NCBI RefSeq assembly: GCF_947623445.1
Contig: NC_135248.1
Span: 11,231,820-11,295,819 of the forward strand
Reading direction: 5' to 3'
From: Clavelina lepadiformis
Taxonomy: Eukaryota > Chordata > Ascidiacea > Aplousobranchia > Clavelinidae
Length of the DNA stretch: 64,000 nt
Part shown: in pieces, positions 1 through 64,000 of the stretch
Layout of the letters: every line of letters starts with the position of its first letter
How positions within the stretch are numbered: the stretch's first letter is position 1
Notes under the pieces: generated by a model
Told to the model about the DNA's origin: nothing
What the model saw: only the letters and a program-made list of their open reading frames with translations
Database searches by the model: none
Translations under genes and position numbers: made by a program

Positions 1-390
1 AATATAAATATAATTCTTATAAAAAAAGGATCCAGTTGCCCATGCCCACCCTAGATTTACATTCTTGCTCATCTAAAATCGAGAAGTTTTGTGCATTATA
101 AACCAGTCTAAGTCAAATATTTCTTTAGGAGACATGAGCCCCCTCAATGTTGTGCTCACCATAACCAGTTAGTTTGTATATACCATATATACCCTCACCA
201 TATATTGTTACGTCACATATTCTTACCTACAGTTGGTGCAAATCAATCATTTAAAATTATGCGGTCTGATAAATAGCAAAATACTGGTGTAAATATATTT
301 GTAAAATTACACATATATACGTCTGTAATATTTATTTCAATCTTTGGTGTACCCAAAATGTGTGTCAAACTAACCTTCGGTGTACGGATA

Positions 391-1018
391 TTGGAAAGTG
401 GCACCTGCACGCACAACATTTATCAACGGGCAAGAATCATCAAACATTTATATCTTCATGCTGATTTATAATAAATAAATAAAGAAAAACTGTTTGTGTA
501 AACGCTAATTTATAATAAATAAACAAATAAATGAGACTTCAGTGCATGTCGTCAAGCCAAAAATCTGTGTCTTTGCATACACAATTTCTTGTCAAAAACA
601 GCTGTAATTTCCAGTTGGGCAATGTACACATCACGCAGAATGCACTGTGGGCGATAGCCGGTTAAGTTGGAAAAAATGTAATCTACCTGAGGGCCAAAAA
701 CGGGGCATAGTAAAACCCGATCACACAGCCTAGCTGAAAGCTATGATAAATTTAACTAGCTTTGTTTAGCAATCCATTCCGACAGCTGATCTTGTCAATA
801 ACAATTCGCGGTAAATATATGAGCAATGGGCATAACATAAGAAATTTTTATTCAGCAACCTCGGAAAACCTAACCCATTCTTGAATGCGTTCGAGGACGC
901 AAATTTTGGCGTGCACTGAAGCCTCAACTCTTGTTTATTCATTAAAAATAGGCGTGAAGATAAAAAAGTATTGCTTGCACGTTGATGAATCTAGTGGGTA
1001 CATCTGCCACACTTTCCA
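391..1018. mobile_element. Fold-back MITE with long (~150 bp) terminal inverted repeats
   Basis: The left end (GGAAAGTGGCACCTGCACG from about 393) reappears in reverse complement at the right end (about 890-1018, ending CTGCCACACTTTCC). The match runs, with gaps, through an AATAAATAAA-rich stretch to a shared GACTTCAGTGCATG / GGCTTCAGTGCACG block. No coding capacity is seen between the arms, so this is a non-autonomous fold-back element. A shorter relative lies at 11696-11877. The superfamily cannot be assigned and no clean target-site duplication was found. Confidence 0.55.
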
Positions 1019-1641
1019 CCTATATAACTGTAAACAAGCACAAACTTAACGCATAGGGGATGCAGAGGCAAAATTTCGGTGTGCAAAGAAGCAGCTGGTG
1101 TGCATTGCATTTGCAACTTGTGGCCAAAGACTGCGCAACGTTTCTGCAGCCAGTGCAAGCAGGAATGCAAGTCTTTTCCGTTAGAAATCCGGAAAAAAAT
1201 CAGTGTTTCTCGATTTTTAAAACTAAGTTTGCAGTACAAATCGGAGCTAAATTTCAACACAGTTCAAGGGCTGTAGGCCTAGTCTGTTAGTGTGAATTTA
1301 TAACCTGAAAGTTATGGTGCTAACCTCGTTGTAGACTGATCAAACAAACAATACACTAACAAACAAAGAAGAAACGTTGGGAAGAAGCGGAAAATTTGGC
1401 TTCACAAGATAGTTTAAAATTAAATACTAGGGTTACAACTTTTATGTTAACTTGACAAAGAATGGAAAAATAGCTTTGAAAAAAATCAAACCTGCTGTTT
1501 TTTTTCAAAAGTAATAAATAAAAAATGACAGTCTTTTATAAACTGACAATATCATACGACCTTCAGGTCTTCAAATGCAACTCTGTTACGATTATGGGAA
1601 TTTCTCTTGTTATGTAAGTTCGACACTAGATATCTTATAAC

Positions 1642-2212
1642 TAGGGCGATTATTTTTTGACCTAAAAATCGAAAGTTTTTGACCTAAAAATTGCAAATTT
1701 TGACAAATTTTGACATTTTTTTTGACATATGAAGAACTCAAGTAGTTAAATTACGCATTATTGTACAAAAATTTAAAATTTATTGTAGTAAATAAGGGCA
1801 AAAATGTGAAGACAGACCTAGCCTAGTCTGAAAAAGGATATGAGCTAATTACAAATCACTGCCAAGAAAACTGCAAAAACGACATAACAAAAACTGTTTA
1901 ATACATTTGTCTAAACTAAAGATACATAAAGTTATTGAACTATCTAAAGCAAAACCGAAGCAAGAGCTGATTCACAATAAGTAGACAATGGGCCATTTAC
2001 AACAGTATAAAGTAGGCTACAAGGTGTACAATGTAAAATGACAAGTTCACCTACAGTGCAACTTCTAAGACACCACGAAAATGCAGTTTGTAAACAATTT
2101 TGAATTGGTAAAAAATTTTGACTTTGTAAACAATTTTGACATTTTTTGACCTAATGCTGTAAATTTGACAAATTTTTGACTTTTTTTGACAAGTCAAAAA
2201 ATAATCGCCCTA
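1642..2212. mobile_element. Non-autonomous hAT element (MITE), TSD CTTATAAC
   Basis: Perfect outer terminal inverted repeats TAGGGCGATTATTTTTTGAC at 1642 and its complement ending at 2212 are flanked by an exact 8-bp direct repeat CTTATAAC at 1634-1641 and 2213-2220. An 8-bp duplication is the hallmark of the hAT superfamily. The interior is AT-rich with sub-repeats of TTTTTGAC/TTTGACAAATT near both ends. No transposase was seen. The exact duplication and matching termini suggest a fairly young insertion. Confidence 0.85.
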
Positions 2213-2285
2213 CTTATAACCATAAATAATAATTATCGTAGGCCATCTGAAAAACTAACAACACCGAATTGAGAAATAAACACTA

Positions 2286-2436
2286 GAACGGTCGTCTCAG
2301 TAGACGGGTAGTTCGACCGCTGGACTCGCAATAAATGCGGCTCGTGTCCCGTGTTCAAGTGCGCTATACAGTTGTAATACCCTTGGGCAAGACATTAACA
2401 ACACACACACTCCTGTTCTGTGGACCTGGTTGACAG
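2286..2436 (+). mobile_element. tRNA-derived SINE
   Basis: A tRNA-like head carries an A-box-like segment (TAGTTCGACCGCTGGACTCG) and a B-box-like GTGTTCAAGTGC about 40 bases on. It is followed by the tail CCTTGGGCAAGACATTAAC, which resembles the conserved central and tail part of several deuterostome and fish SINE families. A related copy in the opposite orientation lies at 11077-11220. This is a retroposed element rather than a tRNA gene, because the acceptor stem cannot be formed and the non-tRNA tail is shared by both copies. Confidence 0.65.
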
Positions 2437-3189
2437 TTCTAAATTCGGAAAATATTACATAAATAATGAAAAAATAAAAAAGGGTGACAATCGGAACTTA
2501 CACAAAGCTTAGCTCGGTAATCGAGTATATTGGTAAAAAAACGCATCAAACCTTCAGAAAAAATCAAGAAGTAACGTTGAATTAATTTTAAAATGCTCTC
2601 GTAAGTGTTTGGGCTTAGACCATGTCCACAAAGATACTGCCGCGAACGTAACGTACGCTCGTTTGCAAGCGCGGCAACGTATAAGAGACAAAAATCTTTT
2701 CTCTTACGCCCATGCCGTCCAGCTTTTAAATGCATTTTGGCTTCTTTTTTAGATCTGTGATCTCGAGTGGGAGATATTACGCTTTCTCGCCAGCTTACGC
2801 TAGTTCAACCGCTTGCTCGGTTACGATAAACGCAAAACACGTTTGCGAAAATACTCTGTGTAGGCACAGCTTTAAGGTCTGCAAAAGAGTGAGTTTTGCT
2901 GAATATGTTGATCATTAGACTAGACAAACACTGGTACAATGGATAAGCAGAAAGACTTTAAAAGCATTAGTAAAAATATTTGCCAATCTAACAAAAATCT
3001 GGTAAGCTAAAATTCGTTGATAACGATGATAACGTAAGATGTGACAACTGATAAGAGTAGAGCAGACAATACTATATGGAAATTACCGACTAGGAATTCC
3101 AAAAAGCAATAAAGACTAATGATTATAAAACTGCTAATGACATGCGTGTGGTAAACTATAAAAATATGAAATCACTTTACACATTCTGG

Positions 3190-3345
3190 AATACATGCTA
3201 TTGCACATTACAATTTATATCATTACAGTAGGCTACATTGTGTTACCTAAGATAAGTCAGTAAATGAAGCCCTTTTCCGAGACTAAAGCCAGTATCTTGT
3301 GGTCAACTTCCCTGTAGCGGCTCACATTGCTCCAAACCCAGGAAC
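3190..3345. repeat. Dispersed repeat, copy 1 (second copy at 19945-20085)
   Basis: Both places share ATCATTACAGT, then AAAGCCAGTAT, then GTCAACTTC-C-GTAGCGGCT followed by ATTGC-CC, in the same order and spacing with moderate divergence. No terminal repeats or coding capacity were recognised, so the class is unknown. Confidence 0.4.
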
Positions 3346-4560
3346 ATACATGCGATCAAAGACCATAGAGACGCGTAATATGTAACGGGACTAAAATGGG
3401 ACATAATGATTATTTCATCGTACAGTACGTATGCTCCATAGAGTGAGATTCTTATGCAGGTATTGAATTTAAAATATTGGAGAGATAAAATGTGCGTCCA
3501 ATAACATTTTCATCAAGTAGGCCAATTGTTATGTTTTTAAGTTAGTGCTATGACACCGGTTGCAAGTTAAACCGAATATAGTAATCTTAATTTTATCTCT
3601 TTTCCTTTGATTAAGATAGTGGTGTAATTACACAATGCTATGACGGTAAAGTTTTTCAACATGACTTAGTAGGTTGTTGCCCATTAGTTGACCTGAAAAT
3701 AACTCCTTTTCTAACCTGATTCAGCAGGATAATCAGCCAATTTTGATTGTGATAAAGCTATCATAGCAAAAACAATACTCGCAATAAGTAAAATTCGAGA
3801 TTTTTTGTATGCAATTGCGATTCTTCTCATTGGAAACGCATAAATAACCTATCAACTATAAAAGAATAATCTCAGCACATGAGAGATAGCAGCGCGAAAA
3901 AAATAAATTTGCCAACGATTTTCATGTTTAAGTTAATTTGATTGTCTTGGCAGCAAAGACAAATGACAAAGCGTTGCAAGTCTTATTAAGCGGTTCGGAT
4001 TACTTCAGACTAAATGGGGGGCCTCAGTTAAACAAGTTAAGCAAGTCAAACTCAGTTAAGTTACAGCAAAGTTGTTTATTTTATCGCCTTTTCATTTCTG
4101 CCTCTTTCGTGTCTGCTCCTCCAATATAATTTGCATAGCCACTACTGGAATAGGAAAACAGAAATGATTTTGAAAGATTAAGGTAATTGATCACTTAACC
4201 AGCAAACTGGGCCTACTAAGTTTCGTTTCCAACATAGAATACAAATCATTATGCGTGAGAGATAATTGTGTGGCACTGACCGCTACACTTCCACAAACTT
4301 CATTTGATCTTAAGCCTATGTCTGTCATGTAAATACTCAACTTTCTCAAAGAAAGAAGTTTCGAGTCGATGAGAGATCGAATATTTGTTTGTGGGCGGCC
4401 TAAAACAATTTAATTCACGAAACAAACAAAACAGAACAAAGTTATTATTTAAGATTTCAATCTTTTCGATTTAGTTTTGAACTTGGATTATGTGAAGGGG
4501 TGCAGCCGAAAAGACCGTATATGCAGTATTGCTATTAATATAGTTATAGTTGAAGATGGA

Positions 4561-4746
4561 CTAAATATTTTCCGAAAAAGGCTTGCAAAGCGCTTGGACA
4601 TTCTCGACCCAAGAGCTCCTCGGAGACAATTCTGAGAAATGTTGATACGGGCTATAGTTGAACAACCAACATAATACAATTCCAAATACGGCGATTACAA
4701 TGAGAGCTAATAAAAATCCATTTATCACGAAATACACAAAGCCAAG
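4561..4746 (-). other. Possible orphan terminal exon with one membrane segment (unidentified)
   Basis: Reading the minus strand from an AG at 4747-4748, an open frame of 61 codons runs to a TAG at 4561-4563. It contains a hydrophobic stretch (FLLALIVIAVFGIVLCWLF) followed by a polar tail ending KPFSENI. Neighbouring bases up to about 5010 also look mildly coding, but in other frames. No homology is recognised and no upstream exon can be assigned, so this may be chance, an old element or a decayed gene. Confidence 0.2.
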
Positions 4747-5096
4747 CTTGGTAATCGTGAGGTTTCAATAAAAATTCGAAACCATTGTTTAAGTCGTGTA
4801 AAGACTTTCATCGGATTAAAAGTAAAGGTTCCGATATCTACAGGTGTATTGTGCCAAAGTTCACCAAGTCTGTTTTGAGTAACTTGATCCCTATGTGGTA
4901 AGCATATACAAAAGTTTGACTAACGGTTGCTAGCCTTCGTTTTCCAAATACAAAACCTGTGTCTTTGGGCAGTTGAAGCTTTACTATAATCACCGTAGGT
5001 TTAACGTTTTTGGAGAAAAATAAAGTTATTGTTTACTCAGAAAAGTTTAATGCACCTTTTCCCTTCAACTGGCTGAAATAATTGTATCAAGGAACA

Positions 5097-7802
5097 ATGG
5101 TGAAGCGTAGGTGCAGGTTTAACCCGTACTGTGGGAAATACTGGCGGCAGGTTATTATAGTAACTCTCGCTTTGTTATCAATCTCTGCTCGGTTGATGTT
5201 GCATTTTTTAAATACGGAACCAGCGTATCTTCATACCAAAGAACATGTGAAGTAAGTATAGCTTTGTACATATACATGCTTCTTAGCAAAATGTGACTAT
5301 TTACCGGTTGCTTTGGTAAGAGAGACCAGAGTTTGTTAATTTTAACGGGGACATGATGTAACTTTTTCCGTACTTTATAAAAAACTTCTTTTTCCCAAAA
5401 AAAGTAACGTTAATCTGTGGCAGTACTCGAAATTTTAGAACATGTTCAGCCTACCCATATACCCAGATTTTGGCAGTAAGATTTTAGAGGCATAGATGCA
5501 AGAGTAGACTAAATTTCAGTCTTTTTCGTTTACTAAATGATCTGTGATCACAAATCTAACTAGATGCAAAATTTTTTGTTGTTGAATTATTTGTCAGACG
5601 TAGTTATTATATAATGACAATAGAAGTTGATAAGCAAGTTTTAACAGTTTAGCGAATGAAGATTGTACAGCAAGGGTTGATCTTTGCAAATGTTGATTGC
5701 TAACGTTGCTTGGTCTGCCGACACTCTGGAACACACTTTTACTTGCTAAGATTGTGGCCCAGATCTACTAATGCACTTGGCTCAACAACAAACAAACCTA
5801 CATTTACATGCTTAACCCTATATTTTCTTCTCTTTTCATTGATAATTGTTTTGACAATTTTGTTGTACGGTATGTTTGGGCTCAAAAATTACTTGTATAG
5901 GCCTATAGGTTGTTGTAATATTTTCAAACTGCTTGTTGCTAATGTTAATAACAGTGTCGCATTTTACCCCGATATAACTTAGTTGTCAAAACTTGCCTCT
6001 CGGTGTTGGGTTCAGTTACAACAACAAAATTTGAATTTTTGTTATTATTTTATGCTAACACAAGGAAAATAAAGCAAAATTAGCTATTTCTAAAATAAAT
6101 AGCAAAAATACTACTTCTATAAAACAGATTTTGTATATATTTTGACAACACAAGCTTGAAAATGCAATTAAGCCGATATCTAAAATGCGTCACACTATAG
6201 CCTATATAGCCTACATGAATCGATCTCTCCTATAAAAGCTGCTGAAGGAACGCCTCAAATTTTTTTAAAAGCAAAAAAAAACGTAACAAAAAACGGGCAA
6301 ATAGTTTGCTATTATCGTTTTACCGGTTTATATTTGACAAAAAAATCAGTGACGGACGTTATTGGAACAAGCACCGCACCACAAACCCTCAAAAACAAAA
6401 AGTGGGGTGCACTGTATAACAAAAAATATTAGAAACCGTCATAGCAAAGTGTTTATTACTTCCTCCAACTCTTTCTTAATGAAATGCATTTACTTAGAGC
6501 TACCGCAAGTCATATGTTTCCTCAAGACAATCAACTGAAAAGGAAGACGAACGAGAAGTAAGTCTGCTAGTATGTATGATGCATCTTCCTTGTTTCTACT
6601 GGAGACACTCTGTGCCATTACAGCGTTCTTTTATTTTACAGTAACAAAACCTACCTTTTGTTTTGGACACGCCCTTGGAATGTGATTACCGAGAGTCCCA
6701 AAGAAGGGACAGTTGTTGACGACTGCGTTTACACGTACAACCGCAGTAAACTGATGGACGCTCCTGCAGTTATATTTCATTACAGTAGTCTTAGAAAGGA
6801 GCCCATGCCTTGGACACATTACAGGTGAAAATTAGTTCGATGTGTAGTTTCACTTTATCCTGTTGTTAAGAATTTGTGCTCTGTGATACCATTTTAGGGA
6901 TCAGAAACAGGTTTTCGTGTTTTGGAGTAAAGAGTCCCCGTCTCATATTTACAATGACGAAAACGCCGCTCCGTTTTTTCCAAAATTTGATAGAGGATTC
7001 ATCAACTGGACTTGGACATATCGCGCCGATTCCGATATTTATGGCCCTTACCTGAAAAAGGCCTGGTTTGAGAGTCGTCTGAAAAGTGGAAGTGCAGTGG
7101 TTGATGAGATAGTTGCAAAAAAGAACAGACTTGGGGTAATGCAAAGTTAGAAAGTGTTAGTCGTAATTTTTATAATGCTGTTGTCTACATTTTGTGCTTT
7201 TGCTAAACGATTTGGTTTTCGAATTTGTTTTTCAGCTGTGGCTTGTGAGCAATTGTGGATTAATTAGAGGCTCAAAGATGCGAATGAATTATATGAAACA
7301 ACTTCTTGAAGCCGGGTTGCAAGTTGATTGCTTTGGACGTTGCTTTAAGGAAAATTCGCAGTCAAACGCTACCCGCTTCTTCTATAAATTCTATTTTTCT
7401 TTTGAAAACGCCCAGTATTGCAAAGATTACGTCACTGAAAAATTCTGGCATAATGCAATATACTCAGATCGAGTGCCGGTTGTTTGGGGACCTTCTAAAG
7501 AAGATATAACCGCTTTGGCACCGGAGGGTTCCTTTATTCACGTTGATGACTTTGAATCTCCCTCAAGTCTAGCTGAATATCTGATGTATTTAGACTCAAA
7601 TGACACTGCGTATCGGGAATACTTTCGGTGGAGAGAGGAACCAACCAGTAAGAAAAACCAGGAACTTCTTCGCAAATTTGATGACATCAATGACGTCGGT
7701 TTATGTAAAAAGGTTCTTTCAAATTTCGAGCCGGCAGTAGTTGAATCAGTGAGCAATTTTATGTTTGAAAAAGAAAGCCACAAGGAATGTTTACAAAACT
7801 AG
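5097..7802 (+). CDS. Alpha-1,3-fucosyltransferase (GT10 family), type II Golgi membrane protein
   Basis: Transfers L-fucose from GDP-fucose onto N-acetylglucosamine of glycoproteins or glycolipids in the Golgi lumen (family knowledge). Five phase-consistent exons: 5097-5251, 6498-6557, 6642-6824, 6898-7135 and 7236-7802, encoding 400 aa. Residues 1-17 are a short basic cytoplasmic tail, followed by a signal anchor (VIIVTLALLSISARLML). The catalytic part shows LLFWTRPWNVI, DAPAVIFHYSSL, FINWTWTYRADSDI and VSNC. Near residues 262-280 it has the alpha-1,3-FUT donor-site motif FYFSFENAQYCKDYVTEKFW, followed by RVPVVWGP. Length and domain order match animal FUT enzymes, and nothing suggests decay. 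The first Met is chosen because it gives the expected type II topology. A polyadenylation signal AATAAA sits at 7921. Acceptor specificity and the exact vertebrate counterpart cannot be read from the sequence. Confidence 0.93.
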
Positions 7803-7920
7803 ATAAATGTCATCTTTGATTCAATGCTGATCGGAAAATTTACGGCTTTCGTGTTTCCTGCAAATCTACACTGAAAAGAAGTGATATGTTGTCTTGTATA
7901 ATCTATAGGCCTAAGTTTAT

Positions 7921-7926
7921 AATAAA
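7921..7926 (+). terminator. Polyadenylation signal of the fucosyltransferase gene
   Basis: A canonical AATAAA lies about 120 bases after the stop codon at 7800-7802. A second AATAAA follows at about 7934. Confidence 0.6.
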
Positions 7927-9734
7927 TACGTGTAATAAAAAATACTGTACCAGCTATTCAAGCAAGCGTGTATGGGTATAGGCAACAGCATATAGCTATA
8001 GTTTTGAAAATTTTTATAAATTAAATAGCTTATAATTCTTGACTAGACTTCTGAAACTTGACTAGACTTAGGTATGACGTCACGCCCTAACAAAGTGAAC
8101 TTGTTTAACCAAAAGCGCATAATTATATTATCAGCTATATATCAAATAATTCACATTTATAACGAAAATCCAACGCGTCCACAAAGTTCATTGAAACGAC
8201 TTTTTAACAGCTTTATGGTACTTTACGTTAGCCTGTTACGCACTTAATAGCATAGTTTTGTGGAAACAGTTTTACCAGTACTTAGTTAACTAATAACGGT
8301 AGAAAAATTTTGTTTGCTTTTTCGAAATCAGCTTATTTTTTTTCTTAACGAAATAGGTTGAAAACGACTTCAGTTCTCCTTTAAGTAGACGTTTTTCGCC
8401 ACGAATATTGATCAACAGCCCTAGTGCATCGATTAATTATAAACTCAGTGATTTGCGGGTGCAAAAAATCTCCTAATAGCCTAAACGATCACAATTGTTT
8501 GTTTGTAATTAAAGACACAGTTGGAACAATCACCGTTTATGACGTTTCCAAACGGTCCGTTTTTATCCCATCGCGGACGGACGCAATGTAAAGCTAGGAA
8601 CTGTGCATTCATTGGTTGTCGACGTTTATAGGAAATCTTGGTAATAATGCATTTATAGCACCATAAAGCATAACACAGCGTTGTTCCTTGTCAGTAATCA
8701 GCAGTACGGGCTTGTCATGCCTCATTCTTGTGGTTGAATTTCCCATCACCAACAGTAAAGAACGTTATTTATCGCTGTGTGTATTGCTATTTATTTGGTC
8801 CCGGTCCAGTGTAGTAAAGCAATACTAGCTTCTTTTGTTATTTTATAACATTTCTAATCAAGACAGCGTCGGCAAGTCAACTCAACGGAAATGATGATGA
8901 GTTAAGGCTAGGCTACTTCGATAAAACCCATTCACACAAAATCTTCAATTTCCACACATGATTTTAAACGCAACATCAAGCAACGTTATTGAATCAAAAA
9001 GAAAAAATTCTTCAGCCCAGAAGCAGTGCGGCGGCACCACACTACAAAAAATAATTTCGTGTTACATCTACAAAACATTTGCCGACCTCTGCTGTGCGCT
9101 CACAATAACTATTGACCATTTATTTGTAATTAATTAAATTATTGAACCGGGCCAAAAGGCCATTTTCGTTCAGTAATTAATTTATTATTAGTAACAAAAA
9201 ATCATCCAATGTTGGAAATCATTTCATCATAATACTTATCGAGTGTCTAAAGAAAAAAAATATTATTTTCACATCGCTATCATTTACGATAAAATGTTTA
9301 ATTGTTTTGATAAACACAGATCATATCATTTATTTTTCACCACTAACTGTGCGGAGAAAAAATTGCAATGCCAGCCGTCATACTTATAGCACAATAAGGA
9401 GAATGTCCCGCGAAAAATAAATGAACAGGGAAAAGTGGTTAAGCCCCAAGAGCTTAAAACATGCAAGATGGCAATTGTGCTATAAGATGGTAGGTTAGCA
9501 TAGCCACCAAACCCCACGACCAGAATATTAAGTAATATAATGATTTTGGTAAATGGTCCGACGTGCATGACGCACGCACGTCCATTTCATTTATTTTTTG
9601 TCGAAATTCGTCCAGCGACAGCATTGGAAAAGGATCTAAAAATATCCTTAACAACGTACAGTTACAATAATGGCATTGCGCCACCAAATCCTCACTATTG
9701 TGGAAATACTGTACATACGGTAACCCTAGGCCTA

Positions 9735-10820
9735 CCATACGTCCTCTTCTAGGAGGATTTGTCCTCTTTTCTCAAGGAAAGTGAATGGTCCTCCGAGGAC
9801 GCTCAAAAATGCCCAAATGTCCTCTTTTTTCGCATTTCGAGTTAGTTGCTTATACTTTCAACAAGAATTTTAGGCGAGACGTTGTATTTATTTCCAAAAC
9901 ATTAGGCCTACTGTAGCCATGAAACATGTTGAATTGCTGTTTGAAAAAAGGTTTTCCAACAAATTGCCCTACCAGCCCTACTTTCTTGATCTTGTTAAAA
10001 ATCGTGCAATTTTACTTTAGAATTATGGCCCATAATGCAAATGTTGAACGCATTTTTTCTTTGATGCAGCCACAATGGTGCAAAGAAAAAGACAGTCTAA
10101 TAGTTGGATCAGTTTCGAGCATCTTGACGGTTGTAACTTATATAATTTCAATGATTTTTAGTGTAAACTATTTCACGATCTCGTTAAAAGTGATTATTCC
10201 TTATTGGCAAAAGTTAAGGGAACCGCAAAGTTTTCATGGACTGAATCCGAAAAATAAATTGATTTGTTGTTTTTTTGTCTGTTTTTGGAACTTTTGCCTC
10301 CAACTACCAAGGAAATGTATAAAACAGGGGTTTGCAAACTTGTTCAATGAAAGAGTCGCTTGCGGAAAACTATAAACACCAGCGAGCCGCAAAAGTAGTA
10401 ATGATTGTCAATTTGGTTATTATATTATTAGTAGTCATTTTGGGATATTACTTTTCAGCTAGAAGACCCATAAAAAACATGTCAGCGAGGCGCACTTTGA
10501 CCACCTTTGCCATTGAGTATAGAATCTATATCTGAAAACAATTTCGGATTCTATATCTAGTGTTACGTCATAAACAAAATGCTGGCCTAAATGAAGAAAA
10601 AAATAGACAGAAACGTTCATAAACGGTACTCTTGGTAGCCTTTACAGTTTTTTTGGAATTTTGCGATTCGACTAGAAGAGCCACAAAAAACATGCTGGCG
10701 AGCCGAAGTTTGGCTACCCCTGGTATAAAACATCATCAAACTCAAACGTAACAATTTATTCTACTTTCGTTTTACTTGCCGGCAAAAAAAATGTCCTCTT
10801 TTTGGGTGTTGAAAATATGG
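9735..10820 (+). mobile_element. Degenerate hAT transposon with transposase remnant, TSD TAGGCCTA
   Basis: The ends CCATA...TATGG are flanked by an 8-bp TAGGCCTA at 9727-9734 and 10821-10828. Sub-terminal GTCCTCTTTT blocks lie near both ends. In the interior, plus-strand codons at about 10018-10110 read MAHNANVERIFSLMQPQWCK, which matches the C-terminal dimerisation region of hAT transposases (N-x-x-VER-FSLM...QW). Only this tail is recognisable, so the element is an internally deleted relic. A second hAT element is inserted at 10325-10722. The duplicated octamer is itself a palindrome common in this window, so the boundary is slightly less certain. Confidence 0.7.
10325..10722. mobile_element. 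Non-autonomous hAT element nested in an older hAT, TSD GTATAAAA
   Basis: Termini CAGGGGTTTGCAAACT and AGTTTGGCTACCCCTG are imperfect inverted repeats of the classic hAT CAGGGG type. They are flanked by the exact 8-bp repeat GTATAAAA at 10317-10324 and 10723-10730. The interior contains two copies of a segment reading roughly AGAAGA-CCA-AAAAAACATG-C-GCGAG. No open reading frame of note is present. It inserted into the element at 9735-10820 and is therefore younger than that element. Confidence 0.85.
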
Positions 10821-11076
10821 TAGGCCTAGGTAACCCACACCACATTACTGAAGATAGGAAAAAATCGTATACGTTCAAAAGTATTTTTCATGGTTTCTCA
10901 TTAAAACATACTGATAGTAAATTAAACCTAACCTAAATATAAAACCGACTTAACATGATTATTTCTCATCGCTGCAGACCCTGTTACCGACCGAGCCTTT
11001 GTACAAGTTCCGCCGTTATCAACTTTTTCTTTTCATATTGTTTTTTCTTTTTACATAACATTGCCCGAATTTATAA

Positions 11077-11220
11077 CTGTCCGTCAGGTCCACTGAATGT
11101 AATATTGTAATGACTTGATCAAGGCATCACAAAGGTTTGCAAGCACTGGGTATCGAACGCGGAACGCAAGCCACGTTTTTGCAAGACCAACGTTTGAACT
11201 ACTCGATTTCCGAGCCGACT
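11077..11220 (-). mobile_element. tRNA-derived SINE, inverted relative to the copy at 2286
   Basis: Read on the minus strand: A-box-like TAGTTCAAACGTTGGTCTTG, a good B-box GCGTTCGATACCC, then a tail CCTTGATCAAGTCATTAC and GTGGACCTGACGGACAG. The tail parallels that of the SINE at 2286-2436 (CCTTGGGCAAGACATTAAC ... GTGGACCTGGTTGACAG), placing both in one family. Confidence 0.65.
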
Positions 11221-11695
11221 TAACGGTGAAATGGAAGCCGGGTCGTAACCGAATGACAGGTTGCTTTTGTGGAATAGCACCGTGCTATTGCTTGCTGCTC
11301 AGTGAATGATGGGCTGCTGCTGCTGGTGACTTGTGTCGAGGCCTCATTTCTCAAAGTATAAGAAAAAGATCTTGTATGGAGCCTAACTCAAAGTTAAAGT
11401 TACGAAAGTTATTTACTTCCACCACTTGCACTTGATTTATTTATTTATTTATTGAAAACGAATAATTTACTTTTAGCTTCAGCTCAGGTAAGCAGCCTAG
11501 CCTAGTGTAATTTAGTTCAAAACAAGTTCACGCGTTGATAAATTGAGGAATTTTCTGTAAAATTTGTAGTTAGACTTAGGCTACGAAACTAAAAGGCCAA
11601 ATTACTATAAGTTTAAATCCAAATTTACAAAACGTGGGTGTATGATAACTAACTATGTCAGCTTAACACTGCAACATGTATAAATAAGCCAGACT

Positions 11696-11877
11696 GGAAA
11701 GTACGGCAGTATTCGATGAGAAATGACACGTGCAAAGACGCAACTTTTGGCCTAATGGCGTGCACAAAAGTCTCAATTTTTAGTTTGTTTATTATAAATC
11801 GGCTTAAAAATAAAAAAATTCATTGTGCACGTTAATGAATCCCGTGCGTTCACTGACACACTTTCCATTATGGAAAA
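11696..11877. mobile_element. Short fold-back MITE related to the element at 391-1018
   Basis: It starts GGAAAGTACGGCAG and ends CTGACACACTTTCC. Between lies a block (ACGCAACTTTTGGCCTAATG, GCGTGCAC, AGTCTCAATTTTTAG) that aligns with 895-1018 of the larger element. It appears to be an internally shortened member of the same family. Confidence 0.45.
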
Positions 11878-12479
11878 TAAGTAAAAAAAATCGGGAAAAA
11901 ACATGACTGTATTGGAGCTTAGGAGCTTAGCGTTGTAGATAGATGTTACCAAATACAATTTGGATAGTTCTGGAGTTGACTAAGTCCAACAGGAGAATAC
12001 CAATCAACCAAATTACAGTAAAATCCACTTTTGACCCTGGATAATGTGACCACCCATTTTATTTGACCGTTTTGATACAGTTCCTAGTTTGCCATATAAA
12101 ATTCTCCATTTACTATGGCCAATCTTTCGATGTTATGATCACTTTTTCCGTCTCGTTAAATTTTTCTCTTCAATTTTTGTGTTAAGTTTTCAACGTGACA
12201 GTGGCAATTGTGCCACATGTATTCTCAATTCACTTACTGACGTTGTTAATGAATAATAATTCTGTTAATGAATAACTAAAGAATAAAATAAATATAATAT
12301 AAAAATAATAAAGAATTGAGGAATGCATAACTCCATAGATCATAAATTTCTTTTCATTCGTAAAAGAAGTACTATAAACCTTGTTTATTGTGCATTGAAA
12401 TCTTAAGAAGTTACTAGCTGTCTGCTCAATTTTAAGGTTTGTCAGTTAAGCTACATTCATCATCAATGTTGCTAAAATA

Positions 12480-12565
12480 TCTGGATTGTCTGTGATATAT
12501 GATATGTGATATATGATTTGTGTTTGCTTTTATAATAAGTATATGATATAATATATGATATCACT
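12480..12565. repeat. Simple repeat, ATATGATAT-rich
   Basis: Degenerate tandem ATATGATATGTG/ATATGATAT units in the 5' flank of the CDP-diacylglycerol synthase gene. No function is seen. Confidence 0.6.
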
Positions 12566-12713
12566 CATTTTATTAGGTCATTAGAAACTAGACATTCCTT
12601 ATACCTATGTGTGTGTATATGTGACCTCTGTCACCTGTTTGCAGTCTTTAACCTGTTGTGGAACTATATTTTAATACCGAAGCCAAAAACCTGATTAAAG
12701 GTTGTAGTTTTCA

Positions 12714-15700
12714 ATGGACGATTCAACAGGAGTTCGCAAGAGGAATGTTGATCCTGAAGACGAGCAGGAGGTGAACTGGAATTTTTGTAATAATCATACT
12801 TGTCAATTTAAGTTTTTTTCCACATAAATCTTATATGAAATATAACAAAATATTTTTGAATAAGCGCATATGTATTTTACAATTAAAATTGTGCAAAAAA
12901 GTTTGTTTCATTATATTATATTATGTAACAATTAGGCCTATTTATTTTCAACTCTACTGTGTAAATATCATGCATATAATTGAGTATAATGCTAATTGTT
13001 AATGTGTGTGCAGGAAGCTGACCTGGTTCTCACCGATTCAAGTTTGCCAAGAAATGACGTTACTGAATCTCCGTCTCCTCCAAAAGATGAAGCCCCTGAG
13101 TTTATGAAAGAAGCTTTAAAAGTCAGTATGAGCCTTAACACAAACCTGACATCTTTTTATAAAGTCAGTGTAGCTGTTAGTGCATGCTGGAATTGTTTCC
13201 TTTTTATAAGTAATATTCTTATTGTGTGTTAAGCATTGGTCTGTACTTTTTCTGAAAATTCAATATTTTGTCAAACTTAGGACTTGACTCCACGGTGGAG
13301 GAATTGGTGGGTTCGTGGTTGGTTTTCGTTGCTTATGATCGGATTTTTTGGAGTTCTCATCTATTTTGGGACTTTTGCATTCATGCTTGTTGTAAGTCTG
13401 TTCACATTTGCAACTAATGTTTGGCGGAATATACTCCGTGTAATTTAGTAGTAGGTACTAGGTAGTCCTTTGCAGGAATGTTGAATAAAACTTTATTGCG
13501 AAAGTTTTTTTAGTAGTTTAACAACCTATCATTGGTGTGTTTGTCGCTGCATTGATATGCACAGTACAACTGCCTAGCTTACTATATTTCCGAATCTCGG
13601 TGTTTCACTAAATTTGTTTTTATATGCTTTATGAAATAAATTGATCTCTATCACATTTAAAGTTTTATGCAAAGCACATGAATATTTTATGTTAATATCA
13701 TATATCATATAATAGATTTCAAGTGCTTACAATGTGTTAGTTTATTCATTAAATACTTTTTTGTAGGTAATCTTGTGTCAAGTGAAATGCTTTCATGAGA
13801 TCATCACAATTGGCCACCAGGTATGAAGTCTGGCTTTGAAATATGATCTACATTTAACAATGCCTCAGCGTTTTGTAGTATGTAAACCTGGCTTGTAATT
13901 TTTATCTTTGTTTTTTGCTGTTTAATGGTATCGGTGTAACATTGCTCAATTAACCATTCATTTCTTTATTGTCATTGGTGTGGTGGGCTCAAAAAACAAT
14001 GCTGTAATAATTGATAAGATATCAGCAGCCAACATATGGTAGAAAAATGACTAAGTGTTGGAGGCTTAAAACGTACATGATAAGAGTGATGGTGTTCACT
14101 AGTGATAACTGGCAGGGCCAGAATACTCAGATCAACGTCATGTCATTTTATAGGTTTACAAGTCCTATGATCTACCATGGTTTCGTACACTCAGTTGGTA
14201 TTTTCTCTTTTGTACGAATTACTTTCTGTATGGTGAAACACTGGCAGAACATTTTGCAGCATCAATTCAAAAAGAGGTATGTTTTTATACTACAGTAGCC
14301 AGATGCCACCACTATAACATTGCTTAAGTAGTAGCACACAAACTACTAGATTGTAAATCTGAACACATAGTTATTTTGTTGTTATGCACACTTGTGCTCA
14401 CACATGACGACATGACACATTCATACCCATTTATGACTCACATTTGTGCATCAGACGTCTTGCATGTCTTGTATCATGTGTTGGTGCCAGCGATAATATA
14501 GCACAGTGATAATTACCATCATCATTCAGCTAAACGTGAGTGATTGCTGCAGCATAGTGTCATGGCTTCCGGCTCATTGCACACTAGTTAAAGTATGACA
14601 ATTCGTGTCCTACTTACTTTAGCCATTTAAATAAAGTATCATATTATGCATTCCCATTTCGTTACTTTTAGAAATAAACACATGTGTTATGTTTTCATCT
14701 TAATAACTGTAGACACTATATTAATTGCTATACTTAGCCACACAGGCTTATTAGAACTTCTTTTCATTTTTTATTTTGTTTTTTCTAGGAGGGGCTGATG
14801 TTCTTGGCACGATATCACCGGCTTATATCCTATATGACATACCTTCTAGGCTTTATGCTTTTTGTGCTGAGTCTTGTTAAAAAACGCTACAGACTCCAGT
14901 TCTTCATGGTGGGTTATGTTTGTAAAATTTTACAGCATTGTCTACTGAACATATTTAAAGTTACGTTGTATGACCTCATGTAAAATATTCGTTAAGTTCA
15001 CGTACAAGTTTAGCAAACAATCATCATAATGTCAGGCTTTATGGTTAACGTATGGCTTGCATTTCTTACCAACGCTTTTGAATGACAACAATGTGTTGTG
15101 TTATTGTGTACATTTTTGCTGATTTATAGTTTGGCTGGACTCACGTGACTTTGTTGATCATCGTGACTCAATCGCACTTACTCATGCAGAACATGATGGA
15201 GGGTCTGGTTTGGCTGATTTTGCCCGTTTCCATGGTAATCTGCAACGATATTATGGCGTACATGTGTGGCTTCTTTTTTGGAAAAACACCGTTGATCAAG
15301 GTAACCGAAGTTGCAACCATTTTTTGAATAAGTTGGGGCTGAAATAGGCCTTAAAAGCATTCTGACAATCGACTTTAATTGCTAACTAATTAGCTGTTTT
15401 TTTCTTGTAGCTTTCACCTAAAAAAACCTGGGAAGGTTTCATTGGAGGAGCATTCTTCACCATTATTTTTGGCTGGTTTGTAAGTCAACTATCCAACTTT
15501 GATAGACGATATTGTGGAATTCCCAATTTCCGAAATCTCAAGACTCACTGTTCACTCTTAGCAAGTTTTTTTAATGACTTTATATCTTTACTTTTTTGGT
15601 AAAATTTGTTCCTGCATTGCAGTTTGCTCTATTTCTATGTCAATTTCCGAGCTTAATATGTCCGTCCAAAATCTCGTCAAATTTCACTGTTGATGTCAAT

Positions 15701-18700
15701 TGTGACCCCATGTTCATCTTCAAGCCAAAAAAATACAACGTCCCTCTGTTCATTCGTGTTTTGCTGAAATTGGTAAGGTTTTTTAACATATTTTATACAC
15801 ACTTCTAATCAAACACACTATTTACCTGTTTTGCATGCAAGTTGCCACAACGCAATAAATTGTCACAGGAAATGCATGATTATATTCACGACTTTATCAT
15901 GATGGTATAAACGTTGCACAACGTTAATTACAAGAAATTTCACTTAACGACAAATCTTTTTAAGTTGCTTTGCTATTGTGACTTGAACCATTGCTAAATA
16001 GAGCTGCTTCTTGATCGTTGAACGGCCGCTATAAAGGACTCTTAGTATTCCTTTTTGTGACGTTATCTTGTCCGTGACCTTAAAATCACCATCTTGACAA
16101 AATATTTTATTTAGATTGGTTTTGATCGATCGACGATTTCCATCTACCCTCTGCAGTTTCACTCTCTCAGTTTGTCTATCTTCAGTTCATCGATTGCACC
16201 GTTTGGTGGATTCTTTGCCAGTGGCTTTAAACGGGCTTTTAAAATCAAGGTACTTTTGATTGTTAAGACAACAATCAAGATTCCCAGCAATAAATTAGTG
16301 ATTTGATGAAATTATATTGTAGGTTACTAGGTATTACATGTAGACTCGATGATCTTATTTTTGACTGCTGAAGCAGATGAAATTGCCATATAACGTCACA
16401 TAATTCAATACCAGCAAGCGTTGTGTTGATCAAAGAAAATTACAGTGAATCCTACACAAACTAATTTTGCTTTTTCAGGATTTCGGTGACACCATTCCAG
16501 GACACGGTGGCCTGATGGACAGGTTTGACTGCCAGTACTTGATGGCCACATTTGTCAATGTGTACCTCAGCACGTTCATTACGTAAGTTGAAGGAAGACC
16601 CACGTGTAAAAGTTCTGCCAATTTTTTTCTCTGTTGATGTAGGCACACCAAAGACAAGAACATATATACCGAGTTTCAACCCACAAATCTTTTTAGCGCA
16701 GTTAGGCATAAGGGAAGCCGTTTGATAACTATTCTTGCTTCCGTTTTGTTTTTCAACATCAACGAGGCAGTAAAAGCGTATGTTAGCCGTAGTTCCGGTG
16801 GCACCAGTTTAACCACAACAAACTTCAACACCTGTGCAGTGTACAATTACTGACATGGCTGCTTGTTGTGTGTTTTGTTCGTACGTGATTGATTTTGTCG
16901 ATCGTTGCCCAGTGCCTTTATATCGGTTGGAATTTAGTGCCAGGACCGATTGTACGTTAACAGTTGCTGAAACTGCGCTGCTTAAGACACTGTTATACCC
17001 CGTTGCAATCGTAAAAAATATGTCTACTCCAAATATCGTGGATCAAATGCTAGATTCATAAAATGCACAACCAAAAGAAAAGTTGGTTCATATCTATAGA
17101 AATTTGATTTGGAATTTGCACAGGGTACCATCGCCCAAGAAGCTTCTTCCCTTGATAGTGGCGATGTCCCCAGATGACCAGCTTCAACTTTTTCACCAGC
17201 TTAAGGATTATCTGGACGGTCAGGTAAGGCCAATGCGATTTAAACAGCAATTGCCATGCGATTACAGTCACTGAAATTGTTATGAGAACCACAGTTTCTT
17301 GCTGTCTTTATTGAAGAGAACTTGTGTTTATCCGTTTATTACATGTTATGGTAGTCGGTACTTCAGTAATATTACGTGTTCTTTGCTGTCTAGCTTTCAT
17401 ATAGTGTATGACGTCAGTGACTTGATCGCAGTATCTCCACAGACTGACAAAATATATGTAGTTTATACATCTTGCCTCTGTTATAACCTTCTGTTCAATT
17501 AAATCTAATTTTTTACGTGAAAATTTTTAAATTAAGCATTTTTTTAAGTCAAAGTTTTTTTTATAAGAGTTTTTGTTACTTTTTAGGGTTTGCTTTAGCT
17601 GGAGTTTTTTGTCGGGCTTGTTTGATGTGGCGCCCCTATCACATGCGTCGCACCATCGCTTGTAGATGGCAGTTTGTATGACGTGGTCAGTTGTTACCCG
17701 GCTTTTGAGATTTTTAAGGAAAAACGTTGTTTATGCAGCAGAGTTTTAATGCTTGATTTGTTTTTGTAATTATAAATTCGTAGATTTTTAAGAAGAGTTA
17801 TTGCTGTTGCCGTAAATTATTATGTTTTGATAGTGAAGCTGTTATGTAATCGTCAATCAAATGCTTTTTAATTGCACGTTGTGTCACTCTTTTCACGCCG
17901 ACATTGATCCACAGTTTAGATTTTTTGCATAAACCAAATCTTACCATTTAGCAGTTTAGTATACGGCAATCGTCTACCATTTTACAGTATCCTTGCGTGG
18001 TTAAGCACAGAGTATCGCCTGATGATAAATTTTCAAAATACAGTTGATACTGTGGTATGTGTAGTTACTATGCTTTAATTTGTGCTACCTAAACATATGT
18101 CATTACTGCACGTTTTGCCACTGTTTAGTTACATACGAAATACCTTCAATTGCGTGATGGTCTTCCACAATTTGCTTATCGTCTTTCTATTTGCACGATT
18201 ATTCATTCAGCAATTTGTTTTGCTTTAAACTGATACTGCGGGCAATTTTCAGTTTTAACTTTCTGAGCATGCAAGTGCTTTGTTCGTCATAGTACGTCTC
18301 AGTACAAACAGTGGATTGATTTCTCATTGATTGGTTGATTGATTAATTTCCTTTTCTCGTAATTTTTCTAACTCAACGTGCTTCTCTCAGGGCAATGTTA
18401 GTGAACTAGATTTTTAGTGATTTTTGCTTGCGCTAATAAAGTTATTTTTCTCTGTAAAACGACAAAACGTCCTAGTTTATTCGCAGATCATGAATTAATC
18501 CATAGTTTATACAGTTATTGTTTTGGGAATCGTTTCCCTTGGCTGTAAATCTTCTAAATCTGCATAGATTTGTTTTCAATGCTTTGATGATAATTGCATA
18601 TTTGCATTTACCACCGTAGTGTATGTATAGCGCATGATGAACGTTTGGTACGGCCGCCTCCATAAAGTTTCAAAGTTCACCCTTTTAAGTTGAAGGGGTT

Positions 18701-19583
18701 GAACGAATTATGTTTTATAAATATATAAATGTTCGTTCTTGTAGTGAGATTACCATTCTTCAGTCAACGCAACTATTGTTGCTTTGTAAAGTATCAGTTT
18801 TCAATTGGTCGTTAACTGAACTGTATATACTGTAAATTCCATTACGTATTTATACAATTTATATATACTTCTCGCTGTGGCTTTCTGTTGTTGTCATGCA
18901 GTAAGTGGTTATGGAAGTTCTACTAAACGTCACCTGTTGTCTCAGTCCATGGTTGTTGCTGTACCGGCAGCTGAGCTAAAAAGTATTTTGCTATGGACTC
19001 AAGCTATTAGTTTTTCTGAAGCTTGGCGAACTTTTATCTATACCGGTACAGCTATTATGAGGATCATTGAATGTGATTGATATTATGTTGTGAACTCATC
19101 TGATAGAATCGTGTTTTGTTCCAAATAAAACATCTAAGATATAGCTTTTACTTGGTCATTACTTCAGTATTAATTGGCAGATTTTTAGATCGATTTTAGA
19201 TTGAAATGCGCAATGAAGCGTTGAATCAGTAAGTTTTACAGACATGTTATTATGCAGAGTCGAAATGATTAGAGCCAAACTCGATTTACTTTTTTCTAGG
19301 ACATGGCTTGATTTGACTCATGTAAATACTTAAAATGTCTTGAATTGGTTCTTTTTGATTACACTGCAGCATTAAGGTAAAACTTACCTCTATTTTTTGG
19401 TCCTCACACATTAAAAATGAGTTTAGGCTATTTGTCTACGAATGCGTACAGTGCAGCCAAATGAAGCAAGTTTTGCAATAATCCTGTTTTTGCTTTCTGT
19501 TTGAACTGGTTTTCTAGGCCGGATTAATAACTGTGGAAAGAACAGCGGCTGAAGGGCTCCATGTAAGTAAATTATATGTTTAA
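12714..19583 (+). CDS. CDS1/CDS2-like: CDP-diacylglycerol synthase (phosphatidate cytidylyltransferase)
   Basis: Converts phosphatidic acid and CTP to CDP-diacylglycerol in the ER membrane, feeding phosphatidylinositol and cardiolipin synthesis (family knowledge). Thirteen phase-consistent exons encode 455 aa, the usual length: 12714-12770, 13014-13121, 13281-13391, 13767-13820, 14154-14276, 14789-14908, 15130-15300, 15411-15479, 15623-15772, 16115-16249, 16479-16582, 17124-17223 and 19518-19583. An acidic N-terminus precedes WRNWWVRGW and multiple membrane helices. The CDS signature is intact: [11 protein letters not shown], then IPGHGG, then MDRFD. Other conserved blocks are [15 protein letters not shown] and [13 protein letters not shown]. 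Two identical AAA|GTCAGT donors 42 bases apart end exon 2. The last intron is 2.3 kb; without splicing it the frame would close at 17272-17274, so an alternative 3' end is possible. The last 22 residues are the least certain part. Confidence 0.95.
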
Positions 19584-19944
19584 ATCAGTTAAAAAACTTT
19601 TTGATTTTACTGTATTAATCCGTTATTTAGCCTACTTATGTTTTTTAAAAGCTTATGCAAGCATAGACACTTGTTGAACTAAGCGTTTATTAATTTTTAA
19701 GACAGCTTAAAACGACTACTTAAATCGAGATTTTTCGAAAGTGCCGCTGATAATTTCGCCGGACCCACCAGGTTTTCTATTGACACTTTGACACGCCTAC
19801 AGGTTAGAAAGGCTACGTATAGCATGGGCGTTAATCTTGGAAGAGGAAAACATATCCCCCAAATTTTTGTTATTGGAGGAAACGTTGTCTAATCCCTTCC
19901 CCAATAGGCCTATTTCTGACATTGGATACGATTTGGAAGTCAAG

Positions 19945-20085
19945 TCAGAACATATTGCAATTTACGATTTAGATCATTACAGTTACAATATGTACTTAAT
20001 ATATTTATTTGACAGTAAATTAATATCATTTGCACAGCCAAAGCCAGTATGATCAATATCTCATAGTCAACTTCTCCGTAGCGGC
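19945..20085. repeat. Dispersed repeat, copy 2
   Basis: Same orientation as the copy at 3190-3345. The shared blocks are ATCATTACAGT, AAAGCCAGTAT and GTCAACTTC-CCGTAGCGGCT. Confidence 0.4.
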
Positions 20086-21689
20086 TGAAATTGCCCCTAA
20101 CCGAGTAATATACAATCTAGAATTAAAGAAAACCTAGATGAGTAATTGGTTGATATTTTTGCTTGTGGTCGAAAATGGGGCATAATTATGGAACGCCAAC
20201 GCCGCAAAAATAGCAAAGTGTTAAATTGTATCGCAACTTTGCAAATTATGTTTTGTTTTCATAATTTTATTTGAGGGTTTTCGAACGTAATTTGATAGAT
20301 TACAATCACGAAACAACAAGCCAAACGTCATAACCGGCATTCAAACGGGCTTTTCTGTGATTGCCGTTGCACGATTCATATGCCAATTTTCAAAAGGGTT
20401 TTGCAACATTTACAATTACACCACAGTTTTATAAACTTGAATTTTTTAAATCAAACCACGACATTTTAAGTCAGATATAACAATTGCAAAGCAAAATGGC
20501 TGTTGGCAAGTTACAATGCCTAATGGCAAATGGTGTTTTCTTTAATCGGGTGGCAGTTTTGTTAATCAAATGTCCGTTTTTTAATCATGTAACTTATACC
20601 ATGAATTATAAAATGGCCAAATGATTGGAAATTAGTCTTAATTATTAGTCTTAATTATTATTAGTCAATTATATTTTACGGTCTCATGGTGACTATATTG
20701 AAGATGAGTCAGTTATCAATTAAAATTTTTGTAACTTTATTTGTTTTATTCTGCGGAAAAAAGTTCGACTAGCTACAGCTTGTTCGCTGGCAAAACCGGC
20801 AAGTTTTTCTGTAATATTGTTTGTCTGGAGATGTCTGCTTTGAAACCAGTGTAAATAAACAGAAGTAGAAGAAAAGTAAGAAAACTCTATTTACAACAGT
20901 TTTATCTAAATTTTTTGGTACAACCCGGCTGAAGTTTTGATCTTTGTGATAAAATCTTTTTAGCTAAATGTGATTTGTTGCAAATATCCTTTTTTATTTT
21001 ATAAAGCGTTAGTTTTAGCCTGCCATAACCACCATTTTCATGTAGGCTATTTGGTAATGCGGCTTGAGTCATTACTCATTATGATACTGCTAATCAGCTG
21101 TTTAGATAACTTTTATTTGTGAGCCATTGAGGTTGAGCCAAAGGTTATACCGTATAAAGTTAATGACTTTGTGACAATGAGAAGATTTCATTAGGATCCA
21201 GCTTGCACTGAGACTTAAGGAATGTTGCATGGCCGTGCAGCCTGGTATGGGTGAACGCATCTGCCGTTTCTGGGGTTACATCTCGTTCCAGGGGCGCAAG
21301 ACATCCTGAACGGACTTCTATGCCGGAAGGCACATACGAAGAAAGAAAAACAATCTGCGCAGATGTGTTTCCCGCGTCTCGTTCTCCAGCAGTCTGTCGT
21401 TAAAAATCATCGAATTTAAAATGAGTACTTCATGAGAGTTTGGAAATACAACATTATTGAAAGACTGAGTCAGCTATGCTAATGTCCGTTTTTAAGAATA
21501 TTTGCGTACGGGCGTTTAGTTGGAAACCAGTCAGTTCTTCAAAAAGACAAGTTGGTAAGTTGGTTTCCTGTAATCGTTTGCTTATCAGTACTCATTCGCA
21601 AAAGAATGGTGATTAGCTGAATAATGGCAGAGCGTGTGCAGGTGCAAGGATGTCTTTGCAATCTCAGTCATTTGAAATGATTAAATTAT

Positions 21690-21845
21690 ATGCGTGCATG
21701 TATGCGAGTATGAATCTATGCTTGTAAGGCACATGTAATGGACATGAATAGCTATCAATGCTTACTTACATGCATGGGTGCGTGTGTTGATGCGTGCGAT
21801 CATGCGCAAATACATGCATCCGTGCGCATGCACACACGCGCAGTC
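21690..21845. repeat. Alternating purine-pyrimidine tract (TGCGTG/CATGCA-rich)
   Basis: Runs such as GCGTGCATGTATGCG, CATGCATGGGTGCGTGTG and GCGCATGCACACACGCGC alternate purine and pyrimidine with few breaks. Such DNA can adopt the Z form under supercoiling (general knowledge). It lies in the intergenic space downstream of the AA15 oxidase gene. Confidence 0.5.
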
Positions 21846-22145
21846 CTTGTTGTCGTTAGCAATGAATTACCACCTGAAGCAACCAACTAGTGAATAATAA
21901 GTCAGAGCGACAGTCAACTGTCTTCAGATCGTTTTTTGTTGTGACCGATAAAGTATACCAAACAGAAAATATTACGTATAAAACATTTGTTTAAATGTTG
22001 TAATACTTGCTCGAAATAGCAATATAAGAACATTCCCCTAGAAACGAACGTGAAATTACAACAAGTACTGATTTGACGCAAGCACAAACTTTGCAAAAAA
22101 AAGAAACAAACAAAGAAAAAGTTAACACTAGCCTACTCCATATTA

Positions 22146-24605
22146 TTATACTTTACCTGGTGCATTAAATCCATATGATGGTGGAGCCGCAGGCCAATTT
22201 CTGAAACTCAATGAGGTAGAATCGGTAGCCGTGGTAGAAAAAGGAGTTGGCGAAAGAGGTGGATTTGTGGATGAAGAGAGCGGATCACTTGGGACGGATG
22301 TTGCCACATCTTGTTGTTCGTTAGCGTCAACTGGGCTCTCATTGTCTCCCGTGTTATCCGATCCTCCGTCACGTGGAGAAATAGCAACATCGGAGCATCC
22401 ATAAAATTCCTCTTGCTGCCCCAGCCCTAACCCACCCCGTCCATTTTCACTGCCCCACGAGTTACCTGAGAGATTTGTTAAAATATACGATTGCAGTTGA
22501 CCGCTTTGTAACGTTATCAAAAGATGCAGCATAAGTTAAAAGCAATAGGTCTTCCTCTATTTAGAGTTGTACATTATATATAAATATGTCACTCAGTTCA
22601 ACCTGTTCTATAACGCCATTGTAAAAGGCATTGTTTGCACGTCACATCGTCCGGCAGTTTCAATTTCAGATCATGAAGCCCTCTCGCTTTGGCAGGGTCA
22701 TTAGGCAAGTAGAATTTGGTATTTCCATTTGCGTAGGACAAGATATGCCTGCAGGAGTCGAATTTACAATTTATTGAAAAAGAACTAACTTAAACAAAAG
22801 AAGTTCTAGATAGGAAAACCTATTTCTGTTAACGAAGCCTCGTCAGCTGGGCGTATTGCCAACCAGTAAATTGGGGGATCGAGGAGCGAAACAAAATATC
22901 AATAACTAAATCGGTTAATCATTATGACGTCGTAATACAACAGTTGTGACGTATGTTTGAATCCATTCCTGTTGCTCAAATTCGCTATAACGATATGCCT
23001 CAAAAGGTAAAGTAAAAATAAGCAATTACTGCATTTTAAAAAAGTTTGTCGTTTTGTGAAGAACGCGACTTGCTACTAAACTGTGAAAAATCATTTTTGT
23101 TCGATTTTGATCCCGTAATAAAGTTTGTTCGCCATAACCTTACACCCGTCTGGTTTATAACTTAGCATTCATCCATAAAACAAAAACTACCGATTGTTGG
23201 ATTAAGTTTTAATTGCGACGGTATCGCTTGTTGGAGGGAAGGCGACCTTGTGCATCTTACAGTCACGACAGCCCTGCTCGTCAGCTTAAATAGATTGTAA
23301 CTTAATTGATTAATTTTTAGCTTTGTGGTTAGACCTTTTATAGAAAAAACTCCATTTCTAAAGTTGGAACCAGAACTTACTTGTTCAAGCATTCTTGAGT
23401 TACGGCTTCACGTACGTCATTCCATGGACATAAACGAAATTCAAAATATCCTTTGTGCTCTGCGGTAATTTCAACAGTAACATTAATTATGTCCCCGGCT
23501 ACATATTTCCTGCAAAATCAATCGAGTTGGTAATAAGTTTTAATTACTAAATGATTATAGATATAAGCATGTAGCCAAACATAAGACTTAAGTAGTTGAG
23601 CCGAAGACAAGCTAACTCCTTAGCTTGATTAATTTTCAGCCAAACATAAAGGTTTTCTTAAAACTAGCTGGCTTCAACCCAAAAATTTAACTATAGTTAA
23701 TGGTGAAATAATCGTGTTAAATGAAAGATAGTATAATAAAAGCAGTAGCAGAATGCGGTGGCACCTTAAAGGTTAACTTTTGTTTATTTGATCTAACTAT
23801 ATAAAATGGTCATGTTGACGTCAATAATAATCGACAATAAACATTTTGGTGTATGTGTGCACAAAGAAGATATTTTGCAATGAAGATATACGTATAGTTT
23901 CAATTATAAAAATAAAAACTGATTCCCAGATAAAATCAGAACAACGTAAATATAAAGGAATACATGAAAACTACAGCACCTTGTTATTATTCCTAAAGCA
24001 AATTTCCCACCAGCTTCATGAGGTTTGGTGACTGCATTATATGGGTCGCCACATATTCCACATTTGCCTTTATTCTGAATTTGTGTCTAAAATAAAGCTA
24101 TAAATAACTTCAATTTTCGTTCATTATACACAAAGGTAACGTTGCGTGTTTTTTTTATAGATTACGTATCGTCCTCCACAATTTAATCCCATGTCGTTGT
24201 AATTTGCTTTTATGATATCTCGATAGGGCAGCAGGTGTGGATCGGATAGTTTAAATCTGAACATGCTTGCTCTACTCGGGGGGTTTAGTAGTCTACCATG
24301 ACCGTCAACGTTTGCGAAAAAACTTGCTGCAACTGAAATTACACAAAAGCATAAAACGAATACACTTTAGAAGGAAAATATATACAACAAAACAAAGGAT
24401 CCATTTTTCGGCATCTGACCCTTCTGCACTCTTTATTCGTTTAACTGTTGATTTGTAACTTACTGACAACTTTATAAATGTGTATTTAGCCTATCAACAT
24501 AAGTGTGAGCTCATACTAACTTATATAGCTTCATTTAAGCATTAATGTCATGTCGTTACAGGACTTACCAGATAAGAGCAAATAAGAACCTAATGGTTGA
24601 TCCAT
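22146..24605 (-). CDS. Secreted AA15-type lytic polysaccharide monooxygenase
   Basis: Copper enzyme that oxidatively cleaves chitin and/or cellulose outside the cell (family knowledge). Six phase-consistent exons (24605-24569, 24332-24166, 24086-23980, 23509-23381, 22748-22603, 22465-22146) encode 301 aa. Residues 1-23 form a signal peptide ending ANVDG. Cleavage would expose His24 of HGRLLNPPSRASMFRF, the N-terminal copper-brace histidine. The second brace histidine is His91 in NAVTKPHEAGGKFALG. Other family blocks are CGICGDPYN, HKGYFEFRLCPWND, LPDDVTCKQCLLQWRYRTG and NSWG, and the domain closes with GCSDVAI. After the domain comes an acidic Ser/Thr/Pro-rich tail of about 80 residues with no transmembrane helix, ending APGKV before TAA. 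A GTAAAG at the end of the last exon could instead be a donor into a further exon. The substrate cannot be read from sequence. Confidence 0.92.
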
Positions 24606-25208
24606 TATTTTGGAATGTTGTCCAAATTCGGAAAAATAAGTTTCAACCTTCGATCCCAGCTGGGAAAGGATCACACTTACAACGGAGCTCTTATATATGC
24701 AATTTGAAATAGAAAAAGTACGGTAAAAACTGCCGTAAGCTCTACCTTATACAAAAATCATTCCCAAGTGTAAGCCATATGCTGCATAATCTACGTAATC
24801 GTAATGGTAATCGGGCACCATCTATTTGTAAAAATAGAGTTTTTCTACCGGTCGTTCTACGTTCAAAAGAAACACATTGAATGACCAACAAGCTTGTTTT
24901 TTCTTTTGTTAAATGCAAGAATCGCCTGCAAAACAATGCAGGAAGTAATACTCCCCAGCCCAAACTTGAATGTTACTTTATTTATCTGGAAACTCGTAGC
25001 TCTCCACAATGCCACGTGACCTTTGATTGAATGAAATATATATCCGTCCATTGTCGATTGAAAACAGAAAACGCAGGCAAGACAGAAAATTACCAGAAAC
25101 AATTTTGACAATTCTTTGGACTTATTCATTTACAGCATAAATTTCAAATTTGGAAGATTAAAAGTAGGAATATTTGTAGACTCATTCGTAAGAAAATATC
25201 GCCTATAG

Positions 25209-25531
25209 CAGGGGCGGGCAACTTCTTCGGTCGGCGGGCCTGATATGAGAAAATGAAGTACTTGGCGGGCCGGATTCCTGAATAGATTGGAACGCAGCTT
25301 TGTCTTATTAATGTTCATGGTCGAAAATGTTTGCTCATAAATGTATGTAGACCCGAACAGAACAAGTAGATTTATGGCCATCTTTCTCAGGTTGGCAAAC
25401 TTGGACTTATTCAGTGACGCAATACAGGGATTGCGGCAGAATGTGGCCGCAGGCCACATTATCATGTAAGACCGGAAACTGTCTGCGGGCCGCTCAAAAT
25501 CCCGTCGCGGGCCGTATGTTGCCCACCCCTG
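25209..25531 (-). mobile_element. Short hAT element with transposase C-terminal remnant, TSD GCCTATAG
   Basis: Termini CAGGGGCGGGCAAC and GTTGCCCACCCCTG are near-perfect inverted repeats, flanked by the exact 8-bp GCCTATAG at 25201-25208 and 25532-25539. Minus-strand codons inside read YEQTFSTMNINKTKLRSNL, resembling the C-terminal dimerisation segment of hAT transposases of the GTF2IRD2-like type. About 320 bp remain of an originally longer element, so it was probably mobilised in trans. Confidence 0.85.
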
Positions 25532-25539
25532 GCCTATAG

Positions 25540-27997
25540 GCTATAGGCTCACAACCTAACAGCTTTCGCCCCCTGATCTGTGTGAATAATTAAGTACAGA
25601 TGCAGTGTACATCATATTATGTAAACTAAACCGTCAACAAAAATAAAAACAGGGAAACTTTTTACAGGTAATTAAAAATGTATAACTCTTTTCTTCACAA
25701 ATATCTATTAGGTTATTTATCATTTTATCACATTATGCGAATATCGCGATAATGAAGCAGAACATTGTGAATTTTAATGCGGCTTGGGAGAACATTATGA
25801 CAACTTGTTTGTCGATTTCTCTATAGGCCTGCTAACACTAACTATGAAACTACTTGATATTTTATTGTAATGAGTTTAATTCTTTTTCTGACATGCACGA
25901 TCGACAAGGTCTTCTGTAGTCGACTTAATGTTGCCTATATACTTAATACAGTGATCAGCCCAGCATATACTTTGTTTTCATCATTGAGTGATCCATACGA
26001 CGGCTGTTAACTTAAATAGCCATTTCTTCTTGAAACATCGGCACACGAATAGGCTTTTTTGCCGCGCTTACCTTTGCGAATTTTTGTAGACAAATTCATC
26101 TTTGAAATACTCCAGCAAAGCTTTACAATTGTGTGCTTCAAACTTAGGTTTTACGGTGCCTTTTGTTAAAAATCTAACTATTGTTTCTTGTAAAATTTTT
26201 ATTAAAAATATTAAAATTGTTCCAAGTATCCTAGACCTAGAAAACAACATGATAGTCGAGATTTTGGTTTCTACTAACATTGGCTTTTTTACTTCTTCTT
26301 GCTGATATTCTAAGGTCAATGCAAGTATATAGACAAGCAGCTATTGTTAGTATGAACGCAGCTTATCATTTTCGCTCTTATAACATCAAAAATGCTAGCA
26401 CTTGGAATAAAGTTACCGGCGCCAAAACCGAAATATTAAGAATACACTTTATATCATGAAGCAGTTTCACAAATCTTAGCGAAGCACCCGGTAAATGAAA
26501 AAATTTATCACAAAAGGCATGCATTTAGTATTTATGACATAAATATGAACTTTGTGACATACACTGTAGTGTTGTAGTTATTCATTGTCCGTTTTTACGA
26601 AACGTGACGTACTGGTAGTAGTGCAGGCTATTCATTGTTTTTAGTTATGACTTTTCCTCCTTTTGGTTCACCGAGTGTAGGCGACAGTTGAACATTTTTT
26701 GAAACAAATGATGTCTTGTTTTACACTTGAATGTTAACCTATATAAGCAGTAACACTTCAAGTAGCAGCAAAGCGGCAGTGGCAATCTTTGCAACAAGCC
26801 GCAGTCCGTCAACATCGTTATCTCGTCCGAATGATGTCATCACAGGTGATCGAGTCCGAAATCTCTACCTTGAAAATACATCCCCAATAACCTCAGGGCA
26901 AAGTTTACTCCGAACGGCGACAGCTAGAGAATCCACCTGGTTCCTTCACGGAGTCGACATCTCCAAACGTTAATGAAAACAGATCGAAGTGTTTAAGCTG
27001 ACCAGTAATTTACCCAACACTTGGTCAGTTGGTCTTGGTTAAAATTAGATCATTGAACGAATTTTATTTCCATTGTCTCTTCCCAAAATCTATAATACAG
27101 TATCTATTGTTTGGGTGTAACCATTCTATAGGAAAAAATTGCATGCTTGAAGCTTTTTTACAATTTCTTGAACGTTAGACGCAAACGTAACAACATAGCG
27201 CAGCAGCCTAATCTAAATCTGCTTGGTAATCTAAATTGAATCGAGCTCAAAATTGCTGAAAAAACTGCTGCATACTCTTTCTCCTAACCTAACTACCATT
27301 CACAACGGGCTTCGTGGCTTTTTTTCTGGTGAAATAAAAGTCAGTAGCTTCACAGGACACACCCAAAACGCACTCACGTATAGACAACGTCAATCACTGA
27401 AGCGTTACCATAGAAAATACTAAATTCCTTCTGAAAATCTGGTCCGGATCTCTAAGAGTACGAAAAAGAGGTTTTGCAGAATTATATAGAAATCTCTCAG
27501 TACGTTGTTTTGTCTCATCGCTTGTGCAAGAGTGAAAGAAGTTTATTGAACTTTTTACAGAAGGTATACAGTAGTATCGCGAGCAAAGTGCATAATTATG
27601 AATATACAGCGTAGCGTAAGCTATTTACAATTGCAGCAATGGGTCTACGGAAAATTTGTAGTGAAAACAGATATAGCTAATAATAAAGTTTTCCTTTACT
27701 TATTGAGAGACCCTTGGATAAATCGAAGAAAATATATTTCATTTACTTTTTATCGTTTACAATGATGAGTGGGCATACATTATAGGCTAGACATTCTGAA
27801 CACAATGCGTACTAACCAGCACAGAATTGATCTAGAATGTACTGTGGACACTTATACAACGACAAGAATTAACACAAATTTTTCAACAATGTAGAAGACT
27901 CGAAAATTATTTTCTAACTGAATATTTCAATATGATAAATCGATAAGAAATTATTTTCACAAGCACGAGATTAACTTAAGAATCTACCACAAAATAA
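25540..27997. other. Intergenic region with no confident gene
   Basis: AT-rich and without recognisable genes. One minus-strand frame (26301-26068) has a hydrophobic stretch and is listed separately. A plus-strand Ser/Thr-rich frame at 26731-26973 matches nothing recognised. Confidence 0.4.
26068..26301 (-). other. Possible unidentified terminal exon with one membrane segment
   Basis: After an AG at 26302-26303 on the minus strand, a 77-codon frame begins QEEVKKPMLVETK. It contains ILGTILIFLIKILQETIV and ends DEFVYKNSQR before a stop. It lies downstream of the DNRRLY cluster in the same orientation, and its QEE start followed by a membrane segment loosely recalls the anchor exons of that family. 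No upstream exon was found. Weak evidence only. Confidence 0.2.
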
Positions 27998-30472
27998 TTA
28001 CCAACCAGGCCAAGTTGTCTTGGCTGAATTGCTTGAGTTTGCAACGATTGCAATAATAATAAGAACAACTATAAAGAATAGGATCATGTTATTTGACGAT
28101 TCTTGCTGACGAACTGGTTGCACTGTTCGTCGTTGAACTCGTTCAACTTCATCGCAATGAAAATGATTTTGACTGGTCTCTGTGTCCTGGAAAACGCACC
28201 TGCATAGGCTATACTAGTTTAGTGAGAGAATTTTTTACCAAGGCGAAACAGGAAAAATGAACTCAGTTTATCTTTTCAGTAGGCCTACTACAGTGTTTGC
28301 AATATTAACGCAGGGAGTATTTCAAAGTCGGTAGGCCGATAAGGTGTATGCGATATCGGAATATTTATTCTCTGACTGACGACAGTGCTTGTACACTTTG
28401 TGTAAGTTTATGCATTCGGGACAATGGTTCGTAGAAAGAATTTGTAACTTAAATTATTTTCAAACTTTGTGTTTCCAAGTAGTTTCAAGCTATTTAAATA
28501 ATACAGAAATGTTGATATAATATTATAAACGGATTTTCTAGACAAAAAAAAACTCGGAATATATTGGTTTATACCTCAGCCTTATAGCCTGAACCAACCT
28601 CGTCCGAGCTTTTGTTGGAGTTTCACTGTTTAGTATATTAGATTTGGATGATTTTGCTGTTAAAGGTGATTCGTTTCGGCAAGTCGAACTGTAGCTTTCA
28701 GATCCTAGTACGAAGTAGACAACCCGATTATATATAAAAATAAAAATATATAAATATTAAAATTGAAATATTAAAATTAAAATATCGAATGTATCATTAT
28801 ATCAATATCAATATCAAAATAATCAATTATAAATAATATCAGAATATCAATATTAAAATATCAGTATCTACACCGAAGAGGTCTCAATGTTGGTATTTTT
28901 ACAGTAAACTGTGGGCAGAAATATCATATTGAACCTAAATTTAGATCATCACCAGTGTGGTCGTTAAAATTAACCCGGTTTCTCGCATTTGACTTGCTAT
29001 TCCCAGCTTGATTTCCATTATAGGTTTGCTCCATGTCTTTAGGGTTGATGGTCTCGGACATCTGCAAGATAAAAGAAAGCGTTTCTTGATTAGCTCAATT
29101 GTTTTTGAGACTGAAACTGTCTTGCTTAAAACACGTACATTGGCAGAACTTTCTGGGAACAGATTGGCAGAGGCAGGTTTTTGAGAGTTCCATTTGTTCT
29201 AAAAAAACGCGGATAAAATATTTGCTGCTAGTTATGTTTGGAAGTTTGAACATCTGTGTATGTTTTCCGGCGCCATACCAGGATAGCCAGTTGCTGATTT
29301 AACTGTTGCGTTCGCTTGGAACGCTTCTTGAATATGGCGCTTTGGCTTTTATGACAATGTTCTACTTCGTCCCACCAGTCTGCGAAGAAAAAATGCAAGA
29401 TCAGTTTGGGATTTGATAAAACCAGATAAATTTTGCAAAGTTGGGCAACACCAATCTGAAATAAAACAATTTTTAAAATACGTATAATTTAATTAATAAC
29501 CAATAAAAATGAATCAAATAAGAACAGCCAGTATATATAGGATTGACGGAGTTATAGCTATAGCAATCCTTGAACAACAGTAATGGTTATTATATTACTG
29601 CTAAACTGAGAAAAATGTTTGTTTATAAAATGCAATAGTTTTCATTTAATAATCAAGTGGTAACAGCCAATGCACGATTGGTGACGAAGAGACATCAAAA
29701 TTTAAACCAAGAAAAATTTCTTGAATAAATTCCGCTAAAAACGCAACAATCCTTCATGGAAGCTGAACATAAAATGCTGATAGGCCTACTTGCAAATTTT
29801 CTTTTTACCACTTGTACAGAACAGGGACAGTGGCGATAGGGTGTAACCTGAACCCATTTTCCGTTGTTATCTTTCGATTTTCGAATCTCAATATGACATC
29901 CTTTGTTGATTGTGGTCAGTTTTCTGTCAGTGGTTGGGTTTTTAAAAATGACTGGAACTCGCGCTGTAACTCCTAAGATTTCCAGCACACGAAACATGTA
30001 GAGACGCCGATTGTCCAAACTATAAAAATCATGACACAGTTTCTTGCAAACCAGAGTTGTTTATAACTTGTATAACTTCTTTATAACGTCATTCAAGTAT
30101 GACGAGTATAATAGCTAAACCAGGTGGACAGTGGTGTTTACGGTATATCAGCCTATATAATTTGAAAAGCAAGTACAACAAATTGTAAGGGTACGAGTAA
30201 AATTGAAATTCGAGACAGCTTGTAGTTTATATAAGGTGTTGAAAAACTGAAATAAATATGGCGAGGATACGAAAGCAAGAATCAACTCGTTCCTCTGCTT
30301 ACCTGAAATAAAATTCGTCCAAAGGCACTACCTCGATCTTGGGAAAGTCGTCGATATTCAATTCACCCAGTGCTATTCGTTCACATACATTATTTATGGC
30401 TTCACCATTTTGAAAGTACATCGCTATCGAGTCTTGTGTGAATCTTATTTCTGACGGTTTGAGTGAAACCAT
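27998..30472 (-). CDS. DNRRLY-family protein with C-terminal membrane anchor, copy A
   Basis: No established function. Six phase-consistent exons (30472-30303, 30019-29790, 29379-29279, 29061-28935, 28704-28595, 28186-27998) give 308 aa. Residues 4-57 carry PSEIRFTQDSIAMYFQNG and DDFPKIEV. At the exon 1/2 joint comes SLDNRRLYMFRVLEILG, then LTTINKGCHIEIR. The pattern FTQD...F-G...FP-I-V...LDNRRLY resembles bacterial proteins with a ParB/sulfiredoxin-like fold (inference from motif shape). Exon 3 has NWWDEVEHCHKSQ and a basic KKRSKR. Exons 4-5 are polar and Ser/Thr-rich. Exon 6 ends in a hydrophobic helix (MILFFIVVLIIIAIVA, about 280-295) with a short tail, predicting a tail-anchored protein with the domain in the cytosol. 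The donors of exons 3, 4 and 5 (GTATGG, GTTCAA, GTTCAG) are weak, so those joints are less sure than exons 1-2. Copies B and C follow upstream in tandem. Confidence 0.65.
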
Positions 30473-31609
30473 TTCTTGTTGTCAGCCTAAGCTTTTCACG
30501 TCAATCTCTTTTTTAAACAAAGCTTTGAAGATTTAGTCGTCTAATCTAAGTTTCCACTTTTCAAATCAATACGCAAAGTTTCTTCTCTGCCTTTTCTGTG
30601 TTTTTGCTGATTGAGTACATTGCGATAATCTGCGACTGTAAATGCGCATATAAGCCTTGGTACTAGCATATACCTCCTGTCCGTAGCCATGAAGTTAGCT
30701 TTTGTGCAAAAAGCTAATTTGTAACGTCCTTCTGCTGGTTGTTCGACACACTCGAAATAAGGGGCATTTGCTAAAGCAAATTGACCTTGACCTTGACCAT
30801 ATAGTTTTTCTTACTCAAGTGTGGCTGAGAATCAGCCACAGATCATTTATTTTGAAATTGTGCAAAAAGTACAGAAAGTACTTTAGTTGGTTATAAAATC
30901 ATGCATATTACGCAATTATTTTTGTGTAGTTAATACTTTTTGGAACGATATCGAGAAATTTGCTTGATTTGACAGCTTGTGTCCCTTCGAAAGTAATAGG
31001 GCTCTTTACGCTCTAACTGGCACCAACTTAAGCTTTATAAAGAATAAACGAAGACTGTTTTACGAGTAATTGCATTCAGATAGAAGGTGAGCTTATTGAG
31101 GCGTAAAAGAGCCATTAATCATTCCAAAAGCGACAAAATCAAAATTATATTTGAAAAATGAAAAAGTTTAACGAAAATGCAAATAGGATATCTATGGAAG
31201 TGTTGAATCATAAGTTTAAATATTAGTAGGCCTACTGTAGCCTATGAAACTTGACGGCTTTTGTTGAAACAACGGAAATCTTCTGTACTGTTTCGGCTAT
31301 TAACCATAGTTTATAGCCGAAAAATCCTATAATGAGTGTGGCTGAGTGTAAGCCACGCTTCTAGAATTATCTTCCAAAAATCGCTCAAGTATATGATAGG
31401 TTTAGATCAAAGAGTAATTATCAATAAATGACAATAAGTTGCAAGTGTAGGCTTACTAGAAAAATAATCTTTCAATAATAGGTCACATATATTAAAGTTA
31501 ATTTAAGCACTGCTTGTGTCTGCTGGTGCGTCTTGTGATGTTTTACCTCTAACCTTTAATATCTACTACTTGCAAAGATTATTATACATTATTTTTTCTC
31601 TTGTTGTAG

Positions 31610-31797
31610 TATTTGCCCGAAAGCCTGCCATGAGAGACGCTCTCCGGAGAATGACTCGGCCGCAAACGAATCACAATCTGGACCCGAACCTTATGAGCCG
31701 AGGATTGTCCGCAAATGACGATTTTTTCGCCGCTTTCGACGGAGGCGTCTCCCACAAGACACACCAACATATAACCCTCATTAAGAGATTATTATAA
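31610..31797 (+). other. Possible orphan terminal exon, unidentified
   Basis: A good acceptor (TTTTTTCTCTTGTTGTAG) precedes a frame that reads ARKPAMRDALRRMTRPQ, NLDPNLMSRGLSANDDFFAA and ends TLIKRLL before a stop. The stretch is richer in G and C than its surroundings, as coding exons in this window are. No homology is recognised and no upstream exon was identified. Confidence 0.25.
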
Positions 31798-32437
31798 TTA
31801 GTGCCAAACGCGTTTTTGCTACATATTTTTGACAATAATTGCTTAACCACTAAATATTCTTAACCATCTTTTTCTGCGTTTATTCTTACTGACAATTATT
31901 CTTTGATTTAAGTTAGATTGTTTTTGCACTTGTCATTTCACTTTAACAATAATCATTACCATCCCTGCTTTAACACTGCCTGTAGGTTACAATGATTTCT
32001 TGCACGGCACGTTATGCTATTGTTGTAATTTTGCACACGTTCTTCCATAACTTGGTTGGCCACTGTTTACTTTGTGTTACTTGTTTCGCACCAATGCTTT
32101 TTCGAGCGCTAATAATTTTATGTGCTGCTTTAAGTGGTCACAGACAAGTACGCTTCAAGCGAATCGTGTTTGAAAGAGAAAGAGAAACAAAAGTCCTACG
32201 GTAGGGGGTTCCCCTGCGGCGACCGTTGTTCATAGATATCGTATTTATTCCTTAGTTAGATAGTTAGTCGTAGCTGATACTGCCAAGTTTTATTCTATCA
32301 TCATTTTTCAGCTTACATTCAAGGGCTTACAAAAAACTATCTTCAATTTCATATTGCCTGTTGTTTGTGAGATTGTCTTAGAGACGTAGAGAAAAAAACA
32401 GTACAACAGACCTATATCGCAGTAAACATGCAACTAC

Positions 32438-32946
32438 CAGAGGTGGGCAGTCGGTACTTTGAAAGTACCGTCGGTAACCGTACCGGTAGTTGGCAAAAAA
32501 ATGTAACGGCGTTTCCGGTATTCTGTACTATTTTAAAAAAGTAGTTTGGTACTCGGTACCGGTACTTTTTGTGTAAAAGATGCTGGTGTAAATTCAATGT
32601 TTGCCGCTATTATGCCCCGGTAAAGGTTAGTCCAGACCAAAACATATGTGACGTTAATCGCTTGCAATTTTTCTTGACATTTCTTGAATAAAAAAGATCA
32701 ACAGATGCTAAAATTAGTATTAAGGATTAATTAACATGTATTCTTGAAAACATACTTGTTAAAATTTTGACATTATCACGTGAAAAGTACCAAGTACCGG
32801 GGTCAACTGAAATTTCTTGAAAAAAGTAATTCGGTACAGAGATTCGGTACTTTTTTCAAAAGTAACGACGATACCGGTGTCCTTACCGAAAAAGTACCGC
32901 GGTACAGTAATTTGGTACTATAGTACCGCGGTACTGCCCACCTATG
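32438..32946. mobile_element. hAT-like MITE rich in GGTAC motifs, TSD GCAACTAC/GCAACTAT
   Basis: Termini CAGAGGTGGGCAGT and ACTGCCCACCTATG are inverted repeats. The flanks are GCAACTAC (32430-32437) and GCAACTAT (32947-32954), an 8-bp duplication with one mismatch. Sub-terminal regions repeat GGTAC/GTACC many times on both sides and can pair with one another. No coding capacity. Confidence 0.75.
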
Positions 32947-34431
32947 GCAACTATAAATCTATTTCCCAGAGGCTTGTTGACTGTTGCAGATTAAGGCGGG
33001 CCAAGGCTGATGTGGCTGCAGACCCAGACCCACTGGCAAAAATAAGCCTACCTGAATGCGATTGTCTTTATAAAATTTTAGCATATTTACCAAAAAAGTC
33101 GGTAGGTACATGCTTTTTGTAAAACCTTTATTGATTGACATACTGTCAAGCAAGCCCTGTATTGCGAAATGCAAATAAACATAAAATTTACAGTAGGCCT
33201 GGAGGCCTATGCAGTATTACAATGCTAAAGCAATAGTGGAATAACAAAGCATCTCAGAGATTAACTTTAATTTATTTCTATCAACTTATATGTTATTAAT
33301 TATTATACGATATATATAGCTGGTTGGAACTTTGGCATCTCTTAATCGTAAGTTATTCTTGTGTAACGAGGTGATCGTTTTTTCACAATTATTGACATTA
33401 TGGGACATTACATGTTTTTTTCAATTGATTATTATTCGCACCTTTACGGAATATTGCTCCGTGACCCTGGGAATATAATTAGTAGCACAACAAACAACTT
33501 TTAAAAATGAATATTACACATAAATTTCAAGCAGTGTCTTCATATAAATCTAAAGTGACTTTTCAAAAACTTTTTCTCCGTGCAAAAAGGATATTTGTTT
33601 GCTGATTTTTTTGATTCCTCATGTACTGTAGCTTCCTTTGACTTAAATCACTTGTTCAATTACAGACCTAGACCTGCAACGGTTACTTTAGCCTAATTGT
33701 CAAACGTTTGCTTACGAGTAAAAAAAAACAATTTTTAACGCTGTAATGCCTGTAGACATTAAAATCGTAACCAAAATAAAGATCGCCGTTCTTTAAAAAA
33801 ATTTTTTTAAACTTTACAGTGGTAAATTTTGTACTGATGTTGAAATGCCTGTGATTTATTTATTCCTGCCTATCTACCTTTGTCATCTTTGGCTTGAAAA
33901 GAGTTTTTGCACGACTTACTTGGCAATATTTCACTTATTGCTACGGAGCAAATCGTCGTAGACGTTTTCGGGTCCATACTACAGAGCCTAAATTTCCATT
34001 TCCATTTTGCGGTTTTCCTTGAAATTGTGATCGAAATTGGTACAAAGAAGATACCTATGAATCGCTATTGTTCAACCCATTGCTGCTTGCTTGCTTATCT
34101 AGATCCTAAATATTATCCTTTGCTTTCTGTTAAGCCAAACTGGATCGTGGGGGTCACTTTCATCTGTAGAGCACCACAAAGCTAGGCTACTTTGCACCAT
34201 ATTGGATTAAAAAGAACAGCTAATATGAAAAATTGTACTGTAGAAAGAATTTGCGCATATAAATGCTTATTCTAAAGTAGAATGCTGAGCAACATACAAA
34301 AAATTCAGCAAACAAACACCTTGGTTTGTAAAAATAACTTAGGTCATCGAACAATATAATTAATTGATTTCAATTAACGAAGAAGCAATACAAATTGTGT
34401 ATGAAGGTAATTCCCCTAATGCAGGGGTGGC

Positions 34432-35205
34432 CAGACCTGCTTCATGCTCGAGCCGCATATAACAAATTCTAGTTTTAAAAGAGCCACAACACAAACAAAA
34501 TGAAAAACACGAATTTATTCACTCACAACGAAGTGTAGCTATTTGATAAACATTAGTGCTGCGTGGTGATACTATGAATCTCCACCTGGGTTTCACCAAC
34601 TCTTTTTGCAATTATTAGTATAACCGTAACCAAGACTTAAAACTAGGTCAGCCCTGACGTACAGCTTCAATCTGACAGTTTACTTAACTACAGTGTACAA
34701 GTTAGCACACTTCTGTCCAATGATGTACTTTTTGGAGTGTAATTTGATTATTACTAATAATGAGTCCATTGTTATTACGTGTGATAGAACGCATTGTTTC
34801 ATAATCTGATAAAACAACTCCTCTAGACCGGGAAAATTGCATGTCTAATTCAACAATGCTAATTCATTAAAGAGCGGCAATCGAAGGCTCAAAGAGCCGC
34901 AGTTTGGCCGGTTCCACGACAATTAATCGTGGGAAATTGACCGCGAACAAACTCACCGGGGACAACTGACCGGAGGACAACTGACCGTGACGTAAATTTA
35001 CCTAGAACCAACTGACCTTAAATCATATTATCACTTAAATCATATAATTTGAATAAACAACAATGCTAATTTGCGTAAAAAATAAAAATAAAATGCGTAG
35101 CGGTTGATTTGTGTCGCCGGCCAATTTGTTGCCGGTCAGTTGACCACGACCAATTGTCGCCGGTGAATTTGTTCAATTGACGTGATCCCAGTTTGGCCAC
35201 CCCTG
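34432..35205. mobile_element. hAT MITE, TSD CCCTAATG, with an empty site at 50653-50680
   Basis: Termini CAGGGGTGGCCAGACC and GTTTGGCCACCCCTG are flanked by the exact octamer CCCTAATG at 34424-34431 and 35206-35213. The host repeat copy at about 50653 reads GTAATTCCCCTAATATAAAG with a single, uninterrupted CCCTAAT, which is the unoccupied site. The interior holds sub-terminal GAGCCGC blocks (AGAGCCACAACAC, AAAGAGCCGCAG). Another element is inserted at 34920-35188, close to the right terminus. Confidence 0.9.
34920..35188. mobile_element. Element nested in the hAT MITE, 10-bp target duplication
   Basis: Termini GGTTCCACGACAATT and the complement of GGATCACGTCAATTG form imperfect inverted repeats. 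The sequence CAGTTTGGCC occurs on both sides (34910-34919 and 35189-35198), consistent with a duplication of about 9-10 bp. The interior consists of repeated GGACAACTGACCG-like units. A Mutator-like relation is possible from duplication length alone but unproven. Confidence 0.55.
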
Positions 35206-36214
35206 CCCTAATGTAAAGCCGCAGTTCAACTTTCTAAACCCATTATAGCCTAGGCATATATATATATATCTGCTTTATTAAACAATCGAAATTTTTGAAT
35301 ATGATATATAGAGAATGTATTTGTTAAATATTTAAAAAAGTAAAGAGAAGAGATAATAAGATAAGATTTCCATTACACGTTTAGGGAAATACTGTTTGTG
35401 ATTATTCTTGACGCATTTTGTTTTGGATTAAATGGTAGAGAAAAAATTCCATACAGGCTCCTTGATACCTTTTATCCCCAAGCCCATCACGGTCTTCATC
35501 TGGCTCTGCAACTTGTATCTTGTGTTTCAGTGTTGATTACTGCACCATAACATGCGACTTGCAGTGAAGGGAGGTTTACACGAACTTACAATCAATCAAA
35601 TGTTGCAATCAAGTAAATACGGTATTTAGATTGGCATAAGTATTATAGGATTGATTTTAATTTCCATTTGGATGAATTAGATCTGTGGCGAGTTATGTTA
35701 TAATTTTTATTAAAAAAGCGTCACTTTTTCGTTTTTGTAAATCTTGTAAAAAATGTACAGTATTTATTTACAAGATTTTGTTTAGATTTCACCATTTACA
35801 AAATGGAGCACTGCGAGATGCAAGTCTAATGAACGCATTACACAATTTTTTTGCTACTGTTAATAGACTGGAACCGTCATTTTGTTGGTCCTTTTCTACT
35901 CTGCCGTTGCATGTCTGTCGGAAGAGGCGATGTCGGAATTGTTGTGGACATGGGGAGCTTACATTCATTTTCCTATAACTCGCTTGGCTGTCGCCATGCG
36001 CCTGCATATAAATGTACTGAATCAGTTTTGAAGTAGAACATTTTTAAATCGTTACCTTGTTCTAGACATCACATTTTCTTCGTACTGGAAAAGATACCTA
36101 ACCAGTTACCACTGTTTCGTGTCTTGTCGTTTTAGGTAAATCAAATTTTCAATTAAATGAAACTATGTTATATAACTTATTTACAATGGTGCTAAACTTG
36201 TTTGACTTAATAAC

Positions 36215-39200
36215 CTGTTTTATTGGTTCAGGTTGATGTCTCTTTACTGTGAAGCCGTAACCAGCAGTTTCTACTTTACTAAAAATCCAACGTCTATGCT
36301 CATGTACGTCGTCGCCAAAATCTGTCAACAAAAAGCTATACTTTTATTGTTTTCTATTAAGATATTTTCCACGATGTTATGCTTGTGATTTTGATCGAAC
36401 AAATAGCTTCAAACGTCAAACAAATGCATTAATTTTTGTAATTTAACTTTTTTACTAAACTGTATAGAAGTCTCTTTTGACAAAACGAATGATATTTTGT
36501 TTATTGAGCCGGCTAAAATTTCAAAATTTTTTACGTTTGATACTTGTTTTTCTGTTTTGCATGGCGATGGTTTAAATGTGACAAAATTAAGAAAGTTTGG
36601 TTTTGTTTAAACTATGTTAACTGTATGTTTGTAATTCTTTTAACTGAAAACCATAAATATTTACTCAAACTTTTTGTGCAGAATCGGTGTAATTTTCAAG
36701 CAACTTGGAAAGCTGGAATTAGTTTTGTAAATTTAACCTGCTGTTGTTTCACCAAAAAAACGGCGATTATGATGAATATCGATCGATCTTGAGAACGCAG
36801 CATTCTTGGGTGAATAACACTTTACTATACACCCATTTTATTAATACAGTTTTTTACCTGCATGGCTTGTGCCTGTCCCATAGACCTTGTTGTCATCATT
36901 TGACTTCTTTTTTTGTTTGCGCTTTTTGTGTTTTCTCTTTTTTATTCCTGTCTTGGTGTTATCCGTCTGCTGAAAAATACAGATTCTAAAAAATAACTTG
37001 TAGTTACGTGTTTCGTTGTCGCCCTAACTATTTTGTATTAATTTGATACACAATGTAATAGAACTGAATTACAATTAACCGTAATTCTACTTTATTGGTA
37101 CAAGTCTGATAGTTGTGTTTTACCCTGAGCATAAAAGAATGTTTAAACACCCGGGTTGGTTTACCTGGACAAGTCGGTATCTTAGCTGGTTGATGTGACA
37201 TTGATTTTGTTGACTCCACCATTCTGAATCAATTTATTGTCGGAAAATTTAATTTACTCACTTTTAACTCAAAATTTTTTTTTAATTCTGCAGCTTACCT
37301 GGAAAAATAAAGCTCCTTTCATTGCAAGAGCAATGTTTATATGTTCTGTCAATAAGCCGCCCTCCATTGCTATCTTTTCCACCCCGAAGTATGACGTGGC
37401 ACCCTCTGTTTTGTGTAGTCACTGCTCTATAATTATTTCTGTCTACCAGCTTCACCTCAATTTCTTCAATAAACTGGAGTTTTTCGAGTACTCGGAAAAT
37501 GTAGAGACGACGATTGTCGAGACTAATATTTTGAAAAAAGGTAAGGACTGAACTTCATTACGTTGTAACGTGTGCAATGTTGATATAATTACGTCTCTAA
37601 ATTTACATCTGTATCGCGTAAGGTTGGTTACCGGATCCGTGGTAACTTTTGTAATACTTATTTTCAAATCAAGTGGGTAATATATCATAGTTACTTCTTA
37701 CATTACTTGTTGTTGCCTATTCCTTGGAAAAATTATGGCTTAAAATAGTAAATTGGAATTTGTATAAAATTCAATAAGTTTATACAAAATAAAAGAACGT
37801 TTACATAGATTTTAAAAGGGAATAAAAATATAAATAAATCAATACAATAAGTTCATGTAAATTTTAATAAATATAAACAAACTCAAATAAATTCACTTAT
37901 ATTTATGTTATTTTGAAATGAACATATACAAAAACCAAACAGTTTTGAACAAATTTAAAAATTAACATAAACACAAATAAAATCCAATTAATTTATTCAG
38001 AACCGAATAGGGTAATAAATAGGTAATAAAAATTGATAAATTAAAAAAATGCAAATCAATTTATGTAAATCTGTATGATTTTGAGTAAAATTTGAAAAGT
38101 TTATACATATTTAAGCCAATTTATTTCAATTCCAAAAAAATTAGATAAATGGAAACAAAGACTTACGAGCTCATCAAAAATTGATTAGATTTATATTAAT
38201 TAAGGTTTTACCGATGTATTGGCAGATGATCGATTATTGGCTTTGTTGGCTATCGTGTTTGGGCCGAAAAATCGTATTCTATAATTGTTCGTGATTAAAA
38301 CTGTAATAACTCATAGATTCTCAATATTTTCGTAACAAACTGGATTAACTACGGCTTATTTAATCGGAAGCCATCGATATTGGCAGATATTGCATATACA
38401 ATCAATTGGTAATTCCTGATATAAATTAAACTAAAATCAATTGAGTGAATATTTAAATATTTCAATTATTCTTGTTATTTGAATGAATTTGATTATTTCA
38501 AATAAATCCATTTTTCTTCACTCGTATGTCACTATTGCGACGGTCTAGTTATGATGAGGTAACCAGGCCACCGTAGTGGGAACAAGAAAAAGAAAATTGC
38601 GTAATTTTTCCATTTCTGAATCTATTTCATTTTTCTTGAATCTATAGGAGTTTTTTAATTTAGTTTGTGTGAACCATTTCAGTTTGCTTATATATATATG
38701 TTTTAATTTTTATGAAATAATTCATTTAAAAAATGCTTTTATATATCAATTAGCTTAAATTTATTTGAGTAGCCTATACAAGATATTATACAAATTGAAA
38801 TAAAACTATATTGTTTTGTAAAAACTTATTCAAATTTACATGAAATGTTTTGATTATTTTTGAATTCATATGAAATTATTTGAACTTTCATAAATTTGTT
38901 CTAATTTGCATATACTTCTACAAATCTATTTCAAATCGTAATTTTTACTACAAGTAGCAAAAGATTTAATTGATAATTAAATTATAAATCTATTTGAAAC
39001 GCGGATAAGTAAATAAGTAAGTAACTATGGAAACGGTAAGCGTTGTTACGTCTGTTATTGAGTAAGAGGCTGCATTAATTATTTGTTGGAGCCGTACCTG
39101 TAGTATTTGTTACGTCGTGCGTAGACCTTTATCTTGGGGAAGTCATTAACGTTGCAATATCCACGAACGATGTCTTCACAAGTTTTGTTTACCAAATTGC

Positions 39201-39273
39201 CATTTTGGAAACGCATAGCTACGGTATCCTGTGTAAATTTGATCTCGGATGGCAACAGCTGAAGGACGTTCAT
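36215..39273 (-). CDS. DNRRLY-family protein, copy B (3' end unresolved)
   Basis: Paralogue of copies A and C. Five phase-consistent exons: 39273-39098, 37522-37299, 37223-37165, 36969-36858 and 36321-36215. Exon 1 gives LPSEIKFTQDTVAMRFQNG and VNDFPKIKV; exon 2 gives SLDNRRLYIFRVLEKL, TTQNRGCHVILRG and YKHCSC; exon 3 gives WWSQQNQCHINQ, matching the WW...CH...Q block of copy A. Exon 4 is strongly basic (KTGIKKRKHKKRKQKKK) and could be a nuclear-localisation or nucleic-acid-binding stretch. Exon 5 reads DDVHEHRRWIFSKVETAGYG. A further 29-nt exon (36084-36056; YEENVMSRTR) fits in phase. I could not place a membrane-anchor exon like those of A and C. The first intron (1.6 kb) is extremely AT-rich. 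Function unknown; fold assignment is inference. Confidence 0.6.
37700..39000. repeat. AT-rich low-complexity intron with degenerate short repeats
   Basis: Inside intron 1 of DNRRLY copy B, the first part is dominated by AAATAAA/ATAAACAAA-type words and the last part by TTCAAATTTACATGAAAT/TTGAATTCATATGAAAT-type words, so the two halves look partly complementary. This could be an old fold-back structure or plain AT drift. Confidence 0.35.
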
Positions 39274-41519
39274 GATTGTTTCTACTCATTGATCATGCTC
39301 CTGGAAAGATTGTCTCTTACTTAATATCAGCAGGACATATATTTCACAAATTCCTCGCTGCTTAAATTCTGCCCATAAAAAGGCCGATTCATTTCCGTCA
39401 AGTAATTTAAGGAATGGTTTTTCATTAAACTGCCGGCCTGGTTTGGTTGAATTGATTTGTTTGGTTTTGTGACGTTTTCAACCCATTACATTCCTACATA
39501 TTAATCCGTGATATTTCTGTCACGCCAAACTATTTGTCCGCAAATTCTTGCTTTAACGCCTCGTCACAAAGCCGCAAAATCGTGTTCTTAGCAACGTATC
39601 AGTGCAAAGGTCATGTTTTAAATGAAAAATGTTAAAGATTGCTTTTTCAAACCCAAAACAAAGCATTCTTACAGGGTGATACGACGCAAAAGTAATTTAC
39701 ATACAGTCCTTTCTATTCAAGCGCCCCATGTAGAATGCACACATCCTAATACGCTAATCAAAGTTTGTAATCTTACACGAACGGAGTTTCTAACACTGTT
39801 GAGGTAGACGTCAACGGAACATTTAGGCCTACGTTGCACGAATACAACGTGGGAGATTAAGTCAAAAGTAAAACATGTGGTTAAAAACATGCAACTACAC
39901 TTGTTTAGTATAGTAATGTATAGGAATGTATATGTACCAAACGTGAAAGAAATAAAATCCTTCTACGTCCTTCTATGCATCGTGCTTTCTACTCAGGAGT
40001 CAGTCCCTTGGAAGCATTCATGCTTTTAAGCGTGGTCAATGAAGACATAGTCTATACATAATAATGTTCATTTAAAGTGCAATTTAAAACATATCGAAGC
40101 ATGTTCATGAAGGTCCTCTAAAATTTGCTTCGTGGTTCCCAAATAACTAAAGACAACAGTTTACGGCTGACAATAATCTATCTACAAGAAGCCACATACT
40201 ATACTTGTACCAACTGAACTGAACTGACTGACAAGGTGTGGATAAATTATTTCTTTGTTTGAATGAGAATTTTAACTCCGACTTGCGTAAATATTAACCT
40301 GCTGTATATTTGCTAATGCTAAATTCACTTCGGAAAATTTATGAACTTTGTCACTTTTGACGAACAGAAGATATGCTCGTTAACCATTAATTTCTCGGAA
40401 ACGTTTGACAAAGTAACCTGTAAACAAGCTTAAAAGCGACACAATGTATTTGTATTTCTACCATGCACTTTTTTGTGTTTCTTACGCTTACTGGTTAAAC
40501 CTTTTGACAATATATACAGCGTACAGTGGACTGTACAGTAACATTTTCACAATAACTCGATGTGACACAAATTACGAGTCTAATTGAGACACATACACAC
40601 TAGCTTAATCTAGAGTCTTTCATTGAAAACAAATAAATGTTGGTATTAAGATCATGCGTTATTTTGTTTTACGTTTAATCAAAAAACAAAACTGGTATAT
40701 CAGCGGTACCAGTAGTCGACCACACGTGTAGGGAGCTGGTTTCTACATTAGTACTCCAGTTTGAGTAACTTTGCTGTAATTTAATTCATTTAATTTAATA
40801 ATAACAGTGCAAAAAAATGATTTCAGTTATCATATCAGTAAGTCGTACTTGAATATAGATTTGGATTAGAAGATATATTATTAAATTACTATATTATAAC
40901 ATTTTTTAAACATTAAGTTGACAAACAAACTGTTAAAGACTGTGTGAAATAGTTTGAAACGTGCGACCTTTTCCGGTGAAATAGTGATATAGCCTTTGAA
41001 TATTTATTTATAACTTACATTCACTCTGAACGTTGAACTCATTTGTTTCACGCCTCTCACCGTATCTTTTTGGCTTCTATTGTAGTACACGTATGTATTC
41101 TGTTTGCAATTTAGATCCTAGTTGGATAAAAAGCGTATTTTCCTTTTAAAGATAACACTTTGCTTTGTGAGACTGCACAGTATAACTAAGAATTTTTATT
41201 ATGATGGATCCCTTAATCAGTTCATCATCCTCAGCAGTTTCTGTACGTCATCGGAGTCAAGAACTGGGCTAATATTATATAGTGGGCAGGAAACAATGAA
41301 AAAGCTTATTACCTGCACCACTTATTTTGAAGTAGCACATATTAATGTAGTACAAAGAACAAAACAAATACAACGTGTACAGCAAGCTAGCAAGGCCTGC
41401 AAACAATATACGTGACCACCAAAAATAGGCGACAATGTAAAGTGGTTTTCTTCCACAGTTATTTATAAAAATATTTTCATAGTGAATCAAGTGTAGCATT
41501 ATGCTTATACTGATCACTT
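39274..41519. other. Spacer between DNRRLY copies B and C
   Basis: No gene, tRNA or clear transposon recognised over about 2.2 kb. It presumably holds the promoter of copy B just above 39273 and the 3' flank of copy C just below 41520. Confidence 0.4.
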
Positions 41520-42715
41520 CTAAAAAAACAACTTATGTTGCGCAACGAATACGATGAAAAGAGCAACGAAGAGCCAGCACAAAAACTTGCACGAAATTCC
41601 TGATTCTTCTTGTCGAAGGGTGAGTCGTGCTGTTTGCTGCTAAAAAGTAAAAAAATATAGTTTTATTTGATTCTTTGTACTAAAAAACAGCAGTATATGT
41701 TTATGTTGTCCGCTGAAACGCGTTCATATCGCCGTATAGGTACGCACTATGCAATACCGCATAAGCAAATATTTTATAAATGAACGATCGCCTCAATACA
41801 TGACGGAAAAGCTAAATAGTTTAGTTTTGTTTTGTCATAACGTATTCTGGAAACCGTTTCCTTTTTTATTTTTTTGATTTTACAAGTTTATATTTATTTA
41901 ACTTTGGTTATTTTATTTTTAAGTTAAGATTCTTAAATTGTTTCATCGCACTTTATAAAAAATTTGTTGTAGTTTGGAAGTTGGTGAATAATATAATCGC
42001 TTACGTAGTTGTCGTAGTTGTCGTAGTTGTCGTAGTTGTCGTAGTTGTCGTAGTTGTCGTAGTTGTCGTAGTTGTCGTAGTTGTCGTAGTTGTCGTAGTT
42101 GTCGTAGTTGTCGTAGTTGTCGTAGTTGTCGTAGTTGTCGTAGTTGTCGTAGTTGTCGTAGTTGTCGTAGTTGTCGTAGTTGTCTCTTTGCGTAGACTCC
42201 GGTTCAACATTATGGAGAGGAGCAGGCGAGCGAGGCAACATCACGTTTTTTCCGTTTCTAAGGCAACGGTGATAAGGATTCCACCATTCTACAAACATAA
42301 AAATGCTGCATGATTGTAACCATATAATTGAGAGCTTAAATTTTTATGGAAATTTTGCACTTTCTCGCTAATACTGTTATTTTTTCGATAAAAAACTTGG
42401 CTTTCGAACTTTCGAAAACCGTTTCTAAACTTAAAGAATTAACAAATTTCCTAATTTCTTGGAAATATCAAAAACATGTAACTAATACCTGGATAACGAT
42501 GGAAACGATAGGCAAAACATAAGCAATGTTTGTAGGTCAATGTTCTAATCCAACCGCCATTTATGTCCATTTTATTTCTAAGTTTGACGTGACAACCTTC
42601 GTTTTCTGTAGTAACCTCTCGATGACCAATTCTGTTTGTCACTCGCACCCTGATAGTTTCCAAAACCCCAAGGTTTTCCAGAACCCGAAAGATATACAAT
42701 CGCCGATTGTCCAGG
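41520..42715 (-). CDS. DNRRLY-family protein with (DNY)20 linker and membrane anchor, copy C (first exon decayed or missing)
   Basis: Three exons join in phase: 42715-42489, 42288-42005 and 41636-41520. The first gives LDNRRLYIFRVLENLG, TTENEGCHVKLR and YKHCLC. The second starts EWWNPYHRC, equivalent to WWDEVEHCH of copy A, runs through LHNVEPESTQR and then 20 uninterrupted Asp-Asn-Tyr triplets, ending at a GTAAGC donor. The last reads RLTLRQEESGISC followed by the hydrophobic LCWLFVALFIVFVA and a short HKLFF tail before TAG, matching the RQQESSNN-helix ending of copy A. This predicts a tail-anchored protein whose domain is tethered by a highly acidic, tyrosine-rich repeat. The expected first exon exists only as a damaged match at 43256-43410, so this copy is either a pseudogene or uses another first exon. 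Confidence 0.6.
42005..42184. repeat. Coding minisatellite, 20 perfect copies of GTAGTTGTC
   Basis: Exactly 180 bases of a 9-bp unit with no mismatch seen by eye. On the minus strand it encodes (Asp-Asn-Tyr)20 in frame with the second exon of DNRRLY copy C. Its lower edge abuts the exon's GTAAGC donor. Perfect identity indicates recent expansion or homogenisation; copy number probably varies between individuals. Confidence 0.95.
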
Positions 42716-43255
42716 CTGTCAACATAGAATTAAAACTGCAATGGAGTTTATTTTGCTTAATAACGTGCATTGTTCTAATCATCAATCACAACTTGTAACC
42801 GTTTTGAAATGCAATGATCTTTGTAAATATACAGCTGAAAATTATACTTTAAACTATAGCTCGAAAGCCACGTGCTCAAAACTGATGATGCCCGCTTCGG
42901 GTGAAATATATTTCTGGTTTTTAAATCTGCAAGCTGACTCTGGTTATAACTTTGTATTTTACTCCATACTAAAAATAAAGCCTATGTAGTCAATAACAAT
43001 TTTTCGTTGTTTTGTGTTGAAATGGCGATAATGACTTGTTGTTAAATATTAAAATATTCATATTATTGCTCTTATACAGGAGTGGCTTAATCAAATGCAT
43101 AATGATAATAATACATGTACTGTATATGCAGAGTTACATGTTGTTTGCGTTTGTAAAAACTTGCACATTTGATGCCTTAAAGCTAGATTTAAACAATGTC
43201 ATATATTTAAGCTTGTTGCAATCTGTACATAACTTAACAAGTTTCCATCATCCAC

Positions 43256-43410
43256 CTGAAATACGAATTGTTTTCCTTTAAAAATCCTATTGGATGGGAA
43301 ATTGTCCACGTCTAGTTCCTGAAGAACAATCCTCTTACCGTTTCTCATTGTAACGCCATCTTCAAAGCTCATTGCACATTTGAGCTAAATTTCACTTGTG
43401 ATGCTGAAAC
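43256..43410 (-). pseudogene. Damaged first exon of DNRRLY copy C
   Basis: Minus-strand residues SASQVKFSSNV and, in another frame, AMSFEDGVTMRNG and DVDNFPSNRIFKG align with SEIKFTQDTVAMRFQNG...DFPKI of copies A and B. One base is missing between the two parts. The donor at 43254-43255 leaves phase 0, whereas the next exon needs phase 2. The position expected for the start codon (just above 43410) has no ATG. It is either a decayed exon or a sequencing or assembly error. Confidence 0.55.
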
Positions 43411-44264
43411 TATATTAACTATCTTGCTACTAAATTCCAGCCCATATCCTCAGTCTATATCGCTAAAGTAAAGCCGACCTTTCAAGATAATCGATTGCAT
43501 TTTACTCTAAAAATCACGTTTAGTCTAACTTTGAAAGTTAAGCCTTAGTTGCTAAAGCTTCGTTTAACCAGCACAAAAAGTATTTCACTTCTGTTCTCAT
43601 CTCCGAGTCGCACAGAAAACACAAAAGCGTATTTGTGTGTTGTTGCTGCATTCAACGAGCAGCTGAAACGTGTTGACACATCTTGTTCCAGTTTTTATAC
43701 ACTAACCTGGAAAACGTTCTTTTTGTATCAATTCCTTGTGCAATTTTTAGGTTTATTATCTTCAGATGTTGATAAGTCAACATCAATGTCCTTTAGCTCC
43801 TAGAACATGTAAGCAATAAAGTTCCTTAACGATACCAACCGAAAGCGATTGTTGCCATGAAATACAGACCGTACAATCTCAATGCAAGTAAACATGTTGG
43901 TTGATTAAAATGTGTAAATCATTTTTTTGAATGTGCATCAAATTCCTGAAGCATATCGTTGATATAATGAGTCTTACAGCGAAGATTAATTTTCTATTTA
44001 AACCACTCTTCGCATCAACAATAACAAACCAAACGTCTACTGTACACAAACTGTTCTGTCACCGCATATAATACAGTTTCAATACCAAAATGAGCGCATA
44101 GAAAAAACCTTTCACTTGGTTTAAATTTAGTTTGTTTAACCTAACCCCATAACGATGGAGAGTCTACATTGAATTCTACTACAGACACAAAATAAGATTT
44201 GTTTGTGAAAGAAAACAACCAAAGCATATTTGAAACGATATGCGAGGATAAATAAGATGTAGAT

Positions 44265-44769
44265 CAGTGGTTCCCAAACTTTGTCTACTCGCGTACCATT
44301 TTTTTGGTTCATGTTGCGTTCGCGTACCACCTACATTGTAGGTGGTCCGACAAAACTCCAGAATTCACAAATAAAAAATGATAAGCAAAATGTTTACTAC
44401 AGGCTCGTGAATGTTAAACAAAAATTAGTCGAACTTTTACCGCCCTCGCTACAGTGCTACAACATAACTAAAGTATTACAAAAACTAACTTCAAGGATTT
44501 GTTATGTAGTAATAAACGACGTTGTATTTCGTCACAAAGAAACCCTGTTTTATAATCCAATGCGTCAATACCCTAAGAAATTAGTATTCAGTAGGGAACA
44601 TGGCATGAAATTTCACGCTCTACTTAATTTATGTGAATTAAATTAATGCCGAGGACAATAAAAGATCTTTTGTGATCGTTTAGTGTGAATTTGATAAGTT
44701 GCTCGCGTACCACCTGGAAGACCTTCGTGTACCACTAGTGGTACGCGTACCATAGTTTGGGAACCACTG
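44265..44769. mobile_element. hAT MITE, TSD ATGTAGAT
   Basis: Termini CAGTGGTTCCCAAACTTTG and ATAGTTTGGGAACCACTG are near-perfect hAT-type inverted repeats, flanked by the exact ATGTAGAT at 44257-44264 and 44770-44777. Sub-terminal GCGTACCACCT motifs occur at both ends. There is no transposase. It lies just beyond the 3' end of the glutathione synthetase gene. Confidence 0.9.
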
Positions 44770-44807
44770 ATGTAGATCTATTGAATGCAGATTTAAAAAG
44801 TCGGAAT

Positions 44808-44813
44808 TTTATT
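44808..44813 (-). terminator. Probable polyadenylation signal of the glutathione synthetase gene
   Basis: AATAAA on the minus strand, about 40 bases after the stop codon at 44851-44853. Confidence 0.5.
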
Positions 44814-44850
44814 GATTCTTTTCCTGCGTAATTCGTCATACTTTCCACCT

Positions 44851-47800
44851 TCAAACAAGAATTGGTGAATCGAGCACCGCTGCTCCTGTGAGGCAGCGAC
44901 CGTCGTTACTTCCACCAGGTGTTGTGCGCAGCAGATGGCCAGAGGAGAAGTTTTCGATAATTTTGTCTCCACGGCTGAAAAGAAGAAAATGTAAAATTCT
45001 ACCGCATTATGGTCACAGGCAATTTGCTACGAAGGTAAAAGATTTACTGATATCAGCAGACACATAAAGTTAGGTGAGTGAAACAAGAATGATGATGTAA
45101 AGCGTACGTCAGTATAACTCCAAATGTCCCGAACTCGCTGACAGCTTTGACTTCTTCAAAACCATTGGCAGTGACAAAAACGTTGTCAATTGGCTTCGGG
45201 CAAATTTTATCCATCAAAGTATAAGCACATCTTCGTTTATCGCTGCCGACCTCATTGAATAGTTTGATTATGTCATCACCGAAGTGATTGTCTCCTGATG
45301 ATCGGGACAAACAAAAGCTTGTTTATTATCAGACAATTGATCAAGAGTTGTTGAGAGTATTCTAGATAAATCAAAATAGTTTCAAATCTTTCACCTTCAC
45401 CCTCGCGCTCTTCCTTCACAACGTAAGAGTCGGGGTTTTTCATCGCCATTTGCACGAATTTGTCTCCATCAGAGTTCTTAAATGTTAAGAAAGTCATTTA
45501 ACCTCTGTGAAAAATCTATGTAGTATCTGTGGCAAGTGTTGGAGTCTTCAAACAACAAAAACTGAAACTGAGCTACGAAAGGTCAAGGCGAGATAAAAAA
45601 AGAAAAATCTTCACAGCAATGAAATTATTTCATAAGCAGCGAGGGATCAGAGCGAGCTTGGCGCGAAGAAGGATTTGCACCGAGAGGCGAAGTAGCGATT
45701 GATCTGTCGCGATACGGTAGCGCCACCGCACGATATAAAAAGCTCGTTATCGTGAATGGTAATATGATAAAAACTTTACAAATATTCTTATATTTGTATA
45801 CTGTATTTGTAAATATTCATTATTCAAATAATGGCACTGCTCGTCTTTTCATCGACGGCAATTTACTCCTTTTTATTTTACGACAACACATTATTATTTT
45901 TGATTTGTCTGACTGCGTTGCCACGATTTCATCGCATAACCGCGCTACCCTTTTTTAATTCGATGGCGATTTCATGGAGGGTTTCTTTTCCAATGACCCA
46001 ATTTCTTTTAACACGTTGTGGCGCTAGATGTCCAAGATGGCTGTGGACATCTTATACATCATTTCTGGTTTTACATTAACTCTAAGTAAAATTGAATTTC
46101 TTTATAATCAACCTGAAGGACAAAGGCATATTATTACGAAAAAAAATAAATGTCTTGCTGATTACATTGGAGGAATTTCAAATCAAACGTGCATTCGTTT
46201 TGGTGATGTAAATCAAAATTTCTCACAACGTATTGGTGTTAATGTTACTTCTTTACCATCTCCAGTGGATAGAATCCAACGAAAGTGCTCCTCACTTGTC
46301 GCGCCACCTCGGGATCATCAATAAATTTCTCAAGGACATTCGGTTGTGCCAAGGCTTCCTGCACCCTTTTGAACCCGGCAAGCTGATATCCAACCACAGG
46401 ACTTACCACTGCACAACTCATTTCAATTGTTCGCCGGATGTCCCAAGACTTGAGAAAAACAAAAACCGCAGCATTAAGCAATTGTTGTTACAAAATAAGT
46501 TCAACCAGTTCAACAATAATTCAATAGTTAAATAATTCAAGGGCAAATCAATCTGTGTCAACTATCAAGTCAAATTTGAAGTTGCAAGTTTTGCAACTAA
46601 ACTCCATCTTATCTCTATAGCGAAGTTTTATATGAAAAGTCATTTGAAATGACGAAAATTTTTTGAAAATCTTAACAAACTGAGATAAAGTTTTTCTTCG
46701 TTACATCAGAATTCATGTTTACTGTATTATAAACTACGTCACTGCGCTTTCTCATGAGTCATTCACATGCAACGCATCATCGGGTTATTTTTGTGCAATA
46801 TTTTGCGTTTACATTTCACTGGCGATCTATCAAATTATTGTAATCACTGAACCATCAAAATTAGCCGACGGTGACGTCAGGGTCAAGGTTACCCGCTCAT
46901 TGATGTAATCTTCAGGGCGGTACCCAGTCTGGAAGTAAACGACCGCGACCTCTTCATTGTTTCTGGTGGAACATGAAATTAGGGATATATTCACAGTATA
47001 CGCATTGACAAAAAGTTAGTCGATAAATATTTGTAGTTTTAAAGGTGGGTTTAACAGTAGATTCTAGTCAATCTAGTGTTATTGGTTTCAATACAAAGCT
47101 ATAAAAGCTCATAAACTAAACAAGTTGTCTCTAAGAATGTGATGGATCGTTATAAAATATGAAAAATATTCTTACACCATAAGCTTCTTATCTGGTGTTA
47201 GCATAACACAGCCGAAGAGTTGTGAGAATTTCTTCTTTCTAATGACGATATCTTTATTAACTTTAGAAATTGCATCTTCCATCGCACGTACATCAAAATT
47301 GTTTGGATCACACTCGTTAATCATGAAGAGAAAAATAGCGTCGGGATTGTCGTAAGCTTCCCAAGCTGCTTGGAAACCAAAACCAATCTCGCTCATGACT
47401 TTATTCGAAGGCAATTGTGACGTAAGAGTTTCCATTCCTGCATCTTTCAAGATACTGGAATGAACGGAGGTTAATTTGCTGCCGAATTCCATAAAAGCAC
47501 AAGCCAGAGTGTTCATTTCAATCTGCTTCGGAATGTGAGATTCTTTTCCATTTTCATCGACCTCGAGATGAAACAAGTAATCGGAGCGAAAAACGCCCAA
47601 CTCCAAGCCCTGGATAAAAATCAGCAGTAAAAATGTTATGAACATACAAAACAATAAGAGAAATTTCCTTTACATTCTTTCCAACTTGTCAAAGTAAATA
47701 CTGACCTTTCTACCTGAACACTTTGAAGCTTTGTAAAGATCGTACAATCTCTTTATGAAATCGTCAACATTGACAAGACTGTAAAAGAATACAAATAACT

Positions 47801-48310
47801 TTAATTGTGTTTGTAGTTATATGACTTTTTTCGTTTCTTCGAAATAAAAACATGAAACGTCGCACCTTTCTAAAACCTTGGCCAGGAATTGATGGTCGTG
47901 GCTGACTTTATGTAACAGTTTATTGATATGAGGTTGCAGAGACGTCAAGAATTGAAATCCTTCTTTTGTGACTAGCGAAGGCAGCAAAGTGAATGAAGCC
48001 GGCTTACATGTCTACAACAGGCAACGCAGCAGCATTACAAAAATTCAGTTAATATAGGAAGGTGTATACAGTGATGCAAACTGGTGAAATAACTTTTATC
48101 TTATGCCAGTGGTGTATGGTGGTGTACTCTGGTGTATTGTGGTGTATAGTGGTGTACTGTGGTTTACGGTAAAATCTAATGTGTGCAAACCTTTTTCAAT
48201 TGGTCGTCCGATTCCCAAAAAACAATTCCTTTTGAAAGAGAACGATGACGAGCGATATCCACCAGAGCGCCAACGTCTTCAGCTCGCAATTTTGAATACA
48301 ATGACAACAT
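44851..48310 (-). CDS. GSS: Glutathione synthetase
   Basis: Joins gamma-glutamylcysteine and glycine with ATP to make glutathione in the cytosol (family knowledge). Nine phase-consistent exons (48310-48191, 48011-47866, 47778-47706, 47609-47176, 46962-46893, 46448-46257, 45476-45395, 45294-45108, 44974-44851) encode 475 aa; animal GSS is about 474. Landmarks in order: FTLLPSLV, GVFRSDYLFH, PKQIEMNTLACAF, EEVAVVYFQTGYRPEDY, SPVVGYQLAGFKRVQ, RSTFVGFYPLE, SYVVKEEREGEGDNHFGDD, SEFGTFGVIL, SGHLLRTT and GAAVLDSP. The glycine-rich ATP-binding loop reads REGEGDN where human GSS has REGGGNN. Tandem donors GTGAAGGTGAAA make the exact loop junction slightly ambiguous. An upstream in-frame ATG at 48388 would add 26 residues; the chosen start gives the family length. 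Confidence 0.94.
48098..48172. repeat. Minisatellite, degenerate GGTGTAT/GGTGTACTCT units
   Basis: About seven degenerate GTGGTGTAT-type units in the first intron of the glutathione synthetase gene. It is strongly G/T-biased on the plus strand. No function is visible. Confidence 0.65.
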
Positions 48311-48887
48311 CTCACTTTTTAACTTACCCTGCACAGTACACAGACGTTGCAAGCACCAAACTGTCCAATCTATGCATGATAAGTGCATGTCAGTGACTCG
48401 CGAGGTGATGAGGTCACCACTCGAATTGCTTATTTACTTTTCAAAATTGCAGTAGCGTAAATTTTTATTTTACAGATATCGATGGAATCGTTTACATTTT
48501 TTACGTCATAGTGTTTTTGAAAACTCGTCATCATGGACACAACTTGTCACTTTTCTGACTCCGATTTTCCCTTTCTTTTGCTGAACATAAATTGTCTGCC
48601 GACGGGAACCTTTCATCTGAAGGCACTGGTGTCTAGCTAGATTAGCGGAGGTTATATGGATCACGTTTGGGTTAATCGCGTGCTACATGGCGTCTCTACA
48701 TGCGCTACGTATATCACTTCGTTATAGCGTCACTGCACTCATAAAATACGTCTGATGGCTTTCTTGGGTTTTTCAAGTAATCTCATTTTCACTTGATTAG
48801 AACTTACTTGATGAAGTGGAGCAAACAACCTGTAACCAATATGTCTTGTTTTCTGTGCTAAATACATGCAATCCATCTTCTACACAG

Positions 48888-49459
48888 TATGAGCAGCTGG
48901 TACAGTACATGAGGGAGCTTTACACCGCTGGAGGGCAGACTACATCAGGCATGTTGAGTTGGGGCCTCCTTAGCGTGGTTCATTATCCTCAAACTCAGAA
49001 GAAACTTCGAGAAGAAATTAATCAAGTTATTGGTGAGTAGAAAACGTTTGCAAATGGTTGTTTTATCCAAATACTTGAAATATAGCTTTTACATAATGAT
49101 AATTATTTTGGACCAAACCATTAATTTTATATCTTTCAGTTCATTTATATTTACGTTTGACAGCGTCTTAAATAATTTATTTGACACATTTTATAACTGT
49201 TAAGTTTCTATGGATACCGCTAGCATTACACTTTTAAACATTGCATAATTATGTATTTTCAGCGCCGGTAGCACAAATTATTTTACAAACATCCGCAGGT
49301 GACGGCAAAGTGAACAAGTCTTCCAAAGCCAGCATGCCTTATACGAATGCATTCATTCAAGAACTAATGAGAATTCGTACAATGGTCATATTCACCATAC
49401 CGCATGAAACTACTGAAGACATGGACCTAAAAGAGTTCAAAATACCAAAAGGAACAGCT
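48888..49459 (+). pseudogene. Two orphan exons of a CYP2-type cytochrome P450
   Basis: Exon 48888-49032 reads YEQLVQYMRELYTAGGQTTS, the I-helix oxygen-activation region (AGG-TT), then KKLREEINQVIG. Exon 49299-49459 joins in phase (G|GT) and reads GDGKVNKSSKASMPYTNAF, then QELMR (the K-helix ExxR), IPHETTEDMDL and IPKGTA before a proper GTAAGC donor. The pair and its intron are intact and in the canonical CYP2 order. No N-terminal anchor, upstream exon or heme-binding Cys exon was found in the flanking kilobases on this strand. It is most likely a gene fragment left by duplication, though distant exons cannot be fully excluded. Confidence 0.6.
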
Positions 49460-49586
49460 GTAAGCAGCTGTATTACGACTTCCGATATATCGATTATAGA
49501 AGCTAACTTATTGCCGTATTTTCTCAAGTTTCAGTTGAGTAGCGTCAAAAAAAAAATAAGCAGAAGTACATAACCACGGCGGCTCA

Positions 49587-49650
49587 TACGGTATACGGTA
49601 TGCATATACGTATATATATAACCGTATATATGTATATACGGTATGCGCGG
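49587..49650. repeat. AT-rich imperfect palindrome (CGGTATGCATATACG...)
   Basis: TACGGTATGCATATACGTAT is followed by ATATATGTATATACGGTATG. The arms are largely self-complementary and alternate T and A, so a cruciform is possible. It sits immediately before the first of a pair of direct repeats. Confidence 0.45.
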
Positions 49651-49659
49651 CTGAGACAC

Positions 49660-49935
49660 GGTTTTTTATTTGGCAACGTCTTAATAATTCATGCAGTACA
49701 AAGTACTACAAAGTTTTGATTATCAAGTATCCGACAATCGGCCCTAAATGCAACATGCCCGAAAGTATAATGTTGCAAAAAGATATTTTATTAATGTTAG
49801 TACAAAAATGATTAATGTTAGTTACTATATACAGAAGATTTTGCGGAGGGAATTTATTTCTGAAACAATTAACAGTGTATGCAACATAATCTGCTTTTAA
49901 AACAAAAGGTGGCGAAACCTGAAACACGTTTACTT
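49660..49935. repeat. Direct repeat, copy 1 (copy 2 at 51635-51900)
   Basis: Shared landmarks are TTTTTTATTTGGCAACGTC, CAGTACAAAGTACTACAA, CCCTAAATGCAACATGCCCG, TTATTAATGTTAGTACAAAA, GGAATTTATTTCTGAAACAAT/GGAAATTTATTTCTGAAACAAT and AACAGTGTATGCAA. Same orientation as copy 2, with obvious but moderate divergence. Confidence 0.75.
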
Positions 49936-50099
49936 GACACACGCTTTATTTCCAGGGTATAGTTTATTAAATAAAAATGTCTTTAATGTTGGTAAAATAT
50001 CCAAGTTGCTTCCAGTTATCTTACACAACCTGTACTCTATCCAGCATTTTAATCTTGCTATAAACAGATAACGAAGAAATTTCGCTGTCAATTTATTTT

Positions 50100-50960
50100 A
50101 CTGATCGCTACGTAGCGAATCGTCTTTTACGTTTTCGAGTTCTTGGTACAGAGCCTGTATTTCCGTTTCCATTTTGTGGTTTTTCTTGAAATTATCATCG
50201 AAAAAGGTACAAAGAGGATAACTATGAATCGTTATTGCTCAAACCGTGGCTGGTTGCTGTCGTGCTCGCAAAATGCAGAAAATGGACACAACCTATATAG
50301 GGCAGACCCATTCTTACACATCATTTAAACTCATCAACAGCGAAACTCAAGAAAAATATCATGTCATGTTTAAAGCCTATACTAGGCTTAGTTTGAGTTG
50401 CATTTAGTAAATGGCATATTTGCAAAACTATGTCTATTTCTTAAATCGTGAACGTCACTTGTGCTCTGTAAAACCAAACTTGGCTCGTGGGCCTTTCATC
50501 TGTAGAGCGCGATGAAGCTGGGTCACTTTGCACCATGTTGGATTAAAAAGAACTGAGAATCATACAAAAAGTTTAGTACAGTAATCAAACACCTTGGTTT
50601 ATTAAAAAGGTATGCTTTGTCACGTTGACAGGTTTATAACGTCACGTTGACAGGTAATTCCCCTAATATAAAGCGGCAATTCAACTTCCTAAACCCATTA
50701 TAGCCAAGACTTATATCTATTTTGGTTTATTAAACAATCGAAATTTTTAAATATGATGTATAGAGAATACTTTGGTTAAATATTTAAAAAATAAGGAAAT
50801 TTTATTACACGTTTATTGAAATACTGTTTGTGAATATTCTGTTTTTATTTGAGTAGTCTGTTCTGTTATTCTGCAGTTTATGGTATACTAAATGGTAGAG
50901 AGAAAATTCCATATAGGTTCATTGATATTTTTTTGCCCCAGGCCCATCACAGTCGTAGTT
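50100..50960. repeat. Dispersed repeat, copy 2, with the unoccupied hAT site
   Basis: Paralogous to 33935-35530 in the same orientation. At about 50653 it reads GTAATTCCCCTAATATAAAG without the hAT MITE found at the equivalent point of copy 1. Lies between the two direct repeats at 49660 and 51635. Confidence 0.7.
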
Positions 50961-51634
50961 CGGCTCTACTCTTCATCGCTGCCTGATGTATATAGGCCGA
51001 CGATTCAGCATTGGGATTGTGTGAGCTTCGTTTTTTTCTGTGGTAGCCTATTAAACCACTAGTTTAAGAAGCTTCCTTGTTCATTATCTCATGTCATTAC
51101 TCAACGAAATATCTCGGTGTATTTAGCCGAGAAAGGTACAAAAGTTATTATTTTTCCAAGCCTTTGAAAGTAAGCTTCAAACAATCGCTATTTAGCATAA
51201 CTTAAAGAGCTAAAAATTTATTTTTGTATAATTATCTTTTAATCAGATCCATGTCAGTTTTCATGATGACATATTAGCAACAATTTTGTGACCTACAACT
51301 GCTGGCTTTACCCACTAATCGGACGATGTATGGTGGCTAGTTACTGATTAGTGTTCAACATTGTTATTATACTGTTTAGTTTTGTCGTACATCATATCGT
51401 ATCGGTCATCATTACAGACGTCAAAATCGTCGTTGTAACAGCGTGACCTGCATGATTTGCAGGAGCTTCATCACATATTACCGTTTAATTCAGTGCCATA
51501 TACTAATCAAGGAATAGAAATCCCTACCAAAATCATATCCGTTAGTTCTGTATAACGTCAGTCTGTGCTTTCTTGATCAGGACAAATGTCATTCTAGAAA
51601 AAAATTTTTGAACCCTGAAGGGGGCAAATTTGTT

Positions 51635-51900
51635 TTTTATTTGGCAACGTCGTAACAAGTCATACAGTACAAAGTACTACAATGTTTTTGATTATCCGGT
51701 CTCTGACAATTAGCCCTAAATGCAACATGCCCGGAAGTATACTGATGCAAAAATATATGTTATTAATGTTAGTACAAAAACTCAGTCACTTTTGCGGAAG
51801 CTTGTGGAGGAAATTTATTTCTGAAACAATGAACAGTGTATGCAAAAAAAACTGTTGTTAAACGAAAAGGTGGTGGAAAGTGAAACACATTTGTAATTGA
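51635..51900. repeat. Direct repeat, copy 2
   Basis: Same landmarks as 49660-49935. Together they bracket about 1.7 kb that contains the dispersed repeat at 50100-50960. Whether they are ends of one element or a local duplication is not clear. Confidence 0.75.
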
Positions 51901-53048
51901 GCGTATAAATAAACGTTAACGATGGTTGAATCACATAAACAGTTTATAAATAACGTAAAATTTTGAGGCAAAACACAATTTTTTCTAAACTTCTATAATT
52001 GTATTGGAAGTGAGAAAAACTTTTTTATACATGAATATGCTGATTTAACAGGCCCCATTAACTGCAAAATATCTAACAAGGTTGACGGAAAATGGAAAAG
52101 TTGCAACTTAACTTTAAATTGAAGTGACTAGCAAAAAATAGAAATCTCTAATGCAGTTGTCTGTTGGAAAGTTGATCTAGTTTTCATAGAGTCATTAAAA
52201 AGTGTAATCATCATATACTGTAATCTCCTCAAATCAATCTGTCTGTTGGTGCAACAATTCAACAAGGATATCTTTTATGGCCATTCCGTTTATTTATAAC
52301 TAGCTATAGATTTTAATCAAAATGTAACCCACAAAATAACTTACACGACGAAAGGGTGAACTGAGCGAGAAGAGCAAATAACATACAAAAAATTAGCAAC
52401 TCCAACACAGTTTATGGGCTAACACTGTACCTTATTAATTTTTACTTTTTCTGCTTATTAAATTTTAAAACTTCATAAAAATTGAACATTTGTTCAAGTT
52501 GGGCGCCAAAGTTACCGTCCCAAGATCGAGCGTAAAGTATATTTCGCAACCGCTAGAATTAACACGAAGACACCTCATCGTTGGTTACAAACTGGTACTG
52601 GATTCTGACAACGACATTGGGACGCGCAGCAACGCAACCAGCAATCAACGTGATTAAGCACTTTATGTAACACGTCTCTTTGTATGTAACCTTTATACAT
52701 TTGAAACAAAATAGCAAAAAATCGCTAAATTAAACGAAACATAGCAGAATAAGCCGATATGTATATACAGTAACAGTTACATGGTTGGCATTAGTCAAAG
52801 TAACTTTGAATTTCAACTACAAATGGGGCACAAAACATGTTACCTGCAATCATGATACTTGATCGAATATAATATTGGCCCATACAAGGCAAATTTTAAT
52901 CTTGTCAATGAAAGTAAAACAGAATCTAACACGATTGGGACATAATATATTGTGGTACACCACACAAAGCACAATTTGCGCATGGTATATTAGGTGCCAA
53001 ACGAAAATAAATCAACAGATAGAGTACGATTCACACAGCTGCCTAATT
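51901..53048. other. Intergenic, nothing recognised
   Basis: No gene, RNA or repeat structure identified. It is the 3' flank of the SLC6 transporter on the minus strand. Confidence 0.4.
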
Positions 53049-56000
53049 TTACTCGTTATTTTCCACAACAGAGTCTTCAACAAACTTTGTACACTGGAGC
53101 TCCATTTGTGCTTTTTCTACTTCAGTCCGTTTATCTCCATCATCGTCGTTGGAGCACAACCTTTTTCTCCCAAAGAGCTAGAAAGGAAAAAATGAGCAAA
53201 GATGGTGACAAGAATATTTCCAACAATTTCAGATGGTCCGTTACCAAGTTTGAATTTTTTCGTAATAAAGTTACAAAACTTTTCCATGCAAATGTTTATG
53301 GTGAACACTGTAATAAAACCTAACCAGACACCAGTGAGCAGTGAGCAGTTCTGTTCATTAAACTGATCGCAACTATAAATATCCAGAAATTAAAAAAATT
53401 TATTTCAGTTTTTACATTTCATATTTTATAGTTTATAATTTATCCTTCAACTTCAAATATATTGTTGCTAAAACATTCACGTCACGACCGTGAAAATTCT
53501 ATTGCATTCGAATATACTTTTTAAATTTTCATAATTTTTCACTATTTCATAACATACGTAATAAACATAATTTACATAATAATTATAATTTTAAAATCCG
53601 ACAATAATTTTTTACCATGTACCTCTGCTTTTGTTTTCTTTGAAGTGAGGAGCAGATATATGGCATAACCTGGAATCCATACAAACGACGACAAACTTAG
53701 CACATGTGCGAATGCTTGTGCCCAAGGTGGATAGACGTAGTTGCCGTACTTAAGTGGTTTGTGTTTCACGATGTAATATACACATAAGGCCTAAAATTGG
53801 TAAAAGGTTACAACAAGCCACATAAAAAAATAATTAGAGATATGTTAAAATATCTTTAATATGTATCTTAACTAAATAACGCCAGCAAACTAATTGAATA
53901 ACAACATTGAAGAAAGTTATGTACAAAGGTAAAAAACTACTTGGAAAAACAAATAAATCTTACGAAGCAACAGCAAGGGCTGAAAAATTTCCAAAGGAAA
54001 ATGATGACGACTTCTGCACGACTTGATCCAGTCAGCATGCGCCTAATTTGCTGGCAGTGTTTCTTGGCGCCATAAAACCAAGCCACTGCTACTAGTTCGC
54101 AGCCACAAATAAGAAAAACGTTCCAAGCCGCACCAGCATGTTGATTGAATATCTCAAACATATACGCTCCACCCTAAATAGATTCCAAACGATAAATTAA
54201 CTTCTTCTGAAATGCTCATGTTAAATATTTTGTCTTGTTACAACAAAAAGATTTAATACTTCCTGTTAATTAATCATCTATACATTAAATTCAAAACTGT
54301 GCTTATGGTCATTTCTTTTTGGTTTGAATACTATTTCCTCAGTTAGAGCGAGTGACTTTTAGACTATTGAATTATATAAGTTATATGTATACATAAGTAT
54401 ATATATTATATTATTTTACTATATCTTATGTTATATATAAGTTACCTTTGGGAGAAAAATCCAGCTTAAAAGACAGATCAGGACACAAAACGCTGTATTA
54501 AAGATCCTTTTTCCGTATCGGAATGACCTCAAACCCGGAGAAAGATCGGAAAGAAATGAAACCAAAATTTCATATGCTATAAACTGAAAGTATTTATATA
54601 TGTGTTATGTATATGTTAGCAGTTTTAATTATATAGTTTAAAGGTTGTAACCGATTTTGGTCAAACTCAAATCAAACATTTTTTCATTTACCCGCAAAAA
54701 TCAAGATCTTGCTTATGACGTTAGTTAAAGGCTATAGAGTTTTGCAATCTCACAATTATTGGAATAAAACTTACAGTACAGCACCTAATAACAGTCAATG
54801 AAAACAAGCTTTGTTCCTCAAACACAGGTAACTATAGTAAACAAAATATTTTACTAACAGCATTACATTATTACATAACAGCTTGTCGTCTTGATAAAAC
54901 GTTTAAACTCGGTTTAGGCAAGCACCTGTGAGTCAAATCCTAGAAAAAATAGCATTAGAAAGAGCAGAGCGCACCACAACTGAGGAAGTGGTAAAAGAGA
55001 CAAACTCTGTGGATAAGCCAAGAACACCAGACCAGGCCCAGAAGTTTGAAATGCATCGATTGTTGTGTTCTGAAACATACAGTGACATTAGTAGTTTTCC
55101 ATTAGAGAGCCTAGGATTGGGGAAGTAATTTTTATTTTATGTAAGTTTTATTTTCTATATTTATTACACTACCAGAATCTATATGTAAGACGCCATCCAC
55201 AAACTTCAGTGTGGCGTCATAATAACATCAACGTCATCACTTCTTTGAAAGGAAATTTAATTTAGTATCCACTTTAAACAGTTTACAGTATATGTTTGTA
55301 TCAAATGACAAAGCAAAAATTTAAGTAGGTTATGGCCTAAATTATAAACAGTATATGCTCGTTATAGTTTTACGATAACAACATGTAAAAATTTATTAAA
55401 AGTTTTTCATTTTCTTACAAGTTTTTGTGCCACAAACCCTAGACTTGAAAAAACGGCAAGTCCGCACGCAAAGCTCGACAGCATGTTGAACACAACAACG
55501 AGAATACAATCCCTGAAAAAAAACACCTTTGGCAAACCGATAACGCAACTCAAATTTTGTTTAAATTAGTTTTCAAAGCAATGTGCTAAATGTTTCGATG
55601 CAAATGTTCTAAACTATGTTTTAAAAATACTAAGTTATTCATGTACAAAAGGTTTTGAAAGCTTTTTTATATCCAAGCATTTCTATTATAAAGATTTTCA
55701 TAGGATAATGTTTAAAACTGTTAAGGAAACCTTGTGAAGCACTAACCTGTAAAAGTTGTCTTTACTCTTGTTATGACTACGTAAAGAGGGCACAATACCA
55801 AATCCAATGCCAATCGAATACGCGATTTGTGACGCTGCTTTTACCCAAACCTGGGAACAGTTTCTCTCTTACCACACGAAGCAAAACTTCGGCGCATTAA
55901 AAGTATTTATTATTCACATGCAATGAAAAGTAAATTTTATATCTGTAGTGTCTAACTTCAAAATCGGCCAATTTCGAAATGTCAATTTTTAAGTAGTAGC

Positions 56001-57467
56001 GAACCCCCGTCATACCGCCATCAAGTGTTAAACCTCGTATCACCATAACAACGATCAAAATAGCGGGAAGACTTGCTGTAATATAACTAATCTGAAAAAA
56101 TTTGCAACATTAAAACAGTGATAATAGTAGAAGCATCGACATAACTACCTAAGCTTGTTGCACCTTTGTTGAGAACTTAATCCCCCTCAAAGTAGATAGA
56201 TAGACCAGCAGCCATAATAAGACATTGAAGAGAACCAAATCCAACGACAAACCACCAAATTCATTTAAACCAGAAGAAATTTTTAGAACTTCTAGCCTTG
56301 AGTATCAAATTAATAATTAAAATGTGAAAACAGATTGATTTTCAGATGGTCTGGGGTTTGCACCCACGAGCCCCAAAGCTTGCTACTCCTGCATTTGTAC
56401 AGAGTTGAATGGAAACGACCTTTATATATTTCCTTTAGCGTTTAACGTGAAATCTTTAGCATGAAAAAGTTTTATTCACATTTCGGAACATTATTTATTC
56501 AAACTAAGACACTTGCTGAAACATTAACTTTGACAGTATCATGTAAACGCACACAAATCCATAATGGCTTTGTAGGCCTAGCATGCAGCACTATACCAAT
56601 GCATAGAACTGATTTTTACTTCCAATACTGTTCCGCCGCTGATTCTCCTCGTGTGCCATTTAGTTGTTTGATGCTGGAAAGTTCGCTTTTATTTTGAATT
56701 GCAAAATCCAAACAATTTTCATCGTTCCAAGTGTTATTGCAACTCATCCAAGGAAGAGTATTCGAAAAACTTGCCACGAAATACTTTATTATCCACACCA
56801 GCAGTGTGGAATAGCTCATTTTATCGAAAAAGTTCATGGTCATGCCAGCAAAAGCGATTCCTGGAAAGCAGCAAGTAGATTGATTTAACTATAGGCTAAG
56901 TATTGTTGGGTTCTCGCTATAAAAAAGTATTTTTTGACTGACACATGACACTATCAATTGACGCTTTGTGTTCAGAAAAACAATCAGTATTTTAAAGAGA
57001 GAACCCGTATGTAATATATAACGTAATAACGATCGTTGCCCGTAAAATAGCAATTAGCGATAAAGCAATTCCTTTTCCATAGCTATGTTGTTTAACCTAT
57101 TTAACTCTATAATGGAATGACATACCAGAAAGGATAGGAACGGTTGAACGCCACATATCAAAGAGATTTTTTCCGACCATTTGCCCCAGTGAGGCCTCCA
57201 ACACCAAACAAGGAAGTGCGAAAAATAAAGCAAAGAAAATATACGGAATGAGAAATGCGCCTGTAAACAAAGCTCATTAGCAAAGTAATAACGGTAATAA
57301 TTTTAAGTCTGACAAATCCGTTCTGAAAATCGCTTACCTCCCCCATACTGGTAGCATAGATAAGGAAACCGCCAAATATTTCCCAACCCTATACTCCAGC
57401 CTGCTGTGGCAAACATGAAATCCCAGGATCGGCTCCAAGTCACTTGTCTTGGGCTAATGTCCTTCAT
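53049..57467 (-). CDS. SLC6-family sodium-coupled transporter, complete copy
   Basis: Sodium (usually also chloride) coupled uptake of an amino acid or small amine at the plasma membrane (family knowledge). Twelve phase-consistent exons (57467-57338, 57260-57126, 56860-56620, 56296-56164, 56091-55957, 55850-55747, 55512-55419, 55069-54926, 54583-54446, 54173-53964, 53790-53623, 53177-53049) encode 586 aa. TM1 holds the ion-site core SIGLGNIWRFPYLCYQYGGG. Extracellular loop 2 has the expected Cys pair and N-glycosylation sites (SCNNTWNDENC). Later blocks are VTA-like ITASLPAILIVV, GVRYYLKIDISKLADFE, QIAYSIGIGFG, SGPGLVFLAYPQS (TM6), LGFDSQF, NQHAGAAWNV, WFYGAKKHCQQI and YVYPPWAQA. The tail ends VEDSVVENNE. 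If the last donor at 53621-53622 is not used, the frame would instead stop at 53572. Substrate cannot be read. Exons 1-3 lie within the left arm of a large inverted repeat. Confidence 0.92.
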
Positions 57468-60000
57468 TTTGTGCGTTACACAGTTTATAATTTGTTCTGC
57501 AAATGCTTAGGATGCTGTTGTAAAATCCCGAATGCTATGATTCCGTTTTTGTAAAATTTCAGGTGAATAAAGCGTGATCAGCAAAAAAGTGTAAAGTACA
57601 AAACATTATTTTGCTAAAATACAGATAAGGATACTCCTTGTATGTTGTATGCATTGTATAAAGTTGTATCATAATTACGGCTGTATCACAATTACTGTGG
57701 TCTACAGTTGGAATACTTTCTTTTAAAATAGAGTAAATTTAGGGAAGTATTTTTTATTTTCTGCACAGTTTTATTTTTTGCTGTCACAACTGCCACCATG
57801 TCACTTGATTTAAACCAATAATTTTGGATATTTGACACGAGTCAAGTCAGTGACTCGAATTATAACAGCACTTGGTTAAAATGACGCAAACTTTTTCAAC
57901 CAAAATTTTTGCGATGCCTGTAACCGTTTGTAAAAGAACTAGATGTCATATCTGCAACCTTAGAAGCAATAACTGTATCTCATTCAGTTACGATAATAGC
58001 CACAGCTGTCCATGAGCACAACATATTCTCGTCAACCACAATGCTATTCAGGCGACCTAAGCCTGGGTTAGGTCCAATCGTTTGAGAACAGCTCTATTAA
58101 TGAATAATGTTTGACATTTTCCCTTATTTGCTCGGCTTTGGACTCAATAATTTCCCATCTAAATATTGGTGTTTCTATTCGTATGTGTTACAGGTCCTGA
58201 AATGTGATGTAGCAAGCCAGAGTCAAATTACGTGAAAGCATTGACGTATAAGGAAACGGTGAGAAATATTTTATTAAAGTCCACGTATTTCAGTTGTACT
58301 GCTATGCCTCCCTCATCACGTTGTGCATATCAAGTTGTTAAACAATCCTCAAAAAACACTGTCATCAGTGAGAAATATAATTTTATGCAATGACAGATGT
58401 TTTGAATCACACCCTTACTTTAAAATTTAAATAGATAACGGGTACAATCGAACTCCTGCTTTTCAACTGCTTTAACGTCCGAGCTAGGCTATGTCGTCGT
58501 TGTCTCCACTCTACAGCAATGGTTTCTAAAGTTCTAACATTTTTGGTTCGCGGAACCATTTTTCAGTAAAAAAAAGTTTAACGGCACCCGAAATTGTTTT
58601 ACAATTTTTGTTTTTGGGTTGTTTATAAACAAGCTGGTTTTACTGGTGTTGTGACAAATGTTTACTTCGCAGCTTTTAAAATAAAGAAAAAAGGTGAAAA
58701 CAAATTTGTGAAATAAAATTGTTAGTGATTTGAAGATAACGCTGCAATCTCTTGTTATGTCTAAAACCTTGGGGCACCCCGCTTGGAAAACGCTGTTCTA
58801 CAATATGTGCTAGTCCTGGTTTGTTTTAACTTAACGTACCGGACCAAATAGCAAATAGGAAATTATCAAGTGGAGCTTTTGAGCTTTTGAACTTAGAACT
58901 CATGCGAGCCCGAACCTATCACGTCATAATGAAACAAACAAAGAAACTGATTTGTGAAAGCAGAAAGATTTTTATCGATACATTGTTGGCCACATTTAGA
59001 GCCTATATGTGTAAGGTATACTTACTTATTAAATGATACTAAGTTGATGTTGTCTGAACCGTGTTTACCAAATTTAGAAGTAAAATAAGAAACAGGATAT
59101 AGCTTGGCACTCTTAAGGTTAACTTTATATTTTTCGACACGAGCTTTCGCAAGCATAAGCTTGCTTCTTCGGGGGTATACTGTGAAATGATTTCATTTGA
59201 AATGTGAAATGAAAGTCTGTAGTTTTATAAATACAGTATAGCTATTCAACAGGCGTATTATTATGTAACGTATATTGCTGAATGTGCTGATCAGTAACCA
59301 TTCAAGACTGATAGATGCTTTAACTGAAGTTATCCTGTAACGTTTTTGTATATATAGGCCTACATTGCTCAACGGACGCAATTTGTATGAAATATATGCG
59401 CAAATATGCATCAGCTGACCATTTATGATATGTGTAATAAATCGTTAACTTTAGCAAAGCTACTTATTTAACTATTTTTTCATGACAAGTGTGATTTACT
59501 GTAAGTGCCAACTGTAACGAAAATATGTCACGTTTTATTTATAGTATCTTATATTTTACCGTTTTTATGGTGTGTTAATTCTCTACTTGATGTGAGATGA
59601 TTACTTCACGGTGTTTTGACTTTAGTTGATTAATTGCGATTATCGTTGTTTATCTCACGTTTTGTGCGTTCTTATCTTATCAATAGCTTAAAACCTCACC
59701 ATTTGTATTCTATAAAAGCCGTTGTTAAATGATTTAAGAAGGTCGGTTTGGTTTTGGTCGTGGAGACTGTTAAAAAAAATAAATTTGTTTTCTTGGGTTT
59801 TACTGATGGTGTCGCTGTTCACCGTGAATGTGAGAAGACAGTTGGCATTCGAAAGCAAGAATTTTCGGTTACACCAACAAACTTTTGAAAGGTATATTTT
59901 TGCGAACTTAATCAGGGTGAGAAATTAATCGGGATATTACTGTACTACGTTATAACCAGCGTAATATTTTCTCACTCTGTTCTCTAATTCTGACAAGGTG
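56390..60000. repeat. Left arm of a giant inverted repeat
   Basis: Continuous reverse-complement match to 60390-64000, beginning CATTTGTACAGAGTTGAATG (the complement of the window's last bases) and fading around 60000. The arm carries SLC6 exons 1-3, their 5' flank and a hAT-like MITE. Identity is high throughout, with scattered substitutions. It is complete (207 of 207 bases) between 59722-59928 and 60460-60666. The outer limit is set by the window end, not by loss of homology. Confidence 0.95.
58517..58795. mobile_element. Old hAT-like MITE, left-arm copy
   Basis: Ends CAATGGTTTCTAAAG and CTTGGAAAACGCTG are imperfect inverted repeats. The flanking octamers CTCTACAG and TTCTACAA differ at the first and last bases. 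Because a copy sits at the mirrored position in the other arm, it inserted before the inverted duplication. Confidence 0.5.
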
Positions 60001-60389
60001 GAAATGCAGCACTGTTAGATGAACCATGTTTACATGTCAGGCTTTTCATTTTATCGTGGTCGAAACATAAAATAATCAGAAGATAAATTGGCGTTTATCT
60101 GGCAACATGCAAGCCGTATAATAAGGACAGTAACTAATCAGCATCATATAGGACTAATCAGTAATAACCACGTGTTGCGACTGGATCCATTGGCCTGGAG
60201 GTATAGCCCTGAAGCGTCATCAAACCTCAATGGTGATTTCACTCAATAACAAGAATGAAAACAATCGGCATGTGACAAATTGAAAGTTAATTGCAATATG
60301 CCAAGCAATGCAATATTTATCTCTTCATTTGTCACATCGCTATCAAGTGTCAAATCTCATATCACCATGACAACGGTCAAAATGGCCCA
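60001..60389. other. Spacer of the giant inverted repeat, with a relic of SLC6 exon 5
   Basis: About 390 bp of unpaired sequence between the arms. Bases about 60342-60400 (ATCAAGTGTCAAATCTCATA, ATCACCATGACAACGG, TCAAAATGGC) align on the same strand with SLC6 exon 5 at about 56020-56080 (ATCAAGTGTTAAACCTCGTA, ATCACCATAACAACGA, TCAAAATAGC). The fragment is decayed and lacks neighbouring exons. Confidence 0.7.
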
Positions 60390-61603
60390 ACTTGTCAGAC
60401 TTACAGAACTGAGTGAGAAAGTATTACGCTGGTTATAACGTAGTACAGTAATATCCCGATTAATTTCTCACCCTGATTAAGTTCGCAAAAATATACCTTT
60501 CAAAAGTTTGTTGGTGTAACCGAAAATTCTTGCTTTCGAATGCCAACTGTCTTCTCACATTCACGGTGAACAGCGACACCATCAGTAAAACCCAAGAAAA
60601 CAAATTTATTTTTTTTAACAGTCTCCACGACCAAAACCAAACCGACCTTCTTAAATCATTTAACAACGGCTTTTATAGAATACAAATGGTGAGGTTTTAA
60701 GCAATTGATAAGACGAGAATGCGCAAAACGTGAGGTAAACAACGATAATTGCAATTAATCAGCCAAAACCAAAACAACGTGAAGTAATCATCGCACATTA
60801 AGTAGAGAATTAACACACTATAAAAACGGTAAAACATAAGATACTATAAATAACACGTGACATATTTTCGTTACAGTTGGTACTTACAGTAAATCACACT
60901 TGTCATGAAAAAATAGTTAAATAAGTAACTTTACTAAAGTTAACGATTTATTAAACATATCATAAATGGTCAGCTGATGCATATTTGCGCATATATTTCA
61001 TACAAATTGCGTCCGTTGAGCAATGTAGGTCTATATATACAAAAAAGTTACAGGATAACTTCAGTTAAGGCTTGTCATCATCATCAGTCTTGAATGGTTA
61101 CTGATCAGCACATTCAGCAATATACGTTACATAATAATACGCCTGTTGAATAGCTATACTGTATTTATAAAACTACGGACTTTCATTCCACATTTCAAAT
61201 GAAATCATTTCACAGTATACCCCCGAAGAAGCAAGCTTATGCTTGCGAAAGCTCGTGTCGAAAATATAGAGTTAACCTTAACAGTGCCAAACTATATCAT
61301 GCTTCTTATTTTACTTCTAAATTTGGTAAACACGGTTCAGACAACATCAACTTAGTATCATTTAATAAGTAAGTATACCATAAACATAGCCTATAGGCTC
61401 TAAATGTGACCAACAGTGTATAGATAAAAATCTTCCTGCTTTCACAAATCAGTTTCTTTGTTTGTTTCATTATGACGTGATAGGTTCGGGCTCGCATGAG
61501 TTCTAAGTTCAAAAGCTCAAAAGCTCCAGTTGCTAATTTCCTATTTGCTATTTGGTCCGGTACGTTAAGTTAAAACAAACAAGGATTAGCACATCATGTA
61601 GAA

Positions 61604-61871
61604 CAGCGTTTTCCAAGCGGGTTTTAGACATAACAAGAGATTGCAGCGTTATCTTCAAATCACTAACAATTTTATTTCACAATTTTGTTTTCACATTTTT
61701 TCTTTATTTTAAAAGCTGCGAAGTAAACATTTGGTACAACACCAGTAAAACCAGCTTGTTTATAAACAACCCAAAAACAAAAACTGGAAAGCAATTTCGG
61801 GTGCCGTTAAACTTTTTTTTACTGAAAAATGGTTCCGCGAACCAAAAATGTTAAAACTTTAGAAACCATTG
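61604..61871. mobile_element. Old hAT-like MITE, right-arm copy
   Basis: Mirror copy of 58517-58795, with ends CAGCGTTTTCCAAG and CTTTAGAAACCATTG. A few small differences from the left copy post-date the duplication. Confidence 0.5.
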
Positions 61872-62923
61872 CTGTAGAGTGGAGACAACGACGACATAGC
61901 CTAGCTCGGACGTTAAAGCAGTTGAAAAGCAGGAGTTCAATTGTACCCGTTGTCTATTTAAATTTTAAAGTAAGGGTGTGATTCAAAACATCTGTCATTG
62001 CATAAAATTATATTTCTCATTGATGACAGTGTTTTTTGAGGATTGTTTAACAACTTGATATGCACAACGTGATGAGGGAGGCATAGCAGTACAACTAAAA
62101 TACGTGGATTTTAATGAAACATTTCTCACCGTTTCCTTATACGTCAATGCTTCCACGTAATTTGACTCTGGCTTGCTACATCACATTTCCGGACCTGTAA
62201 CACATACGAATAGAAACACCAATATTTAGATGGGAAATTATTGAGTCTGAACCCGAGCAAATAAGGGAAAATGTCAAACATTATACATTAATAGAGCTGT
62301 TCTCAAACGATTGGACCTAACCCAGACTTTGGTCACCTGAATAGCATTGTGGTTGACGAGAATATGTTGTGCTCATGGACAGCTGTGGCTATAATCGTAA
62401 CTGAATGAGATACAGTTATTGCTTCTAAGGTTGCAGATATGACATCTAGTTCTTTTACAAACGGTTACAGGCATCGCAAAATTTTGGTTGAAAAAGTTTG
62501 CGTCATTTTAACCGAGTGCTGTTATAATTCTAGTCACTGACTTGACTCGTGTCAAATATCGAAAGTTATCGGTTTAATTCAAGTGCCATTGTGGAAGTTG
62601 TGACAGCAAAAAATAAAACTGTGCAGAAAATAAAAAATACTTCCCTAAATTTACTCTATTTTAAAAGAAAGTATTCCAACATGTAGACCACAGTAATTGT
62701 GATACAGCCGTAATGAATAATAACCAACTTTATACAATGCATACAACATACAAGGAGTATCCTTGTCTGTATTTTAGCAAAATAATGTTTTGTACTTTAC
62801 ACTTATTTGCTGGTCACGCTTTATTCGCCTGAAATTTTACAAAAACAGAATCATAGCATTCGGGATTTTACATCAGCATCCTAAGCATTTGCAGAACAAA
62901 TTATAAACTGTGTAACGCACAAA

Positions 62924-63771
62924 ATGAAGGACATTAGCCCAAGACAAGTGACTTGGAGCCGATCCTGGGATTTCATGTTTGCCACAGCAGGCTGGAGTAT
63001 AGGGTTGGGAAATATTTGGCGGTTTCCTTATCTATGCTATCAGTATGGGGGAGGTAAGCGATTTTCAGAACGGATTTGTCAGACTTAAAATTATTACTAT
63101 TATGATTATGCTAATGAGCTTTGTTTACAGGCCCATTTCTCAATCCGTATATTTTCTTTGCTTTATTTTTCGCACTTCCTTGTTTGGTGTTGGAGGCCTC
63201 ACTGGGGCAAATGGTCGGAAAAAATCTCTTTGATATGTGGCGTTCAACCGTTCCTATCCTTTCTGGTATGTCATTCCATTATAGAGTTAAATAGGTTAAA
63301 CAACATTGCTATGGTAAAGTAATTGCTATATCGCTAATTGCAATTTTACGTGAAACGACCGTTATAGCATTATTTATTACATACGGGTTCTCTCTTTAAA
63401 ATACTGATTGTTTTTCTGAACACAAAGCGTCAATTGATAGTGTCATGTGTCAGTCAAAAAATAATTTTTTATAACGAGAACCCAACAATACTTAGCCTAT
63501 AGTTAAATCAATCTACTTGCTGCTTTCCAGGAATCGCTTTTGCTAGCATGACGATGAATTTTTTCGATAAAATGAGCTATTCCACACTCCTGGTGTGGGT
63601 AATAAAGTATTTCGTGGCAAGTTTTTCGAATACTCTTCCTTGGATGAGTTGCAATAACACTTGGAACGATGAAAATTGTTTGGATTTTGCAATTCAAAAT
63701 AAAAGCGAGCTTTTCAGCATCAAAAAACTTAATGGTACACGAGGAGAATCAGCGGCGGAACAGTGTTGGAA
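62924..63771 (+). CDS. SLC6-family transporter, second head-to-head copy (exons 1-3; continues past the window)
   Basis: Exons 62924-63053, 63132-63265 and 63531-63771 correspond to exons 1-3 of the complete copy at 53049-57467, with identical splice sites and phases and no stops. Exon 1 encodes the same 44-residue N-terminus, including the TM1 ion-site core. Differences are mostly single residues: the start of TM2 reads GPFLNPYIF instead of GAFLIPYIF; exon 3 has FASMTMN for FAGMTMN, VWVIKY for VWIIKY, SIKKLNG for SIKQLNG and EQCWK for EQYWK. In this copy exon 2 is one base shorter than its twin (134 versus 135 by my boundaries); this needs checking, since a real difference would shift the frame. 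Transcribed away from its twin, with about 5.5 kb of palindromic DNA between the two starts. Confidence 0.75.
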
Positions 63772-64000
63772 GTAAAAATCAGTTCTATGCATTGGTATAG
63801 TGCTGCTTGCTAGGCTTACAAAAGCATTATGGATTTGTGTGCGTTTACATGATACTGTCAAAATTAATGTTTCAGCAAGTGTCTTAGTTTGAATAAATAA
63901 TGTTCCCAAATGTGAATAAAACTTTTTCATGCTAAAGATTTCATGTTAAACACTAAAGGAAACATATAAAGGTCGTTTCCATTCAACTCTGTACAAATGT

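What the first reader, a model, noticed from the sequence alone, without database searches (positions are those of the whole stretch)
27998..43410. Tandem cluster of membrane-anchored DNRRLY proteins with a possible ParB/sulfiredoxin-like fold
Three same-strand paralogues share a first exon (SEI-FTQD--AM-FQNG...DFPKI-V), a second beginning LDNRRLY-FRVLE and a third beginning WW-----CH; splice phases match between copies, except at the damaged first exon of copy C. In A and C the last exon encodes RQ-E followed by a single C-terminal hydrophobic helix. The core motif recalls bacterial proteins with FSQDSI...DNRRLYAF patterns that I associate with a ParB/Srx-like fold. A eukaryotic, tail-anchored, tandemly expanding version is not something I know as described. 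The linkers differ strongly: Ser/Thr-rich in A, Lys-rich in B, (DNY)20 in C. The domain may be conserved while its tether evolves fast.
Basis: partly seen in the sequence, partly recalled or inferred. Interest (0 to 1): 0.85.

Follow-up and report, generated by a model that had tools for sequence, protein, structure and literature searches.

The report
Membrane-tethered bacterial-toxin-like domains in tunicate
A sea squirt carries a large gene family built on a small domain otherwise found at the tips of bacterial toxins, with some members tethered to membranes by very different tails, which suggests a bacterial weapon domesticated for a new cellular use.

Summary
On the minus strand of a chromosome whose size matches Clavelina lepadiformis, copy A is a clean 7-exon, 339-aa gene model and copy B a clean 4-exon, 195-aa one. 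Copy C keeps exons 2-4 with (DNY)20, but its exon 1 is broken. A and C end in a single hydrophobic helix. B does not; it ends in a polybasic tail.

The domain is a family of at least 29 units on seven chromosomes, under purifying selection where measurable (12 of 17 pairs, dN/dS 0.14-0.52). The significant relatives found here are bacterial, two of them C-terminal domains of polymorphic toxins (E 4e-13 to 5e-8). Features match Tox-ParBL1, described in 2012 with a predicted ParB fold and already noted in metazoa (PMC3482391).

My profile test supports a ParB relation only when bacterial rows are included. AlphaFold was too poor to judge (pLDDT 47.7).

So the ParB reading is probably right and the domain itself is not new. 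What my literature searches did not find described is the chordate expansion with swapped C-terminal addresses and two-domain forms. Function (a cytosol-facing effector, perhaps immune) is inference.

The parts
30303..30472 (-). Copy A exon 1: N-terminal half of the domain (SEIRFTQDSIAMYFQNG...DFPKIEV), start codon included
   Evidence: hit by B exon 1 at 5.6e-13
29790..30019 (-). Copy A exon 2: C-terminal half of the domain (LDNRRLY...TTINKGCHIEIR...HCPC)
29279..29379 (-). Copy A exon 3 (WWDEVEHCH)
29139..29198 (-). Copy A exon 4, linker
28935..29061 (-). Copy A exon 5, linker
28575..28704 (-). Copy A exon 6, Ser/Thr-rich linker
27998..28199 (-). Copy A last exon: ERVQRR...RQQE then a hydrophobic helix (about 28031-28087) and about 10 residues to the stop
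   Evidence: 37% identity over 38 aligned columns to the last exon of a copy outside the window, E 0.025
39098..39273 (-). Copy B exon 1
37299..37522 (-). Copy B exon 2
37165..37223 (-). Copy B exon 3 (EWWSQQNQCH)
36841..36969 (-). Copy B last exon: polybasic tail (GIKKRKHKKRKQKKK), no hydrophobic helix
43290..43420 (-). Copy C exon-1 region: pieces of the domain in different frames, with a stop; broken
42489..42715 (-). Copy C exon 2, open; dN/dS 0.52 against the copy at C9:11321010
42005..42288 (-). Copy C exon 3 (EWWNPYHRCL) running into (DNY)20; donor site at the end of the repeat
42004..42184 (.). Perfect 9-bp tandem repeat, 20.1 copies, 100% matches
41520..41639 (-). Copy C last exon: LRQEES then a hydrophobic helix (about 41541-41597) and about 6 residues to the stop

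Best explanation
A and B (and formerly C) are members of a lineage-expanded tunicate family whose N-terminal domain is homologous to a C-terminal domain of bacterial polymorphic toxins, most probably the Tox-ParBL1 family of the ParB/sulfiredoxin superfamily. Shown by sequence: end-to-end homology to the bacterial domain, conservation of [DN]NRR, purifying selection, tandem clusters, variable tethers. Inferred: the protein starts at the domain with no signal peptide, so the domain faces the cytosol; the C-terminal tail (membrane helix in A, C and one neighbour; polybasic in B; Cys cluster in another copy) gives it an address. Inferred further: the [DN]NRR loop binds a phosphate or nucleotide as the GERR loop of ParB does (recalled), so the protein acts as a tethered phosphotransfer, nuclease or nucleotide-switch effector. 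I think an intracellular defence effector is the likeliest role (about 0.3); the domain identity is much surer (about 0.8).
For: Bacterial relatives cover 93-97% of the domain at E 4e-13, 5e-9, 5e-8. The shared pattern runs from RFSQDSI to FTTxNxGxxVxVR, with F, N, R, R invariant over 13 rows. In Streptomyces the domain follows PT-HINT (E 1.6e-16); in Haliovirga it follows a weak PT-TG match (E 6.3e-4, below Pfam cut-off) and precedes a DUF7660 gene (E 6.2e-28). Zhang 2012 defines Tox-ParBL1 by an N-terminal [ST] and an [NT][RT][RT] motif, with HINT, RHS and other toxin architectures and metazoan members. [DN]NRR in 20 of 22 tunicate rows examined and 4 of 4 bacterial. Profile match to ParB_N in the expected register, DNRR on GERR. 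dN/dS below 1 in all 12 of 17 pairs where dS was not saturated. Local clusters group together in the tree.
Against: Tunicate rows alone show no profile match to ParB (5 of 60 decoys score as high). No Pfam ParB_N match and no PDB relative by sequence. AlphaFold pLDDT 47.7 and its Foldseek search gave no match at E<=0.001, with no ParB or sulfiredoxin in the 50 rows listed. The type member of Tox-ParBL1 was not compared. The S/T positions of the first motif are missing in 6 of 22 tunicate rows each. No transcript, activity or localisation data. Role in defence is unsupported by any direct result.
Confidence: 0.6

Rival explanations
1. The domain keeps the fold but not catalysis: it is a binding or scaffold module (as the GHH toxin domain of teneurins became a signalling domain), and the diversity lies in the tails.
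For: Two of 22 tunicate rows lost the NRR motif and six lack S/T at each of the two motif-1 positions. Second, degenerate units sit beside canonical ones on C1 and C2. The teneurin precedent is stated in PMC3482391 section 47, part 1.
Against: 20 of 22 rows keep [DN]NRR, which is hard to explain without a conserved chemical or ligand role; binding alone could still explain it.
Confidence: 0.3
2. It is an unrelated small alpha/beta fold that only resembles ParB around the RRL helix.
For: Weak profile statistics (hhalign probability 9.7% for A4, 21.5% for A3); no structural confirmation.
Against: 46-column match in the expected register, 1 of 400 shuffled decoys as high, and two natural control profiles at P 0.11 and 0.17; published HHpred match of Tox-ParBL1 to ParB (paper's own value).
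Confidence: 0.15
3. The domain is an old animal family that bacteria took up into toxins, rather than the reverse.
For: Direction was not tested; only four bacterial rows were in hand and the tree is midpoint-rooted.
Against: In bacteria it sits in standard toxin architectures, and Zhang 2012 reads it as acquired by eukaryotes from toxin systems.
Confidence: 0.1
4. The copies are bacterial contamination, or non-functional debris.
For: Copy C is broken in exon 1.
Against: Introns with GT-AG borders, at least 29 units on chromosome-size contigs, dN/dS 0.14-0.52.
Confidence: 0.03

Closest known systems
Tox-ParBL1, toxin domain of bacterial polymorphic toxins (Zhang et al. 2012, PMC3482391)
   Same: N-terminal S/T and NRR motif; homologous bacterial domains follow PT-HINT or pretoxin regions; metazoan members already noted in that paper
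   Different: Here the domain is at the N terminus of short proteins without toxin delivery parts, split by an intron in C9 and C4 copies, expanded to at least 29 units, with C-terminal addresses and an extra His (18 of 19 rows) after the domain that the four bacterial rows lack
ParB N-terminal domain (Pfam PF02195)
   Same: Helix, strand and RRL-helix register aligns: DNRRL on GERRL
   Different: No Pfam-level match; DNRR instead of GERR; no DNA-binding or dimer domain in A or B
Sulfiredoxin
   Same: Same superfamily if the ParB fold is right
   Different: No GCHR-type cysteine motif (motif recalled); different flanks
Animal proteins descended from bacterial toxins (teneurin GHH domain, CD38-type cyclases, as told in PMC3482391 section 47, part 1)
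   Same: Toxin domain put to a cellular use
   Different: Another domain; here a large recent expansion with changing tethers

Membership tests
Tox-ParBL1 | [NT][RT][RT] motif, last two residues mostly R | tested here: met
   [DN]NRR in 20 of 22 tunicate rows and 4 of 4 bacterial rows; A and B have DNRR.
Tox-ParBL1 | Conserved N-terminal serine/threonine | tested here: met
   A and B keep it; 16 of 22 tunicate rows at either of two candidate positions, 4 of 4 bacterial. Absent in C6 and some C3 rows. Which position the paper means was not stated in what I read
Tox-ParBL1 | Profile relation to ParB | tested here: inconclusive
   With bacterial rows P=0.0033, 1 of 400 decoys as high; tunicate rows alone P=0.068, 5 of 60 decoys as high
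Tox-ParBL1 | Homologous domain at C terminus of bacterial polymorphic toxins (HINT, RHS, pretoxin) | tested here: met
   Streptomyces PT-HINT 1.6e-16; Haliovirga PT-TG 6.3e-4, below cut-off; Sinorhizobium no other domain found
Tox-ParBL1 | Direct similarity to the type member, NGK_2271 | not tested
   Not fetched
ParB/sulfiredoxin superfamily | ParB/Srx fold | tested here: inconclusive
   AlphaFold2 on a bacterial relative with six rows: pLDDT 47.7, pTM 0.34; Foldseek uninformative
Pfam ParB_N (PF02195) | Score over the family cut-off | tested here: not met
   No match for A or bacterial relatives; none in the whole genome at E<=10 while the control rang in 11 of 14 genomes
Sulfiredoxin | Catalytic cysteine motif | tested here: not met
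   DNRR at the equivalent place; the Srx motif itself is recalled
Tail-anchored membrane proteins | Single hydrophobic helix close to the C terminus | tested here: met
   A and C and a neighbour at C9:11319324-11319518. B: not met. Insertion in a membrane was not tested

The most novel reading that the evidence does not exclude
A chordate has built a multi-gene intracellular effector system from a bacterial polymorphic-toxin domain: one conserved cytosolic catalytic head, tandemly duplicated and delivered to different membranes or compartments by swapped, fast-changing tails, with degenerate second heads as built-in regulators, serving defence or self/non-self conflict in a colonial animal.
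Probability: 0.2. Interest if true: 0.82.

Novelty: new variant of a known kind. Interest (0 to 1): 0.5.

Why it matters
Animals have repeatedly turned bacterial toxin domains into signalling and immune parts, but the intermediate stages are seldom seen. A family with a constant head, a changing tether, intact and broken copies side by side and one- and two-domain forms would let one test directly whether a ParB-like toxin domain is still an enzyme in animals and what the change of address does.

Tried and rejected
Pfam, NCBIfam and PHROGs on the exon 1-2 product of A: no family at E<=1. Full-length A gave four Pfam matches, all in the linker or tail and below cut-off (LAP1_N, SNARE, DUF5501, Ac76), none on the domain; B none. 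PADLOC: one sub-threshold match outside the domain of A, none for B. PDB by sequence: nothing credible. The one genome-contig scan gave a single locus (L048) with a 39-residue match inside a long unrelated ORF, rejected. IMG/VR: five scans; first none of 76 candidates, the others one and the same contig. Phages: two matches at E 0.7 and 7, and none with the bacterial query. Search of 395 genomes of the phylum of that MAG: one match at 4.4e-4 that I could not confirm from the single frame I translated. Of 15 plasmid records matched at E<=10, 12 had E 5 or more and were dropped as chance.

AlphaFold2 on the bacterial relative plus five window exon rows: too poor; Foldseek on it meaningless. First hhalign against ParB used 26 rows of which 3 were wrong ORFs, then the 23 others; the decoy script timed out; the numbers used are. 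DUF7660, the gene beside the Haliovirga toxin, was not found in the tunicate genome, but the control rang nowhere, so this shows nothing. Single-strand folding of the repeat: nothing of note.

Considered and rejected: contamination (introns, chromosome-scale spread); helix exons belonging to other genes (phases fit and the tail recurs in a neighbour, though without transcripts this stays open).
Full report
What the window is. Chromosome-scale contigs of the window's genome (28.78, 26.53, 25.73, 25.07, 24.62, 20.77 and 15.73 Mb for C1-C6 and C9) match the lengths printed for Clavelina lepadiformis (28.79, 26.54, 25.74, 25.07, 24.62, 20.77, 15.73 Mb; PMC10884593, passages only). The identification rests on sizes alone; the total held here is 209.06 Mb in 95 contigs against 210.1 Mb in 102 scaffolds in the paper.

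The genes. Copy A is a 7-exon gene model of 339 aa and copy B a 4-exon gene model of 195 aa, all introns GT-AG and phases consistent. Copy C joins in phase from exon 2 to a stop, with (DNY)20 at the end of exon 3, but its exon-1 region carries pieces in different frames with a stop after the first. No transcript evidence was available. The joint exon 1|2 is confirmed by paralogues elsewhere that encode both halves in one open frame (L033, L034, L035, L037, L039, L040, L043, L044, L045, L046, L047).

The family. Merging by hand the hits with E<=0.01 in at least one of them gives 29 domain units: C1 3, C2 3, C3 4, C4 4, C5 5, C6 4, C9 6 (list printed). The tool says such counts are lower bounds; two weaker units (C1:6993794, E 0.015; C2:5302924, E 0.16) would add to it. 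In the tree of 22 tunicate and 4 bacterial rows, rows of one chromosome tend to group (C9 five rows 94/88; C6 four rows 91/88; each C4 pair starred), as expected of local duplication; the root is drawn at the midpoint only. Of 17 pairs compared, 12 gave a dN/dS, from 0.14 to 0.52; in 5 the synonymous sites were saturated. The frames were taken stop to stop, so a few intronic codons may be included. Copy C exon 2 against its nearest copy gave the highest value, 0.52.

The tails. A ends ...ERVQRRTVQPVRQQESSNN + hydrophobic helix + about 10 residues; C ends LRQEESG + helix + about 6 residues. The copy at C9:11321010 has, downstream on the same strand, an exon ending in a helix (Kyte-Doolittle 3.61) after ...EANRVQRYLTAQAAHQQ, 37% identical to A's last exon over 38 aligned columns, E 0.025 in the small set searched. 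The phases of that neighbour were not modelled. B ends instead in a polybasic stretch. The copy at C9:11455268 has a long open frame ending in a Cys/basic cluster (CLRWITRKFCCCG...). For the copy at C9:11327033 I recognised no clear tail. On C4 a hydrophobic stretch (Kyte-Doolittle 1.83) lies directly before a second domain unit, about 0.6 kb downstream of the first, which suggests domain-helix-domain proteins. On C1 and C2 a canonical unit is followed by a degenerate one lacking the NRR motif or changing it. In the intact copies the Met lies just before the domain, so I infer no signal peptide and a cytosolic domain; an upstream exon or trans-splicing cannot be excluded.

Relatives. tblastn of a tunicate domain against 72,556 plasmid records matched 15 at E<=10, of which three are significant: Haliovirga abyssi 4e-13, Streptomyces globisporus 5e-9, Sinorhizobium chiapasense 5e-8; the other 12 have E of 5 or more. 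The three also find one another at 6e-23 or better. A fourth relative lies on one IMG/VR contig. In Streptomyces the domain is the C-terminal part of a 727-aa ORF after PT-HINT (E 1.6e-16); in Haliovirga it follows a weak PT-TG match (6.3e-4, below cut-off) and is followed by a DUF7660 gene (6.2e-28); the 163-aa Sinorhizobium ORF had no other Pfam match. The alignment of 4 bacterial and 9 tunicate rows shows the pattern [IV]RF[ST]Q[DN]S...DxPxIxV...YSLDNRRL...FTTxNxG...VR end to end. I did not search other eukaryotes; no collection for that was open to me.

What is known. Zhang et al. 2012 (PMC3482391; I read passages, section 25 whole and section 47 part 1) define Tox-ParBL1 as a toxin domain with predicted ParB fold, an N-terminal [ST] and an [NT][RT][RT] motif, associated with HINT and RHS among others, present in metazoa and several other eukaryotes, with an HHpred match to Thermus ParB. 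Our family fits the motifs ([DN]NRR in 20 of 22 tunicate rows, 4 of 4 bacterial). I therefore place it as a probable Tox-ParBL1 relative; the type member was not compared. My searches of the paper library for ParBL1, Tox-ParB, ParB with polymorphic toxin and sulfiredoxin, tunicates with toxin transfer, tail-anchored toxin relatives, and ParB sulfiredoxin found no listing that describes this animal expansion; they cover open-licence PMC papers only and I read titles and abstract starts, apart from the papers named here.

Fold. Against 56 ParB_N domains, the mixed profile A4 scored 21.5 (P 0.0033, probability 9.7%) over 46 columns, DNRR on GERR; 0 of 60 and 1 of 400 column-shuffled decoys scored as high; two natural control profiles gave P 0.11 and 0.17. 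The four bacterial rows alone scored 24.2 over 12 columns, 0 of 60 decoys as high; the tunicate rows alone 14.8, 5 of 60 as high. Pfam ParB_N finds nothing in the genome at E<=10, its control ringing in 11 of 14 genomes. AlphaFold2 and Foldseek were uninformative. So the ParB relation is likely, resting on the bacterial bridge and on the 2012 paper, not on a structure.

How it may work. Shown: a conserved head, changing tails, selection for the protein. Inferred: cytosolic head, tail as address. Inferred with less support: the NRR loop handles phosphate or nucleotide, as the equivalent loop in ParB does (recalled); the head then acts as phosphotransferase, nuclease or nucleotide switch at a membrane. 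The defence reading rests on analogy with other toxin-derived animal proteins and on the expansion. A further mark is a His shortly after the domain in 18 of 19 tunicate rows long enough, not in the 4 bacterial rows (I had cut the rows near that motif, so this is a description, not a test).

Verdict. Real genes, real family, kinship to a bacterial toxin domain well supported, ParB fold likely but not shown here. The domain and its presence in animals are known; the tethered, expanded, two-headed forms look like a new variant. Interest 0.5.

Noticed in passing
C1:6993794, C2:5301043, C2:5302924 (loci L040, L043, L039): Degenerate second domain units follow canonical ones; the NRR motif is changed or gone (NNRKLY, VKTLKLY, VRPLMLY).
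   Followed up: partly
C4:21218457-21226150 (loci L036, L018, L041, L015): Two gene pairs that look like domain - Ser/Thr linker - hydrophobic stretch - domain.
   Followed up: partly
L010 and L088, C9:11453498-11454667: A 390-codon open frame downstream of the domain ends in a Cys/basic cluster (CLRWITRKFCCCG) instead of a membrane helix; looks like a lipid-modification site.
   Followed up: no
L049:3746-4573: Haliovirga abyssi plasmid: toxin-tip ORF with this domain followed by a DUF7660 gene; DUF7660 may be its immunity protein.
   Followed up: partly
window 44255-44779: MITE-like element with 29-nt terminal inverted repeats, 90% complementary.
   Followed up: no
window 34421-35206: Another MITE-like element with 16-nt terminal inverted repeats, 94% complementary, in the interval between copies A and B.
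   Followed up: no
window 7194-7802, + strand: ORF matching Pfam Glyco_transf_10 (fucosyltransferase), E 6e-49.
   Followed up: no
window 47172-47654, - strand: ORF matching eukaryotic glutathione synthase ATP-binding domain, E 9e-18.
   Followed up: no
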